From positions 1 through 51,175 of the IMG/VR virus record IMGVR_UViG_3300037176_000027: DNA of 51,175 bases, one strand, 5' to 3'. A model generated the notes under the pieces. It saw only the letters and a list, made by a program, of their open reading frames with translations. It had not been told where the DNA came from and made no database searches. Position numbers and translations under genes: made by a program. The DNA is from a virus. Of the stretch, positions 1 through 51,175 are shown piece by piece (the stretch's first letter is position 1; each line of letters opens with the position of its first letter).

Positions 1-23
1 TCCGGCCGGCTGGCCGCGGGCCA

Positions 24-41
24 GCACCGCCGCTGCGGTGC
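24..41 (-). terminator. Small hairpin downstream of leftward gene 59-463
   Basis: A perfect 7-bp stem (GCACCGC/GCGGTGC) with a 4-nt loop lies just after the stop codon of the leftmost minus-strand gene. There is no T-run on the minus strand, so it is only a possible terminator. Confidence 0.3.
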
Positions 42-58
42 CGCCCCGTGGCCGCCGG

Positions 59-463
59 TCAGAAGTCCTCGAACACCGCGGCGTGGCCGTCCCGGTGAAC
101 GGTCGCCCAGGCCACCGTGCCGGGCTGGCCGCCGAGCGCGGCGCGGGCGACGTCGCTCGCGGCATTCCGGGCCCAGCTGTAGCTAGGCACCTCGGCCCCG
201 TCCTCGACATCGAACCGGTTGACGCCGATGAACACGGCACCGGCCACAGTCCGGACCTCTTGGCCGGCCGTCCACCAGCCGTGCGCCTTGCCCGGCTGAA
301 TCATGGGGATCGCCGCCAGGTCGGCCCGCGGCTCCGCGTCGAGCAGGGCCCGCGCGTGCCGCACGGCGGCCTCGCTGGGTTGCCACCGTGCCCGCATGTC
401 CTCTTCGGGGCTGAGCGCAGCGCCCTTCGGCCCGTACAGCCAATCCGGCCTGGTCGCAGTCAT
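59..463 (-). CDS. Hypothetical protein, 134 aa
   Basis: Second gene of the leftmost leftward unit, 45 bp downstream of 509-778. The ATG is preceded by a good ribosome site (GGAAGGAAACACC). The product is soluble, mildly acidic and rich in Ala, Trp and aromatic residues (PGKAHGWW near residue 58, FIGVNRFDVEDG near 78), with no membrane segment or recognisable catalytic motif. The final third looks like a compact alpha/beta domain. No family recognised. It is probably co-transcribed from the promoter at 823-855. Confidence 0.7.
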   Translation of the reverse strand: MTATRPDWLYGPKGAALSPEEDMRARWQPSEAAVRHARALLDAEPRADLAAIPMIQPGKAHGWWTAGQEVRTVAGAVFIGVNRFDVEDGAEVPSYSWARNAASDVARAALGGQPGTVAWATVHRDGHAAVFEDF

Positions 464-508
464 GGTGTTTCCTTCCGTGTTCGCTCGGGTGGGGGCGCGC
501 GGGCCCGG

Positions 509-778
509 TCAGGCCCGCGCCGGGCACAGGGCGTCGACCAGCTGGCTGACTATCGCCGACTTCCGGCCGCGCCGGACCTCGACCCGGGTCGCCTGGGCGA
601 CCGCGCGGAGGTCAGCCACCGTCAGGCCGCCCAGGACCTCGCGGATCGCCTCGGCACCGGAGATCCCGCCGACCTTGACCAGCTGCCGGGCGCTGCGGGC
701 GACGGCCAGCGCGGTCCGGTAGGGGTGGTTCTCGGGGAGGAAGGCTGCGAGGCCGGTGAGGAAGGCGAGACGGATCAT
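509..778 (-). CDS. Hypothetical protein, 89 aa, basic helical
   Basis: First gene of the leftmost leftward unit. Its ATG is preceded by AGGAG (RBS) and lies 45 bp downstream of the operator-promoter at 823-855. The N-terminus is hydrophobic (RLAFLTGLAAFLP). The C-terminal half (residues about 50-85, LTVADLRAVAQ...RRGRKSAIVSQLVDAL) resembles a SAP-like helix-extended-helix nucleic-acid-binding motif, which is only a weak pattern match. Function unknown. It may bind DNA or RNA in the early phage programme. Confidence 0.68.
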   Translation of the reverse strand: MIRLAFLTGLAAFLPENHPYRTALAVARSARQLVKVGGISGAEAIREVLGGLTVADLRAVAQATRVEVRRGRKSAIVSQLVDALCPARA

Positions 779-822
779 GGCTGGCTCCTGATGTGTGGGG
801 GGCCGGTAACTCCCGGCAGATA

Positions 823-855
823 TGACTAAGTTACCGTGCCATTAAAACTTAGTCA
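823..855 (-). promoter_or_regulatory. Operator-promoter O1 (inverted repeat over -35/-10)
   Basis: On the minus strand, TTGACT (-35) and TAACTT (-10) are separated by exactly 17 bp. The same bases form a perfect 10-bp inverted repeat, TGACTAAGTT - 13 nt - AACTTAGTCA. A repressor bound here would cover both promoter boxes. Three further copies at 2686, 3848 and 5985 have the same geometry. An AT-rich conserved block (about 862-893, including AAAGAATCTAA) lies directly upstream of the -35. It drives 778-59. Confidence 0.85.
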
Positions 856-909
856 AGTCAGATATAGCAAAGAATCTAAGAAAATTTGTCTTGCCTGGTC
901 AGAGGGCAT

Positions 910-948
910 AAAAAAGAGCCTGCCCGGCATCATCTGCCTGGCAGGCTC
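910..948 (-). terminator. Intrinsic terminator of leftward gene 1006-1539
   Basis: A perfect 9-bp stem GAGCCTGCC/GGCAGGCTC with a 15-nt loop is followed on the minus strand by six T (A910-915 on plus). It is placed between gene 1006-1539 and the upstream block of promoter O1. The arm resembles that of the terminator at 3935-3970. Confidence 0.85.
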
Positions 949-1005
949 TCCCCGGCCGTCTCTGGCCGTCTCTGTCTCTCGGATGTCTTCCGCTGGCCTC
1001 CCGGC

Positions 1006-1539
1006 TTACCGGTCCGCACTGGCCGTCCTGGGCCGTTTCCGGCCGCCCGGACCGCTGGCAGGTGCCTTAGACCGTGCCGGCCGCTTAGCCGCCGGCCGTC
1101 CGGCCGCAGCCTCAGCTGCCCCGGCCTGCGCCGCCGCGTACGCCACCTCTGCCTGCTCCTGAGTGACCGGCTCGCCGCAATGCGGGCAGGGGAACGGGAA
1201 CGGCGACATGATCCGGTCCCGGCTGTCCGCGCGCCCGCCAGCCGGCCGGCCGCCACCCTTGCCCTTGCCCGGCCGCGCAGCATCCCACGCCCGGAAAGCA
1301 CCCATCGTCCACGTCGGCGTCTGCCCGAGCCGCGTCGGCGAAGCCGCGGGCATGTCGCCCGGCCGCTCGTCAGGGGTGCCGCGCCGCGCGTCCGACCTGG
1401 CCTTCACCGACAGAACCGACGTGTGCTTCACACCGCCCTGTAGGTGCGCCCACACGACCGGCGTGATGAGCACGTCGTCCGCGAGGTCGTCCAGGTTCTC
1501 GGGCAGCTCCTCCGGAACGGCAACTAGGTCAATGTTCAT
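1006..1539 (-). CDS. Hypothetical protein, 177 aa, with a C-terminal zinc-knuckle-like CPHC
   Basis: Follows the DUF932 gene after a hairpin. The ATG at 1539 opens MNIDLVAVPEELPENL. A longer reading frame exists but would run through the hairpin at 1560-1586. The N-terminal about 60 residues are acidic and ordered (VLITPVVWAHLQGG). The middle is Gly/Arg/Lys-rich, and a CPHCG motif near residue 120 is followed by an Ala/Arg-rich tail. The single CxxC suggests partial zinc binding or a degenerate ribbon. There is no clear Shine-Dalgarno, so it may be translated from a near-leaderless or read-through transcript. Family not recognised. Confidence 0.6.
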   Translation of the reverse strand: MNIDLVAVPEELPENLDDLADDVLITPVVWAHLQGGVKHTSVLSVKARSDARRGTPDERPGDMPAASPTRLGQTPTWTMGAFRAWDAARPGKGKGGGRPAGGRADSRDRIMSPFPFPCPHCGEPVTQEQAEVAYAAAQAGAAEAAAGRPAAKRPARSKAPASGPGGRKRPRTASADR

Positions 1540-1559
1540 ATGATCAGGATACGGGGAAA

Positions 1560-1586
1560 CCCTCAGCGAGGAAACCTCGCTGAGGG
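1560..1586 (-). terminator. 12-bp hairpin between 1608-2636 and 1006-1539
   Basis: A perfect 12-bp stem CCCTCAGCGAGG/CCTCGCTGAGGG with a 3-nt loop is followed by TTT on the minus strand. It lies 22 bp past the stop of the DUF932 gene. It probably attenuates read-through into the next gene, or acts as an RNA-stabilising hairpin, because the T-run is short. Confidence 0.65.
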
Positions 1587-1607
1587 CGCCCGTCGCGCTG
1601 GCCGCCA

Positions 1608-2636
1608 TCATGCCGCCTGAAGGATCTCGTACACGCCCTGCTTCAGGTTCGCGTAGTCGGTGCTCAGGGTTCGCCTGGCACGCACCAGCTCCGGGTCGGC
1701 GCCCTTCCGTGCCTGCACCGGGGCCATCCAGTCCAGGTACTCCACGGCCGCCTGGTAGGCACCCCACTTGGTGTTCCGGATCGCGGCCTGCGTCTCGGAC
1801 TCGCGGAACAGCCACCGCAGCGAGCCGACCTCCTCCTCCCACGCCGTGACCTGCTTCGGCGTCGCGTCGTCTCCCGGCCGCTCGCCGCACATCTCGATCA
1901 TGAACTTCTCGAACTGGGCGTCGGTGAACGTCTCGTTGATCATCCGGTCGGCCTCGTCCTGCAAGGCGTCGACGTACTCCATGGACAGAGCCAGGGCCTT
2001 ACGGGCCTCCGCGACCGCACCGTCCCGCATCCCGGCCGTGTGCCGGATCTTGAAGGTCGACTTCGCGGACGCTATGTGAAGGTCCTGGGTGTTCTTGCAG
2101 ACAATCCGGACCGCGCCGACCGACAGCACCAGGCACTTTCTACCGGTGTGGTTGTTGTGCGCCGCGAGGAAGAGATCCATGGCGTCGACCCCGCCGACCT
2201 TGATCGCTTCGGGCAGGCGCATCGTGACGAACACGTCCTGGCCGTCGCTCAGCGACCCGGCGGTCTCGAAGCCCGCGCCGGACTCATAGCTCACCGCGTC
2301 AAGGAAGTCGGTCATCTCCTCGTTCTGAAACGGATCCCACACCTTGCCGACCGTGCCGTTGACGAGCAGCTGCGGCTTACTGGTGACGGGATTGGTGCGC
2401 CACACGGCATAGGTGTCGGGGACGGTCAGCGTGACCGGGCCGTTGCCGAAGTTGTCGGTCGAGGTGATCGGCTGCTTGCGCACGTCCCACCCGGCGAGCT
2501 TCGCCGCGGTGAGCGTCTGCTCCGCGGTCATGGCGTCCTGGTCCTCGAAGATCGTTCCGAGCCGGTGCCAGGCCGGCTTGCGGGCCGCCGCGAATCCGGC
2601 GCTGCCGTCCTCGAAGATTTCCACTGCGTCGGGCAT
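1608..2636 (-). CDS. DUF932 / phage-plasmid-like protein (TIGR03299), 342 aa
   Basis: The full-length product has the family's features: N-terminal FAAARKPAWHRLG, then DVRKQPI, a long alpha/beta middle with VTMRLPEAI and AHNNHTGRKCLVLS, VGAVRIVCKNT, and helical ends. Family members are common in actinobacterial phages and plasmids and in many large phages, often near replication or early genes; their biochemical role is not established. The ATG has a good RBS (AGAGGAG), 50 bp downstream of operator-promoter O2. It ends at a hairpin. Codon usage matches its neighbours. Confidence 0.9.
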   Translation of the reverse strand: MPDAVEIFEDGSAGFAAARKPAWHRLGTIFEDQDAMTAEQTLTAAKLAGWDVRKQPITSTDNFGNGPVTLTVPDTYAVWRTNPVTSKPQLLVNGTVGKVWDPFQNEEMTDFLDAVSYESGAGFETAGSLSDGQDVFVTMRLPEAIKVGGVDAMDLFLAAHNNHTGRKCLVLSVGAVRIVCKNTQDLHIASAKSTFKIRHTAGMRDGAVAEARKALALSMEYVDALQDEADRMINETFTDAQFEKFMIEMCGERPGDDATPKQVTAWEEEVGSLRWLFRESETQAAIRNTKWGAYQAAVEYLDWMAPVQARKGADPELVRARRTLSTDYANLKQGVYEILQAA

Positions 2637-2685
2637 TTACTGTCTCCTCTTGCCTGTGGCCCGGGGCCGTTCCCCTGTGCCGATA

Positions 2686-2718
2686 TGACTAAGTTATCGT
2701 GCCACATAAACCTAGTCA
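2686..2718 (-). promoter_or_regulatory. Operator-promoter O2
   Basis: Second copy of the module: minus-strand TTGACT - 17 bp - TAACTT. It is overlapped by the 33-bp inverted repeat with one mismatch (TGACTAAGTT/AACCTAGTCA). The upstream block 2728-2757 contains CAAAG...CTTTG around AATCTAA. It drives the DUF932 gene and possibly 1006-1539. Confidence 0.85.
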
Positions 2719-2778
2719 AGTCAGATACAGCAAAGAATCTAAAAACTTTGTCTTGCCTGATCAGTGGCTAGACAGATC

Positions 2779-2950
2779 GGGCCGTCCCTGGCCTCTGGGC
2801 CGTCCCTGGGCCGCCCCTTGGCCTCTGGGCCGTCCCTGGCCTCTGGGCCGTCCCTGGGCCGCCCCTTGGCCTCTGGGCCGTCCCTGGCCTCTGGGCCGTC
2901 CCTAGGCCGTCCCTGGCCTCTGGGCCGTCCCTGGGCCGCTGGGCCGCTGG
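2779..2950. repeat. GGGCCG tandem/higher-order repeat, 48-bp unit
   Basis: Two perfect 48-bp copies (2779-2826 and 2827-2874) are followed by a third, diverged run to about 2950. Each unit is an 18-bp subrepeat (GGGCCGTCCCTGGCCTCT) plus a 30-bp variant. The array fills the non-coding stretch between the terminator of 3075-3797 and promoter O2. It is open in several frames only because 48 is divisible by 3; no gene is supported here. Confidence 0.9.
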
Positions 2951-3023
2951 GCCGTCCCAGCTGGCCAGCTGGGCACCGACCAGGCCGCCGCCAACTGCCC
3001 ACCGCGCGCCGCCCGCGCACACG

Positions 3024-3057
3024 AAAATCGCCCCGGCAGGCAGCCCGCCGGGGCGAT
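3024..3057 (-). terminator. Terminator of the DUF2786 gene
   Basis: An 11-bp perfect stem ATCGCCCCGGC/GCCGGGGCGAT is followed by TTTT on the minus strand, 18 bp beyond the stop codon of 3075-3797. Confidence 0.8.
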
Positions 3058-3074
3058 CCGAGAGGGGAAGCGAT

Positions 3075-3797
3075 TCAGGTCAGGGCCTTCTGGCCGCTCG
3101 CGTCGACCGAAGTGCCGCCCATGGTGGCCCGCCGGCCAGCCGCAGCACCCGCACCGTAAGCGGAGTAGTCGAACCGCCGGGCGCGGCTCTTGACCCGGTT
3201 CGGGAACTCGGCGTCGAAAGCCTTGATCACGGCCAGCTCGCGGCTGGCCAGGACCAGGGAAGCCCCGCCGTCGCTGGTGCTGTCCGCATCGCCCTTGGCC
3301 GCGCGGCGGGCCTCCTCGCAGCGCACGGCCACCGCGTCGATGAAACCGAGCATCCAGCCCTTGCGCTTTTCGTGGTCGCCGTCGACCTTGATGACACCGG
3401 AGACCATCTGGAGTCCGAGCGAGACGTACAGCACCTCGGCGGCGGCAATGTCGGACGGGTAGCCGACCACGCTCAGCTCATGGTCGCCGTTGGTGCGGAT
3501 GCACTGGCAGCCCATGCTCCGCATCAGCACAGACAGGAGACGCTGGTCGAGCGCGGGGAAGTCGGAGTCGATCCCGAACTCCTTGAGCACCATCTCGTCG
3601 GCGTGCCCGGCCGGCCTGTTCGCCGATGCCATGGCCATGTCGATCCCGTACTTGGCCGCGAGCCTGGCCGCCATCCGGTTTGCCTGCTCACGCTCGCCTT
3701 CGGTGGCACCCTCGTCCTGGGCCAGGAGGAGCGCCTTGCGGATCCTTTCGAGGTTCGGGTCCGCGGCCTGGTCGGCTTCGGTACGGACACTGGTCAT
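3075..3797 (-). CDS. DUF2786 domain-containing protein, 240 aa
   Basis: Residues about 15-55 (LERIRKALLLAQDEGAT, then EQANRMAARLAAKYGID) match the DUF2786 helical hairpin, a small domain found in phage, plasmid and mobile-element proteins. The rest is an alpha/beta region with RRFDYSAYGAG near the C-terminus, a common arrangement in actinobacterial members. I chose ATG 3797 (RBS GAGAGGGG). The longer frame starting at 3881 would begin inside promoter O3 and cannot be the natural start. It is a single-gene unit between O3 and the terminator at 3024-3057. The molecular function of the family is unknown. Confidence 0.85.
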   Translation of the reverse strand: MTSVRTEADQAADPNLERIRKALLLAQDEGATEGEREQANRMAARLAAKYGIDMAMASANRPAGHADEMVLKEFGIDSDFPALDQRLLSVLMRSMGCQCIRTNGDHELSVVGYPSDIAAAEVLYVSLGLQMVSGVIKVDGDHEKRKGWMLGFIDAVAVRCEEARRAAKGDADSTSDGGASLVLASRELAVIKAFDAEFPNRVKSRARRFDYSAYGAGAAAGRRATMGGTSVDASGQKALT

Positions 3798-3847
3798 TGG
3801 GTTCCCCTCTCGGATGTGGCCGGGGGCCGTGTTCCCCCGTGCCGATA

Positions 3848-3880
3848 TGACTAAGTTACCGTGCCGCCAAAACTTAGTCA
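3848..3880 (-). promoter_or_regulatory. Operator-promoter O3
   Basis: Third copy, with a perfect inverted repeat TGACTAAGTT - 13 - AACTTAGTCA and minus-strand TTGACT/TAACTT at 17-bp spacing. Upstream (3890-3917) it carries the clearest version of a second palindrome, GGACAAAG - 12 nt - CTTTGTCC. It drives 3797-3075. Confidence 0.86.
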
Positions 3881-3934
3881 ATATAAATAGGACAAAGAAT
3901 CTCAGGAAACTTTGTCCTGCCTGATCAGAGGCAC

Positions 3935-3970
3935 AAAAAAGCCTGCCCGGTGCCGTCTACCGGGCAGGCT
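3935..3970 (-). terminator. Terminator of the leftward operon 5946-3991
   Basis: A 12-bp perfect stem AGCCTGCCCGGT/ACCGGGCAGGCT with a 7-nt loop is followed by six T on the minus strand. It is a textbook intrinsic terminator placed 20 bp after the last gene of the five-gene unit. Confidence 0.92.
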
Positions 3971-3990
3971 GGGCCGTCCCTAGCTGTCTG

Positions 3991-4662
3991 TCAGCTGTGC
4001 CGTGGGAGTGCCGGCCGCAGTGCCCTCCGCAGGGCCGTAGTGACCGTCCTAGGCCGTTCCCGACCGTCTAGGGCCTCCGGTCCGGGCCGGCCGCTAGTGC
4101 CCTGTGCCAGCTGCACAGCCGTAGCCAGCCTTACCGCCCAATCTGCCGACACATGATTCAGGTGCAGCGTCGTCTCGCCGTCGTAGGCGACTTCGATCGC
4201 GCTGGCGAGCCCGAGCCCTCGCGGATGGATGCTCACGCTGTTCCACGTGTGGCCCGTTCCCGTCCACGAATCCGGGAATGCCGCCCGTATCGATTCCACT
4301 ACCTCATCCCGGCGTGCCAGCTGAGCGATCTCGGAGGCGACTTCACTACGGGCGCGGTCAAGGAGCGGTTCGTACCGGGGCAGTAGCCGTCCTTTGATGT
4401 CCCCGGCGATCCCTCGCGCGGGCCGGTCCGGGCTGACCGTGATCTCGGGCCGGTGATCGCCGTACGGCAGGCCGCGCCACTCAGGCGGATAGACCCCGTG
4501 TATCAGCAGGCGCCCGCGCGTTCTGTGTGATTGCAGGATGAACACTCCACGGCCGTCCTTATGCCGGATGAACGCTGCCCGGCAATGCGCGCCCGGCGAG
4601 GCCTTCCAGCCGTCGCCCAGCTCCTTCGCGGTGGCCGCCGCGACCGCATGGACGTCGGTCAT
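3991..4662 (-). CDS. Hypothetical protein, 223 aa
   Basis: Last gene of the leftward operon. Its ATG overlaps the upstream stop as ATGA, indicating translational coupling. The N-terminal about 75 residues include CRAAFIRHKDGRGVFILQ and a beta-rich stretch (GRLLIHGVYPPEW). The centre is helical (YEPLLDRARSEVASEIAQL). A C-terminal part with SVSIHPRGLGLASAIEVAYDG precedes an Arg/Pro tail encoded by GGCCG-rich DNA. No membrane segment. No family recognised; context suggests an early phage function. Confidence 0.75.
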   Translation of the reverse strand: MTDVHAVAAATAKELGDGWKASPGAHCRAAFIRHKDGRGVFILQSHRTRGRLLIHGVYPPEWRGLPYGDHRPEITVSPDRPARGIAGDIKGRLLPRYEPLLDRARSEVASEIAQLARRDEVVESIRAAFPDSWTGTGHTWNSVSIHPRGLGLASAIEVAYDGETTLHLNHVSADWAVRLATAVQLAQGTSGRPGPEALDGRERPRTVTTALRRALRPALPRHS

Positions 4663-5138
4663 GCCGCCACCGCCGCGATGTGCTGGTCAAGGTCGGCGAG
4701 CAGGTTGTTCACGGCCTCGACCGCTTCGGCCAGGACCGCCAGGGCCGCGTCTGCACCCACCGTGCAGGGCTCGCCGATGTTGACGAAGGCCTTCGCGTAG
4801 GACACGAGTGACAGCCGTACGGAACTGGCGACCTCCGCGATGTACCGGTAGGCCAGTGTGCCAGCGCGGTCATGCTCGAAGATCATGCCGATGCCGTCGC
4901 CGTAGGCCCGGACGGGCAGCTCGATCACACCCGCATGGACGGCCTTGTGCACGAGCGCGGCGATGTCGCCGGGCTCCTGGTAGTCCGCGCGCCAATCCGC
5001 CTGGACGTCCGGGAGCTGCCGGAAGTCGTCGGCGTCGTCGTACCGGCCCTCGTTGTACTGCTGGATCCCGCGGTCAAGCCAGGCGCGGGCCTTGGCCTCG
5101 TCGAAGACGAACGTCGCGCCGGCCGTAACGGTGAGCAT
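4659..5138 (-). CDS. Hypothetical protein, 159 aa
   Basis: Fourth gene of the leftward operon, with a strong RBS (GGAAGGAACC) before the ATG. It is acidic and soluble; the first half contains FDEAKARAWLDRGIQQYNEGRY and an Asp/Tyr-rich turn, the second half is helical (IAEVASSVRLSLVSYAKAF, then AVLAEAVEAVNNLLADLDQHI). It is coupled to 3991-4662 by a 4-bp overlap, so the two products may be needed in equal amounts. Function unknown. Confidence 0.75.
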   Translation of the reverse strand: MLTVTAGATFVFDEAKARAWLDRGIQQYNEGRYDDADDFRQLPDVQADWRADYQEPGDIAALVHKAVHAGVIELPVRAYGDGIGMIFEHDRAGTLAYRYIAEVASSVRLSLVSYAKAFVNIGEPCTVGADAALAVLAEAVEAVNNLLADLDQHIAAVAA

Positions 5139-5238
5139 GCTGGTTCCTTCCAGGGGGAGTGGTTGCGGGACTACTGGGCGGTTCGCCAGAGCGCGCCAGG
5201 GGCACGCCGCTGGCCAGCTGCCAGGAGCCAGACGGAGA

Positions 5239-5733
5239 TCAGGCGGCCGCCTGCTGGCGGGAGCGCCGCTGCCATTCGGTGTAGGTCCAGCGGCCGTGCG
5301 TGTCCCACCACTCGCACAGCTCCTCAGACGCGAGCTTCCGTGCGCGCTGGACAGGCCCGGACCACAGCGTGATTGGGTCGACGCCGGCCTCGTCGCCGGC
5401 CTTGGACAGCAGCTCCCCGCGGCAGTCCGCTTCGGCTTTCAGCCACGCGGCCTGGACGTACATGTCGTACTCCTCGCGCCGCTCGCGCTTGCGGGCTTCG
5501 GCGCGCTCCCGCCTGGCTTCCGCCTTCCGGCGTGCCTTCTCGGCGCGGTCGCGGCGCTCGAACTCGTCATAGATCAGTTCGTCGACGATGCGCCGGTGTC
5601 CCTTGCGGGCGTACAGCTCGGCGACGGCCAGGTCGTCGAGGCGGGCCAGCTGCTCCGGGTTCGGCACCCGCAGGACACGGAGCCAGACACGCTGCGCACA
5701 GCTGATGGGGCGGGGGGCGGCGGTGATGGTCAT
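5239..5733 (-). CDS. Hypothetical coiled-coil protein, 164 aa
   Basis: Third gene of the leftward operon. GAGGAG lies 7 bp before the ATG, inside the end of the preceding small gene. Residues about 55-95 are a dense charged helix (repeated Arg/Lys/Glu, RRKAEARRERAEARKRER), very likely a coiled coil or RNA/DNA-binding helix. The flanking parts are neutral, with Trp-rich ends (ELCEWWDTHGRWTYTEW). No enzyme motif is visible. Confidence 0.75.
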   Translation of the reverse strand: MTITAAPRPISCAQRVWLRVLRVPNPEQLARLDDLAVAELYARKGHRRIVDELIYDEFERRDRAEKARRKAEARRERAEARKRERREEYDMYVQAAWLKAEADCRGELLSKAGDEAGVDPITLWSGPVQRARKLASEELCEWWDTHGRWTYTEWQRRSRQQAAA

Positions 5734-5737
5734 CGGA

Positions 5738-5884
5738 CTACTCCTCTGTGAATAGGTCGGGCGTGCCGCACTTGTCGGGCGCGGCGGGCTGGCCGCTGTT
5801 GTCGGTGGCGTCGGGGCCGAAGAGAGTCAGGGGTTCCGCGGCGTCGAAGTCGCTGGGCCGCATGTCTGTCCAGTGCTGAGCCAT
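5738..5884 (-). CDS. Small acidic protein, 48 aa
   Basis: Starts MAQHWTDMRPSDFD at 5884, overlapping the stop of the preceding 20-codon ORF (TAATG), and ends TPDLFTEE at a TAG 4 bp before the next gene's ATG. The tight stop-start packing and the in-operon position argue that it is translated. It resembles short acidic actinobacterial phage or plasmid proteins ending in an L-F motif; no function is known. Confidence 0.6.
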   Translation of the reverse strand: MAQHWTDMRPSDFDAAEPLTLFGPDATDNSGQPAAPDKCGTPDLFTEE

Positions 5885-5946
5885 TACCGGGCCAGCCGGG
5901 GCCGGGCGGCGGTCCTGCGGAGCTGGGCCGCCTGGTCGGATGTCAT
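5884..5946 (-). CDS. Possible 20-aa leader peptide
   Basis: The first ATG after promoter O4 has a near-ideal RBS (CAGGAGGTTCACAGC) and encodes a 20-residue Arg/Ala-rich peptide that terminates at the start of 5738-5884. The strong RBS suggests real initiation. It may serve only to load ribosomes onto the operon. Confidence 0.5.
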   Translation of the reverse strand: MTSDQAAQLRRTAARPRLAR

Positions 5947-5984
5947 GCTGTGAACCTCCTGTAGAATCATTGCTGTATCGGCTA

Positions 5985-6017
5985 TGACTAAGTTAGTGTG
6001 CCGCATAAACATAGTCA
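5985..6017 (-). promoter_or_regulatory. Operator-promoter O4 at the divergence point
   Basis: Fourth copy of the module (TGACTAAGTT - 13 - AACATAGTCA, one mismatch), with minus-strand TTGACT/TAACTT at 17 bp. It sits between the leftward five-gene operon and the rightward PP-loop gene (6082). It lacks the AAAGAATCTAA block found upstream of O1-O3. The 65 bp to the right are AT-rich and must hold the rightward start signals, but I cannot place a convincing -35/-10 there. Confidence 0.82.
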
Positions 6018-6081
6018 AGTCAGATATGAATAACAGAGGTCACAAAACAATTACATATGAAATAGGAGTAAGATAACCGTC

Positions 6082-6789
6082 ATGCAGCCGGCAGACCCGA
6101 TCGAAATCGAGGGAGTGCCCCCCAGCGCCCAGCTGCGCGAGGCCCTGGCCGGCCAGACAGTGATCCTGGCCTTCAGCAGGGGAAAGGACTCACTGGCCGC
6201 CTGGCTTGCCCTACGCGACGCCGGCGCCGCCGTGATCCCGTACCACCTGTACCTGATCCCCGGCCTCAGCTGGGTCGGCGAATCGCTCGCCTACTACGCG
6301 GACTGGTTCGGCACGGAAATCATCAACCTGCCTCACCCGTCGCTGTACCGGTGGCTGTCGACGCTGCTTTTCCAGCCCCCCGAACGCTGCCGGATCCTCG
6401 AAGCCACACGGATCGTTGTCCCGGACTACAAGACCGTCAGCGACACTGTCCGCGAGCACTACGGGCTGCCCGCCGACACCTGGGTCTGTGACGGAGTGCG
6501 GGCCGCGGACTCCCCGAACCGGCGGACCAGCCTCAAAATGCACGGCCCGGTCAACCTGTCCAACCGCACGCAGAAACCCATCTGGGACTGGCGCAAGCGG
6601 CACGTCATGGACGCCATCAGCGAAGCCGGTGTCGACCTGCCGCCGGACTACGCGCTGTTCAACCGATCGTTCGACGGCCTGGACGTGCGGTTCCTCCGCG
6701 AGATCAAACGCGCCTACCCGGCCGACTACGCGACGATCCTGCGATGGTTCCCGCTCGCTGACCTGGAGCTTGCCCGTGCCGCTCTCTGA
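6082..6789 (+). CDS. PP-loop (PAPS reductase-like) ATP pyrophosphatase family protein, 235 aa
   Basis: First rightward gene. Residues 27-40 read VILAFSRGKDSLAAW, a PP-loop (SGGKDS-type) with Arg in place of the first Gly; this binds ATP in the adenine-nucleotide alpha-hydrolase fold. Downstream are PGLSWVGE, CRILEATRIV, WVCDGVRAADS and PIWDWRKRHV, typical of phage PAPS-reductase-like proteins. Known relatives reduce PAPS or adenylate substrates (CysH, TilS, QueC, DndC). Which applies here is unknown; a role in nucleic-acid modification is an inference from phage context. ATG 6082 with AGGAG 13 bp upstream. The product lacks iron-sulfur cysteine clusters. Confidence 0.82.
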   Translation: MQPADPIEIEGVPPSAQLREALAGQTVILAFSRGKDSLAAWLALRDAGAAVIPYHLYLIPGLSWVGESLAYYADWFGTEIINLPHPSLYRWLSTLLFQPPERCRILEATRIVVPDYKTVSDTVREHYGLPADTWVCDGVRAADSPNRRTSLKMHGPVNLSNRTQKPIWDWRKRHVMDAISEAGVDLPPDYALFNRSFDGLDVRFLREIKRAYPADYATILRWFPLADLELARAAL

Positions 6790-7441
6790 CGCCGCCCGGC
6801 GGCTCCTCGCCGGCCTTGGCAGCCAGCCGCCCGGCACCACCCCCGCGCCCGAGCCCGAACCTGATCCGGACGCTGACCGGACCGGATACCGCGCACGGGC
6901 CAAGGCCGAAGAGGAACGGTTCCTCCGCGCCGTCGATCCCGAATACTGGCTGGCGTTCTGCTTCCGCGGCCCCGGCGACCCGGCCGCGTTCGCCGCTGCC
7001 CTCGGCGTGACCATGGATGACCGCCGCTATGTGCCGGGCCCCGTACTCGAGGCGGCCACCGCCGCCGTCAGGACCGACACTTCCCCGGCCGCACGGGTCA
7101 GGCAGATGCTCACCGCCCGCTCCACACGCGACGCCGACATCACCGGCCAGCTGGCCGCCAAACCAGCCCCGGACCCGCTCGCCAGCCTGCGCGACACCCA
7201 GACAGGGATCGAAGCCGCATCCCTCGCCGAGTTCGCCGTGATCCTGGCCGCGCTCACCGCGGACCCCGAACCGGACCCCGCGAGCATCTACGACTCGCCG
7301 CACTGGCTGCTCGCCTACTGGGCCGACCGTGCCGGCAAAGACGCCTACCTCGCCCGCACCGGACTGGAGGTGCTGGGCGACAAATACCTGGACGGCCACC
7401 AGGCCGCCCGGATCCTCGGCATCAAGCTGAAAGGGGGATAA
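6776..7441 (+). CDS. Hypothetical protein, 221 aa, coupled to the PP-loop gene
   Basis: GTG 6776 lies inside the end of the PP-loop gene (14-bp overlap), so it is translationally coupled. Sequence: a Pro/Glu/Asp-rich linker (residues about 20-38), a helical region with ERFLRAVDPEYWLAFCF, two more helical segments, and a C-terminal block with KYLDGHQAARILGIKLKGG. The last part resembles a small helix-turn-helix. The coupling suggests it acts with the PP-loop enzyme, for example as a specificity or carrier subunit, but that is inference. Confidence 0.72.
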   Translation: MPLSDAARRLLAGLGSQPPGTTPAPEPEPDPDADRTGYRARAKAEEERFLRAVDPEYWLAFCFRGPGDPAAFAAALGVTMDDRRYVPGPVLEAATAAVRTDTSPAARVRQMLTARSTRDADITGQLAAKPAPDPLASLRDTQTGIEAASLAEFAVILAALTADPEPDPASIYDSPHWLLAYWADRAGKDAYLARTGLEVLGDKYLDGHQAARILGIKLKGG

Positions 7442-7444
7442 GCC

Positions 7445-7558
7445 ATGCTGCGTCGTGTCCGCGCAATGATCAGCAACCGTGGCGCCGCTCGCGGTGCCCG
7501 CGCTGCGGTCGCTCGCCGCGCTGCCGCTCCGGCCGCTGGCCGGATGTCCGGCACCTGA
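7445..7558 (+). CDS. Small basic protein, 37 aa
   Basis: An ATG 3 bp after the previous stop, preceded by AAAGGGGG. The product is Arg/Ala-rich (MLRRVRAMISNRG..., net strongly positive) and ends 2 bp before the small terminase. The good RBS and tight packing support translation. It could be a nucleic-acid-binding or merely structural spacer peptide. Confidence 0.5.
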   Translation: MLRRVRAMISNRGAARGARAAVARRAAAPAAGRMSGT

Positions 7559-7560
7559 CC

Positions 7561-7998
7561 ATGGGTGCCGAACACCGGCTCACGTCGTCCCGGAAGGGCG
7601 CCACCCGCAACGGTGGCGCCCTTCCGGGCGTACCGGCCCCCAAGCCACCCGACCCGCCCGCCTGGCTGTCCGGCGACGCACGGGCCATCTGGGATGCCCT
7701 CGCACCCCACGTCCCGGCAGGCAGGCTCACACCACTCAACGCGGACCTGTTCGCCATGTACGTGACCACCCTGGCGACCTACCGCGAAGCCGACTCCATC
7801 ATCACCGCATCCGGTGTCCTCATCGCGGTCGGCCAGGACCTCGCACCAAACCCCGCACTGGGCATCCGCAACGGCGCAGACGCCACCGCCGCCAGATGGG
7901 CGAAAACGTTCGGGCTCACACCAGACTCCCAGCCACTAGCGCCGCCACAAGCCCACGAGGGACCACGGAGGCTGCCTCACCTGGTAGAGGGAGCATGA
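7561..7998 (+). CDS. terS: Phage terminase small subunit, P27 family, 145 aa
   Basis: Residues 28-115 show the P27/Terminase_4 pattern: PPDPPAWLSGDARAIWDAL, TPLNADLFAMYVTT, ASGVLIAVGQDLAPNPAL, then a C-terminal helix ARWAKTFGLTP. Small terminases recognise phage DNA and regulate the large subunit. It is smaller than many P27 proteins but complete. It precedes an HTH gene and the large terminase. A perfect 17-bp hairpin is encoded in codons 10-23 (7589-7628). Confidence 0.85.
   Translation: MGAEHRLTSSRKGATRNGGALPGVPAPKPPDPPAWLSGDARAIWDALAPHVPAGRLTPLNADLFAMYVTTLATYREADSIITASGVLIAVGQDLAPNPALGIRNGADATAARWAKTFGLTPDSQPLAPPQAHEGPRRLPHLVEGA
7589..7628 (+). other. Perfect 17-bp hairpin inside the start of terS
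   Basis: CCCGGAAGGGCGCCACC and GGTGGCGCCCTTCCGGG are exact reverse complements with a 6-nt loop. It lies 28 nt after the terS start codon. No T-run follows. It may attenuate translation or transcription, or be the remnant of a terminator for the upstream small genes. Confidence 0.8.
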
Positions 7999-7999
7999 C

Positions 8000-8584
8000 G
8001 TGCCCAAGGCCCTCGACCCCAGGAAACGGGCAGCGATCCTCGCCGACATCAAAGCCGGGAAACAGCGCAACGAGATAGCCCGAGCACACGACGTCTCAGG
8101 CAGCACCGTCACGAAAATCGCAGCCGACGAAGGACTCAAGTCCGCCTTCGACCGGTCGCAGACGGAGAAAGCCACGCGCGCAAGGATTTTCGACGCGAAG
8201 GCTGCCCGTGCGCAGCTGGTTGAGGATCTGCTGCGGGATGCTCAGCGGTTCCGGGCGCGTGCGTGGGATCCGTACACGCAGATCGTGTCCGGGCCGCTGG
8301 GTGCGGAGCTGGTGACGACGAAGATGCCGCCGTTGCGGGATCAGCAGTCGGGTTATACGAGCATCGGGATCTGTATCGACAAGGCCGCGAAGCTGTCGGA
8401 CATCGACGCTGGTGATGGTTCGGCTGGTGCGCGGTCGCTGCTCGGCCGTCTCGGTGAGGCGCTGAGTGTGGCGGCTGACAGTTTCGGCCCGGACCCTGAT
8501 CCTGTAACCGAACGTGACGAAAATGCCGGTGGCTCACCGGCCGGCAAACCTCCAGAGCGTGACATTGGAACGCCCGCCGTGTAA
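8000..8584 (+). CDS. HTH protein, 194 aa; possible second terminase small subunit-like protein
   Basis: GTG start with GAGGGAG upstream. Residues 8-45 (KRAAILADIKAGKQRNEIARA, then GSTVTKIAADEG) form a homeodomain-like/resolvase-type helix-turn-helix. The following region is helical and basic (AKAARAQLVEDLLRDAQRFRARAW), with a Pro/Asp-rich acidic tail. Proteins of this architecture occur next to terminases in actinophages and may bind pac/cos DNA. With a P27 TerS directly upstream, its exact role is unclear. Confidence 0.72.
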   Translation: MPKALDPRKRAAILADIKAGKQRNEIARAHDVSGSTVTKIAADEGLKSAFDRSQTEKATRARIFDAKAARAQLVEDLLRDAQRFRARAWDPYTQIVSGPLGAELVTTKMPPLRDQQSGYTSIGICIDKAAKLSDIDAGDGSAGARSLLGRLGEALSVAADSFGPDPDPVTERDENAGGSPAGKPPERDIGTPAV

Positions 8585-8646
8585 TCGCCGCTGATCCTGG
8601 CGTCGCCGTGGCCTGGGTCCTGGTCACTGGACGTGATCGGGGGCCG

Positions 8647-9912
8647 GTGTTGGATCTGTCGGCCGTCACCGACGTCCTGTCCCGGAAACAGATCCAGTCC
8701 ATCGTCGACGCCCAGGCGCGGATCAACCTGTGGGACGGCGCGATCCGGTCGGGGAAGACCATCGCGAGCTTGCTGCGGTGGCTCATGTACGTCGCTGACG
8801 CTCCAACGTCCGGTGAGCTGGTCGTCATCGCCAAGACCTCGATCACCGCGGCGCGGAACGTGTTCGGGCCGCTGATGGACTTCGAGCTGTTCGGCGAGCT
8901 GGCCGCCGAGACGACGTACACCACGGGGTCGCCGTTCGCGTCGATCCTCGGCCGCCGCGTGTGGGTGATCGGCGCGAACGACGTCCGCGCCGAAACCCGC
9001 CTGCGCGGCCTGACCTGCGCCGGATGCTACGTCGACGAAGCGTCCCTCGTCCCCGAGCAGTTCTTCACGCAGCTCCTCGGCCGTATGAGCGTCCCCGGCG
9101 CGAAAATGTTCGCGACCACCAACCCCGATAACCCGGCGCACTGGCTGCGGAAGAACTTCCTCACCAACGATGCGCTCAACCTGCGGAACTGGCATTTCGT
9201 CCTCCACGACAATCCCAGCCTGACCGCCGACTACATCGCGGCCATCTCAGCGGAGTTCACCGGCCTGTGGTACCGGCGGTTCATCCTCGGCGAATGGGTC
9301 GCCGCTGAAGGCGCCGTCTACGACATGTGGGACGAACGCCGCCACGTCGTCGACGTCGTACCCGCCATCCAGTCGTGGGTGTGCGCCGGCATCGACTACG
9401 GCACCACCAACCCGTTCCACGCCGTGCTCCTCGGCGCCGGAACGGACGGGGTGCTGTACGCGGTCGACGAGTACCGGTGGGACTCCCGCCGCGAGCGCAG
9501 GCAGCTCACCGACTCCCAGTACAGCGAGAACCTGCGGACCTGGCTCAAAGGCGTCCGCATCCCGACGACCCGCCTGCATGGCGTCATGCCCGCCTACATC
9601 GTCGTCGACCCGTCCGCGGCGTCGTTCCGGGTCCAGCTGTTTCAGGACGGTCTCAACGTCGTACCCGGCGACAACGCGGTCCTCGACGGCATCCGCCTGG
9701 TCGCCTCGCTCATGTCGACGGACCGGTTCAAAGTGTCCCGGAACTGCCCGGCGCTGATCGGGGAGATACCCGGCTACTCGTGGTCCGACGAGCATGCGAT
9801 GCGCGGTGAGGACGTCCCGGTCAAGGTCGATGACCACGGCGTCGACGCCCTCCGGTACGGCATCAAAACGACTCAGGGGATGTGGGAGCCGCGGCTGCGC
9901 CGCGCCGCCTGA
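8647..9912 (+). CDS. terL: Phage terminase large subunit (PBSX-type), 421 aa
   Basis: The motor that cuts and translocates phage DNA into the prohead. Visible motifs: Walker A GAIRSGKT, Walker B CYVDEAS, coupling motif FATTNPD, then the RNase H-like nuclease with GIDYGTTNP, YIVVDPSA and HGVDALRYG carrying the metal-binding acids. Length fits the TIGR01547 family. GTG 8647 follows CGGGGGCCG and gives a start (VLDLSAVTDVLS) like relatives; an in-frame GTG at 8608 would add 13 residues. It follows the HTH gene and precedes an HNH nuclease. Confidence 0.93.
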   Translation: MLDLSAVTDVLSRKQIQSIVDAQARINLWDGAIRSGKTIASLLRWLMYVADAPTSGELVVIAKTSITAARNVFGPLMDFELFGELAAETTYTTGSPFASILGRRVWVIGANDVRAETRLRGLTCAGCYVDEASLVPEQFFTQLLGRMSVPGAKMFATTNPDNPAHWLRKNFLTNDALNLRNWHFVLHDNPSLTADYIAAISAEFTGLWYRRFILGEWVAAEGAVYDMWDERRHVVDVVPAIQSWVCAGIDYGTTNPFHAVLLGAGTDGVLYAVDEYRWDSRRERRQLTDSQYSENLRTWLKGVRIPTTRLHGVMPAYIVVDPSAASFRVQLFQDGLNVVPGDNAVLDGIRLVASLMSTDRFKVSRNCPALIGEIPGYSWSDEHAMRGEDVPVKVDDHGVDALRYGIKTTQGMWEPRLRRAA

Positions 9913-10019
9913 CTGTCCGACCTGCCCGATACGGTCGACTCCGGACATGGCGATCCCCGCACGGCTGGCACCGTACGGGGACCTATCGCCGACCTGAACC
10001 CCTTCACAGGCAGGCCAGC

Positions 10020-10652
10020 TTGACCGATCGTACGTGCACGGTCGACGGCTGCGATAAGCCTCACCTCGCACGCGGCATGTGCCGCAAGCACTACAAGCGC
10101 GACGCCTACTGGCGCAACGTCGAGACCGAGCGCGAGAAGCTACGCCAGCGCAGCCCCGAGAAGCAGCGCGAGTACAACCAGCGCAACTACGAGCGCCACC
10201 AGGAGCAGCGCCGCGAGGCCCGACGCGACTACTACACCCGAAACGCCGCTGCCGCGCGCCAGGCCAGCCGTGATTGGGCAGCCAAGAACCCTGAACGTGT
10301 AGCGGCCAACAAACGGCACTACGCGGAGATGAACCGCGACAAGCTCGCGGCCTACTACCGCGAGTATCAGCGGACAAACGTTGAGCGCAGGCGGGCAAGC
10401 AACGCGAAGCGCCGTGCTGCCATCCGCTCCACCACCGTTGATCCGGTGGACTACGCCGCGATCTTGGTTGAGCACGGGATGACCTGCCATCTCTGCGGCG
10501 CCTCGATCGAATCGTTCGACGACCTGCACTTTGACCACGTGGTTCCGCTCTCTCGGGGCGGTACACACACGGCCGACAACATCCGACCGGCTCACGAGCT
10601 GTGCAACCTGCGCAAGGGCTCGAAGCTCATGGAGGAACTGAAAGCGGGGTGA
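10020..10652 (+). CDS. HNH endonuclease between terL and portal, 210 aa
   Basis: TTG 10020 is the most plausible start; an in-frame ATG at 9882 lies inside terL. Residues 6-28 (CTVDGC, then MCRKHYK) form a small N-terminal zinc knuckle. A long Arg/Lys/Glu-rich helix follows (residues about 35-125). The HNH domain is at about 155-205: CHLCGASI, FDHVVPLSRGGTH, NIRPAHELCNLRKG. HNH proteins beside terminases can assist cos cleavage during packaging, or be free-standing homing nucleases. The position favours the first, the long linker helix the second. Confidence 0.85.
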   Translation: MTDRTCTVDGCDKPHLARGMCRKHYKRDAYWRNVETEREKLRQRSPEKQREYNQRNYERHQEQRREARRDYYTRNAAAARQASRDWAAKNPERVAANKRHYAEMNRDKLAAYYREYQRTNVERRRASNAKRRAAIRSTTVDPVDYAAILVEHGMTCHLCGASIESFDDLHFDHVVPLSRGGTHTADNIRPAHELCNLRKGSKLMEELKAG

Positions 10653-10661
10653 TTCGGCCCC

Positions 10662-12377
10662 GTGGCAATCGACGACCGCGCAATGAACATGTTGCCGGTA
10701 ACCAATCAGCCTTGGCCGCCGCCACAGTACGACCCGATTAACTATCAGCTACGACTCTGGGACGCTTGGTATTCGGGCGATATTCAGAAGCTGAGCTGGG
10801 CCTACTACAACCTCGGCGCTAACTCTCCAGCCGGTCGCGCGTACTTCGCGACTACGGGTGAGCCTGGCATGCCGACTCCGCGGCCGGGCCAGTTCCGCGG
10901 CGGTCTCATCGGCTCGATCTCGCGGTTTTTCTGGGGCCAGCCGGTGCCGCCCGGTGAGAAGCGCACCAAGTATCACGTGCCGATCGCGGGTGACATCGCC
11001 CAGACGTCCAGTGACCTGCTGTTCAGCGAACCCCTCGTCGTCAAGTCAGAGCTGGCGGCCAATCAGGCGGTGCTCGACGACTACTTCGACGACGGCCTGC
11101 ACTCCACGCTGCTGGAGGCCGGTGAGCTGGCGTCGGCGCTCGGGGGAGTGTTCCTGCGGACCGTGTGGAACACCGATATCGCGGAGTACCCGTGGATCGA
11201 CATCGTTCCGTGTGACTCGGCGGTGCCGCAGTTCGCGTACGGGAAGCTCGTCGCGGTCACCTTCTGGCGGGTGCTATCGGACGACGGCAAAGAGGTCGTG
11301 CGTCACCTGGAGAAGCACATCCCCAGCCAGAACACGATCCTGCACGGCGTCTATGTCGGGAATCAGACGGACCTCGGCACGGTGTACCCGCTGACCGACT
11401 TCCCGGAGACACGCCAGTTCGTCGGGGACCTCACCGAAGGCAACGCGATCACGTTCCCTGATCAGCCGATGGACGCGAGCACGGTCGTCTACATCCCGAA
11501 CATCCGCCCGAACCGGCTGTGGCGTGACCTCGGCCCGCAGGCCGCGCCGCTGGGCCGGTCCGACTACGCCGGTATCGAAACGCTGATGGACGGCCTCGAC
11601 GAAACGTACTCGTCGTGGATGCGGGACGTGCAGCTCGCCAAAGCACGGCTGATCGTGCCGCAGCAGTACCTCGACAACATCGGTAAAGGCGAAGGTGCCG
11701 TGTTCGACACGGACCGGCAGGTTTACACGCCGATGCAGATGCTCGCCACCAGCGGCACCAGCGACATCGTGGCCAACCAGTTCGCGATCCGCTTCCAGGA
11801 ACACGCCCAAACCGCGTCCGACCTGGTGGGCCGCATCATTCAGGGCGCCGGGTACAGCGGGCAGACGTTCGGTGAGTTCGACGCCGGTTCCGGTGCGATC
11901 ACCGCCACCGAAGTTGAGCAGCGTGAGCGGCGGTCGCTGACCACCAGGGGCAAGAAGATCCTCTACTGCCGTCCCGGTATCCGCGACATCCTCTACGGCC
12001 TCCTCGCGGTCCGCCGCGAAATGTTCGGCGACACCACCGTCGAACCGGAACGGCCCGAGATCGATTTCCCTGCTGTCGTGCTCCCCGATCAGAACGAGCT
12101 CGCGTCGACCGCGAACCTGCTCGCCCAGGCCGAAGCCGCGTCCAAACAGACCCTCGTCGCGCTGGTCCACCCGGACTGGACCACGGACGAGGTGAACGAG
12201 GAAGTCTCCCGGATCTTCAGCGAAATCGGCCTGGACCTGGCGACCAGGGCCCGCGTCATGGTGTCCGAGCCGATGACGTCAACCGCGGACTTCACCGAGC
12301 AAGCCGAACAGCTCGCGCAGACGGTCAAGCCGCCGGACATCCCACCGGACGTGCCCGGCACCACCACCCAGGAGTGA
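10662..12377 (+). CDS. Phage portal protein (SPP1 gp6-like), 571 aa
   Basis: Forms the dodecameric ring through which DNA enters and leaves the head. Size and landmarks fit the SPP1_portal family: N-terminal YDPINYQLRLWDAWYSGD, KYHVPIAGDIAQTSSDLLF near residue 110, long helical stem, GYSGQTFGEF, TATEVEQRERRS, and a C-terminal helical crown with VHPDWTTDEVNEEV. It starts at GTG 10662. It is followed after 5 bp by a coupled series of small genes. Confidence 0.92.
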   Translation: MAIDDRAMNMLPVTNQPWPPPQYDPINYQLRLWDAWYSGDIQKLSWAYYNLGANSPAGRAYFATTGEPGMPTPRPGQFRGGLIGSISRFFWGQPVPPGEKRTKYHVPIAGDIAQTSSDLLFSEPLVVKSELAANQAVLDDYFDDGLHSTLLEAGELASALGGVFLRTVWNTDIAEYPWIDIVPCDSAVPQFAYGKLVAVTFWRVLSDDGKEVVRHLEKHIPSQNTILHGVYVGNQTDLGTVYPLTDFPETRQFVGDLTEGNAITFPDQPMDASTVVYIPNIRPNRLWRDLGPQAAPLGRSDYAGIETLMDGLDETYSSWMRDVQLAKARLIVPQQYLDNIGKGEGAVFDTDRQVYTPMQMLATSGTSDIVANQFAIRFQEHAQTASDLVGRIIQGAGYSGQTFGEFDAGSGAITATEVEQRERRSLTTRGKKILYCRPGIRDILYGLLAVRREMFGDTTVEPERPEIDFPAVVLPDQNELASTANLLAQAEAASKQTLVALVHPDWTTDEVNEEVSRIFSEIGLDLATRARVMVSEPMTSTADFTEQAEQLAQTVKPPDIPPDVPGTTTQE

Positions 12378-12382
12378 CCCAG

Positions 12383-12658
12383 ATGGGCGCAGCGAAGAAA
12401 ACGACCATCAAGCCGGCTAAGCGTGGCCAGCGGGCGATCAGTTTCCAGCCCGGCGGCCTCCATCAGTCCCTCGGCGTACCGGCGGGGAAGCCGATCCCGG
12501 CCGGCAAGAAGAACGCGGCTCTGCGCGGCGACTACGGGCCGAAAGCCCAGGCGCAAGCACGGTTCGCGAAGAACGTCCTCACCGGCCCCAAAAGCGGCGG
12601 CAAGCCTGCCGCACGTGGGGGCAAGACAGCTGGCCGGGCGGCCGGCAGAGGGAGGTGA
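12383..12658 (+). CDS. Small basic protein, 91 aa
   Basis: ATG 12383 has CAGGAG at 8-bp spacing. A GTG nine bases earlier overlaps the portal stop but has no RBS. The product is Lys/Arg/Gly/Ala-rich throughout (KKTTIKPAKRGQRA near the start, AARGGKTAGRAAGRGR at the end), intrinsically disordered and likely to bind nucleic acid. Similar short basic proteins follow portal genes in actinophages; the role is not known, perhaps a head-internal DNA-binding protein. Confidence 0.68.
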   Translation: MGAAKKTTIKPAKRGQRAISFQPGGLHQSLGVPAGKPIPAGKKNAALRGDYGPKAQAQARFAKNVLTGPKSGGKPAARGGKTAGRAAGRGR

Positions 12659-12661
12659 CCC

Positions 12662-12919
12662 ATGGGTAAGGCGACCGCCTCACACGACCCGAACGCCACC
12701 ATCCGCGACACCAGCGGCGCGATAGCGGGCCGGTGGAATCAGGGCGCGCATGCCACCACCCCGGCCGGCGGGAAGACCACACCGGTCCGGTTCGTGAACG
12801 CACCCAAGCCCCCGACGCCGGGCCCGAACGTGGACATGAAGGACGGTGACGGCGACGGCCCCGGCGGCGGGAAGCCGACCCGCACGATCGCGGGCGAGCC
12901 GATGCCGGGCGGCTGCTGA
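12662..12919 (+). CDS. Small disordered protein, 85 aa
   Basis: An ATG three bases after the previous stop, with GGGAGGTG as RBS. The product is Pro/Gly/Asp-rich (DMKDGDGDGPGGGK near residue 60), with no hydrophobic core. The stop overlaps the next start as TGATG, so it is part of a coupled cascade 12383-13316. Possibly a capsid accessory or decoration peptide; no family recognised. Confidence 0.62.
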   Translation: MGKATASHDPNATIRDTSGAIAGRWNQGAHATTPAGGKTTPVRFVNAPKPPTPGPNVDMKDGDGDGPGGGKPTRTIAGEPMPGGC

Positions 12920-13158
12920 TGGCCGCCACGCCACCAGCCGGGAAGCATGTCCCGTCCCGGGTGCCGAACAGCGGCCCGGTCGACGCCTCCGCGAAGGTCG
13001 CCGCGTTCCGTGGCACCAACGAGGGCCCGACCACGGTCGGCGTAAATCCGGCCCCGCCCGGGCAGCGTCTCGTGTCCGACAACGACGCGCTGACCTCCGG
13101 GACACCGGCCGCGTCGACGGAGGCGACGTCGTTCCCGCCGTACGGCGGGAACTACTGA
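12919..13158 (+). CDS. Small disordered protein, 79 aa
   Basis: Starts within the upstream stop (TGATG) and ends in the same way, giving strict translational coupling on both sides. It is Pro/Ala/Ser/Thr-rich and ends SFPPYGGNY. It shares overall composition with 12662-12919, so the two may be diverged duplicates, although identity is too low to be certain. Function unknown. Confidence 0.62.
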   Translation: MAATPPAGKHVPSRVPNSGPVDASAKVAAFRGTNEGPTTVGVNPAPPGQRLVSDNDALTSGTPAASTEATSFPPYGGNY

Positions 13159-13316
13159 TGGCCTACTTGTGGCCCGGCGAGATCGCGTGGCCGTTCCTGG
13201 GCCAGCCCACTGAGCCACCCGCGCCGCCTGAGCAGCCTGCCCCGTTCTGCGGAAAGCGGCGCGGCGTCACCAAGTCCCCCTACCGGGCGAAGCGGCGGAA
13301 CCGCCGCAAACGCTGA
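13158..13316 (+). CDS. Small protein with basic tail, 52 aa
   Basis: Coupled by TGATG to the previous gene. The N-terminus is aromatic (MAYLWPGEIAWPFLGQP), followed by a Pro-rich hinge and a strongly basic tail (KSPYRAKRRNRRKR). It could be membrane- or DNA-associated. The position and coupling support it; nothing else identifies it. Confidence 0.58.
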   Translation: MAYLWPGEIAWPFLGQPTEPPAPPEQPAPFCGKRRGVTKSPYRAKRRNRRKR

Positions 13317-13351
13317 CCAGCCCACCTGACCGAAAGGAACGACCAGCCCCC

Positions 13352-13591
13352 ATGGGTTTCACCGAAGTCCTCACGCTCATCTTCATCTACCTCAAGCTGA
13401 CCCACCAGGTCACGTGGTCATGGTGGCTGGTGCTCGCGCCCGAGGAAGCCGCCGCGGTCGCCTACGCGGCGTTCCTGCTGTTCTTCGGCGGTCTGGCGGT
13501 CGCGTTGACCCGCGACGACCGGAAGGCCGCCAGACGCGACCGCCGCGCCCAGCGGCGCCGGGACGACATGCGACGGGGCATTCGGTACTGA
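13352..13591 (+). CDS. Small membrane protein, 79 aa
   Basis: Two hydrophobic segments (about residues 5-18 and 31-52, including AAAVAYAAFLLFFGGLAVAL) and a very basic cytoplasmic tail (KAARRDRRAQRRRDDMRRG). AAAGGA lies about 13 bp before the ATG. This topology is common for unassigned membrane proteins in actinophage structural operons. It might be a holin-like or superinfection-related protein, but it lies far from the endolysin, so I leave it unassigned. Confidence 0.66.
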   Translation: MGFTEVLTLIFIYLKLTHQVTWSWWLVLAPEEAAAVAYAAFLLFFGGLAVALTRDDRKAARRDRRAQRRRDDMRRGIRY

Positions 13592-13593
13592 CG

Positions 13594-13713
13594 ATGGCGA
13601 CCGAACCCGAAGCGGTCTGGCGGATCAGCGCCGCCGCGCCGCGCCGCCCTGGCCACGTGCCCGCGGCCACGGGCACAGCGTGCCCTGACACGGCGGGGGA
13701 CACCCGGCCGTGA
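13594..13713 (+). CDS. Small protein, 39 aa
   Basis: An ATG two bases after the previous stop; its own stop overlaps the GTG of the exonuclease gene (GTGA). The short sequence has Ala/Pro/Arg and two Cys-free halves except one C near residue 31. No domain. The tight stop-start context is the main support. Confidence 0.45.
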   Translation: MATEPEAVWRISAAAPRRPGHVPAATGTACPDTAGDTRP

Positions 13714-14336
13714 CTGACATCTACTACGACACCGAGTTCATCGAGGCAGGCCCGCACGAGCCGCTACGGTTCCTGTCGATCGGCCTGGTCGCCGACGACG
13801 GCCGCGAATACTACGCGGTCACCGCCGACCCGGACGTAATCACCGCCGCTGTCGCCCACGACTGGCTCCGCGTCAACGTCGTCCCGTCCCTGCCCGTCAC
13901 AGTCGAGCAGGTGCCGTGGGGGAAGGCGCACGGCTGGAGCCGCTGGCAATGGGAGTGGGACCGGGCGCACCCGGACTACCGGCACGTCAAGGACCGCGAG
14001 CAGATCGCCGTCGAGGTCCGCGACTTCATCCTTGCCGAACCCGATCCGCGGCTGTGGGCCTGGTATGCCGCCTACGATCACGTGGTCTTGTGCCAGCTGT
14101 ACGGGCCGATGATCAGCCTGCCCGCCGGGATGCCGATGTGGACGAACGACCTCAAGCAGGAAGCCGTACGCCGCGGCGACCCGCACCTCCCGGCGATGCC
14201 TGGCGTCCGGTCGCATAACGCGCTCGACGACGCCCGTGAAGTCCAGTACCGGCGCCGTTTGCTTCATCCCGTCAGTCGTTCAGAGGAGGGGACGGACGAA
14301 ACCGCTCGGGAAGCGTGGGGTTATCCAGCGCGCTAG
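13710..14336 (+). CDS. 3'-5' exoribonuclease (Rv2179c-like DEDDh), 208 aa
   Basis: The N-terminus YYDTEFIEAG carries the first Asp-x-Glu pair, followed by FLSIGLVADDGREYYAV. WYAAYDHVVLCQLYG supplies the third acid, and RSHNALDDARE the DEDDh His and final Asp. This is the Rv2179c-like exonuclease family, which trims RNA 3' ends in mycobacteria. The domain is complete by about residue 180. The last 25 residues are encoded by DNA overlapping the convergent pentapeptide gene and look non-native, suggesting that the original 3' end was replaced when the cargo inserted. Confidence 0.88.
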   Translation: MTDIYYDTEFIEAGPHEPLRFLSIGLVADDGREYYAVTADPDVITAAVAHDWLRVNVVPSLPVTVEQVPWGKAHGWSRWQWEWDRAHPDYRHVKDREQIAVEVRDFILAEPDPRLWAWYAAYDHVVLCQLYGPMISLPAGMPMWTNDLKQEAVRRGDPHLPAMPGVRSHNALDDAREVQYRRRLLHPVSRSEEGTDETAREAWGYPAR

Positions 14337-15399
14337 GTGGCAGTTCGACGCCAGCCAGGTTCGCGCCGGTCAGATTCGTGCCGGTCAGGTTCGCGCGGGT
14401 CAGGTTCGCGACGGACAGGTCTGCGCTGGTCAGGTTCGCGCCAGTCAGGTCCGCGCTGGTCAGGTCCGCGCCGGCCAGGGTCACGCTGGTCAGGTCCGCG
14501 CTGGTCAGGTCCGCGCGGGTCAGGTTCACGAAGGCCAGGTTCGCGCCGGTCAGGTTCGCGCGGGTCAGGTTCGCGCGGGTCAGGTTCGCGCCGGACAGAT
14601 ACGCGCCGGCCAGGGTCGCGCCGGCCAGATACGCCCTGGTCAGGTTCGCGTTGGGGAGGGCCGTTCTGGCCAGGGTCGCGCCGGCCAGATACGCCCTGGT
14701 CAGGTTCGCGTCGGCGAGGACCGCGCCGATCAGGTTCACGCCGGCCAGGGTCGCGCCGGCCAGATACGCGCCGCTAAGAATCAGATCACCGCGTTCCTCA
14801 CGTCCTCGCGGCCGTCGTCCGAGCACCGTTGCGGCAGCTCGAACGTCAGTCTCCGATGTAATGAGACCGGTTTCTTCTGCCGCCTCAAGCTCTGCCTGGC
14901 GAGTCCTTGAGAGGCGAGAGTGCTCCCCGATAAACGCCGCGAGCACTTCCACAATCGTTGGATGGTCGCGCGGCGAGTCGATCATGATGCGCTCCAGCGC
15001 GTAGATCGCGCCCAGCCGCACATCGAGCGCATCTGACCCGAGCTGTCCGATTGCCTTGGTGTACCTGTCGGTGACGTGGCTTTCGCGGGACAGATTGAAG
15101 TTCCGGGCCGTGTACACCAGTGCGGTAACTGCTGCCACGCCGGCGCCGAGCTGGAGCATCCGGCCACGGAGCGCGTCAATGGCGGTCTCCCGCTGGACCG
15201 GAGTGAGTGCTTTCAGCCGTGAAGCATCCAGCCACGGCGGGCCGAGCCAGACGAACACGGCGAACACGGCGAACACGGCGAACGCACCTGTGAATGCCAG
15301 GGGCCATCGGTAGCGCCGGCCCCATGCCCACACTCTTCTGACGATGACAGCTGCGCCCCGGGCTAAAGCCCTGCGGTGACGCCTGATCCATGTAGGCAC
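14272..15399 (-). CDS. Membrane-anchored pentapeptide-repeat protein, 375 aa
   Basis: Read against the late operon. Residues about 30-52 and 82-102 are membrane segments. A conserved stretch ESHVTDRYTKAIGQLGSD, then VRLGAIYALERIM (residues about 112-145), is shared with many actinobacterial pentapeptide membrane proteins. About 25-30 A(D/N)LxxA pentapeptides follow (residues 205-355), a right-handed quadrilateral beta-helix. GTG start with a weak RBS. Biological role unknown; some relatives protect DNA gyrase, but most do not. It looks like a moron inserted between the exonuclease and 15528-16013, overlapping the former by 65 bp. Confidence 0.88.
   Translation of the reverse strand: MPTWIRRHRRALARGAAVIVRRVWAWGRRYRWPLAFTGAFAVFAVFAVFVWLGPPWLDASRLKALTPVQRETAIDALRGRMLQLGAGVAAVTALVYTARNFNLSRESHVTDRYTKAIGQLGSDALDVRLGAIYALERIMIDSPRDHPTIVEVLAAFIGEHSRLSRTRQAELEAAEETGLITSETDVRAAATVLGRRPRGREERGDLILSGAYLAGATLAGVNLIGAVLADANLTRAYLAGATLARTALPNANLTRAYLAGATLAGAYLSGANLTRANLTRANLTGANLAFVNLTRADLTSADLTSVTLAGADLTSADLTGANLTSADLSVANLTRANLTGTNLTGANLAGVELPPSALDNPTLPERFRPSPPLND
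15252..15278. repeat. 9-bp triplicate within the pentapeptide gene
   Basis: Three exact CGAACACGG units encode the FAVFAVFAVF part of the first membrane segment on the minus strand. This kind of short tandem repeat can change copy number by slippage without shifting the frame. Confidence 0.85.
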
Positions 15400-15527
15400 G
15401 CCGTCATTTCAGCACATCGGACCGTGCGCCCCGAGTTGTAACGCCTGGCTCATAGGTCGGGATGTCGCGTTTACCCCATATCGATACAGGGTGACCCCTG
15501 TCACATTCTCATGGAGGAAACAGCCCG

Positions 15528-16013
15528 ATGGCTGCCCACCCCGGCACGATCAACGTGCCGGTCAATGTCCACCCAGACACGGCCAACCTGGCCGGATTCA
15601 TCTCCACTATCACCCGCGCCGACGACCTCATGCGGCAGCTCACCGCGACTGAAGCCAGCGGCCTGCCCGATAAGGCGATCAGGGCATGGGGTCTGCTGCA
15701 GCAGGCAGTCGGCGAGCTGCGCACCGGCCGCCCGGCCAGTAGCGGCCACCGGTTCACGGTCGGTCCCACGGTCGCCCGGATGGTCCACTACGTCTCCTAC
15801 GGCACGCCCCGCGGTGAGTACGGTCACGCCTGCCGCGCCGCTGTCGTCGCCGACGTCGATCCGGGCCGGGTGGTCCTGTGCGTGCTCAACCCGTCCGGCG
15901 TGTTCTTCCACGCCGCCCGTCACGACGAGGGTGACGACCCCGGCGACGGCCTTGCGTCGCCGCTGTGCACGGGCCGCCGCCACGAGGGGGGCACGTGGCA
16001 CTGGCCCGCCTGA
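15528..16013 (+). CDS. Hypothetical phage protein, 161 aa
   Basis: ATG 15528 has GGAGGAAACAG upstream. N-terminus NVPVNVHPDTANLAGFI, a helical middle (ADDLMRQLTATEASGLPDKAI), then a beta-rich C-terminal half with YVSYGTPRGEYG, CRAAVVADVD and LCVLNPSGVFFH. Proteins of this pattern recur in actinophage head modules. No enzyme motif is seen. It starts a run of overlapping small genes (to 17430). Confidence 0.72.
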   Translation: MAAHPGTINVPVNVHPDTANLAGFISTITRADDLMRQLTATEASGLPDKAIRAWGLLQQAVGELRTGRPASSGHRFTVGPTVARMVHYVSYGTPRGEYGHACRAAVVADVDPGRVVLCVLNPSGVFFHAARHDEGDDPGDGLASPLCTGRRHEGGTWHWPA

Positions 16014-16210
16014 TCCGGCGCCGCTTCTCCTGGGCCGGTTACCCGCGCCGCTGGTGGTTCTCCCGTGCCCGGTTCCGTGCCGCGATCGACCTGCTCAACG
16101 CGGCCGACCGGATGCGGTCACGGTGGGCCGACGCGAGCCCCGACGTCCGAAACGAGATGTGGCGGGCTCTCCACACTGCCGCTGACCAGCTCGGCGAGGC
16201 CATCCAATGA
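15995..16210 (+). CDS. Small basic protein, 71 aa
   Basis: GTG 15995 with GAGGGGGGCAC upstream, overlapping the previous gene by 19 bp. N-terminus is Arg/Trp-rich (RLIRRRFSWAGYPRRWWFSRARF), then amphipathic helices. The stop overlaps the next ATG (ATGA). It could associate with membranes or nucleic acid. Confidence 0.6.
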   Translation: MALARLIRRRFSWAGYPRRWWFSRARFRAAIDLLNAADRMRSRWADASPDVRNEMWRALHTAADQLGEAIQ

Positions 16211-16425
16211 GCCACCGCAAGCCGGGCCCGTTCGCGACCGGCGGCATCGTCTCCGATCACAGCCACGACGACGACCTTGTGCCTGCGCTGCTGTCCCACG
16301 GCGGTTGCTTCATCGAGGTCCAGGCCGCGAGTCCCGGCGACTACGAGTGCTACCACTGCCAGCGCGGCCAGTGCGCCCGCTGCAACGACCCCGACTGCAC
16401 CTGCTGCTACGGAAACGAGGACTGA
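16207..16425 (+). CDS. Small Cys-rich putative zinc-binding protein, 72 aa
   Basis: The C-terminal half has C-x2-C, C-x2-C-x4-C and CC motifs (YHCQRGQCARCND, then CTCC), consistent with one or two zinc sites. His-rich patch DHSHDDD near residue 18. Coupled to both neighbours by ATGA/TGATG overlaps. It may bind nucleic acid or act as an adaptor; family not recognised. Confidence 0.62.
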   Translation: MSHRKPGPFATGGIVSDHSHDDDLVPALLSHGGCFIEVQAASPGDYECYHCQRGQCARCNDPDCTCCYGNED

Positions 16426-16763
16426 TGACTGCCGTGCACATCGGCGACCAGCTCGACGCATGGGTCGCCAAGGCCATCAACGACGGGGCGATGGGGGAGG
16501 AGTTCTGGCACGACCACGCCGGCAGCACCGTCATGGGCCCAGTCGGGCCGTCGCTGCGATACACGGTGATCATCACCATGAAGAATCCGCTGCTCGGGCA
16601 GGGCCCGCTGATCATGCCGTTCACGGTGCCGATCGGTGCGATGCGGGAAGATGCGGTCCGGCTCGGTGTCCACAACGCCATGGGGCAGCTCCGCGAGCTC
16701 CACAAGCAGCTCCTCGACGCTAAGCCGCGGCTTGTGCCAGGCGGCCGGAACATCCACTCGTGA
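16425..16763 (+). CDS. Hypothetical protein, 112 aa
   Basis: A soluble alpha/beta protein: N-terminal helix HIGDQLDAWVAKAIND, central beta hairpin SLRYTVIITMKN, IMPFTVPIG, and C-terminal helix ... LRELHKQLLDAK. Coupled on both sides (TGATGA at the start, GTGA at the end). The fold looks compact and complete but no family is evident. Confidence 0.65.
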   Translation: MTAVHIGDQLDAWVAKAINDGAMGEEFWHDHAGSTVMGPVGPSLRYTVIITMKNPLLGQGPLIMPFTVPIGAMREDAVRLGVHNAMGQLRELHKQLLDAKPRLVPGGRNIHS

Positions 16764-16924
16764 ACTGGTGGTGGCGGCGGCTGACCCGCCGGACAGGTCC
16801 CGCCCCGGTCCAGGGCAGCGTGTCCACGGTGAGACCCCCGGTCAGCGGCGGTGACCCGGCGGCCAGGATCGCGGCTTGCCTGCGATGGTTCCGCGACCAG
16901 TACGGTACCGAACGGTCGTGCTGA
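16760..16924 (+). CDS. Small protein, 54 aa
   Basis: GTG overlapping the upstream stop (GTGA). N-terminus MNWWWRRLTRR, C-terminus with ARIAACLRWFRDQYG. Basic, Trp-rich, possibly membrane-associated. Its end overlaps the start of 16918-17430 by 7 bp. Confidence 0.5.
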   Translation: MNWWWRRLTRRTGPAPVQGSVSTVRPPVSGGDPAARIAACLRWFRDQYGTERSC

Positions 16925-17430
16925 CCGAAGCCGGATCGACTGGTCTCGCGCTCGTGTCGCTGTGCTCGATGGCGCTGATCTCCCAGAAACGGCCGGCCGG
17001 GTGGCTGGTCGCGATCCTCGCCCAGTTCGCGTGGGTACCGTACGACGTCGTGACCGGCCAGTACGGGTTTCTTGCCCTGACCGCCGTGTCCGTGCCGGTG
17101 TACCTGCGGGGCTGGCGGGCGTTCCGCATCCGGAGGGGCGATGACGAGTCCTCTGCCCCGCACACCTGGCGACGACCGGGAAGACCACGCCCAGGCCGCC
17201 GGGGCCGCGATAGCGGCGATCTACGCACAGATCGAGCTGGCGATCGTCGCGGCGGTCGCCTACTGGACCCGGAAGGCAGCCGCAGGGGCGCTGCCTCCCG
17301 CCGTCGCGAACCGTCGCCTGTACCAGCAGACCGCCGCGATCTTCGCCGCGGCCCGCGACCGGATCCGGGTGACCCTCGACGAGGCGATCAGCGGCACCCT
17401 CGACGAGGTACGCGGCCGGGTACAAGCTGA
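16918..17430 (+). CDS. Small membrane protein with out-of-place 3' extension, up to 170 aa
   Basis: GTG 16918 encodes three hydrophobic segments in about 75 residues (STGLALVSLCSMALI, LVAILAQFAWVPYDVV, FLALTAVSVPVYL) with QFAWVPYDVVTGQYG, a motif common in small actinophage membrane proteins that loosely resemble PnuC-type domains. After residue about 80 the frame continues another 90 residues through the start of the minor capsid gene (17141), with Arg/Pro/Gly composition typical of shadow translation. The real C-terminus was probably lost by a stop mutation or frameshift; only the first third is convincing. Confidence 0.55.
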   Translation: MLTEAGSTGLALVSLCSMALISQKRPAGWLVAILAQFAWVPYDVVTGQYGFLALTAVSVPVYLRGWRAFRIRRGDDESSAPHTWRRPGRPRPGRRGRDSGDLRTDRAGDRRGGRLLDPEGSRRGAASRRREPSPVPADRRDLRRGPRPDPGDPRRGDQRHPRRGTRPGTS

Positions 17431-18340
17431 CGCCGGCCCAGCAGCCGCCCTGAACGTCTCCCTGCCTGACACGGCCCCGATCACGGCCCCGCTCGACGTC
17501 GCCACGCAGACCGCGATCGGATCAGCCAGCGACGCTTTCACCGACGCGGCCACAGCCGCGATGAACGCGCCGCCACCGCCTGTGCCGCCTGGTCTGCCGC
17601 CGGGCGGCAGGCTGGCGCTCCCGCCCGGCGGCGACCGGCTCAACCCGTACGACGAAGCCGTCCGGACCGGTATCTCGTCGATCCGCGGCGGCATGCCCGC
17701 CAACTCGCTGTCCCTGTCCCGGATCCAGGCCGCGCAGGTCGCGCTCGACCAGCTGGCCGACCGGGGCATCACCGGCTACGTCGACAAGGCCGGACGGCAC
17801 TGGAATCTCGTCTCCTACGTGGAGATGGCCACCCGGACCGGTGTCGCGAACCTGTGGGACGACCTCCAGGCCAAGGCCATGATCCGCTCCGGATACGACC
17901 TCGTGAAGGTGTACACGCACTCCACGGAGGGGACCTGCCCGGCGTGCCTGCCGTGGCTCGGCCGGACACTGTCGCTCACCGGCCACACGGCCGGATACCC
18001 GACCCTCGACGAGGCGAAGGCGGCTGGTTTCCGGCACCCGAACTGCCGGTGCGCCTGGTTCCCGCTCGGCGCAGGCGTCGCCGAAGAGGTCACCGGCGCT
18101 GTCCCGATGGATCAGGCCGCCACGGTGTACCAGGCCAGCCAGCGGCAGCGGGCCTATGAGCGGCGCGTGCGGGCCGCTGGACGGCGCGCTCAGGCCGCTA
18201 TGAGCCCGGAAGCCAGGCGGCGGGCTCGCCGCGAGCAGGCAGCGGCACGGTCAGCGTCAGCGGCTCACCGGGAAGCGACAGGCCTGCGAATGACTCAGGC
18301 CGGCTGGAAGCGCCGCGAGCATCCGTTCCGGGCACGCTGA
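17141..18340 (+). CDS. Phage minor capsid protein 2 (MuF-like), 399 aa
   Basis: Helical N-terminus, Pro/Gly hinge (residues about 145-165), then the family core: GYVDKAGRHWNLVSYVEMATRT, DLVKVYTHSTEGTCPACLPWLG and AAGFRHPNCRCAW, which carry the conserved Cys/His residues. This fits Phage_min_cap2 (PF06152). It is a minor head protein expected near the portal during assembly. The C-terminal 100 residues are Arg/Ala-rich and helical. It overlaps 16918-17430 extensively in another frame. Confidence 0.85.
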   Translation: MTSPLPRTPGDDREDHAQAAGAAIAAIYAQIELAIVAAVAYWTRKAAAGALPPAVANRRLYQQTAAIFAAARDRIRVTLDEAISGTLDEVRGRVQADAGPAAALNVSLPDTAPITAPLDVATQTAIGSASDAFTDAATAAMNAPPPPVPPGLPPGGRLALPPGGDRLNPYDEAVRTGISSIRGGMPANSLSLSRIQAAQVALDQLADRGITGYVDKAGRHWNLVSYVEMATRTGVANLWDDLQAKAMIRSGYDLVKVYTHSTEGTCPACLPWLGRTLSLTGHTAGYPTLDEAKAAGFRHPNCRCAWFPLGAGVAEEVTGAVPMDQAATVYQASQRQRAYERRVRAAGRRAQAAMSPEARRRARREQAAARSASAAHREATGLRMTQAGWKRREHPFRAR

Positions 18341-18548
18341 AGACGAGACCGTCTATGCGGAAATGCCCGAGCGGCGACCATCCCTCGGCCGCTGGATCAA
18401 TGCCGGGCGTTTCGGTGCCGGGCGGGGCGATGAAACCTGACGAGCAGCCGGGGTCACGGCAGGTGTCGCAGCGCATGTCTTCCTGAGTCGCGGCCGCGTT
18501 GCACACCTGGCTGTGGCGGTCGCAACGGCACCGGAGCCGATCATCCAT
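18198..18548 (-). CDS. Antisense Cys-rich small protein (putative zinc-binding), up to 116 aa
   Basis: Read against the late genes in the 250-bp gap after the minor capsid gene. Residues 5-40 hold CRCDRHSQVC, then CDTCRDPGC, a spacing typical of zinc-binding domains and hard to explain as a shadow because the plus strand is otherwise empty there. The frame continues into the 3' end of 17141-18340, so the C-terminal half (from about residue 70) is doubtful. The start is not fixed (ATG 18548 or 18557). Confidence 0.5.
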   Translation of the reverse strand: MDDRLRCRCDRHSQVCNAAATQEDMRCDTCRDPGCSSGFIAPPGTETPGIDPAAEGWSPLGHFRIDGLVFSVPGTDARGASSRPESFAGLSLPGEPLTLTVPLPARGEPAAWLPGS

Positions 18549-18591
18549 GGCCAGCATCGTACGGGGACGCCCGGACCGGACGGAGGCCTCC

Positions 18592-18729
18592 GTGATCTGG
18601 AGTTACCTCACGCTCGTAGCCCCGATCCTCGCCTTGCCGACCATCGCCGCGGCGCTGTACGCCCGAGCACTCCGGCGGGCGGATCAGCCGCCTGGCCGCC
18701 GCGGAATGGGCTCGCGGCACACCCTCTGA
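18592..18729 (+). CDS. Single-TM small protein, 45 aa
   Basis: GTG 18592 with GGAGG at 6-bp spacing; an in-frame ATG at 18547 has no RBS. One membrane helix (WSYLTLVAPILALPTIAAAL), then a basic tail. It ends 3 bp before an intrinsic terminator. It may be a holin-like or assembly-associated membrane peptide; unassigned. Confidence 0.58.
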   Translation: MIWSYLTLVAPILALPTIAAALYARALRRADQPPGRRGMGSRHTL

Positions 18730-18732
18730 CCA

Positions 18733-18755
18733 CCCGCCCACGTGGCGGGTTTTTT
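18733..18755 (+). terminator. Intrinsic terminator before the scaffold gene
   Basis: CCCGCC-5 nt-GGCGGG followed by six T. The same TTTTTTCATGCCC context follows the terminator at 26985. Confidence 0.85.
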
Positions 18756-18806
18756 CATGCCCGGACCGGTCCGGGCATACCCCAACGGCTCCTGGAGGGC
18801 CCATTC

Positions 18807-19787
18807 ATGAAGCGCACCGCCCTGTCGATGCCGCCTGGCGCGATCATCGGCTACCACAAAGACGGCCGCCCCATCCGGATCGTCGCCGGCGGGTCCGGCG
18901 AAGGTGACCCGGGCGACAGCGGCATCAGCACGACTGGCCAGGACCCCGGCGCCGGAAACGGCGGCGCGGGCACCGGTCAAGCAGACAGCCAGAACACCGG
19001 CCAGAGCGGCACTGGTGGCCGCACGGACGGCGGGACCGGCTCAGGCGACAGCACCGGCACGGGACCGAACCCCGGTCCTGGTACAGGCTCCGACGACCAC
19101 ACTGCCCGGACTATCGCCGCGATCCGCGACGACTTCAAGGCCGAACGGGCACGCCGCCAGACCGCCGAACAGGAACTCGCCGCGGTCAAGGAAGCCCAGG
19201 CCCAGCTACAGCAGGCGCTCGCAGCCGACAAGGCCGACCGGCAGAAGCAGCTCGACGCGCTCGCGAAGGCCATGGGTCTCAAGCCCGAAGACGAACCGCC
19301 CACCCCGGAGAAGCTCGCCGCCGAACTGGCCGACGCGCGCCGCGAAGCTGAATCCGCCGCACAGGCCCGGCAGGCAGCCGAAGCGAACGCCGCTGCGGCA
19401 CTGGCCCAGGCCAGGCGGGAACGGGCTCTCCTGCACGCCGCGCCTGGTCTCGACGCGAACGGGCTCGCGCTGCTCGACTCGCGGTCCTTCATGGACCGGC
19501 TGGCCGGTCTCGACCCGGCCGCGGACGACTTCAGCGGCAAGCTCGCCGACGCGATCAAGGCCGCGGTCGAATCCAACACCGGCTACAAGGCGACGCCACC
19601 GAAGCGGACCGCGCCGCCTGCTACGTCGTCCGGCGGTGAGTTCAACGGCCAGCCGGGCGGCAACCGGCAGTGGACCGACGCGGACGTCGACAAGGCCACC
19701 CCGCGCGAGATCCAGGAAGCCGCCAAGGCGGGCCTGCTCCGCGATCTCGGTGTCGGCCAGCCGCGCGTGAAGCGCGGCTACCGCTAA
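18807..19787 (+). CDS. Phage scaffolding protein, 326 aa
   Basis: ATG 18807 with CTGGAGGG upstream, immediately before the coat gene. Gly/Thr/Ser-rich disordered region (residues about 30-95), then a long coiled coil (about 100-215: FKAERARRQTAEQELAAVKE..., ADARREAESAAQARQAAEA), a short folded segment with RSFMDRLAGLD, and a basic C-terminus (VGQPRVKRGYR) that would bind coat protein. This is the usual architecture of scaffold proteins that nucleate prohead assembly and are later expelled. It lies between two terminators, so it likely has its own expression level. Confidence 0.85.
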   Translation: MKRTALSMPPGAIIGYHKDGRPIRIVAGGSGEGDPGDSGISTTGQDPGAGNGGAGTGQADSQNTGQSGTGGRTDGGTGSGDSTGTGPNPGPGTGSDDHTARTIAAIRDDFKAERARRQTAEQELAAVKEAQAQLQQALAADKADRQKQLDALAKAMGLKPEDEPPTPEKLAAELADARREAESAAQARQAAEANAAAALAQARRERALLHAAPGLDANGLALLDSRSFMDRLAGLDPAADDFSGKLADAIKAAVESNTGYKATPPKRTAPPATSSGGEFNGQPGGNRQWTDADVDKATPREIQEAAKAGLLRDLGVGQPRVKRGYR

Positions 19788-19832
19788 CCATCCCGCTTTC
19801 CCCCCGGCGGGACCCCCATCCCCACCCACCTG

Positions 19833-19860
19833 AGCCCCGCGTGACCTGCGCGGGGCTTTC
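19833..19860 (+). terminator. Terminator between scaffold and coat genes
   Basis: A 9-bp perfect stem AGCCCCGCG/CGCGGGGCT with a 7-nt loop, followed by TTTC. It is weaker than the 18733 copy because of its short T-run. Confidence 0.65.
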
Positions 19861-19884
19861 GCGTACCCGCCAGGGAGTGAACGC

Positions 19885-20808
19885 ATGGCCATCAACAACT
19901 TCAAGCCGGCCGTCTGGTCGTCGATGATCCTCGGCGCGCTGGAGAAGAACCTCGTCTTCGGCGGGCCGATGGTCGTCAACGACGACTACGAAGGCGAAAT
20001 CGCAGGTCCGGGCAATGTCGTCAAGATCACCCAGTTTGGTGACCCGACGATTCAGAACTACACGCCGAACGCCTCGATCAACTACGCGAACCTGAACGAC
20101 GCCGGGCTCGACCTGGTGATCGACCAGGCGAAGTATTTCGCGTTCAAGATCGACGACGTGGACCGGCGACAGGCGGCCGGTGACATGCAGGAATACCTCG
20201 AAACGAGGGCTTCCTACAAGCTGGCCGACACGACCGACCAGTACCTCGCGTCGATGTACACCGGGGTATCGGCCGCAAACGTGCTGCCGGGCACCACGGC
20301 GACGTCCTCGTCTCTGACGTCGGGGAACTACCTGACCCCGCAGCCGTACGGCGGCACCGGCTCCCACCCTGCCGACTTCTACACGCAGGTCATCCTGCCT
20401 CTCAAGGTCCGGCTGACCCAGAGCAACGTGCCGATGGCGGGCCGGTACTGCATCGTCCCGGCGTGGGCGGAAGCGCTGCTGGAGCAGACCCAGGCGTTCA
20501 TCAGCGTCACCGACATGCAGGGCCAGCCGTCCGAGGTCTTCCAGGAGGGGTTCATCGGCCGTGTCGGCGGGTTCAACATCCTCGTCTCCAACAACGCGGT
20601 CGAGTACGACACGGTCCACGGCGCGTACGTCGTGCAGGCCGGTCACCCGATGGCGGTCACCTTCGGCGAGCAGATCGTCCAGACCGAAGCCCTGCGGCTC
20701 CAGACGTCATTCAGCGACGCGGTTCGCGGGCTCCACGTCTACGGCGGGAAGCTCGTCCGGCCCGACGCCATCGCCGTCGCCGGCGTGCAGCGCCCGACCG
20801 GTATCTGA
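19885..20808 (+). CDS. Major capsid (coat) protein, P22/HK97-fold type, 307 aa
   Basis: RBS AGGGAG before ATG 19885. The sequence fits P22-coat-like major capsid proteins of actinophages: MAINNFKPAVWSSMILGALEK at the start, NDDYEGEIAGPGNVVKI, DLVIDQAKYFAFKIDDVD, ETRASYKLADTTDQY, RYCIVPAWAEALLEQ, a loop with GGFNILVSNN, and a C-terminal YGGKLVRPDA. It follows the scaffold and precedes connector genes, the canonical order. The first 30 residues form the N-arm. Confidence 0.92.
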   Translation: MAINNFKPAVWSSMILGALEKNLVFGGPMVVNDDYEGEIAGPGNVVKITQFGDPTIQNYTPNASINYANLNDAGLDLVIDQAKYFAFKIDDVDRRQAAGDMQEYLETRASYKLADTTDQYLASMYTGVSAANVLPGTTATSSSLTSGNYLTPQPYGGTGSHPADFYTQVILPLKVRLTQSNVPMAGRYCIVPAWAEALLEQTQAFISVTDMQGQPSEVFQEGFIGRVGGFNILVSNNAVEYDTVHGAYVVQAGHPMAVTFGEQIVQTEALRLQTSFSDAVRGLHVYGGKLVRPDAIAVAGVQRPTGI

Positions 20809-20872
20809 CCCAGGCCCCGCGGCCTGAGCAGGCCGGCAGGATCACCCACCCCACGGAAACGGAGACTCCCTC

Positions 20873-21310
20873 ATGGGCGCTCGTACCCCGATCGCGGCCG
20901 GGCTTGTCACCCTGGCCCCGGACTCGTTCACCAGCCAGGGCGCCGGGCAGACCCCTGACGCGGTGAACGGCAACACGCTTGCCGACCCTGGCCCGAACCA
21001 CCTGATGCTCGTCGTCTCCAACGGCGACACCAGCACGCACACGATCACTGTGCGGGCGTCGGGCAGCGGCCCGGACGTCAACGGCAACGCGCAGACGCCG
21101 CTGCCGCAGAACACCGTCTTCACCCAGTCGACCCTCGGCGACCTGGTGGTCACCATCCCGGCCGGTGGGACGTACGTGTCGCCGACGCTGACCACGGACC
21201 GGTTCACGCAGCCGGACGGGTCGCTGTCGCTGGACTGGGACGCCTCGACCAGCGTCAAGCTGTGGGCCTACCAGCTGCCGTCGAACGCTCTGGGCGGCCC
21301 GCTGCTGTGA
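20873..21310 (+). CDS. Putative head decoration protein, 145 aa
   Basis: Directly downstream of the coat gene (RBS ACGGAGAC). All-beta, Thr/Ser/Gly-rich sequence (LMLVVSNGDTSTHTITVRAS; LVVTIPAGGTYVSP; LSLDWDASTSVKLWAYQLP), the appearance of an Ig-like or jelly-roll decoration domain. The role is inferred from location and composition. Confidence 0.72.
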   Translation: MGARTPIAAGLVTLAPDSFTSQGAGQTPDAVNGNTLADPGPNHLMLVVSNGDTSTHTITVRASGSGPDVNGNAQTPLPQNTVFTQSTLGDLVVTIPAGGTYVSPTLTTDRFTQPDGSLSLDWDASTSVKLWAYQLPSNALGGPLL

Positions 21311-21624
21311 GCCGCATCCACCTGCGCGGGGAGAGCGGAACGGTCGTCTACTTCGACCGTGACGCTCTCCCCGAGGGCATCGAGAAGCGCATCGAACGCG
21401 GTGACCTGACCGAATGCGCCCCGGACGGCACCGTCCCGGATCCCGCCGAGGACCTGGTGCCGGACGTGCCGCCGCCGGACGCGCCGCCGCTGCCGAAACG
21501 TGCCGCCTCGCGTGACACCTGGATCCAGTTCGCGATCTCCCAGGGCCTCCCACGGGACGAAGCGAACGCGATGACGAAGGCGAAGCTCATCGAACGGTTC
21601 ACCGACATTCCGTCAGTCAGCTAA
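21307..21624 (+). CDS. Hypothetical head protein, 105 aa
   Basis: GTG 21307 overlaps the upstream stop (GTGA). Starts MSRIHLRGESGTVVYFDRDAL, then an acidic Pro-rich linker (PDVPPPDAPPLPK) and a C-terminal helical segment with TWIQFAISQGLPRDEANAM, then LIERF, similar to small SAP/HeH-like domains. Probably a head accessory protein. Confidence 0.68.
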   Translation: MSRIHLRGESGTVVYFDRDALPEGIEKRIERGDLTECAPDGTVPDPAEDLVPDVPPPDAPPLPKRAASRDTWIQFAISQGLPRDEANAMTKAKLIERFTDIPSVS

Positions 21625-21637
21625 GGGGGCGGTCGCT

Positions 21638-22384
21638 GTGGGGTCGATCCTGCTCGATCAGATCAGCCAGGTCGTGCAGGGCGGCCAGCTGACGGTCCAG
21701 GTGATGTTTGAGACGTTCGTCGGGTCCGGGTTCGAGGCTGGTGCCGGGGACGTGACCGTCGAGATCAGCGCGGCGGCGGTCCCCACGGGTGGGGAAGGTA
21801 CACCGGTCCCGGTGACCAGCGAGAACGTCACCACGGTCGACGGGTCCTTCTACTCGTACGTTTTCGACTGCCCGGCTGATCAGCCGCCCGGCGACTACCT
21901 GGTCACCTGGACGGGTGTGGTCGGCGGCGCACCGCAGACGTGGACGTCGACGATCAGCGTCGAAGCGATCCCGACCGGCGCACCTTCCCCGGGTGTGTAC
22001 GCGACGGTGGCGCAGTACCGCGCCGAAACCGAAGACCAGATCACCCCCGAGATGCTGGTCCGGAAGTGGCTGCGGAAAGCGTCGAAGGTCATCGACCACG
22101 CCACCATCGGCGCGGTGTACGCGCACACCCCGAACGGGATGCCCACCGATGGCATCGTCATCCAGGCGTTCATGCAGGCCACGTGCGCGCAAGCCGAGTT
22201 CATGATCGCGGACAACGACCCGACTGGCGTCAAGCGCCAGTATCAGTCGACGTCGATGGGGGGCGTCAGCCTCACCCGCGCGCAGGGCACAACGGGGCTG
22301 GTGTTCCCGCCGCTCGCGCCCGAGGCCGCGATGATCCTCCACACCGCCGGCGTGCTCGGCGTCGCCGTGCTCATCGACTGGTAG
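21638..22384 (+). CDS. Head-tail connector protein with N-terminal Ig-like domain, 248 aa
   Basis: GTG 21638. Residues 1-115 form a beta sandwich (LTVQVMFETFVGSGFE, VTVEISAAAVP, SFYSYVFDCPADQPPGDYLVTW), like BppU/Ig tail domains. The C-terminal part is helical (QYRAETEDQITPEMLVRKWL, QAEFMIADNDPTG, LPPEAAMIL-like), matching gp6-type head-tail adaptors that sit on the portal. A fusion of an Ig-like domain with an adaptor is unusual but seen in actinophages. Confidence 0.72.
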   Translation: MGSILLDQISQVVQGGQLTVQVMFETFVGSGFEAGAGDVTVEISAAAVPTGGEGTPVPVTSENVTTVDGSFYSYVFDCPADQPPGDYLVTWTGVVGGAPQTWTSTISVEAIPTGAPSPGVYATVAQYRAETEDQITPEMLVRKWLRKASKVIDHATIGAVYAHTPNGMPTDGIVIQAFMQATCAQAEFMIADNDPTGVKRQYQSTSMGGVSLTRAQGTTGLVFPPLAPEAAMILHTAGVLGVAVLIDW

Positions 22385-22395
22385 CGGAGGCGAGC

Positions 22396-22632
22396 ATGGC
22401 GCAGGTGTTCGGCTGCGAGGTCGGGGACATCGCCCCCGAGGACGGCACGCCCGTCGAGGTGCTGTGCATCGTCAAGGTCCTGAAACCCGAAGGTGACTCT
22501 TCCGGCGGCGGATTCCCGTACCGGCTTGTCATTCGGTCGACGCCAATCGCCACGTGGGAAGCGCACGGCATGGCGGCATTCGTGCAGGAGGTCGCATTCG
22601 CCGATGACCTGTACGAACGGGACGACGGGTGA
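22396..22632 (+). CDS. Hypothetical connector-region protein, 78 aa
   Basis: ATG 22396 with CGGAGGCGAGC. A small all-beta/alpha protein (EVLCIVKVLKPEG, YRLVIRSTPIATWEAHG, AFVQEVAFADDLYE). It sits between two connector genes; no family recognised. Confidence 0.65.
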   Translation: MAQVFGCEVGDIAPEDGTPVEVLCIVKVLKPEGDSSGGGFPYRLVIRSTPIATWEAHGMAAFVQEVAFADDLYERDDG

Positions 22633-22638
22633 CCCGTC

Positions 22639-22989
22639 GTGATGGAGATCGCGAACACCATGCTCACCGTGATGCGGGGCCGGGAGGCCAACGCCTACGG
22701 CGACCTGACCGACGTCGGTAAGAAGCTCTACACCGGCATCCCCGCCGCGGCCGTCGAGTCAAGCAAACAGGTCTGGGATCCGGCCACGCAGACACCGCGA
22801 ACAGTCCGGACGTCAAAATGTGTGGTGCCCGACTGGGCGGACATCCTGACCAGCGACACCCTCATGGACGAGCGGACCGGCAACTACTACATGATCATCG
22901 ACATTCAGGTTCAGCCGACGCTCGGCACACCACCGGACAAGATCCTCACCCTACGGTGGCGCAGCGGCGTCACCCCCGGCAGCGACTAG
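22639..22989 (+). CDS. Head closure / head-tail adaptor protein, 116 aa
   Basis: GTG 22639 or ATG 22642. Pattern of head-closure (Hc1/gp16-like) proteins: N-terminal VMRGREANAYGDLTDVGK, beta-rich TPRTVRTSKCVVPDWADIL, ERTGNYYMIIDIQVQP. Its order between connector and HK97 gp10-like genes supports the assignment. Confidence 0.7.
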   Translation: MMEIANTMLTVMRGREANAYGDLTDVGKKLYTGIPAAAVESSKQVWDPATQTPRTVRTSKCVVPDWADILTSDTLMDERTGNYYMIIDIQVQPTLGTPPDKILTLRWRSGVTPGSD

Positions 22990-23002
22990 CGGAGGTGGCC
23001 AG

Positions 23003-23335
23003 ATGGCACGGATCGAGATGGACCCTGACGCCGGCGCACAGGTCATGGCCGCCTGGCACGAGTTCGCCGATAGCCGGCTCGGCCCGGACATTGCGGGAGA
23101 CGCCCGCCGGTACGCGCCGAAACGGTCTGGGTCGCTGGCCGGGTCAGTGGAGCATCACATGGAAGGCGACGACCTGATCGTCTCGGCGACCGGCGGCGAC
23201 GACGGCCGCACCTACGCGGCCTACGTCGAGCTAGGGCACAGGGTCTTCCACCCGTCCACGGGCGTCACCGGACCCGAGGTCGTGCAGCCTGAGCCGTTCC
23301 TCCGGCCTGCCCTCTATCAGGAACGCGGCGACTAA
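23003..23335 (+). CDS. HK97 gp10-like tail completion protein, 110 aa
   Basis: RBS CGGAGGTGGCC. Typical gp10-like landmarks: helical ARRYAPKRSGSLAGSVEHH, then a beta segment LIVSATGGDDG, YAAYVELGHRV, and C-terminal QPEPFLRPALYQ. This small protein joins the tail to the head. It is the last rightward gene before the two propeller genes. Confidence 0.82.
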   Translation: MARIEMDPDAGAQVMAAWHEFADSRLGPDIAGDARRYAPKRSGSLAGSVEHHMEGDDLIVSATGGDDGRTYAAYVELGHRVFHPSTGVTGPEVVQPEPFLRPALYQERGD

Positions 23336-23412
23336 CAGCCCCCCGCCCAGCCGCGAACACCAAGCCCCTCACCCGGCGGCAACCATCCAGACGACCACCG
23401 GGCGCGCACCGC

Positions 23413-24459
23413 TCAGCACCTGCACCGGCTGATCACCGACACCGTGTTACCGGACACGTTGGTCACGTAGGCCGTGTGGGTAACGGGGGCCACCGCCACC
23501 CCGTACGGAGATGTGCCCACGGGGACGGTGGCCGTTACTGTGCCGGTGGCCCCGTCGATGACCGACACCGTGCCAGCGTCTCTGTTGGCCACGTAGACAG
23601 TGCGGGCAGCGGGATCCACCGCCACCCCGGTCGGGTAGCGGCCCACCGGGATGGTGCGGGTCACGGTGCCGGTGGCCGCATCGATCACCGACACTGTGTT
23701 ATCGCCGGAGTTGGCCACGTATACGGTGCCGGCCGCGGAATCCACCGCCACCCCGTACGGGAATGAGCCCACCGGGATGACACGGGTCACGGTGCCGGTG
23801 GCCGCATCGATCACCCACACCGTGCCAGCGAAATAGTCGGCCGCGTAGACGGCGCCGGCCGCGGGATCCACCGCCACCGCCACCGGGCCGCCGCCCACGC
23901 GGATGGTGCCGGTCACGGTGCCGGTGGCCGCATCGATCACCGACACCCCGCCTCCGAAGTTGGCCACATAGACAGTGCGGGTGACGGGATCCACCGCCAC
24001 CCCCATCGGGTCGGAGCCCACGGGGATGGTGCCGGTCACGGTGCCGGTAGCCGCATCGATCACCGATACCGTGCCATCGCTTTCGTTGGCCACGTAGAGG
24101 GTACGGGCCGCGGGATCCACCGCCAGCGCATCCGAGCCATGGCCCACGGGGATCGTGCCGGTCACGGTGCCGGTGGCCGCATCGATCACCGACACCGTGC
24201 TATCGCTGGGATCGCTGTGGCCATCGCCTAGGTTGGCCACGTAGACGGTGCGGGCAGCGGAATCCACCGCCACCCCGGACGGTCCGTCACCCACGGGGAT
24301 GGTGCGGGTCACCCGGTAACGAACCACCGCCGGAGCATGCGCCGCCGTCACCAGCGGCATCCCCCCCACCACCACCGCCACCACAACAGCGCACCACCCA
24401 CGCGCGCGCAACCACCCACCCAGCCCAGTGGCACCGCGAACGCCCCCCCGTGCACGCAT
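23413..24459 (-). CDS. Secreted YVTN-family seven-bladed beta-propeller, 348 aa (copy A)
   Basis: Start at ATG 24459 with GGGGGAGAGG before it; a longer frame upstream is not needed. Signal peptide: basic start, then CAVVVAVVVGGMPLV, cleavage near TAAHA. The mature part is seven about 42-residue repeats, each with VAVDxxARTVYVAN and TVSVIDAATGTVTxTIPVG, which build a seven-bladed propeller. Propellers of this class are exported and bind surface or extracellular partners. The gene runs against the phage late operon between head-completion and tail genes and is a tandem paralogue of 24651-25694. Likely lysogenic-conversion cargo. Confidence 0.9.
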   Translation of the reverse strand: MRARGGVRGATGLGGWLRARGWCAVVVAVVVGGMPLVTAAHAPAVVRYRVTRTIPVGDGPSGVAVDSAARTVYVANLGDGHSDPSDSTVSVIDAATGTVTGTIPVGHGSDALAVDPAARTLYVANESDGTVSVIDAATGTVTGTIPVGSDPMGVAVDPVTRTVYVANFGGGVSVIDAATGTVTGTIRVGGGPVAVAVDPAAGAVYAADYFAGTVWVIDAATGTVTRVIPVGSFPYGVAVDSAAGTVYVANSGDNTVSVIDAATGTVTRTIPVGRYPTGVAVDPAARTVYVANRDAGTVSVIDGATGTVTATVPVGTSPYGVAVAPVTHTAYVTNVSGNTVSVISRCRC

Positions 24460-24545
24460 AACCTCTCCCCCTGGTCCCCTTGGCCCTCGTCCCGGCGGAA
24501 ACGGCCAGGCCCCGCCCGCACACCATCCTCCACTCAAGCAATCAG

Positions 24546-24563
24546 ATATTACTTTACGTAATC
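24546..24563 (-). promoter_or_regulatory. Conserved upstream element of propeller copy A
   Basis: An AT-rich island in GC-rich DNA, 87 bp upstream of the ATG. It contains the inverted repeat ATTAC-5-GTAAT (24548-24562); on the minus strand TAATAT is a good -10, but no -35 is seen at 17 bp. The same element precedes copy B (25781-25798), suggesting co-duplication and a common regulator. Confidence 0.7.
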
Positions 24564-24650
24564 AGACGACCCCCCCACCCCAGCCGCCGGACACCAAGCC
24601 CTTCCACCCGGGCGGCACCCATCCAGATGACCACCGGACCTCACCGCTGA

Positions 24651-25694
24651 TCACATAGACGGGCTGATCACCGACACCGAGTTACTGAGCAAGTTGGTCA
24701 CGTAGACCGTGTGGGTACAGGGATCCACCGCCACCCCGTCCGGCAATGAGCCCACCGGGATGGTCCCGGTCACGGTGCCGGTGGCCGCATCGATCACCGA
24801 CACGGCGTGATCGCCGGCGACGGCCACGTAGACGGCGCGGGCGGCGGAATCCACCGCCACCGCCTCCGGGTCAGGGCCCACGAGGATGGTGCGGGTCACC
24901 GTGCCGGTAGCCGCATCGATCACCGACACCGTGCCATCGCTGGAGTTGGGCACGTAGACGGTGCGGGCCGCGGAATCCACTGCCACCGCGGCCGGGAAGT
25001 GGCCCACGAGGATGGTGCGGGTCACGGTGCCGGTAGCCGCATCGATCACCGACACCGTGCCATCGCTCAGGCCGGCGTCGTCGTGGGCCACGTAGATGGT
25101 GCGGGCCACGGGGTCCACTGCCACCGCGGCCGGGCTGCCGCCCACGGGGATGGTGCGGGTCACGGTGCCGGTAGCCGCATCGATCACCGACACCGTGCCG
25201 TCGGTGTTGGCCACGTAGACGGTGCGGGCCGCGGGATCCACCGCCACCGCCACTGGGTCGGAGCCCACGGGGATTGTGCGGGTCACGGTGCCGGTGGCCT
25301 CATCGATCACCGATACCGTGCCAGCCAAATAGTTGGCCACGTAGACGTTGCTGGCAACGGGATCCACCGCCACGCTCATCGAGTCGATGCCCACGCGGAT
25401 GGTGCGGGTCACGGTGCCGGTAGCCGCATCGATCACCGACACCGTGCCATCGCTCCAGCTATCGCCGTCGTTGGCCACGTAGACGGCGCGGGCTGCGGGA
25501 TCCACCGCCACCCCCCGCGGGTATGAGCCCACGGGGATGGTGCGGGTCACCCGGTAACGAACCGCCGCCGGAGCATGCGCCGCCGTCACCAGCGGCATCC
25601 CCACCACCACCGCCACCAGGCCGGCGCACCATCCGCGCGCGGACAACCACCCACCCAGCCCAGCAGCACCGCGAACGCCTCCCCGCACACGCAT
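24651..25694 (-). CDS. Secreted YVTN-family seven-bladed beta-propeller, 347 aa (copy B)
   Basis: Close paralogue of copy A. Start ATG 25694 with GGGGGGAGAGG. The signal peptide MRVRGGVRG...ARGWCAGLVAVVVGMPLV with cleavage near TAAHA is almost identical. Seven YVAN/TVSVIDAATGTVT/TI(P/L/R)VG repeats; two blades carry short acidic insertions (DDAGLSDG, DGDSWSDG). Similar 3' and 5' flanks to copy A show a tandem duplication of about 1.2 kb including promoter and 3' region. Blade faces differ most in the loops, which could reflect different ligands. Confidence 0.9.
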   Translation of the reverse strand: MRVRGGVRGAAGLGGWLSARGWCAGLVAVVVGMPLVTAAHAPAAVRYRVTRTIPVGSYPRGVAVDPAARAVYVANDGDSWSDGTVSVIDAATGTVTRTIRVGIDSMSVAVDPVASNVYVANYLAGTVSVIDEATGTVTRTIPVGSDPVAVAVDPAARTVYVANTDGTVSVIDAATGTVTRTIPVGGSPAAVAVDPVARTIYVAHDDAGLSDGTVSVIDAATGTVTRTILVGHFPAAVAVDSAARTVYVPNSSDGTVSVIDAATGTVTRTILVGPDPEAVAVDSAARAVYVAVAGDHAVSVIDAATGTVTGTIPVGSLPDGVAVDPCTHTVYVTNLLSNSVSVISPSM

Positions 25695-25780
25695 AACCTC
25701 TCCCCCCATGGGCCATGGCCCCTCGTCCCGGCGGAAATGGCCAGGCCCCGCCCACACACCATCCCACTCAAAGCAACCAG

Positions 25781-25798
25781 ATATTACTTTACGTAATC
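25781..25798 (-). promoter_or_regulatory. Conserved upstream element of propeller copy B
   Basis: The same ATATTACTTTACGTAATC island as upstream of copy A, with inverted repeat ATTAC-5-GTAAT at 25783-25797 and TAATAT as a minus-strand -10 candidate. It is 87 bp from the copy B start. Confidence 0.7.
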
Positions 25799-25849
25799 GA
25801 AACGTGGGAACCGCATTCGCGCCCCCTTGAACCCCGGGGGTGAGCACCG

Positions 25850-26347
25850 GTGACACCTCCGCTACCCCTCGATAACGACGACGAGCTGGTGACTGCCGCG
25901 TGGATCGCCACCATCCCCGGTTTCACTGCGGAGATGACCGGCGCGCAGCTGCCGCCCGACACCGACGAGCACGGCAAACCAGCGGCGTGGCTCCGGACGG
26001 GGTTCGTGACCGTCGCCTCGGTGGGCGGCACGCCGGACGACATGCTGCCGGTCAACCGGCCTGTGATGGAAGTGAAGTGCTGGGCCGCGGTGCCCGGAAG
26101 CGACGACCCGCCCTGGCTGATGGCCCGCGCGCTCGCGTCCGCGATCCAGCGGGCCGTCTGGCAGCGGAAGGGCGTCAACCGGCTGCTGACCATCAACGTC
26201 AACGGCCGCGCTTATCCGCCTGCAGTCGTGCAGGGCGCCTACATGGCGCAGACGTTCCGCCGTATCTACGCCGACCCCGGCGACTATGCCTGCTACCAGG
26301 CCGACATGGGCCTGACCTGGATCACCGTGGGCGACCGCATCCCGTAG
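25850..26347 (+). CDS. Tail terminator/completion protein, 165 aa
   Basis: GTG 25850. A mixed alpha/beta protein: AWIATIPGFTAEMTGAQ, PVMEVKCWAAVPGSDDP, LASAIQRAVWQRKG, and a beta strand DMGLTWIT near the end, the layout of gp U-like/neck proteins preceding the major tail protein. It directly follows the propeller insertion and by order belongs with 23003-23335. Confidence 0.72.
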   Translation: MTPPLPLDNDDELVTAAWIATIPGFTAEMTGAQLPPDTDEHGKPAAWLRTGFVTVASVGGTPDDMLPVNRPVMEVKCWAAVPGSDDPPWLMARALASAIQRAVWQRKGVNRLLTINVNGRAYPPAVVQGAYMAQTFRRIYADPGDYACYQADMGLTWITVGDRIP

Positions 26348-26364
26348 CACGAAGGAGGACAGGA

Positions 26365-26592
26365 ATGCCGCAGGCAGAAGCCACACCTGGTGCCGCACCT
26401 GGCCGCGTGAAGGTCCGCGTCACCATGTTCCGCGACCCGATCGAGGTCGATCCCCGCGAAGTCTCCGCCTTGCGCCGACAGGGCCTCCTCGCCGGCGACG
26501 AGAACAACCCTGGCCACGCCCCGGCCACCGCGGCGGCCGCCGCGAAGCCGGGCGACAAGGGCGCGGGCGCGCCCGGAAAGGACACGCCATGA
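26365..26592 (+). CDS. Small basic/Ala-rich protein, 75 aa
   Basis: Strong RBS AAGGAGGACAGG. N-terminal folded part with RVKVRVTMFRDPIEVD, then PREVSALRRQGLL, and an Ala/Gly/Lys disordered tail. Coupled to the next gene by ATGA. Small tail-region protein, family not recognised. Confidence 0.65.
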   Translation: MPQAEATPGAAPGRVKVRVTMFRDPIEVDPREVSALRRQGLLAGDENNPGHAPATAAAAAKPGDKGAGAPGKDTP

Positions 26593-26960
26593 GCCTGCTC
26601 ACCTTGCAGCCCACGATCCTCGCGCCGGGCGGCGCGAACCCGTCCAGCCTCACCGCGGCGCTCGCGGCCGGGGCCCTCGGTGCGAACACGGGAGTCCTGT
26701 TCGAGAACACCCTCCACGACCTCGTAGTCGTCCAGGTCGGGACGACCGCGACCGTGATCACGAGCCAGATCGGCACGGAAATCGAGGGCCAGTCCCCGCC
26801 TGGTGTCCCGTCCGGGACGCTCGCCGCGAACGGCCTGTACATCTTCGGCCTGTACCCGTCCGACTACGACAGGCAGGACGGCACCCTCGACGTCGAGCTG
26901 GACTTTTCCGTCTCGACCGGCGTGTCCGTCGCCGTCCTGCGACCCCACGGCGTCGCCTGA
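26589..26960 (+). CDS. Hypothetical tail-region protein, 123 aa
   Basis: ATG overlapping the upstream stop. All-beta sequence (TGVLFENTLHDLVVVQVGTTATVIT, LYIFGLYPSDYDRQDGTLDVELDFS), resembling a small jelly-roll. It ends just before a strong terminator and the major tail protein. May be a tail decoration or neck protein. Confidence 0.68.
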   Translation: MSLLTLQPTILAPGGANPSSLTAALAAGALGANTGVLFENTLHDLVVVQVGTTATVITSQIGTEIEGQSPPGVPSGTLAANGLYIFGLYPSDYDRQDGTLDVELDFSVSTGVSVAVLRPHGVA

Positions 26961-26984
26961 CCTGCCGCTACCGCACCAGACCTC

Positions 26985-27009
26985 AGCCCGCCGCCGTGCG
27001 GGCTTTTTT
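26985..27009 (+). terminator. Intrinsic terminator before the major tail protein
   Basis: AGCCCGC-6 nt-GCGGGCT followed by a run of six T. It shares the TTTTTTCATGCCC context with 18733-18755. Confidence 0.85.
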
Positions 27010-27043
27010 CATGCCCGCACCCCGGCTCTGAAGGTGATCCAGC

Positions 27044-27634
27044 ATGGCAGTTGACGCCACCAACCTTGTCCTCGGTCCCTGTGACATGTACCTCGCGCTG
27101 CTCGGCGCGACCGAACCGCCTGACAGCGCGGTCACCCCGGACGGCGACACCAACCCGCCCGGCGCACCGTGGGTCGACGTCGGCGGCACCGATGGCGGTG
27201 TGACGTTCGAGATCGACACCACGTACACCGATCTCACCGTGGACCAGGTGCTCATGGGTGTCGGCGCCCGCGCGACCGAAGTCAAGATGAGCGTGACCGC
27301 GAAACTCGCCGAGATCACGCTCCAGAACATCGCCTCGGCGCTGAACAACATCGCGCAGCCCGTCGCCGGAACCGGGTACTCGACCCTCGACATTCCGGTC
27401 GGGAAGGCCTCCACGCAGCCGAAGTACATGGCCATCCTCATCGATGGCTGGGCTCCCATGCTCGAGACGGGGGAACCGGCGCTCCGCCGGATCATCGTCC
27501 GGAAGGTCCTGTCGACCGCCAAGGTCGGGCTCGCCTACGACAAGAAGACCCAGCAGGCGATCGACACCACGTGGAACGTCTACTACGTCTCCGACACCAT
27601 CAACCCCGTTCACATCGTCGACCAGGAGCAGTGA
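27044..27634 (+). CDS. Major tail tube protein, 196 aa
   Basis: Fits siphovirus tail tube subunits by order (before the G/GT chaperones and tape measure) and sequence: MAVDATNLVLGPCDMYLALLG, then GGTDGGVTFEIDTTYTDLTVD, VKMSVTAKLAEITLQNIASALN, YDKKTQQAIDTTWNVYYVSD. Stacked hexamers form the tail tube. TGATG coupling to the next gene. Confidence 0.87.
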   Translation: MAVDATNLVLGPCDMYLALLGATEPPDSAVTPDGDTNPPGAPWVDVGGTDGGVTFEIDTTYTDLTVDQVLMGVGARATEVKMSVTAKLAEITLQNIASALNNIAQPVAGTGYSTLDIPVGKASTQPKYMAILIDGWAPMLETGEPALRRIIVRKVLSTAKVGLAYDKKTQQAIDTTWNVYYVSDTINPVHIVDQEQ

Positions 27635-28080
27635 TGGCGGCCAGGGCTGTAGCAGGTAAAACCACACCCCGTGGCCGTACCCCGGGCGGCCGGGCCAGTG
27701 CACCAGCGCGGATGGTCAGGCGGGACGAGCCGTCAGCGACCCCGGCGTCGATCCCGGTCCTTCGCCTGTCCAGCGACGATGTTGAGACGCCGGTCTGGGA
27801 GCCGCTGTTTTACATCGACGACGACGAGTATTGCGTGTGGGCGAACCCGCCGCAGAGCGTCGGTGTCGAAGCGCTGGCCATCCTCGCGGACGGCAAGCCG
27901 TACGCGGAGCACCGGGCGAACCGGTGGCTGCTGGACACCATGCTCGGTGAGGACGGCCACGCGGCGCTCCGTGCCTATCAGGGCCTCAAAACCGCCCAGT
28001 ACAACCACGTGCTGAAGGTGTGCACGGACCTGGCGTTCGGGGCGATGGAGGACCCAAAAACCCCCTCTGGCCGCGGCTAG
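27634..28080 (+). CDS. Tail assembly chaperone G (upstream frame), 148 aa
   Basis: ATG overlapping the upstream stop. The basic Thr/Arg-rich N-terminus (about 35 residues) is followed by PVWEPLFYIDDDEYCVWANPP and a helical domain (VEALAILADGKPYAEHRANRWLL, TAQYNHVLKVCTDLAFGAM), typical of gpG chaperones that bind the tape measure during tail assembly. It contains the slippery site at 28053 near its 3' end and terminates at TAG 28078-28080. Confidence 0.85.
   Translation: MAARAVAGKTTPRGRTPGGRASAPARMVRRDEPSATPASIPVLRLSSDDVETPVWEPLFYIDDDEYCVWANPPQSVGVEALAILADGKPYAEHRANRWLLDTMLGEDGHAALRAYQGLKTAQYNHVLKVCTDLAFGAMEDPKTPSGRG
28053..28059 (+). other. -1 programmed frameshift site C-CCA-AAA
   Basis: The heptamer CCCAAAA is positioned in the G reading frame as C CCA AAA (codons GAC CCA AAA), the X XXY YYZ arrangement for -1 slippage. 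The -1 frame continues PKNPLWPRLGQLL into the downstream T region. The stop of G is 19 bp further on. Confidence 0.86.
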
Positions 28081-28439
28081 GGCAACTGCTGTGGGTCCTC
28101 GACCATCTCGATGACCTGGCGTCCGACTTCTCGGTGCTCCACCACATCCGGGACATCACGGTCATGCGGGGGCCGGTGTTCTTCCGGCTCGCCTGGCGGC
28201 TGCCCGCCTACCAGGGCGCGGTCCGGGCGGCGCTCATGGCGCAGCAGCAAGCCGAGGAGAACCCCGGGCAAGAGGGCCAGTGGCCACACGCGGCTGGGGG
28301 ACTGGGGGACCGCACAGCGTCCCCGTCCGCGGCGCGGCGGGTGGTGCCCGCCACCCGTGGCGCGCTGTCCCTGGACGGCGCGTTCAAAGGGATCTTCACG
28401 TTCGGTAATGCCGGCAAACCCGAAGGCGGAAGCGGGTGA
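28059..28439 (+). CDS. Tail assembly chaperone T domain, expressed as a G-T fusion (about 268 aa in total)
   Basis: The -1 frame after the slippery site has no start codon with an RBS (an in-frame ATG at 28020 lies upstream of the slippery site), so it should be made only as a fusion, starting at 27634. Sequence: VLDHLDDLASDFSVLHHIRD, FRLAWRLPAYQGAVRAAL, then a disordered tail. The G:GT ratio set by frameshifting controls tail assembly in lambda-type phages; it is inferred here from architecture. Confidence 0.82.
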   Translation, partial: NPLWPRLGQLLWVLDHLDDLASDFSVLHHIRDITVMRGPVFFRLAWRLPAYQGAVRAALMAQQQAEENPGQEGQWPHAAGGLGDRTASPSAARRVVPATRGALSLDGAFKGIFTFGNAGKPEGGSG

Positions 28440-28445
28440 GCTGGC

Positions 28446-31400
28446 ATGGCCGAAGGATTCCGGATTGCCACGGCGTATGTGCAGGTCAGCCCGGACACGG
28501 ACGGCTTCAAAGAGGAGCTGGAGGAAAAGCTCGAAGAGGCCACTGCCGGGGTTGAGGCCAAGGTCAAGATCGGCGCCGACACCGACGATCTGGACGCCAA
28601 GGTCAGCGAGGCCAAGGGCAAGGTCGACGACCTCAGCGGGAAGACCGCCCGGCCTCGCGCGGACCTGGACGACGCGGACCTGACCGGGAAGGTCGACGAC
28701 GCCAAGGCCAAGCTCGATGACCTCGATTCCAAGACCGCCCGCCCCCGCGCCGATCTCGATGACGGCGATCTCAGGACTAAGGCCGACGACGCTAACGCCA
28801 AGCTCGACGACCTTGATTCCAGGTCAGCGCGGCCTCGCCTGGACCTGGAAGACGCCGATTTCGACGCCAAGATGGACGCGGCAGAGGCCCGTCTCGCGGC
28901 GTTCAACAGCCAGTCGGCCAGCGCCAATCTAGGCGGATCCGGCGGCGGCTCTGGCGGTGGGGGCGGGGCCGGCGAAGGCGGCGGCGGTGAGGGCGGCAGT
29001 CTCCTCGGCCTGGCCGCGATCGGCGGCGGAATGCTCATGCCGGGCCTGGCCGGTGCAGCGACCGGTATGGGCCTCCTCGCCGGGGTCGGCGGTCTCGCGT
29101 TCGGCGGCATCGGGAAGGCCCTGTCCGCGGCGCACCAGGCCAGCGAGAACGTCGGCCTGACCGGCGCCCAGATGGCGTCCACGCAGTTCAGTAATTCGGT
29201 CGCGGTCCAGCAGGCGCAGCAGTCGATCGGTGTCGCGCACGAGCAGGCCGCCCAGGACGCGATCACGTCGGCGCAGTCGATCGAGCAGGCCGAGATGAAT
29301 TTGGCCAGCGTCGAACGGAACGCGGCAGCATCGCAGGTCCAGGCGCTCCAGTCCGTCACCCAGGCTCAGCAGGGCGTCCAGCAGGCCAACTACGGGCTCA
29401 GCGAAGCCCAGTACAACCTGACTCAGGCGTGGGTCACGGCCCGGGAAACGATCGTCCAGCTGAACGACCAGCTCGCCGACTCCAACATCAGTGTCCAGGC
29501 CGCGCAGCTGGCGATACAGCAGGCGACCTACAACCAGATGCTCGTCGATCAGAACGCTTATTCGACGAGCATCAACCGGGCGCAGGCGGCGCTCGCGATC
29601 GTGCAGGCGCAGCAGCAGCTCAAGGACGCCCAGGATCAGGCAACCGACGCGCAGACCGCCGCGAACCTGGCCAACAAGCAAGGCGTCGCCGGCAGCCAGG
29701 AAGTCATCCAGGCCAAGCAGGCTGTGACCGCCGCGCAGTACGCCCAGACCGACTCCCAGATGCAGTACGCGGACGCGCAACGGAACCTGACCAACACCGA
29801 GCTGAACAACGCGGCGCAGGTCAAAGAAGCGCAAATGCAGGTGTCGGCGGCCCAGGAGCAGGCCGCCTACACGCAGATGCGGGACGCGCAGAACGTCTCG
29901 ATCGCGCAGCTCAACCTGACGAACACGCTGAAGGAGCAGCAGCTTCAGTGGGCGGCCACCCTGTCGACCAGCAACCAGGCCGCTAACGAGTTCCAGAAGT
30001 ACATGGGCCGGCTGACCCCGGCCGGCCGGGCGTTCGTTAACCAGATCCTCGGCATGAAGGGCGCGTTCCGGGCCCTCGAAGACGCCGCACAGACCGCGGT
30101 CCTGCCCGGGTTCACGGTCTGGCTAGACGGCATCGCCAAGCTGCTGCCCACCGTCGACCAGGGCGTATCCCGCATGGGTAACGCCATGAGCAGCGCCTTC
30201 GGGGCATTCGGCAAGCAAATGCAGACCCCCGCGTTCGCGCACGTCCTCGACGGGCTGATCAGCAACGGGATCCAGTTCGCCAACATCGTCCTGCCCGCGT
30301 TCGCACAGTTCATCCAAGAGCTAGCCCGGATCGGGTCGGCGCCGGGCGCGGTAACCGGGCTGGCTAACCTCCTGGCCGGGTTCGCACACGGGCTCACCGG
30401 TCTCGCGGCCGGGCTCGCCCCGTACACGAAGCAAATCAACCAGTTCCTCACCGCCGCCGGGCACGTCATCGCCGCAATCGGGCCGCCCCTGGGCCGCATG
30501 ATCGGCCTGATAGCCCAGGTGCTCACGCCGCTGACCCACATCCTGAGCGCCCACCCGAACGGCGCGCTCGCCAAGGCCATCGGTGACGTTCTGGCCGGCC
30601 TGATCGCGATCAAGGGGCTCCAGAAGGTTCTCCCGGACTTCATCGCCAAGCCGCTAGCCGAGCTGGCCAAGACGGGGGCCGGGAAGCTGCTATCGCCCTT
30701 CACGGCCGCGGGGAAGGCCCTGCCGGGCGTGGTGAAGGAGACATTCGGGCCGGCCCTGTCCAGCGCCGGGCAGGCAATCTCCGGGTTCGCTTCCAGCGCG
30801 GCCGGGACCATCGCCGGTTTCGGTTCCAAATTCGGCTCGACCATGGCCAACGCCGGATCTTCAGTGGGCGCGTTCGTCGTCGACTATGCGTTCCGGATCC
30901 GGGACGCCATGATCGCGACCGGCGCATGGATCGCGGAGCATGCCGTAGCCACCGCCGCGTTCATCGCGCAGAACATCGCCGAGGCCGCATCGGCGACGGC
31001 CGCGTTCGTCGCGGAAAACCTGGCGACTCTCGGCATCGCCGCCGGCATCGCCCTGCTGGTGGCCGGGATCGTGCTCTTGGCGACCCACTGGAAGCAGGTC
31101 TTCACCGACGTCAAGAACTGGACCCTCGATGTCTGGCACAACGTGCTGGACCCGTTTTTCCAGACGGTAGGGACGCTGGCGCTCGATTTTTACCGCGAGC
31201 AGATTTACCCGATGTGGCAGGGGATCGACACCGCATTCCACGCTATCGCGACCGTTGTGACGTGGCTGTGGGACGACGTGCTCGCCCCGTGGATCTCAGA
31301 CACCCGGGAAGGCTTTACACAGCTGGTCAGCGACCTGGGCCGTATCTGGGGCGGGATGGAATCCGTCTTCAAAACGCCGGTGAATTTTTTGATCTCGACC

Positions 31401-32687
31401 GTTTATGACGACGGGATCCTGAAGCTCTGGAATGACGTTGTTGGCGCGATCGGGCTCGGGTCGCTGAAACTGCCGAAGATTAGCCCGCTCGCGGCTGGTG
31501 GCGTCATCCCCGGCTATTCGCCGGGCCACGACACGGTACCGGCGATGCTGTCACCCGGTGAAAGTGTCCTGACCCCGCAGGCCACGAAGGCGATCGGGCC
31601 CGGCACGGTCCACGCCCTGAACAAGCAGTACCCGCCGAACAGCTCGACGGGCAGTCAGGGCAGTTCGCCGGGGAGCCAGGGCAGCAGCGGCGGTCATCTC
31701 GGGAAGATGGTCACCCGCGAGGTCCGCCGGCATGCGATGCGGCTGGGGGAGCACGCGGCCGGGTTTTCCGGCGGTGGTGTCCTCGGCGACATCGGCAGCG
31801 CGGTTACCGGCCTCGGGCACGCGATCATGTCCGGCGCCAAGTTCACGGCCGAGTTCGCCACCGACCCGGCCAAGGCGGTATCTGACCTGCTGTCCGGTGC
31901 GGTCGGGACGAACGCCACCGGGGATCTGGGCAAGGTCATGACCGGTATCCCAGCGGCCATGGTCAAGGACATCGGCCACGCCGTGATGAACGCGATCGGC
32001 GGCGGGACAGGGAAGTTGCCGGGAGGTGGCTCCAGCGCGGTTGGTGGTCTTCCGGAGAACTGGAAGACGATCGCGAGCTACCTCGCCGCGAACGGGTTCA
32101 CGAAGTTCGCCGCGGCGGGCGTCGCGGGGAACATCGACGCCGAGTCGAGCGGCAACCCGGAACAGCTGGAGATCGGCGGTGGCGGCGGTGGCGGCCTGAT
32201 CCAGTGGACGCCTTACCCGCCCGGCTACATCACGGGAGACGTGCAGGCGGACCTGATGACGCAGTTGCAGGCGATCCTGTCGTGGGGCGGCGGCCCGTCG
32301 CTGGTGAACCGGGCGACGTCCCCGTCGAATGCGGCGCTGCTGTACCAGGACTATTACGAGAAGCCGGCGAACCTGTCGGCGACGCTGCCTCAGCGCATGT
32401 CTTCCGCGAACGCGGTCTACCGGGCGATGGGCTGGGGGTCGTTCGACTCGGGCGGCTGGCTGATGCCAGGGATGGGGCCGGTCAACCAGCTCACCCAGCC
32501 CGAGGCGGTTCTGACACCGCAGCAGTCGCAAGCGCTGATCGAGCTTGCCAGCAGCGCACGCCGGGGAGGTGACGGCGCGACCGCGCAACCGCAGGTCGTG
32601 CAGAACTTCATCGGGACGCAGCTGCCGACCCCGGAGCAGCAGGCGCAGATGCGACGTGACCTGGCCATGTCGCTCAGCGGTGTGTGA
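28446..32687 (+). CDS. Tape measure protein with C-terminal tail lysozyme domain, 1413 aa
   Basis: Sets tail length and enters the cell envelope. N-terminus with three near-repeats of about 38 residues (KVDDAKAKLDDLDSKTARPR, then ADLDDADL; residues about 50-155), then a Gly-rich patch, a long Gln/Ala-rich helical region (about 240-510), and membrane segments in the middle (e.g. GIAAGIALLVAGIVLLATHW, about 862-881). At about 1205-1330 is a tail lysozyme-like domain (KFAAAGVAGNIDAESSGNPEQ, then LIQWTPYPPGY, with Glu in DAESSG as likely catalytic residue). It starts at ATG 28446 after the chaperones. Confidence 0.93.
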   Translation: MAEGFRIATAYVQVSPDTDGFKEELEEKLEEATAGVEAKVKIGADTDDLDAKVSEAKGKVDDLSGKTARPRADLDDADLTGKVDDAKAKLDDLDSKTARPRADLDDGDLRTKADDANAKLDDLDSRSARPRLDLEDADFDAKMDAAEARLAAFNSQSASANLGGSGGGSGGGGGAGEGGGGEGGSLLGLAAIGGGMLMPGLAGAATGMGLLAGVGGLAFGGIGKALSAAHQASENVGLTGAQMASTQFSNSVAVQQAQQSIGVAHEQAAQDAITSAQSIEQAEMNLASVERNAAASQVQALQSVTQAQQGVQQANYGLSEAQYNLTQAWVTARETIVQLNDQLADSNISVQAAQLAIQQATYNQMLVDQNAYSTSINRAQAALAIVQAQQQLKDAQDQATDAQTAANLANKQGVAGSQEVIQAKQAVTAAQYAQTDSQMQYADAQRNLTNTELNNAAQVKEAQMQVSAAQEQAAYTQMRDAQNVSIAQLNLTNTLKEQQLQWAATLSTSNQAANEFQKYMGRLTPAGRAFVNQILGMKGAFRALEDAAQTAVLPGFTVWLDGIAKLLPTVDQGVSRMGNAMSSAFGAFGKQMQTPAFAHVLDGLISNGIQFANIVLPAFAQFIQELARIGSAPGAVTGLANLLAGFAHGLTGLAAGLAPYTKQINQFLTAAGHVIAAIGPPLGRMIGLIAQVLTPLTHILSAHPNGALAKAIGDVLAGLIAIKGLQKVLPDFIAKPLAELAKTGAGKLLSPFTAAGKALPGVVKETFGPALSSAGQAISGFASSAAGTIAGFGSKFGSTMANAGSSVGAFVVDYAFRIRDAMIATGAWIAEHAVATAAFIAQNIAEAASATAAFVAENLATLGIAAGIALLVAGIVLLATHWKQVFTDVKNWTLDVWHNVLDPFFQTVGTLALDFYREQIYPMWQGIDTAFHAIATVVTWLWDDVLAPWISDTREGFTQLVSDLGRIWGGMESVFKTPVNFLISTVYDDGILKLWNDVVGAIGLGSLKLPKISPLAAGGVIPGYSPGHDTVPAMLSPGESVLTPQATKAIGPGTVHALNKQYPPNSSTGSQGSSPGSQGSSGGHLGKMVTREVRRHAMRLGEHAAGFSGGGVLGDIGSAVTGLGHAIMSGAKFTAEFATDPAKAVSDLLSGAVGTNATGDLGKVMTGIPAAMVKDIGHAVMNAIGGGTGKLPGGGSSAVGGLPENWKTIASYLAANGFTKFAAAGVAGNIDAESSGNPEQLEIGGGGGGGLIQWTPYPPGYITGDVQADLMTQLQAILSWGGGPSLVNRATSPSNAALLYQDYYEKPANLSATLPQRMSSANAVYRAMGWGSFDSGGWLMPGMGPVNQLTQPEAVLTPQQSQALIELASSARRGGDGATAQPQVVQNFIGTQLPTPEQQAQMRRDLAMSLSGV

Positions 32688-32731
32688 CCGGTCCCTCTCC
32701 CTCTTTCCGCGCATACGGGAGGTGGTGACCG

Positions 32732-33973
32732 GTGACAACTGTCGCTGCCGGTAACCCGGTGACGCTGTACCTCGATTTCTTCAACGAAGAGAACGGGGTC
32801 CTGACCGATCCGGATGCGGTGCAGCTGGACATCACCTACGGCCAGCAGGTCGGGCTAGCCCCGGACATCGCGGGCCCGATCCTCTACCAAGGCGCGGCCA
32901 CAGCGACCCCGGGGCAGGTGTGGCGGATCGCCGAAGGCCAGTACGCATTCATCTGGCCGGTGCCGTACGACGCATCCCAGGGCGTCTATGTGGCCAACTG
33001 GAGTGTCGTGTTCGACGGCGACACGTTCCTGGCGGTCGAGAACTTCACCGTCCAGGGCGGTTACACACCGCAGGTGCCTGCCGGGGACGTCGGCTACTGG
33101 ACTGGCAGCCTCGCCTACACGCCTTCGGCGGGCACCCCGGCCCAGCCGGTCACCATCGATTTCGGGGCTGTCGACGGCAACGGCATCTGCTGGCTGTGGC
33201 AGAAGCTGGAGGGCTGGGACGGGCCGGACGTGCAAGGCGCTGGGGTGCTCGCGAAATCCGGTGACCACGGCGGCTGGCCGAGCCCGCAGTATTACGCGGC
33301 GCGCACTTTGACGTGGACGATTACTGCGTCGGCGCCGACCCAGGCGCTCCGGGACCTGGCCCGCGCCATTTTGCAGGCCGCGGTGCCGGTCAGTGACCTG
33401 GCGGTGCTCACCTACAACGAGCCGGTCCCGAAACAGATCCAGGTCAGGCGGTCCGGGAAGGTCACCGAAAGCTGCCCGACCCTCGCGGACGTGACCTTCA
33501 CTGTTGGCCTGGTCGCCCCGGACCCCCGGAAATACAGCGTCCAGCAGCAGACATTGCCGGTCACCGCGCCCAGCGTCACACCAGTCGGTATCACCGTGCC
33601 GTTCACCGTGCCGTTCACCCTGCCGGCGCAGCAGGTCGGCGGCAGCGCCGTGGCCACCAACGGCGGCAGCTTCGAGACCAGGCCGGTTATCACGATCACC
33701 GGGCCGGTCACGTCCCCGTCGCTGACGAACGTCACCACCGGCCAGACCGTCTCGTGGACAGGCCTGGTGGTCCCCGTCGGCGGGATCCTGGTCGCCGACT
33801 TCAGCGTCCAGCAAGCCCAGTTGTCGCTGACCGGCACGAACCCGTCGTACCGGCCAGCGGACCCGTTCTCGTCCTGGTGGACGCTCCCGCCCGGCCCTTC
33901 AACGATCCAGCTCGGCGGCAACGCCGACCCGGGCGCTTCCGCTCAAATCGCCTGGCAGGACGCCTGGATATGA
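32732..33973 (+). CDS. Distal tail protein (Dit-like, siphovirus tail component), 413 aa
   Basis: GTG 32732. Residues 1-115 are a beta domain (TLYLDFFNEENGVLTD, QYAFIWPVPYDASQGVYVANW) resembling Ig/BppU extensions. From about 135 the Dit core appears: IDFGAVDGNGICWLWQKLEGWDGPDVQ, then YYAARTLTWTITASAPT, LTYNEPVPKQIQVRRSG. C-terminal Ig-like sheets follow. It would form the ring at the tail tip below the tube. Order after the tape measure supports it. Confidence 0.82.
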   Translation: MTTVAAGNPVTLYLDFFNEENGVLTDPDAVQLDITYGQQVGLAPDIAGPILYQGAATATPGQVWRIAEGQYAFIWPVPYDASQGVYVANWSVVFDGDTFLAVENFTVQGGYTPQVPAGDVGYWTGSLAYTPSAGTPAQPVTIDFGAVDGNGICWLWQKLEGWDGPDVQGAGVLAKSGDHGGWPSPQYYAARTLTWTITASAPTQALRDLARAILQAAVPVSDLAVLTYNEPVPKQIQVRRSGKVTESCPTLADVTFTVGLVAPDPRKYSVQQQTLPVTAPSVTPVGITVPFTVPFTLPAQQVGGSAVATNGGSFETRPVITITGPVTSPSLTNVTTGQTVSWTGLVVPVGGILVADFSVQQAQLSLTGTNPSYRPADPFSSWWTLPPGPSTIQLGGNADPGASAQIAWQDAWI

Positions 33974-34039
33974 CCCGTGCGGTCGCCGACCGCACGGCGC
34001 GCTGCCTCACGCAATCCCGATTGAATGGAGGTGGCGCGG

Positions 34040-35110
34040 GTGACCATGCCCAGCATCAACCTCGGTTTCTGCTTGTGGCTGGACGGTGAAACGTTCAACG
34101 CCCTGCTCGGCCGCACGTTCGGCATCGGCCCAACCTGGCTCAACAGCGGCCCACCCAACCAGGTCCACCAAGGCGTCATCCCTGGATCGGGTGAGCTGGC
34201 CGTCACACCTGGCGCCGGGATGACCGTGAACGTGGCGGCCGGGAACTGCCTGATCGCCAACAGTTCCGGATCCACGCAAGGCGGCTATCTCGTCGCGATG
34301 ATGACCAGCGGCACACTGCCGGTCGCTGCGGCGGACCCGTCCAACCCGCGGATCGACCTGGTGTGCGCGACCGTCGTCGACAACGGCAACAACACTTCGT
34401 TCGCGGAAGTCCAGATCCTCACCGGCACGGCCGCACCCAACCCGTCCGCGCCTGGGCTGCCCGCGAACTCGCTGTCCCTGTACGAGGTCACGGTCCCGGC
34501 TGGTTCGGCGACGATCACGGCCGGGAACATCGCGTCGCTGGTGAACTTGACGGTCACCGCAGGCGGCATCCTGCCGACCTACGGGCTTACCGGCGGGGGT
34601 GTCCCGGCCGGTTACCCCGGCGCCTACATCCATGACCGGCAATCCGGCCGCCTGGCGCACAACACCCCGTCCGGTGTGCAGCAGCCGCATCTGCTTCCGT
34701 TCGCGCCGGTCACCGCCGCGAAAACCAGCGGCCAGAACATCCTGATCAGCGGTGAGGCCACAGTCCTGTCCGAGACCGTGACGACGGACGGCCAAACGGA
34801 CCTGGAGATCACGATCACCTGGTCCGGGATCGACAGCGCGGACGGTGAAGGTGTCGAGTCGCGGATCCAGATGCAGATTTACATCGACTCGACGCTGGCC
34901 TACCAGGCGTGGATCGACTGCCCGAACGGGGACGGCAACACCCGCTCGGGCGGGTCGATCTTCTACTGCACGGGCGGCCCGCTCGGCAACACACCCAGTG
35001 CGGGCGAGCACACGATCGCATGGAAAGCCCTGGCGTCCGCGTTCAACGGCAACATTTTCGCGTCGTCGATCTCGCCGATGATCCTGCGGATCAGGCCCGT
35101 CTGCCAATGA
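34040..35110 (+). CDS. Minor tail protein, 356 aa
   Basis: GTG 34040 has GGAGG at 8-bp spacing; a nearby ATG (34025) overlaps this RBS and is less likely. N-terminal half: FCLWLDGETFNALLG, GELAVTPGAGMTVNVAAG and VDNGNNTSFAEVQILTG, a repeat-rich beta structure found in actinophage tail-tip proteins. The C-terminal third (about 215-355) looks like a jelly-roll (QTDLEITITWSGID, GEHTIAWKALA). Coupled to the next gene by ATGA. Confidence 0.78.
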   Translation: MTMPSINLGFCLWLDGETFNALLGRTFGIGPTWLNSGPPNQVHQGVIPGSGELAVTPGAGMTVNVAAGNCLIANSSGSTQGGYLVAMMTSGTLPVAAADPSNPRIDLVCATVVDNGNNTSFAEVQILTGTAAPNPSAPGLPANSLSLYEVTVPAGSATITAGNIASLVNLTVTAGGILPTYGLTGGGVPAGYPGAYIHDRQSGRLAHNTPSGVQQPHLLPFAPVTAAKTSGQNILISGEATVLSETVTTDGQTDLEITITWSGIDSADGEGVESRIQMQIYIDSTLAYQAWIDCPNGDGNTRSGGSIFYCTGGPLGNTPSAGEHTIAWKALASAFNGNIFASSISPMILRIRPVCQ

Positions 35111-36324
35111 GCACCGCCTACAAGTACCTTTCGACGGATCTGATCACCGGGGAAGTGCTTTCCGATGCGATCCCGCTGACCGTCCAATCGTGTTCGATGC
35201 AGCTCAACGGGTCCGGGAGCCTGTCCGGCACCCTGAACCTGCAAGAGCTGTACCCGCTGAACGGGCCGTTCGTCGCGGCGCTGGAATGCCGCCGCGCGGT
35301 CCTGTGGGTACTCGCGGACGACTACCCCGTCTGGAATGGGGTGGTGTGGGATTGGCCGGACATGACCCGCGCCCAGGGGAACCTTTCGATCTCCGCGCAA
35401 ACCATCGACTCGGTGTTCTCCCACCGGCTGATCACCGACACTCTCGAATACGCCCAAATCGACCTGTTCACCGTGTTCCTCGACCTCGTGAACTACGGGC
35501 AAACCAAGCAGTCCAGCTACATCGAGACCGGTGTGTCGCCGCCAGCGACCCGGCCGGCCGCCTACCTCGCATACGTGGCGTCCAACGGCGGCATCGCGGG
35601 CCTGGTCTCGCCGCAGAACGTGACGGCCGGGGTGCCGTGGACCGCCTCCTACACCTACAGCGATTTGACGCAGGTCACGGATGCCTGGTCGGACATGTGC
35701 TCGTCGGGGAACTTCGAGTACGTCTTCCAGCCGGGCTTGGATGAGAACGGGAACCTGGCGACATTCGTGCGGCTCGGCTATCAGCAGTTGGGCCGGACAC
35801 TTGGCGAGGCTGGGTTCTCGCTGGTCTATCCCGGCAATGCGATCGACTACGGGTATCAGCGCACCGGCAGCCAGGGCGCCAACTACATCTGGGCGACCGC
35901 GCCGCCGAACGGCGCGGAACTCCAATGGCAGTCCCAATGGCCGCACGGCGCTGACGTCGCTGACCTGGACGCCGGGTATCCGCTGATGGAATCGACGATC
36001 AGCTGGGACGGCTCCTATGTGACCAGCCAGGCGCAGGTGGATTCGTTCGCGGACGGCGAGCTGGCGATCTACACCGAAGGGATGACGATCCCGACGATCA
36101 ACGTCGGCGGCGGCAACTACCCATCGGTCAAGGACATCGTGCTCGGGGACGCCTGCGATTTCGTGGCCACCTCCCCGTTGCATCCCCCCAAAACCAGCGG
36201 CGGCACCGTCCTGCCGGGCTTGCAGGTGCCGGTGCGGATCACCGGGTGGACGCTGTACCCGCCCGGCCCGCAGCAGTCCGAATACATCCAGTTGCAGACC
36301 TCCAGCGTCGACGTCAGCAGCTAG
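35107..36324 (+). CDS. Tail hub/minor tail protein, 405 aa
   Basis: Starts within the previous stop. Landmarks CSMQLNGSGSLSGTLNLQELYP, YPVWNGVVWDW, TIDSVFSHRLITDTLEYAQID, GNFEYVFQPGLDENGN and MTIPTINVGGGNYPSVKDI, IVLGDACDFV resemble the tail hub/gp28-like proteins of actino-siphoviruses (baseplate hub fold, analogous to gp27). It would anchor the tip fibres. No protease or glycosidase motif. Confidence 0.78.
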   Translation: MSTAYKYLSTDLITGEVLSDAIPLTVQSCSMQLNGSGSLSGTLNLQELYPLNGPFVAALECRRAVLWVLADDYPVWNGVVWDWPDMTRAQGNLSISAQTIDSVFSHRLITDTLEYAQIDLFTVFLDLVNYGQTKQSSYIETGVSPPATRPAAYLAYVASNGGIAGLVSPQNVTAGVPWTASYTYSDLTQVTDAWSDMCSSGNFEYVFQPGLDENGNLATFVRLGYQQLGRTLGEAGFSLVYPGNAIDYGYQRTGSQGANYIWATAPPNGAELQWQSQWPHGADVADLDAGYPLMESTISWDGSYVTSQAQVDSFADGELAIYTEGMTIPTINVGGGNYPSVKDIVLGDACDFVATSPLHPPKTSGGTVLPGLQVPVRITGWTLYPPGPQQSEYIQLQTSSVDVSS

Positions 36325-36335
36325 GGGGTGCCGGG

Positions 36336-36644
36336 GTGACGCAGCATGCGCCCACGCTCCAGCAACGTTTCGCGGCCTCGATGGCCAGCCTGCAACGGGA
36401 TGTCCGCAAACTCCAGACCCGCACCGCGGGCATCGATTCAGGGTTCCCGCTGGCCGCGCTGCCCGCCCAGGTCGACCCGGCCTACACCGGCACCGGTGAC
36501 CCGAACGTGCTGATCAACGGTTCGGCCGCGCTGTCCGGCCCATGCCAGCACCTCGCCTCCTACACGCCGGCGGCCGGGGACCAGGTGCTTGTCATCCCGG
36601 TCGGGGTCAGCAAGACGTACGTGATCCTCGGGAAGCTGACGTGA
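36336..36644 (+). CDS. Small tail-tip protein, 102 aa
   Basis: GTG 36336. N-terminal helix HAPTLQQRFAASMASLQRDVRKLQTRTA, then a beta region ending in GDQVLVIPVGVSKTYVILGKL, a small OB/Ig-like domain often seen at the end of tail-tip proteins. Follows the hub gene by 11 bp. Confidence 0.7.
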   Translation: MTQHAPTLQQRFAASMASLQRDVRKLQTRTAGIDSGFPLAALPAQVDPAYTGTGDPNVLINGSAALSGPCQHLASYTPAAGDQVLVIPVGVSKTYVILGKLT

Positions 36645-36672
36645 CCCGCGTGGCCGGGGGGAGGGGGCCGGT

Positions 36673-37089
36673 TTGAGCGCGAGCGGGTACGGCGCGGTCA
36701 ACAAGGTGAACAAGACCGGCGACACCATGACCGGGCCGCTCGACGGCACCTCAATCGTCACCGCGGTCGTCACCCTGGTCTACGCGGCAACGCTGGCCAT
36801 CGACGTGTCACTAGGTGGCCATTTCCGGGTCGAACTCACCGGCAACACGGCTGTAGCCGCCCCGGCCAGCCCCAGCGACGGGCAGAAGATCACCTTCGAG
36901 CTGGTGCAGGATTCGGCCGGCGGCCGGACGGTCACATGGGCTGCGGTGTTCGACTTCGGGAGCACCAGCGGCGTCAGCAACACACCGCCCGTGCTCACCA
37001 CGTCGCCGAACAGGCGGGACCTCATCGGGTTCGTTTACTCCGCCGATCTCGGCAAATGGATGTACGCCGGCATGACGTCCGGCTTCTGA
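36673..37089 (+). CDS. Tail fibre-like protein, 138 aa
   Basis: TTG 36673, downstream of a GGGGGGAGGGGG ribosome site. Residues 9-27 include VNKTGDTMTGPLDG, the hallmark repeat of long and short tail fibres (NKTGDTMTGxL). The C-terminal 100 residues are a beta jelly-roll (HFRVELTGNTAVAAP, KITFELVQDSAGGRTVTWAAVF, WMYAGMTSGF). It probably forms a trimer tip. Ends before a hairpin terminator. Confidence 0.76.
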   Translation: MSASGYGAVNKVNKTGDTMTGPLDGTSIVTAVVTLVYAATLAIDVSLGGHFRVELTGNTAVAAPASPSDGQKITFELVQDSAGGRTVTWAAVFDFGSTSGVSNTPPVLTTSPNRRDLIGFVYSADLGKWMYAGMTSGF

Positions 37090-37114
37090 CCCGCCTCCCT
37101 TTCATCCCCTAGTT

Positions 37115-37145
37115 CAGCCGCCGCGCGCCGCGCGGGCGGCTGTTT
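37115..37145 (+). terminator. Terminator after tail fibre gene 36673
   Basis: CAGCCGCC-12 nt-GGCGGCTG followed by TTTC. GC-rich with a short T-run, so moderately strong. Confidence 0.65.
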
Positions 37146-37183
37146 CGCCATGCCCGGAATCAGCCCCGATGGGAGCCCTTTCG

Positions 37184-37309
37184 ATGCCCGACGACCCCCA
37201 GCCGGCCCCCGGCGAAACGCCCGGCGAGGACACCGCCGCCGCGCCCCCCGTGATCACCGCATCCGGCGGGCTCCGCCTGCCGCTGCCTCCCCGAAAGGAC
37301 GGCAAGTAG
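37184..37309 (+). CDS. Small Pro/Asp-rich protein, 41 aa
   Basis: ATG 37184 with GGGAG upstream; ends 1 bp before the next ATG. Starts MPDDPQPAPGETPGED, ends LRLPLPPRKDGK. Disordered; possibly a linker or chaperone peptide. Support is the spacing, the RBS and the stop-start junction. Confidence 0.52.
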   Translation: MPDDPQPAPGETPGEDTAAAPPVITASGGLRLPLPPRKDGK

Positions 37310-37738
37310 ATGTCTTCGCTCTGGTACGACGCCACCACCGAGGCGGCTGTCAACGCGGTCACGGCGCTGCTGAACGGCAGCTCGCCCTTCGGCCGGATCG
37401 AGATTTATTCGGGTACGCAGCCGGCGCTGAACGGCTCGCTGACCGGCAGCGGTCAGGTACTGCTGGCGACGCTGGCGTTCTCGGCGACCGCGTTCGCCGC
37501 CGCCACCGCCGCTAGCGGGACGGTGACCGCGACCGCGACCACGATCACGTCGGGGACCGCCGCAGCGACCGGCACCGCCGGGTGGTTCGCGCTGGTCACC
37601 TCGGGGGGGACGACGGTCGCGACCGGGACCGTGGGCACGTCCGGCGCGGACCTCAACCTGTCGTCCCTGTCGATCACCTCCGGCGCGACCGTGTCCTGCT
37701 CGGCGTTCGCAATCACCATGTCCGAGACCGGCAGCTGA
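37310..37738 (+). CDS. Phage tail-tip protein, 142 aa
   Basis: RBS GAAAGGACGGCAAG. Starts MSSLWYDATTEAAVNAVTALL, then IEIYSGTQPALNGSLTGSG and repeated Ala/Thr/Gly strands, an all-beta protein recurrent in actinophage tail modules (a small tail protein ahead of receptor-binding proteins). No catalytic residues. Confidence 0.72.
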   Translation: MSSLWYDATTEAAVNAVTALLNGSSPFGRIEIYSGTQPALNGSLTGSGQVLLATLAFSATAFAAATAASGTVTATATTITSGTAAATGTAGWFALVTSGGTTVATGTVGTSGADLNLSSLSITSGATVSCSAFAITMSETGS

Positions 37739-37763
37739 CCGGCGGCACAGAGAGGCAGAGGCC

Positions 37764-39860
37764 ATGTCGCTGACGGTCACCGCCGCCCAATCCGGTACGG
37801 GTGCTTTCGATGGGATGGCCCTTACCGTCCGAGTGGTCACGGGGCAGGCGGCCAGCCCGATCGGTGCGACCGCCTCATCCGGCACGGTCACCGCACCGGA
37901 ACTGCCGATCACCCCCGCCGCCACCGGCAGCTACGTCTACGGCGCGGTTTACAACGCGAACGTGTCCACCGCGTTCACCGCGGCGACCGGCACGACGTTC
38001 TCCCAGAACACGAGCGACACCGGCGACGGGGTGGCCTACGGGACGTTCCGCCTCACCGCCACGACCACGTCCGGCGCACCGGTCTCGGTCGGCGCTACCG
38101 CGCCGGCCGAGACGGCTGGCCTCCTGAGTATCGCCCTGCTGGAGATCAAGGCCGGGACCGGACTCGCTGAGGACTCCTCCAGTCCGGCCGCGGTCGATAC
38201 CACCACGGCTGAGACGCTCACCACGGCCAGCTTCAGCCCGCCCGCGGGGAGCATCCTGGTCGCGCAGGTGGTCGCGAACTGCACGGGGGACGGCACGAAC
38301 TCGATGGCCGTCACGGTCAGCGACTCATCGGGCCTGACGTGGACCAAGCAGGCCTCCGATACCCAGACCGTTGGCTCAGCGACCTACGAGGTCGTGTCCA
38401 TATGGACGGCTGTGGTGCCATCTACCGAGCTGACGCCCCCGGTTTTCGTTGCCGCCTACTCGCCCAGCCCGGATTGGGTGTCGGCCGCGAGCCCGAAGAC
38501 GCAGACGGTCCCGCTCCCCGCCGGGGACGTGCTGGTGGTGCTCGGCGGCACCCAGAGCTCCACGACGACGCTGGGTATCCCGGCGGGCGGCCCGGCGGGG
38601 CTCGGCCTGGACAAGTCGTCGGCGGTGTCCGGGTTCTGCGCGGGGTACGTGTGGTCGGCGGTGGCCAGCGCGCTGCAAGTGACCACGGCGAGCCTTCCGG
38701 CCGCGACGGCGGGCACCGCGTACTCCTCGACGCTTACGGCCACGGGCGGCTCGGATACCGGCTTCACCTGGACGGTATCGGCTGGCGCGCTGCCGGTCTG
38801 GGCAGCGCTGAACAGCTCCACGGGAGTTATCTCAGGCACGCCAACAAGCGGCGAGACCGGCAGCAGCAGCTTCACGGCCGAAGTCACCGACTCTGCCGGT
38901 AACACCGCCACCGCGTCCCTGTCTCTCACCGTGGACGCCGCCGCCGGCACGCAGCCGAACGGCCCCTCGGGCTCCTGGACCCTCGCGTGGAACGATGAGT
39001 TCAACGACGCCACCGGCATGTCGGGTAACACGAACGGGCTGAGCGCGCAGAAGTGGAACGTCGGGTGGTTCTACGGCCCGTCCTCTCCCGGTGGCACCGG
39101 CTACACCGGCACGTCGTTCACCGACTCCAGCGGCGCGGGCGCGATCGAGTTCTACGGCAAGGGCGCGCTGGCGTTCCCTGCTGGCGGCGGCATGACGATG
39201 AGCTGCTACGCATCCGGCGACGGCCCGGATGGTGCGAGCTACAACTCAGGTGGCCACACGTCCACGTCAGAGTCCGGCGGCGTCAACACCGCTGGCATCA
39301 TGAACATCACCCCGAACACCAGCTACAGCGTGCCGTCGGACATCGCGAGCACGGTCATCCAGGCCGCGAGCATCGTGGTCGAGATGAAGGCCCGGATGCC
39401 CGGCCCGAGCGCGGCGGCCGCTGGCTACTGGGCGTTCGTGGGCTTCTACAACGCCGGTAACAGCGACGTCCCCGACTACCCCGACAGTGGCTACTACGAA
39501 GAGATCGACGCCTGGGAGCAGCTTGGCAACGACTGTACCGGTGCGTCGTACGAGTTCCACCTGCACGAAGCGTCGACCTACAACGGATCGTCGTCCGCGC
39601 CGACGTCTCTCCAGACCACCGACCTGAGCCTGGCGTACCACACGTACACGATCGAATTCACCTATTCGACGATGACGATGTGGATCGATGGCGTCGAGGT
39701 CACCGACAACTCCCCGACCGCCGCTGAATGCGAAGCCCAGTGGGCCACTCCGCAGTACCTCAACATTCTGTTCCAGATTCTCGCGGGATACGAGCCTACC
39801 GGCAGCGGCGGCGCGACCCCGTGGATGATCGACTACGTCCGCGTCTGGACACAGGCATGA
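37764..39860 (+). CDS. Tail fibre/tip protein with a C-terminal GH16 glycoside hydrolase domain, 698 aa
   Basis: RBS AGAGAGGCAGAGG. Residues 1-215 are a beta module almost the same in pattern as the start of 41014-42447. Residues about 310-390 are a putative Ig domain (FTWTVSAGALPVWAALN, then STGVISGTPTSGETGSS). From about 400 a GH16 (laminarinase/lichenase) fold: WTLAWNDEFNDATG, MKARMPGPSAAAAGYWAF, catalytic E580-I-D-A-W-E585, and WMIDYVRVW at the end. The predicted enzyme cleaves beta-1,3/1,4-glucan-like polysaccharide on the host surface. Coupled to the next gene by ATGA. Confidence 0.88.
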   Translation: MSLTVTAAQSGTGAFDGMALTVRVVTGQAASPIGATASSGTVTAPELPITPAATGSYVYGAVYNANVSTAFTAATGTTFSQNTSDTGDGVAYGTFRLTATTTSGAPVSVGATAPAETAGLLSIALLEIKAGTGLAEDSSSPAAVDTTTAETLTTASFSPPAGSILVAQVVANCTGDGTNSMAVTVSDSSGLTWTKQASDTQTVGSATYEVVSIWTAVVPSTELTPPVFVAAYSPSPDWVSAASPKTQTVPLPAGDVLVVLGGTQSSTTTLGIPAGGPAGLGLDKSSAVSGFCAGYVWSAVASALQVTTASLPAATAGTAYSSTLTATGGSDTGFTWTVSAGALPVWAALNSSTGVISGTPTSGETGSSSFTAEVTDSAGNTATASLSLTVDAAAGTQPNGPSGSWTLAWNDEFNDATGMSGNTNGLSAQKWNVGWFYGPSSPGGTGYTGTSFTDSSGAGAIEFYGKGALAFPAGGGMTMSCYASGDGPDGASYNSGGHTSTSESGGVNTAGIMNITPNTSYSVPSDIASTVIQAASIVVEMKARMPGPSAAAAGYWAFVGFYNAGNSDVPDYPDSGYYEEIDAWEQLGNDCTGASYEFHLHEASTYNGSSSAPTSLQTTDLSLAYHTYTIEFTYSTMTMWIDGVEVTDNSPTAAECEAQWATPQYLNILFQILAGYEPTGSGGATPWMIDYVRVWTQA

Positions 39861-40942
39861 CCGGCTACGCGCTGTCGGAGTCCAGCAGCGGCACTGGCCT
39901 ATGGGGTGACATCGCCCTGGCGTTCTCCGGGTCGCCCGGGACCGGGGCTTCGGCGTCGGCTACCGGATCTGGCGCGCCGTCGCTGACCATCACCACCACC
40001 CAGAACCATTCAGCGATTGCCGTCCTGGTCCTGGACGCCGACGCCAATAACGGCAGCTCGCGGGCCTGGCTGACGGTCAACGGGGTCACGCCCAGCGCCG
40101 GCAATGGGTACGAGCAGGTGTACTCCTACAGCGCGTCGGAATACGCCGCCTACGTCGCCTATTACCCCGACGCTGGGGCGGCCGGGGCGCAGACGGTCGG
40201 CTTGTCCGCCCCGTCGATGCAGTACACGATCCTCGCCGTCGAGGTCCTCGGCGGCACCGAAGCCGCGGGCGCGGTCACTTCCACCGGCTCGGCGGCCCTG
40301 GCCGCGCTGAGCGCGTCCGGTGCGGGCGGCCCCGTCGTCCCGGTCACTTCCACCGGCTCGGCGGCCCTGGCCGCACTGGCCGCGTCCGGTGGCGTGATCC
40401 CGCCGCAGATGGAAGTGTTCGCGGACATCCCGGCCGGGGTGGTGACCTCCGGCGGGACCGATGCGCCGCCCGCGGGCACTGTGGAAACGTGGACGGTGTT
40501 CGTGTCGGTGCCGTTCGCTGCCGCATCGCCCAGCGGCACCCCGCAGACGTTCTTCTACGCTGCGGATCCGGTCGCCCCGTCCGAGATATTCCTCATCACC
40601 GCCTGCCCAGGCGGGACCGGTTCCCAGACGTGGACGGTGACCCGCGGCGCGGACGGCGCGGCACCGGTCGCTCACGGGGCCGGATTCACCGTCGTACAGG
40701 TGGTCTCACGGGCGTCGCTGAAGGCGTTGCAGGCGGTCCGGGGGACCACGGTCTTGTCCGGGGGGACAGCGACCGTCACCTGCTCCACGATCACCGCCAA
40801 CTCGCTGATCTACCTGACCAGCCAGGCAGACGGCGGCACCCCCGGATGGCTGCGGGTCTCGGCCCGTGTCCCAGGCGTGTCGTTCACCATCACCTCAAGC
40901 AATGGCGCCGACGCGAGCACGGTCGCCTACGCGATCGGCTGA
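39857..40942 (+). CDS. Tail fibre protein, 361 aa
   Basis: ATG in the stop of the GH16 gene. N-terminal beta domain (GLWGDIALAFSGSPGTGA, HSAIAVLVLDADANNG, VGLSAPSMQYTILAVEVLG), then two short TSTGSAALAAL repeats, a middle domain (TPQTFFYAADPVAPSEIFLI, TWTVTRGADGAAPVAHGAG) and a C-terminal beta sheet. The Ala/Ser repeats are shared with 41014-42447. Probably a receptor-binding fibre. Confidence 0.75.
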   Translation: MTGYALSESSSGTGLWGDIALAFSGSPGTGASASATGSGAPSLTITTTQNHSAIAVLVLDADANNGSSRAWLTVNGVTPSAGNGYEQVYSYSASEYAAYVAYYPDAGAAGAQTVGLSAPSMQYTILAVEVLGGTEAAGAVTSTGSAALAALSASGAGGPVVPVTSTGSAALAALAASGGVIPPQMEVFADIPAGVVTSGGTDAPPAGTVETWTVFVSVPFAAASPSGTPQTFFYAADPVAPSEIFLITACPGGTGSQTWTVTRGADGAAPVAHGAGFTVVQVVSRASLKALQAVRGTTVLSGGTATVTCSTITANSLIYLTSQADGGTPGWLRVSARVPGVSFTITSSNGADASTVAYAIG

Positions 40943-41013
40943 CCGGCACCGGGGGAGTGGGCCTGGCCCCGGGAAAGGAGCGGCAGCCAGCCCCGGCAGA
41001 GAGGTGATCACGC

Positions 41014-42447
41014 ATGGCCATGACGGTCACCGCCACGCAGGGCGGCTCCGGCGATATGAACGGCATCGCCCTCGATGTCCGGGTCGTGACCGGGGCGGCG
41101 GCCACCCAGAACGGCAAGACAGGCAGCTCAGTCACCATCACCACACCGCAGTTGAGCATCACACCCAACGCCACCGGGTCATGGGTCTACGCCTCGATCT
41201 CGGCGTACGGCAGCAGCAGCACGTTCACCGCCAACGGTGCGACGACCTTGCGCGAGAACGTCAACCAGGCCGGTAACCCCACCACGTACGGCACCGGCCG
41301 CACGTCGGCGACGACGACTGGCGGCACTGCGGTCACCGTAGGCGCGAGCGCACCTACTGGTTTCAGCGCCGACGCGATCCAGTTGGTACTAGCCGAGATC
41401 CTGGTCGCGGCCGGGTCATCGCTGGCTGAGGACTCGTCGACTCCGGCCGTGGCTTACACCACCACAGCGGAAACGGTCACCACGGCGTCGTTCACGCCGC
41501 CGTCCGGCGCCCTCCTGGTCGCGATCGTCGCGCCGAACTCGTCCGGCGCGTCGGGCACCCAGACCATCACCGTCTCCGATTCCACAAGCCTGACCTGGAC
41601 GAAACTGATCGCCATCAGTTCGTCCGGGGACTCGGCGAACGGCATCTGGATCGCCCGGGTGCCCACGACGTTCACCAGCACCGGCAGCGCGGGCCTCGCG
41701 GCGCTGGGCGTGTCCGGGACCGTCGCTGTCCCGTTCACCAGCAGCGGGACAGCCGGGCTGTCTACGGCCAGCCTGAATGGCACCGGCACGGTCACGAACA
41801 CGGTCACCAGCTCGGGCAGCGCCGAGCTGGCCACGCCTGGCGCGGCCGGAACGGGCAACGTCCCGTTCACCAGCACCGGCACCACCGGCCCGCCCGCGGC
41901 GGTCATGTCCGCGACAGGGACGGTCGCGAACCCGGTCACCAGTTCAGGATCGGCGGCCCTGGCCGCGCCTGGCATGGCCGGGACAGCCAGCGAATCGGGG
42001 ACGACCGGCGCCAGCGGCTCGGCCGCCCTGCCCAGCCTGGCCGCGTCCGGGACCGTCGCTGTCCCGTTCACCACCACCGGCACCATGGGCCTCGCAGCAC
42101 CCGGCGTGGCCGGGACCGGAACGACTGGGCCCTACACCGCCACCGGCAGCGTCCAAGCCGGGACGCTCGGCATGGCCGGGACCGCCAGCATGCCGACCGG
42201 GCCGATCACCACGTCCGGCAGCGCCGGGCTGGCCACGCCCGGGATGGCCGGGACGGAAAACCCGCCAGTAGCCCCGGCATCGGTGTCGTTCACCGCCGTA
42301 CCGGGCCTGGCGCAACCAGGCGCGTTCACGCCCGGACAGCCAGGCGGCACCAACATCACCGGTACCGGGTCGATCGGCCTGGCCGCACTCCAGTTGCGGA
42401 AGCCAACGGCGCAAGGAAGCGGCCCGCTTCTGGCGTTCCCGTTCTGA
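41014..42447 (+). CDS. Tail fibre protein with Ala/Gly/Ser/Thr repeat array, 477 aa
   Basis: ATG 41014. Residues 1-215 are a paralogue of the N-terminal module of 37764-39860 (shared VRVVTG, SWVYASISA/GSYVYGAVY, SLAEDSSTPA and TTASFTPP). From about 215 a degenerate array follows, about 20 residues per unit, with TSTGSAGLAALGVSGTVAVP, then AGLATPGMAGT-like elements, probably a beta-helical or collagen-like stalk. C-terminal REGION is Pro/Gly-rich. It likely provides an alternative adhesin sharing the attachment module with the GH16 protein. Confidence 0.78.
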   Translation: MAMTVTATQGGSGDMNGIALDVRVVTGAAATQNGKTGSSVTITTPQLSITPNATGSWVYASISAYGSSSTFTANGATTLRENVNQAGNPTTYGTGRTSATTTGGTAVTVGASAPTGFSADAIQLVLAEILVAAGSSLAEDSSTPAVAYTTTAETVTTASFTPPSGALLVAIVAPNSSGASGTQTITVSDSTSLTWTKLIAISSSGDSANGIWIARVPTTFTSTGSAGLAALGVSGTVAVPFTSSGTAGLSTASLNGTGTVTNTVTSSGSAELATPGAAGTGNVPFTSTGTTGPPAAVMSATGTVANPVTSSGSAALAAPGMAGTASESGTTGASGSAALPSLAASGTVAVPFTTTGTMGLAAPGVAGTGTTGPYTATGSVQAGTLGMAGTASMPTGPITTSGSAGLATPGMAGTENPPVAPASVSFTAVPGLAQPGAFTPGQPGGTNITGTGSIGLAALQLRKPTAQGSGPLLAFPF

Positions 42448-42554
42448 TCCACGCCTCTACTTGACCTGCTGTTTTGTTCGCATCCCGGCCTGTGGGGGCG
42501 AAGCTCCCGCAGGAACCGCAGCTACCAGTGACCTACCAAGAGGGGAGGCCGAGG

Positions 42555-42908
42555 TTGGAAGACGACAACCACGACCGCCGCCACCTGGGCGACGAGCCGG
42601 TGATCGCCTATTCCGTGAAGGACATCCTCACGGAGATGCGGGCCGACATCACCAACAAGCTCGACCGTTTGTTCGACCTGCTCGCGCTGAAAGCCGACAA
42701 GGGCGACCTTGCGGCGTTGCAGCAGAAGGTCGACGCCCACGACTTGCACCTGGCCCAGATCCAGGGCGAACTTGACCGCGCGCATAACCACGTCGCCTGG
42801 CGCAGTGAATGGCGGCGGTGGCTGATCCCGACCATCCTGTCGGTGGCCATGATCGCGATCATGATCGCGAGCATGTTCCTGACCGGCGGGAACACGCCCG
42901 CCGGCTGA
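42555..42908 (+). CDS. Membrane coiled-coil protein (XhlA/holin-like), 117 aa
   Basis: TTG 42555 has GGGGAGG at 6-bp spacing; an in-frame GTG at 42528 lacks one. N-terminal acidic part, coiled coil (EMRADITNKLDRLFDLLAL to IQGELDRAHNH) and a C-terminal transmembrane helix (LIPTILSVAMIAIMIASMF). This resembles small phage holin-associated or XhlA-type proteins. Its position between the fibre genes and the endolysin (45301) supports a lysis or membrane role, but it could be an unrelated tail protein. Confidence 0.62.
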   Translation: MEDDNHDRRHLGDEPVIAYSVKDILTEMRADITNKLDRLFDLLALKADKGDLAALQQKVDAHDLHLAQIQGELDRAHNHVAWRSEWRRWLIPTILSVAMIAIMIASMFLTGGNTPAG

Positions 42909-42982
42909 CCGCCCGCACAATCCCCCGCCCGTAGCCGCTGCCCGCGGCCCATCCGCCACTCCACCAGAAAGGAGGGGTGGCG

Positions 42983-43750
42983 ATGAGCCGTACCGGCATG
43001 CCACCTTCCACGCACACCGAGCAGGAAGACCATCCGTGGGAGATCGAGATCCCCGATCACCCGCCCCGCACCGACTCCCCGGAGTACAAGCAGTCCCGCG
43101 CGACGATGAACCGCATCGCCCGGGAAGTCCACGGCTTCTACTACGGGCCCCCGCCATACCAGGACCATCACGGCGGCGGCCTGTGGCTCCTCGACGACGA
43201 CGGGTGGTTCCTGGCCCGCAACCTGGCGGGTATCGAGTGGGCTAGCCAGTTTTGCGCCGACCCCGCCCGGGTCGACGAGCTCCGGGTCAACGCCCGCCGG
43301 ATCTACGCCGGCTTTCCGGACGCTGTCCGCGAGCTGGGCATCCGTGAACTGCTCGACACGCCCATCGTGGACGCGGCCGGTATCGCCCGGTGGACCGACT
43401 CGATCTGCAACGCCAGCGTGCCGCTCACAGCGGAACTCCATACGGGCGTCTTGCCGCACGGCGGCGGTGTCCACCACTACCCGGCCCCGATCACCGAAAT
43501 CCAGACCTTTACTCGAGGCGACTTTCAGCTGTGGGTCACCGACCGGGACGGGCACGCTCACGCGGTCGTACCGGTCGCTCCACGCGGGTCAGGGGACCGG
43601 CGGGTGCATGTCCTGTGGTCGGCGCCCGGTTCGGCGCTGCACGCCGAGCACCGGATGGCGCTGGCGGCCGGGCGGCGGCTGGTGCTGCCCGAAGACGACG
43701 ACCTGGCCCGGCAGGCGTTCGCCCGGCAGGACGCGGAGGACGGCCAGTGA
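42983..43750 (+). CDS. Conserved actinobacterial protein, DUF6424-like, 255 aa
   Basis: RBS AGGAGGGG before ATG 42983. The sequence (PWEIEIPDHPPRTDSPEY, MNRIAREVHGFYYGPPPY, GGGLWLLDDDGWFLARNLAG, IEWASQFCADP, LLDTPIVDAAGIARWTDS and VAPRGSGDRRV) matches my recollection of the actinobacterial DUF6424 family, which is not characterised. Two Cys residues and several His could bind metal (TAELHTGVLPHGGGVHHY). Cargo-like in a phage, perhaps expressed late. Coupled to 43747 by GTGA. Confidence 0.65.
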   Translation: MSRTGMPPSTHTEQEDHPWEIEIPDHPPRTDSPEYKQSRATMNRIAREVHGFYYGPPPYQDHHGGGLWLLDDDGWFLARNLAGIEWASQFCADPARVDELRVNARRIYAGFPDAVRELGIRELLDTPIVDAAGIARWTDSICNASVPLTAELHTGVLPHGGGVHHYPAPITEIQTFTRGDFQLWVTDRDGHAHAVVPVAPRGSGDRRVHVLWSAPGSALHAEHRMALAAGRRLVLPEDDDLARQAFARQDAEDGQ

Positions 43751-44211
43751 AGCTCCGGGCGCTGATCAAGGGCCCGGCTGCGCGCCGCGCCGTGTTCGGC
43801 GGCAGCGACGGCATGATGTCGCTGCTCGGCGTCGTTGGCTACCTGCTGGTCACGCATCCGAAGCTGATCTTTCCGACCGCGCTGTCCGGGGCGATCTCCT
43901 CCGGGGTGAGCATGGCGGCCGGGGACTTCATGTCGGCCGACACCGACACCCGCCTGCCCGGCGCGGCAGTCATGTTCGGGGCCACCGTCATCGGCGGGGC
44001 CGCCCCTGCTGTTCCGTGGGCGTTCACCTCCGGCGCCGCGGCGCTGGCATGCGCCGCCGGCGTGTGCGTCGTCATCGCCGGGCTGGTCGCATTCCTCCGG
44101 GAAGCAGGCCCGGGTCAGCGGTGGGTGATCGTCGGGCAGACGTTCGCGATCCTCGCCGTCGTCCTGATCGTCACCATCGCGTGTGACCTGTGGATCGGGA
44201 GCACGGCGTAA
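43747..44211 (+). CDS. VIT1/CCC1-like membrane protein (short), 154 aa
   Basis: GTG overlapping the previous stop. Starts RRAVFGGSDGMMSLLGVVGYLL and SGAISSGVSMAAGDFMSAD, the pattern of VIT/CCC1 iron/manganese transporters, and has four to five membrane helices, but at 154 aa it lacks the metal-binding domain of full-length VIT proteins (about 230 aa). Possibly a divergent transporter or scaffold protein with DUF6424-like 42983-43750. Confidence 0.62.
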   Translation: MKLRALIKGPAARRAVFGGSDGMMSLLGVVGYLLVTHPKLIFPTALSGAISSGVSMAAGDFMSADTDTRLPGAAVMFGATVIGGAAPAVPWAFTSGAAALACAAGVCVVIAGLVAFLREAGPGQRWVIVGQTFAILAVVLIVTIACDLWIGSTA

Positions 44212-44227
44212 GCCGCTGGCAGCCGCC

Positions 44228-44827
44228 TCAAGCAGGTCGCAGGGGTGCTGCTGAGGACGAACGGGCAAGCCGGCGTCGTACCGCCGAGCACCTATCACCG
44301 CATGCTGAGTACCGCTTGACGAGCGTCACCGGCACTAGGAAACGCTGAGCGCAGATCACGCACGTCAGCTCGGCAAGGGGAGTGCCTGGCGGTACGGACG
44401 GAGGAACGCGCTGGGGTAGTTCGGCCGGCTCACCCGAGCGGGGCACACCGGCACCGTACTTGGCCTCGCTCTCGCTCATCCGGAACGCGCGAAGCGCAGC
44501 GCGATGAGCCGCAGTGCGCTCGTAGCGTCCATGGCGCGGTGACTGCCGTCCTTTGCCGTACATGTCATAGAGGTTGTCGGACTGCGAGCCATCGAATAGG
44601 TGGGTTATGTCGCCGCACGGTGGATTGTCGCAGTGGTGCAGGATCTCGGCCCCTGGCGGGATCGGGCCGTGCTCGAAGGTCCACACCAGGCGGTGTGTGC
44701 GCCAGAGCTTGCCCTGATAGGTGAAGGCTCCATACCCCTTCTCGAATCGCCCTCGCGTCCATTCGAGGCATCCGTTGGCGGCCCGTTTGAAGCCTGCATG
44801 CAGATCATCGGCTGTATTCGCCTTCAC
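44228..44827 (-). CDS. HNH endonuclease, opposite strand, 199 aa
   Basis: Runs against the late operon, filling the gap between 43747-44211 and the DUF1003 gene. HNH_3-type domain: HRLVWTFEHGPIPP, ILHHCDNPPCGDITHLFDG, SDNLYDMYGKGRQ, with His64/65, His76 and Asn85 as catalytic candidates. The C-terminal CVICAQRF...SACGDRCS is a zinc ribbon. GTG 44827 has no RBS and TAGAAT directly upstream, so the transcript may be leaderless. Free-standing homing nuclease; probably a recent insertion. Confidence 0.82.
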   Translation of the reverse strand: MKANTADDLHAGFKRAANGCLEWTRGRFEKGYGAFTYQGKLWRTHRLVWTFEHGPIPPGAEILHHCDNPPCGDITHLFDGSQSDNLYDMYGKGRQSPRHGRYERTAAHRAALRAFRMSESEAKYGAGVPRSGEPAELPQRVPPSVPPGTPLAELTCVICAQRFLVPVTLVKRYSACGDRCSAVRRRLARSSSAAPLRPA

Positions 44828-44857
44828 GTTCTAATTCTAGCAAGAGAGGGGGTAGGG

Positions 44858-45304
44858 GTGACTGCTGTTCATCGCCACCCCGTCAATCAGGCGCTCTACG
44901 ACAATCCCTCGCGCGTGGACCGAGCGGTTGATCGCTTCGTGACGTTCTTTGGGTCGCTACGGTTCATCGCCTGGATGACGGCCTTTATCGTCGCGTGGCT
45001 CGCCCTGAACACGCTCGCACTCACAGACGCGATCCACTTCGACAGGTATCCGTACATCCTCCTGAATCTGATCTTCTCCACGCAGGCCTCCTACGCCGCG
45101 CCGCTGATCCTGCTGTCGCAGAACCGCGCCGCTGAACGGGACCGGCTGAAAGCCGAACACGACTACGAGGTCAACGAGGCCGCTCTCACCGAGATCCGCG
45201 CCGACCGCGCGCTGACCATGCGGGTCTGCCAGCTGCTCGGCGTGCCCATCGACGCCCCGGACGGTGACCCCGCCGGGACCGCACCCATCAAGGAGCAACC
45301 ATGA
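44858..45304 (+). CDS. DUF1003 membrane protein, 148 aa
   Basis: GTG 44858, RBS AGAGGGGG. Full DUF1003 pattern: FIAWMTAFIVAWLALNTLAL, DRYPYILLNLIFSTQASYAAPLI, SQNRAAERDRLKAEHDYEVN. Two TM helices. This family is widespread in bacteria and common as a phage or prophage late membrane protein; role unclear. It ends in an ATGA coupling with the endolysin, so it may assist lysis (for example as a holin). Confidence 0.82.
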   Translation: MTAVHRHPVNQALYDNPSRVDRAVDRFVTFFGSLRFIAWMTAFIVAWLALNTLALTDAIHFDRYPYILLNLIFSTQASYAAPLILLSQNRAAERDRLKAEHDYEVNEAALTEIRADRALTMRVCQLLGVPIDAPDGDPAGTAPIKEQP

Positions 45305-46197
45305 CCGCCAGCGCGGAAGGCCGCGACTACAGCGCCTATCAGGCCCCGCTCACCGCCGCGGACCTGAGCGGCCTTAGCTTCGCGTTCACCAAGGTCACGA
45401 ACGGCCTGACGGAAATCGACCCGCACCTGGCCCGCAACTGGGCGGTCCTCGGGTCGTGGGGGAAACCTCGCGGCGGCTACCACGAACTCGTCGGATCGGC
45501 GTCCGCAACCGCGCAGGGCACCTATTACGTGGATGCGATCAAGGCCAACGGCGGGCTAAGGCCGGGTGACATCCTCGCGGTCGTCGCGTCCGACTATCCC
45601 GGTGTCACCGACGCGGACGTGAAGGCGTGGTGCGACAAGGTCCGGTCCCTCGCCGGCCCGCAGCACCCCATCGTCGCCTACACGGACTTGGACGTCGCCA
45701 AGACCCTCGTGGCCACCTCCGGGCACTATGACCTGTGGGTGGCATGGCCTTCCTCTTCTGCGCCCGGCCCGTCCCAGTGGGCCCCGGCGAAGTGGAAGAC
45801 CTGGCGTTTCTGGCAGTGGGGGACCGAAGGCGGCGTCGACGCGGACGCTTTCAACGGCACCACGGCGGACCTCGATTCGTGGATCGCGGGCTACACCGGC
45901 TGGACGTTCCCGGAACCTGCCGGCCTGCACGTCGTGAAGCAGACCCGCGACGGTTACACGCTGGTCTGGGAGCCGGTGACCGGCCCGTCCGGCCAGAAGC
46001 CCACCGGGTACAGCGTCTTCACCTATGACGCGGCCGGCGAGCTGGCCAGCCACCAGACGGTCACCGGCACCGGGGCGTCCGAATACGGGCCCACCGGCAA
46101 GGGCCTGCCCGCTGGCCGGTACGAAACGCACCTGTGGGCCAACGGTGCCCCAGCCGGGCCGCCGCACGCCACCATCACCGTCACGCTGACCCGATAA
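45301..46197 (+). CDS. Endolysin, GH25-like muramidase with C-terminal Fn3-like domain, 298 aa
   Basis: Coupled to the DUF1003 gene. N-terminal lysozyme-like domain (residues 6-205): GRDYSAYQ with Asp9, FAFTKVTNGLTEID, GYHELVGS, HPIVAYTDLD, DLWVAWP, WRFWQWG, VDADAFNGTTADLD, as in GH25 muramidases. The motif expected as LDVE/LDWE reads AVVASDY (93-99), so the usual Asp/Glu pair is missing, with Asp98 as the only nearby acid. The C-terminal about 90 residues form an Fn3-like domain (GYTLVWEPVTGPSG, YSVFTYDAAGEL, GRYETHLWANGAP) for cell-wall binding. Cleaves or binds peptidoglycan. Confidence 0.85.
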   Translation: MTASAEGRDYSAYQAPLTAADLSGLSFAFTKVTNGLTEIDPHLARNWAVLGSWGKPRGGYHELVGSASATAQGTYYVDAIKANGGLRPGDILAVVASDYPGVTDADVKAWCDKVRSLAGPQHPIVAYTDLDVAKTLVATSGHYDLWVAWPSSSAPGPSQWAPAKWKTWRFWQWGTEGGVDADAFNGTTADLDSWIAGYTGWTFPEPAGLHVVKQTRDGYTLVWEPVTGPSGQKPTGYSVFTYDAAGELASHQTVTGTGASEYGPTGKGLPAGRYETHLWANGAPAGPPHATITVTLTR

Positions 46198-46209
46198 AGA
46201 CCCGCCCAC

Positions 46210-46233
46210 GCCCCGGCCCGTGCCGGGGCTTTC
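46210..46233 (+). terminator. Terminator after endolysin
   Basis: Perfect 8-bp stem GCCCCGGC/GCCGGGGC with a 4-nt loop followed by TTTC. The lysis unit ends here; the next gene starts 20 bp later. Confidence 0.72.
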
Positions 46234-46253
46234 GCATGCCTGGGGGATAGGCC

Positions 46254-46613
46254 ATGTCGCTGACCTACGTCACCATCACCGGCACCTGGGAAGACGGCTC
46301 GGGAGAGCCGCTGAACGGGACCGCGACGTTCACGCCGTCCGCGAGCGTCTACGCCTCCGGTGTGCCCGTGCTCCAGGCAGACACCCCCGTCCTCGCGGCG
46401 ATCACCGGGGGGCAGCTCCTCAGCTCCTCCGGTGGCCCGCTACGGCTCCTGCCGACCGACAGCCCCGTCACCGTCGAGGGCCTGACGGGCTTCTGGTTCT
46501 GGACCGTGCAGATCACCGTGGCCGGCGTCGACCAGGACCCGTGGTCGTTCTTCCTGCCGTCGACACCGGCCACGGTCGACCTCGGGGCGCTCGTCGGCAC
46601 TCCCGCCGGCTGA
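46254..46613 (+). CDS. Tail/adaptor-like beta protein, 119 aa
   Basis: An ATG after GGGGGATAGGCC. The sequence MSLTYVTITGTWEDGSGEPL, then GTATFTPSASVYASGV, GFWFWTVQITVAGVDQ and FFLPSTPATVDL is an all-beta adaptor domain of the type that opens many actinophage tail and fibre proteins. Being alone after the endolysin, it could be an orphan fragment or an accessory tail protein. Confidence 0.7.
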   Translation: MSLTYVTITGTWEDGSGEPLNGTATFTPSASVYASGVPVLQADTPVLAAITGGQLLSSSGGPLRLLPTDSPVTVEGLTGFWFWTVQITVAGVDQDPWSFFLPSTPATVDLGALVGTPAG

Positions 46614-46665
46614 CACGGCCCCGCTCATCCCGCGTTTCCCGTGACCTGACTCATTCCCGTACCCG

Positions 46666-46693
46666 GCCTCCTGGCGACCGCCAGGGGGCTTTT
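46666..46693 (+). terminator. Terminator before the papain-like gene
   Basis: 10-bp stem GCCTCCTGGC/GCCAGGGGGC (one G-T pair) with a 4-nt loop, followed by TTTT. Confidence 0.75.
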
Positions 46694-46712
46694 CTCATGC
46701 CCCGGAGGCATC

Positions 46713-47528
46713 GTGTACGAAGGCGCTACCCCCACGAAGTTCGGTCAGTTCGCAGTCGCGGAGCCGCCGCACTTCGACCGGATGCAGCTGCACCGCGGCG
46801 AGCCGCTGCGGGAGGTGTCCTGGCCGATGGCGTTCGGGCCGCTCGATCAGGAGGACCTGATCGAGCAGGGCATCTTTACCGACAAGATCGTCATGGGCGC
46901 CGCGCGGGTCGACGCGCTCGGCTCGTGTACCGCGCAGTCGACCACCGCCCACTACGGGGAGCGGCTGCACGTCGCCGGGAAGGACCTCACCGCCGCTGGC
47001 CTGTCCGCGACAGACCTGACCGGCAACGAGGTGTGGGCGATCCGCTTCTACCACTCGTGCACGTCGCAGACCGGCGACCCGGCGCAGGAGTGGCCGCCGA
47101 CTGACTGCGGGTCGACGGGCCTGTACTGCTGCAAGGAGATGCTGGCCCAGAAGCGCATCGCTGACTACAAGACCGCGACCGGCGCGGCCAACCTGCTGTC
47201 CATGCTGCAGGCCGGGAGCGCCATCATGGGCGGCCCGTGGTTCAACTCGTGGATGGCTGTCGACTCGGACGGGTTCGTCGACGGTGACGGCAGCCTGGAT
47301 GCCCTGTATGAGGCGGTCGCGTCCGGTGTCGCTGGCGGCCACGAAACCACCCCGCACACGATCGTCCAGCTGGCCCAGACCAGCAACGGCATCGAGCTGG
47401 ACAAGACCATCATCGAGGTGCGCAACTCGTGGTCGACCTCCTTTGGCCTGTCCGGTGATTACCGGGTTCACGCCAGCACTCTTCAGTTCCTCGCGAGCTA
47501 TTTTGACTACAAGCAATTTGTGGTCTGA
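46713..47528 (+). CDS. Papain-like (C1 family) cysteine peptidase, 271 aa
   Basis: GTG 46713. Catalytic triad visible: Cys72 in LGSCTAQST (LGSCTA replaces the papain GSCWAF), His210 in GVAGGHETTPHTIVQ, and Asn238 in VRNSWSTSFGLSGDY. The segment DCGSTGLYCCKEMLAQKRI (131-149) matches actinobacterial C1-like proteins. No signal peptide or prodomain is visible; the N-terminal 40 residues (GQFAVAEPPHFDRMQLHRG) could act as one. Roles possible: processing of phage proteins, or a host- or community-directed toxin. Confidence 0.85.
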   Translation: MYEGATPTKFGQFAVAEPPHFDRMQLHRGEPLREVSWPMAFGPLDQEDLIEQGIFTDKIVMGAARVDALGSCTAQSTTAHYGERLHVAGKDLTAAGLSATDLTGNEVWAIRFYHSCTSQTGDPAQEWPPTDCGSTGLYCCKEMLAQKRIADYKTATGAANLLSMLQAGSAIMGGPWFNSWMAVDSDGFVDGDGSLDALYEAVASGVAGGHETTPHTIVQLAQTSNGIELDKTIIEVRNSWSTSFGLSGDYRVHASTLQFLASYFDYKQFVV

Positions 47529-47546
47529 CGCAGTAAAATAGGATGC

Positions 47547-48200
47547 GTGGCGACTCCTGAGCGGCTCGAATACCAGCGCCAATGGAAAGAACGGAAGCGC
47601 CGCGAAGAGGGCATACCCAAACGGGGAGAAAAACCATTCTGTGACAATGGTCACCCACGTACGCCCGAAAACCTATCGGGTAAGAGCGGTGACTGCAAAG
47701 CCTGCGCGAGGGAGCGCATGGCTGCGAAGAGGCGAGAGCAGGGGATCCAGCCTCGCCACCCAGGAGTTACCTGGACTTGTAGCCACGACCCTGGGACGAA
47801 CATGAGGTACGTCAAGGGCAAGCCAAAGGGCTGCAAGGCCTGCCATCGAGAGAAGCAACGGACCCGCCCATGCGACGCAGAGCAAAAGCGCGCCTACGCC
47901 CAATCGCACCGGGACGAGATAAACACCCGGAGGCGCGCATGGCGCGCGGTTAACCGTCCAGACGCCGTTGAGTTCATAAACGGCGACGATTTGGCGGTCG
48001 AATACGCCAGAATCATCGACGGTGATCCGTGCGTCTATTGCGGACGGCCAGGCATCGAGAAAGACCACATCATCGCGGTAGCAAGCGGCGGGACAGGCGA
48101 ATGGATCAACCTCGCGCCTATCTGCCGCCGCTGCAACGCGAGCAAGCAGGACCGGGACGTCCTCCGGTTCATGCTGCGACGTCTCGTCCTGGCCGCCTGA
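47547..48200 (+). CDS. HNH endonuclease, 217 aa
   Basis: GTG 47547. Two zinc-ribbon-like clusters (FCDNGHPRTPENL with DCKAC; WTCSHDPG with GCKAC) precede a helical linker and the HNH domain CVYCGRPGIEKDHIIAVASGG, NLAPICRRCNASKQ. It is the third HNH gene of the element, again a small free-standing nuclease. Slightly lower GC and different codon use (AAA, GAA, CCA common) than neighbours suggest later acquisition. Confidence 0.84.
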   Translation: MATPERLEYQRQWKERKRREEGIPKRGEKPFCDNGHPRTPENLSGKSGDCKACARERMAAKRREQGIQPRHPGVTWTCSHDPGTNMRYVKGKPKGCKACHREKQRTRPCDAEQKRAYAQSHRDEINTRRRAWRAVNRPDAVEFINGDDLAVEYARIIDGDPCVYCGRPGIEKDHIIAVASGGTGEWINLAPICRRCNASKQDRDVLRFMLRRLVLAA

Positions 48201-48260
48201 TAAGGCTTAACCGGACGCGCCACCCCCTGAACGTTCCTGCCCCAGTTGAACGGAGACGAC

Positions 48261-48536
48261 ATGCTGGCATCAATCAAGGCGGCGCTGGAAAGCGCCAGGG
48301 CCGAGCTGGAGAAGCTGGCCGCCGAGGCAACCGGCGAGGCCCGCAAGCAGATCGAGGCCGCGCTGCAGCGCGTCACCGAGGCCGAGACGCAGATCAAGGG
48401 CCTGGTGACCAAGTACGAGCAGGACATCGAGGCCACCGTCGAGGCCGACCTGCCGACCGCGAAGACGGAGCTGGAGTCGCTGGGCAAGAAGCTCGTCGCC
48501 GACGTGCTCGCGATCCTCGCCTCGTCCGGGGTATGA
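48261..48536 (+). CDS. Coiled-coil protein, 91 aa
   Basis: ATG 48261 with CGGAG at 6-bp spacing. An alpha-helical coiled coil throughout (IKAALESARAELEKLAAEATGEARKQ; RVTEAETQIKGLVTKYEQD), C-terminal hydrophobic end (VADVLAILASSGV). Coupled to the next gene by ATGA. It may cooperate with 48533-48682 in the membrane or form a spanin-like helper, but there is no lipobox; unassigned. Confidence 0.68.
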   Translation: MLASIKAALESARAELEKLAAEATGEARKQIEAALQRVTEAETQIKGLVTKYEQDIEATVEADLPTAKTELESLGKKLVADVLAILASSGV

Positions 48537-48682
48537 CCGACCCTGTACCCGAGGACGAACAGTCGCACGATCTGGATCCTGGGTTTCTCGGTGCCTGGCT
48601 GATCGGCATGGCCGCGGTCGCCGCCTACGTGGTGACGTGGCCGGTCCGGAAGGTCATGAGGCTCGTCCGAGGCCGCCGGTAA
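48533..48682 (+). CDS. Small single-TM protein, 49 aa
   Basis: An ATG in the previous stop. Acidic N-terminus (DPVPEDEQSHDLD), one membrane helix (FLGAWLIGMAAVAAYVVTW), basic C-terminal tail (RKVMRLVRGRR). This is holin-like topology; the last gene before a strong terminator. A lysis role is possible, not shown. Confidence 0.62.
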   Translation: MTDPVPEDEQSHDLDPGFLGAWLIGMAAVAAYVVTWPVRKVMRLVRGRR

Positions 48683-48701
48683 ACCGCCCGGACACACGAA
48701 A

Positions 48702-48754
48702 GCGCCCGGCCGCCGGTCCCCATCACGGGACTGGTGGCCGGGCGTCTTTTTTTT
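48702..48754 (+). terminator. Strong terminator at the end of the late region
   Basis: Long hairpin (CGCCCGGCC with GGCCGGGCG, plus an inner CCGGTCCC/GGGACTGG stem, about 17 bp in total) followed by eight T. It also lies at the end of the convergent minus-strand gene 48761-49033, so it may serve transcription from both sides on that border. Confidence 0.9.
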
Positions 48755-48760
48755 GCTGCC

Positions 48761-49033
48761 CTACCGCCGCGGTGGCGCTGGCCGCACGGGCGCGCGTGCG
48801 GCTGCCTTCCGCTGGTTCCACTGGGCCATTCCCAGGACAAGCAGGACCCCGGCCAGGCTCCACAAGGCCCACGTCAGGGCGTAGATATTTATGCCAGCTC
48901 CGGCCAGGAGCAGGATGCCGAACAGCAGCAGCCGGACCGCACCCCAGGGCCGCCGGCGCCCGTACTCGTGGTGGCGGTGGCTCCATTCATCCGTGCTGAC
49001 CCACAGGGGGCCGACGTCGATGCCTGCTCTCAT
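48761..49033 (-). CDS. Two-TM membrane protein, 90 aa
   Basis: Convergent to the late genes. ATG 49033 with AGAGGACAGGC. Cytoplasmic acidic/His-rich start (DVGPLWVSTDEWSHRHHEYG), two helices (AVRLLLFGILLLAGAGINIYAL and WALWSLAGVLLVLGMAQW), then an Ala/Arg tail. Its upstream DNA has a GTCGT-4-ACGAC inverted repeat (49059-49072) and a TACGTAAT motif as seen before the propeller genes. Function unknown; possibly a lysogeny-expressed immunity or exclusion protein. Confidence 0.68.
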   Translation of the reverse strand: MRAGIDVGPLWVSTDEWSHRHHEYGRRRPWGAVRLLLFGILLLAGAGINIYALTWALWSLAGVLLVLGMAQWNQRKAAARAPVRPAPPRR

Positions 49034-49229
49034 TGCCTGTCCTCTGTATACGTAATGCGTCGTTTACACGACACATCGAACGAGGACTCTGCGGGCATGG
49101 CACAAGGCTAGACGGCGTCCCGGCGCGGGGTCACGCAGACGCACCCGGGGCCCAGCTTGCTGCTCCGAGTTCGCGTCCGGCGCATCGTCCGCTATCCTTC
49201 TCTGTGCCGCCGGGCACACGGCGGCTCCA

Positions 49230-49311
49230 GGCAGGTTGCCCGAGCGGCCAAAGGGAGCGGTCTGTAAAACCGTCGGCTACGCCTTCGGTGGTTCGAATCC
49301 ACCACCTGCCA
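49230..49311 (+). tRNA. tRNA-Tyr (GUA)
   Basis: Acceptor GGCAGGT/ACCTGCC (7 bp), D-arm, anticodon stem CGGTC/ACCG with loop CTGTAAA (anticodon GTA), a long class II variable arm (TCGGCTACGCCTTC) and a T-arm GGTGG-TTCGAAT-CCACC. Discriminator A at 49311; CCA is not encoded. Tyrosine tRNA with the expected long arm. It may mark the prophage/chromosome junction. Confidence 0.95.
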
Positions 49312-49321
49312 CATCCTGCGA

Positions 49322-49367
49322 AAACGGCCCGTTAGCCGCGAATTCTCGTGCTAGCGGGCCGTTTCTG
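49322..49367 (+). terminator. Terminator of tRNA-Tyr
   Basis: AAACGGCCCG(TTAGC)/(GCTAG)CGGGCCGTTT stem of about 15 bp including one G-T pair, followed by a CT-rich tract. It ends the tRNA transcript. Confidence 0.8.
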
Positions 49368-49901
49368 CTCTGTCCCAGCGTGTGTCACCTTGGGTCGCTG
49401 TGGACCGTTGTGTTGCGGTGTCCACGGACGCATAGCGGACGGGCGTGGGTGCCGCCAGGACGGTCGGTGCGTACCGTCGGCTGTTTCACGGACGGCCACG
49501 GACCAGCGTAAGGGGGCCGTTGTCAAGTCGGATGGCGTGATTTGCGTGATTGCGGTGCTGTAGGGGTTAAGTGGTTGCTGCGGTGGTCGTGGCTGGTGGT
49601 GTGCGGACGGGCCGGGCGCGTGCGGGCGTGGCTGGAGCCCGCAGCGCATGGAGGGCGCGCGGGTAACCGGGCGTGATGCCCCGGCTGCTTCCCGTCCCTA
49701 CGTAGCTCAAGCGGGCTCGGCCGTGATCGGCCTGCCCCGACAGCGTTCAACCGGGCTGGCGGGAAGACGCCGGGGACCGGGGAGGGCTGCCCAGGGTCCG
49801 TGACGGGGTCAGTGCCACCTACGGGGATGCGGGCTCGCCCTCCCGGCCCGGGAGAGGACAGTCTTCATGGCACCCGCGAGTTACGGGCGCGTTTGTGCTG
49901 T
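49368..49901. other. Non-coding interval: tRNA-distal DNA and 3' flank of the IS110 element
   Basis: No supported gene in 534 bp. The left part (49368-49560) is featureless. From about 49640 to 49900 the sequence holds several GC-rich hairpins: CCGGGGAGGGC/GCCCTCCCGG (49777-49787 with 49837-49846, enclosing 49 nt), GGCCG-4-CGGCC (about 49719-49732), and CCGGGCG/CGCCCGG-like pairs near 49667-49685. This is the 3' flank of the transposase and a candidate for a structured RNA. The right end of the IS was not located. Confidence 0.5.
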
Positions 49902-51086
49902 TCAGGCGGCCTGCGCAGCCTCCTCGGAGGCGAGGCGGCCGCCGGAGGCGGCAACGGGGTCCCAGTCGGCGCCGTGCACGGCCATGAAGTAGATCCAGCG
50001 CAGCAGTGACGCCGCGCAGGCGACGCGGGCCTTCGCCCGGGCCGCGCGGGCGCTCCGTGCGGCCTGCGCGGCCTGGGCCGAGCCGGGGCGCGCGCTTCCG
50101 GCCGCGGCGCGGGCGGATTCCTCCGCGCCCGAGACGAGCGCCTGGTACTTGGCCTTCATGACCGGGTTCCAGTTCAGCATCGCGAACGTCGCCCGCCAGG
50201 CCGCGACGCGCAGCGCGGGCCGGCCGCGCCGCGAGATCCGCGAAGCGCCCTCGGACGCGCCGGAGGCGTTGTCCGACGGGGACAGCCCGGCATGCTTGAC
50301 CAGCGACGACGATGTCTCGTAGCGGCGGGGATCGCCGGTCTCGGCCAGGATCACGGCCGCGCCGGCCAGCGTGAGCCCGGGAATGTCCCCGAGCCGGGCC
50401 AGGCCGAGTCCGACGAGGAGCGCCGCCATGTCCGCCTCCACCTCTTTCAGCTGGCGGCGGGCCCGCTGCAGGTCGTCCAGCTCGTCGCGGATCCGGCGGA
50501 ACAGGCTGCGCCGCGACCAGGCCACGGCGCCGGGGTCGTCGGCCAGCGCCAGGACTTTCCGGGCGATCCGCCGGTCCGGCCGCGGCGTGCCCCAGCCGGG
50601 TGCCGCGTCCCGCACCAGGGCCAGGAACTCATCCTCCCCGGCCCCTGCCAGCCGGGCCGGGTCCGCCCCGCAGCGGGAGGTCACGACCTCGAGCGCGGCC
50701 AGCCAGGTCATCGAGGCGAACGGGTCGGCCGCGGCGGTCACCGCCGACGGCCACGCGACCGACAGGAAATCCCGCACCCGCAGCACCGCCGCCGTCGCCG
50801 TGGTCACCAGCTGCGCGCGGCGCCGCCCGAGATGCCGCAGGCACGCCCACGACTCGTCCAGCTCCTCGGGAATGTAGCAGTGCAGCTCCGCGGCCAGCCG
50901 GGCGATCAGCACCGCGTCCGGCTCGTCCCGCTTATGGCCCGTGTAATCCTCCTGCTCGCGGGCGATGTGCGACACCAGCGGCTGCACGCATACCAGCGCC
51001 ACCCCGAGTTCCCCGCACAGCCGCTGGACCTGCATCCACCGCGACCCGGTGTCGGCGTACAAGTTCATGTGCAGAGTTAGGTACAC
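49902..51086 (-). pseudogene. IS110-family transposase lacking its N-terminus, about 388-394 aa
   Basis: Reads leftward. Residues about 8-60 resemble the middle of the DEDD catalytic domain (LYADTGSRWMQVQRL, then GHKRDEPDAVLIARLAAEL with the second Asp region). The C-terminal Transposase_20 domain (LGDIPGLTLAGAAVILAETGD, RYETSSSLVKHAGLSPSDN, ISRRGRPALRVAAWRATFAML) is intact. The expected start with the first catalytic Asp (VGIDxA-type) is absent: in frame there is a stop 11 codons upstream of the GTG. An Ala/Arg-rich insertion lies near residue 345. It may be truncated at the window end or a broken copy. Confidence 0.78.
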
Positions 51087-51175
51087 GTGAACGTGCAGAG
51101 GTGCTGGGGGTTACCAGTCGTAGGGCCATCTGCTGTCGGCTACTGGGGAGTCGGGGCTGTAGCGGAGTTCGGCCT
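51087..51175. other. Window end, upstream of IS110 fragment
   Basis: 89 bp without a supported gene. On the minus strand it should hold the missing N-terminal codons of the transposase if the copy were intact; only a short in-frame stretch ending at TAA is seen. Confidence 0.5.

Follow-up and report, generated by a model that had tools for sequence, protein, structure and literature searches.

Tandem propeller genes among the late genes

Within the window, the whole 51,175-base IMG/VR record of a soil phage analyzed here, the minus strand bears two genes for paralogous YVTN β-propellers, arranged head to tail inside a plus-strand block of phage structural genes. Table 1 lists the two genes, their neighbors, and the associated elements. 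The two proteins, prop1 and prop2, are 74% identical and possess seven repeats each, in agreement with the original prediction. Both carry the tandem ~42-residue repeats that define the YVTN family above the curated TIGR02276 cutoff, scoring 204 and 230 bits against 27.85 over six stretches each (1e-61 and 1e-69). An AlphaFold model of prop2 comprises 28 strands organized into seven blades, with pLDDT values mostly above 94 outside the first ~45 residues. By sequence (2.5e-47) and by fold, the closest solved protein is the Methanosarcina surface-layer protein 1L0Q, which belongs to the same repeat family; 1L0Q is a tandem YVTN-PKD protein, whereas prop1 and prop2 are single-domain, phage-borne, and devoid of PKD domain or anchor. 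The Pfam YNCE family (PF21783) is also matched above its cutoff. E. coli YncE, likewise a seven-bladed exported propeller, compares with the prop2 model at a TM-score of 0.77–0.78 and about 20% identity; at 96.5 and 101.9 bits, however, the phage proteins fall far below the 400-bit cutoff of the YncE equivalog NF052280 and lie outside that group.

Table 1 Features of the propeller pair and its immediate surroundings
Feature	Position	Strand	Remarks
Neck1/head-completion gene, left neighbor of the insertion	23003–23335	+	PHROG 5, tail completion/Neck1, 2.9e-6
Duplication unit 1 (promoter-like motif, leader, prop1, 3′ flank)	23339–24563	−	
GC-rich 11-bp hairpin directly after the prop1 stop	23370–23405	−	
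prop1, paralogue of prop2, seven blades, 348 aa, same signal peptide	23413–24459	−	Start ATG 24459
Conserved 5′ leader of prop1	24460–24545	−	
Promoter/operator-like element GATTACGTAAAGTAATAT, upstream of prop1	24546–24563	−	
Duplication unit 2 (promoter-like motif, leader, prop2, 3′ flank)	24572–25798	−	
prop2, predicted-secreted seven-bladed YVTN β-propeller, 347 aa	24651–25694	−	Start ATG 25694
Conserved 5′ leader of prop2, with RBS GGGGGAGAGGTT at its end	25695–25780	−	Common to the host copies L052 and L058
Promoter/operator-like element GATTACGTAAAGTAATAT, upstream of prop2	25781–25798	−	0 mismatches
Presumed tail-terminator gene, right neighbor of the insertion	25850–26347	+	Position and conservation in relatives

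The two N-termini are alike (MR.RGGVRGA.GLGGWL.ARGWCA..VAVVVG.MPLVTAAHA/PA, the slash marking the putative cleavage site) and, read by eye, display the features of a Sec signal peptide: a basic n-region, a hydrophobic core, and an AHA-PA cleavage site. The predicted signal peptide of prop2 covers approximately residues 1–41, and no membrane or cell-wall anchor was seen in either propeller sequence. The ATG starts were preferred to those of longer GTG/TTG-initiated reading frames because of the ribosome binding site GGGGAGAGG, the common signal peptide, and homology to host genes; GGGGAGAGGTT precedes the start ATG of both genes. Antisense reading frames were rejected as true genes: the plus-strand ORF at 24807–25526 has as its counterpart in the other copy only a much shorter frame (96 aa, 23476–23766), and it is the minus-strand frames, with their high GC3, that specify YVTN propellers. 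The GC3 of the pair resembles that of host and phage genes.

Each gene forms part of a duplication unit of ~1.23 kb that runs from the promoter-like motif to about 70 bases of 3′ flank, with 82% DNA identity between the units; the proposed ~1.2 kb unit including promoter and 3′ flank is thereby recovered. Unit 1 starts 4 nt from the neck1 stop codon, and unit 2 ends ~50 nt short of the start of the next late gene. Of the placement originally described, between head-completion and tail-terminator genes, the neck1 side stands on its PHROG match and the other side is assigned by position; the right neighbor returned no match in profile searches and is read as the tail terminator because it lies between neck1 and a major-tail-like protein and is conserved in relatives. 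Neither a sigma-70 consensus promoter nor a T-tract terminator was found at the pair. That the hairpin downstream of prop1 acts as a terminator is conjecture, as it is devoid of a T tract and the region folds no better than shuffled sequences. A structured leader RNA was likewise rejected, with folding no better than that of shuffles, and an Rfam search returned no match.

Distribution among viruses and a host-type source

Five or six near-identical viral contigs bear the pair. Both genes are present, at 99.96–100% identity to the window, in 3300037207_000030, 3300048503_000024, and 3300014491_000005; in 3300037064_000036 and 3300050031_000037, prop1 is present and the contig ends inside or just after prop2, and 3300037238_000006 matches only partially. 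The conspecific contigs spanning the pair (L005–L007) have both full reading frames intact, and the identical layout in independent contigs from other metagenomes rules out an assembly artefact. In 3300050031_000037 (L016), a 35-bp deletion at 300–310, near the end of the prop1 signal peptide and near the contig end, would, if real, shift the prop1 frame, unless it is a contig-end assembly error.

Related phages possess the same two flanking genes without a propeller between them. The neck1/tail-terminator junction measures 16–27 nt in five of them (L029, L030, L034, L035, and L038) and is somewhat longer in two others (L014 and L033). An eighth relative, L013, carries at this junction an unrelated insert of ~1 kb (6913–7888) with a 79-aa reading frame and a GC content of 57% against 68%, which marks the junction as a tolerant insertion site. 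The propeller genes thus occupy a site at which related phages have the two flanking genes side by side, as expected of a moron. Because the junction is empty or nearly so in seven relatives and filled otherwise in the eighth, the pair is a lineage-specific, moron-like accessory insertion. The original description of secreted-type propellers encoded as an accessory pair within the structural operon, oriented against it and equipped with a promoter-like element of their own, is supported. The pair is confined to one viral species, and the empty junctions rule out a phage system conserved at this site. The capsid-side/adaptor junction is another variable junction in L030 and L033, which carry glycosyltransferase-like and methyltransferase-like genes, recognized by eye, between the capsid-side and adaptor genes (10366–13520 and 8577–11731, respectively).

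Other phage propellers are few in phage records, with one record returned by one search and only distant ones by another; several phage propellers can be recognized by fold in BFVD. Those of L009 are parts of open frames exceeding 1,100 aa. No described phage system of this kind was found in the literature searched.

Scanning 84,980 genomes with short exact peptide patterns from the signal-peptide region, by which more distant relatives would be missed, yielded a single close relative of the pair, in the Actinomycetota metagenome-assembled genome bog_764 (G007, from a bog), where it adjoins an amidohydrolase-like gene. This genome has 14 matches, and the best full-length match (73%) has a LacI-type regulator gene and a membrane-protein-like gene as neighbors. 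Two of its chromosomal propellers (L052 and L058), at 72–75% protein identity to the phage genes, possess the same signal peptide, the same leader, and the same GATTAC-N5-GTAATAT element. A composite pattern of element, spacing, and RBS/start has exactly two matches in G007, both upstream of propellers, and none in 30 relatives; the reversed-pattern control gave no match. We rejected a role of the motif as a host-wide operator, since only two other sites, each with one mismatch, occur in G007, near unrelated genes. Propellers in other relatives reach about 52% or less.

G007 fits a relative of the phage's host, because its capsid gene is 68% identical to that of the phage. The phage genes descend from a host chromosomal family with the same promoter-like element and leader, or have a recent origin in common with it. 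The notion of the pair as a phage invention was consequently abandoned: the propeller family belongs to the host lineage. With the same promoter and leader carried by the host family, and with the pair confined to one viral species, the pair is acquired moron-like cargo and not a conserved phage system. At the DNA level prop1 and prop2 are about as divergent from each other (82% identity) as each is from the host gene L058 (80–81%). The tandem duplication was one event, which may have occurred in the host, prior to capture, or in the phage afterwards: ~70 bases of 3′ flank are common to both phage units, and of these the host copy retains no more than the first ~20.

Constant scaffold and variable loops

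Substitution patterns divide the propellers into two sections. In comparisons among prop1, prop2, and the host gene, pN/pS is 0.3–0.5 in the signal peptide and about 0.55–0.7 in the blade scaffold, with pN below pS in at least 95% of scaffold bootstraps; both regions are under purifying selection. The D-A and B-C loops, which were set by propeller topology and lie on one face, differ at 61–63% of residues, with pN exceeding pS in 97–99.8% of bootstraps. Per-blade entropy reaches about 2.7–3.2 bits at five positions and remains below 1.9 at every other; these five positions vary in YVTN repeats generally. A test on variable positions picked from the same data is partly circular, and the topology-defined loops were used instead. 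Diversifying selection on the loops of the presumed binding face is suggested by the few sequences used; blade exchange may raise both pN and pS.

In G046, at least five YVTN propellers form a chromosomal tandem array (L146, G046:C1:117500–131000) that is similarly organized. The scaffold is conserved and the loops are 48–66% different, with pN clearly exceeding pS in the g0/g1 and g0/g3 comparisons and not in other pairs. Host paralogues that combine a conserved scaffold with variable loops suggest a family of exported recognition proteins in bacteria, one that merits study for itself. The closest known propellers that would work alike are the HET-D and HET-E WD40 domains of fungal NLRs, in which near-identical repeats differ at four positions under diversifying selection (PMC12222747). 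The likeness, hypervariability limited to a few positions of each repeat and lying on one surface, is one of analogy: HET-D/E propellers are WD40, intracellular, and joined to NLR domains, whereas prop1 and prop2 are YVTN, predicted to be secreted, and free of NLR domains, and the two are not homologous at the family level.

Readings of the pair

We give an even chance to the reading that the pair is host-derived accessory cargo, encoding two secreted binders of different specificity that are expressed independently of the late genes. A chromosomal propeller gene of the actinobacterial host, together with its promoter and leader, would have entered the neck1/tail-terminator junction in reverse orientation and been duplicated in tandem before or after capture. 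Transcription would proceed from the host-type element, independent of and antisense to late transcription; the proteins would be exported and, through the D-A/B-C loop face, bind ligands outside the cell or in its envelope, the two copies differing in specificity. The carrier would thereby gain added surface or secreted binding functions, amounting to lysogenic conversion if the phage is temperate. The host derivation, the accompanying promoter-like element, and the reverse orientation in a late operon fit the moron-like reading. Counted against it are the lack of a sigma-70 consensus and T tract, the possible frameshift in L016, and the lack of a match in the defence library.

As a rule, phage cargo that alters the host surface consists of single genes from known classes. 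Accessory cargo is in itself a known kind, and the variable-face signature sets this pair apart. The moron for Ltp in S. thermophilus phages (PMC3952083) and Salmonella prophage loci expressed in lysogeny (PMC7067206) likewise place a gene of host-beneficial type between phage genes, with its own promoter-like element and absent from relatives. None of the moron classes described is a tandem pair of hypervariable-loop propellers. The host source, the accompanying promoter, and the exact varying residues can all be named, which makes specificity, expression, and effect directly testable.

Could the genes be passive passengers, in which a host gene reached a tolerant junction by illegitimate recombination, conferred no advantage, and bears selection signals that predate capture? 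Restriction to one viral species and the possible L016 frameshift would agree with this, as would phage-host and copy-copy DNA identities of 80% and 82%, by which the copies may have diverged before capture. We nonetheless deem it unlikely, as both full reading frames are intact in the spanning contigs, an insert of about 2.5 kb is kept in a ~50 kb genome across several metagenomes, and both units retain the host-type promoter and RBS. Superinfection exclusion, with secreted propellers coating or masking an envelope receptor to stop adsorption of related phages, would make use of the signal peptides and the variable binding face, and the moron-encoded Ltp, a surface-exposed exclusion protein of temperate phages, is its closest functional precedent (PMC3952083). 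We regard this role as quite unlikely: no anchor is seen in the sequences, they are dissimilar to known exclusion proteins or defence models (0 PADLOC families matched the propellers), and the host has the same family, which argues that the function is not phage-specific.

That the propellers instead decorate the particle and aid binding to the host surface or soil polymers is brought to mind by the location inside the structural gene block; the opposite strand, the separate promoter-like element, and the signal peptide run counter to this, the empty junctions in relatives indicate that there is no structural need, and the propellers of L009 reside in far longer frames than prop1 and prop2. 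Virion association is therefore very unlikely. A broader and tentative reading, which we would not favor, is that this group of actinobacteria maintains secreted propellers of constant scaffold and variable face as a diversifying repertoire, and that the phage took two of them to change or block its host's extracellular recognition; if true, this would constitute a bacterial parallel to the HET-D/E recognition propellers.

Concerning the lysogeny on which conversion by the cargo pair would depend, no tyrosine integrase or resolvase domain was found in the record, which counts against it; integrase matches are seen in G001, G003, and G004, which are related records. At the right end lies a tRNA-Tyr (49187–49503) whose promoter and downstream sequence are host-like; an IS110-type transposase gene (49902–51086, minus strand) comes next. 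Two conspecific contigs end at about 49200 and a third diverges there; the region may be a boundary of integration or of host DNA. The surroundings of the tRNA-Tyr resemble host tRNA-Tyr regions, but an attachment site could not be made out in them.

Other genes in the record may also be of accessory type. A second minus-strand gene in the late block (14272–15399) encodes 375 residues with a hydrophobic N-terminal segment and pentapeptide repeats (PF00805, 1.8e-52); it scores below every NCBIfam cutoff for named pentapeptide families and is a candidate for another accessory gene. Two plus-strand genes are further candidates of the accessory or host-interaction type: a PAPS-reductase-like gene at 6082–6789, and a gene at 39728–40942 that matches a phage polysaccharide-deacetylase family and the C-terminal domain of K1 capsule lyase.
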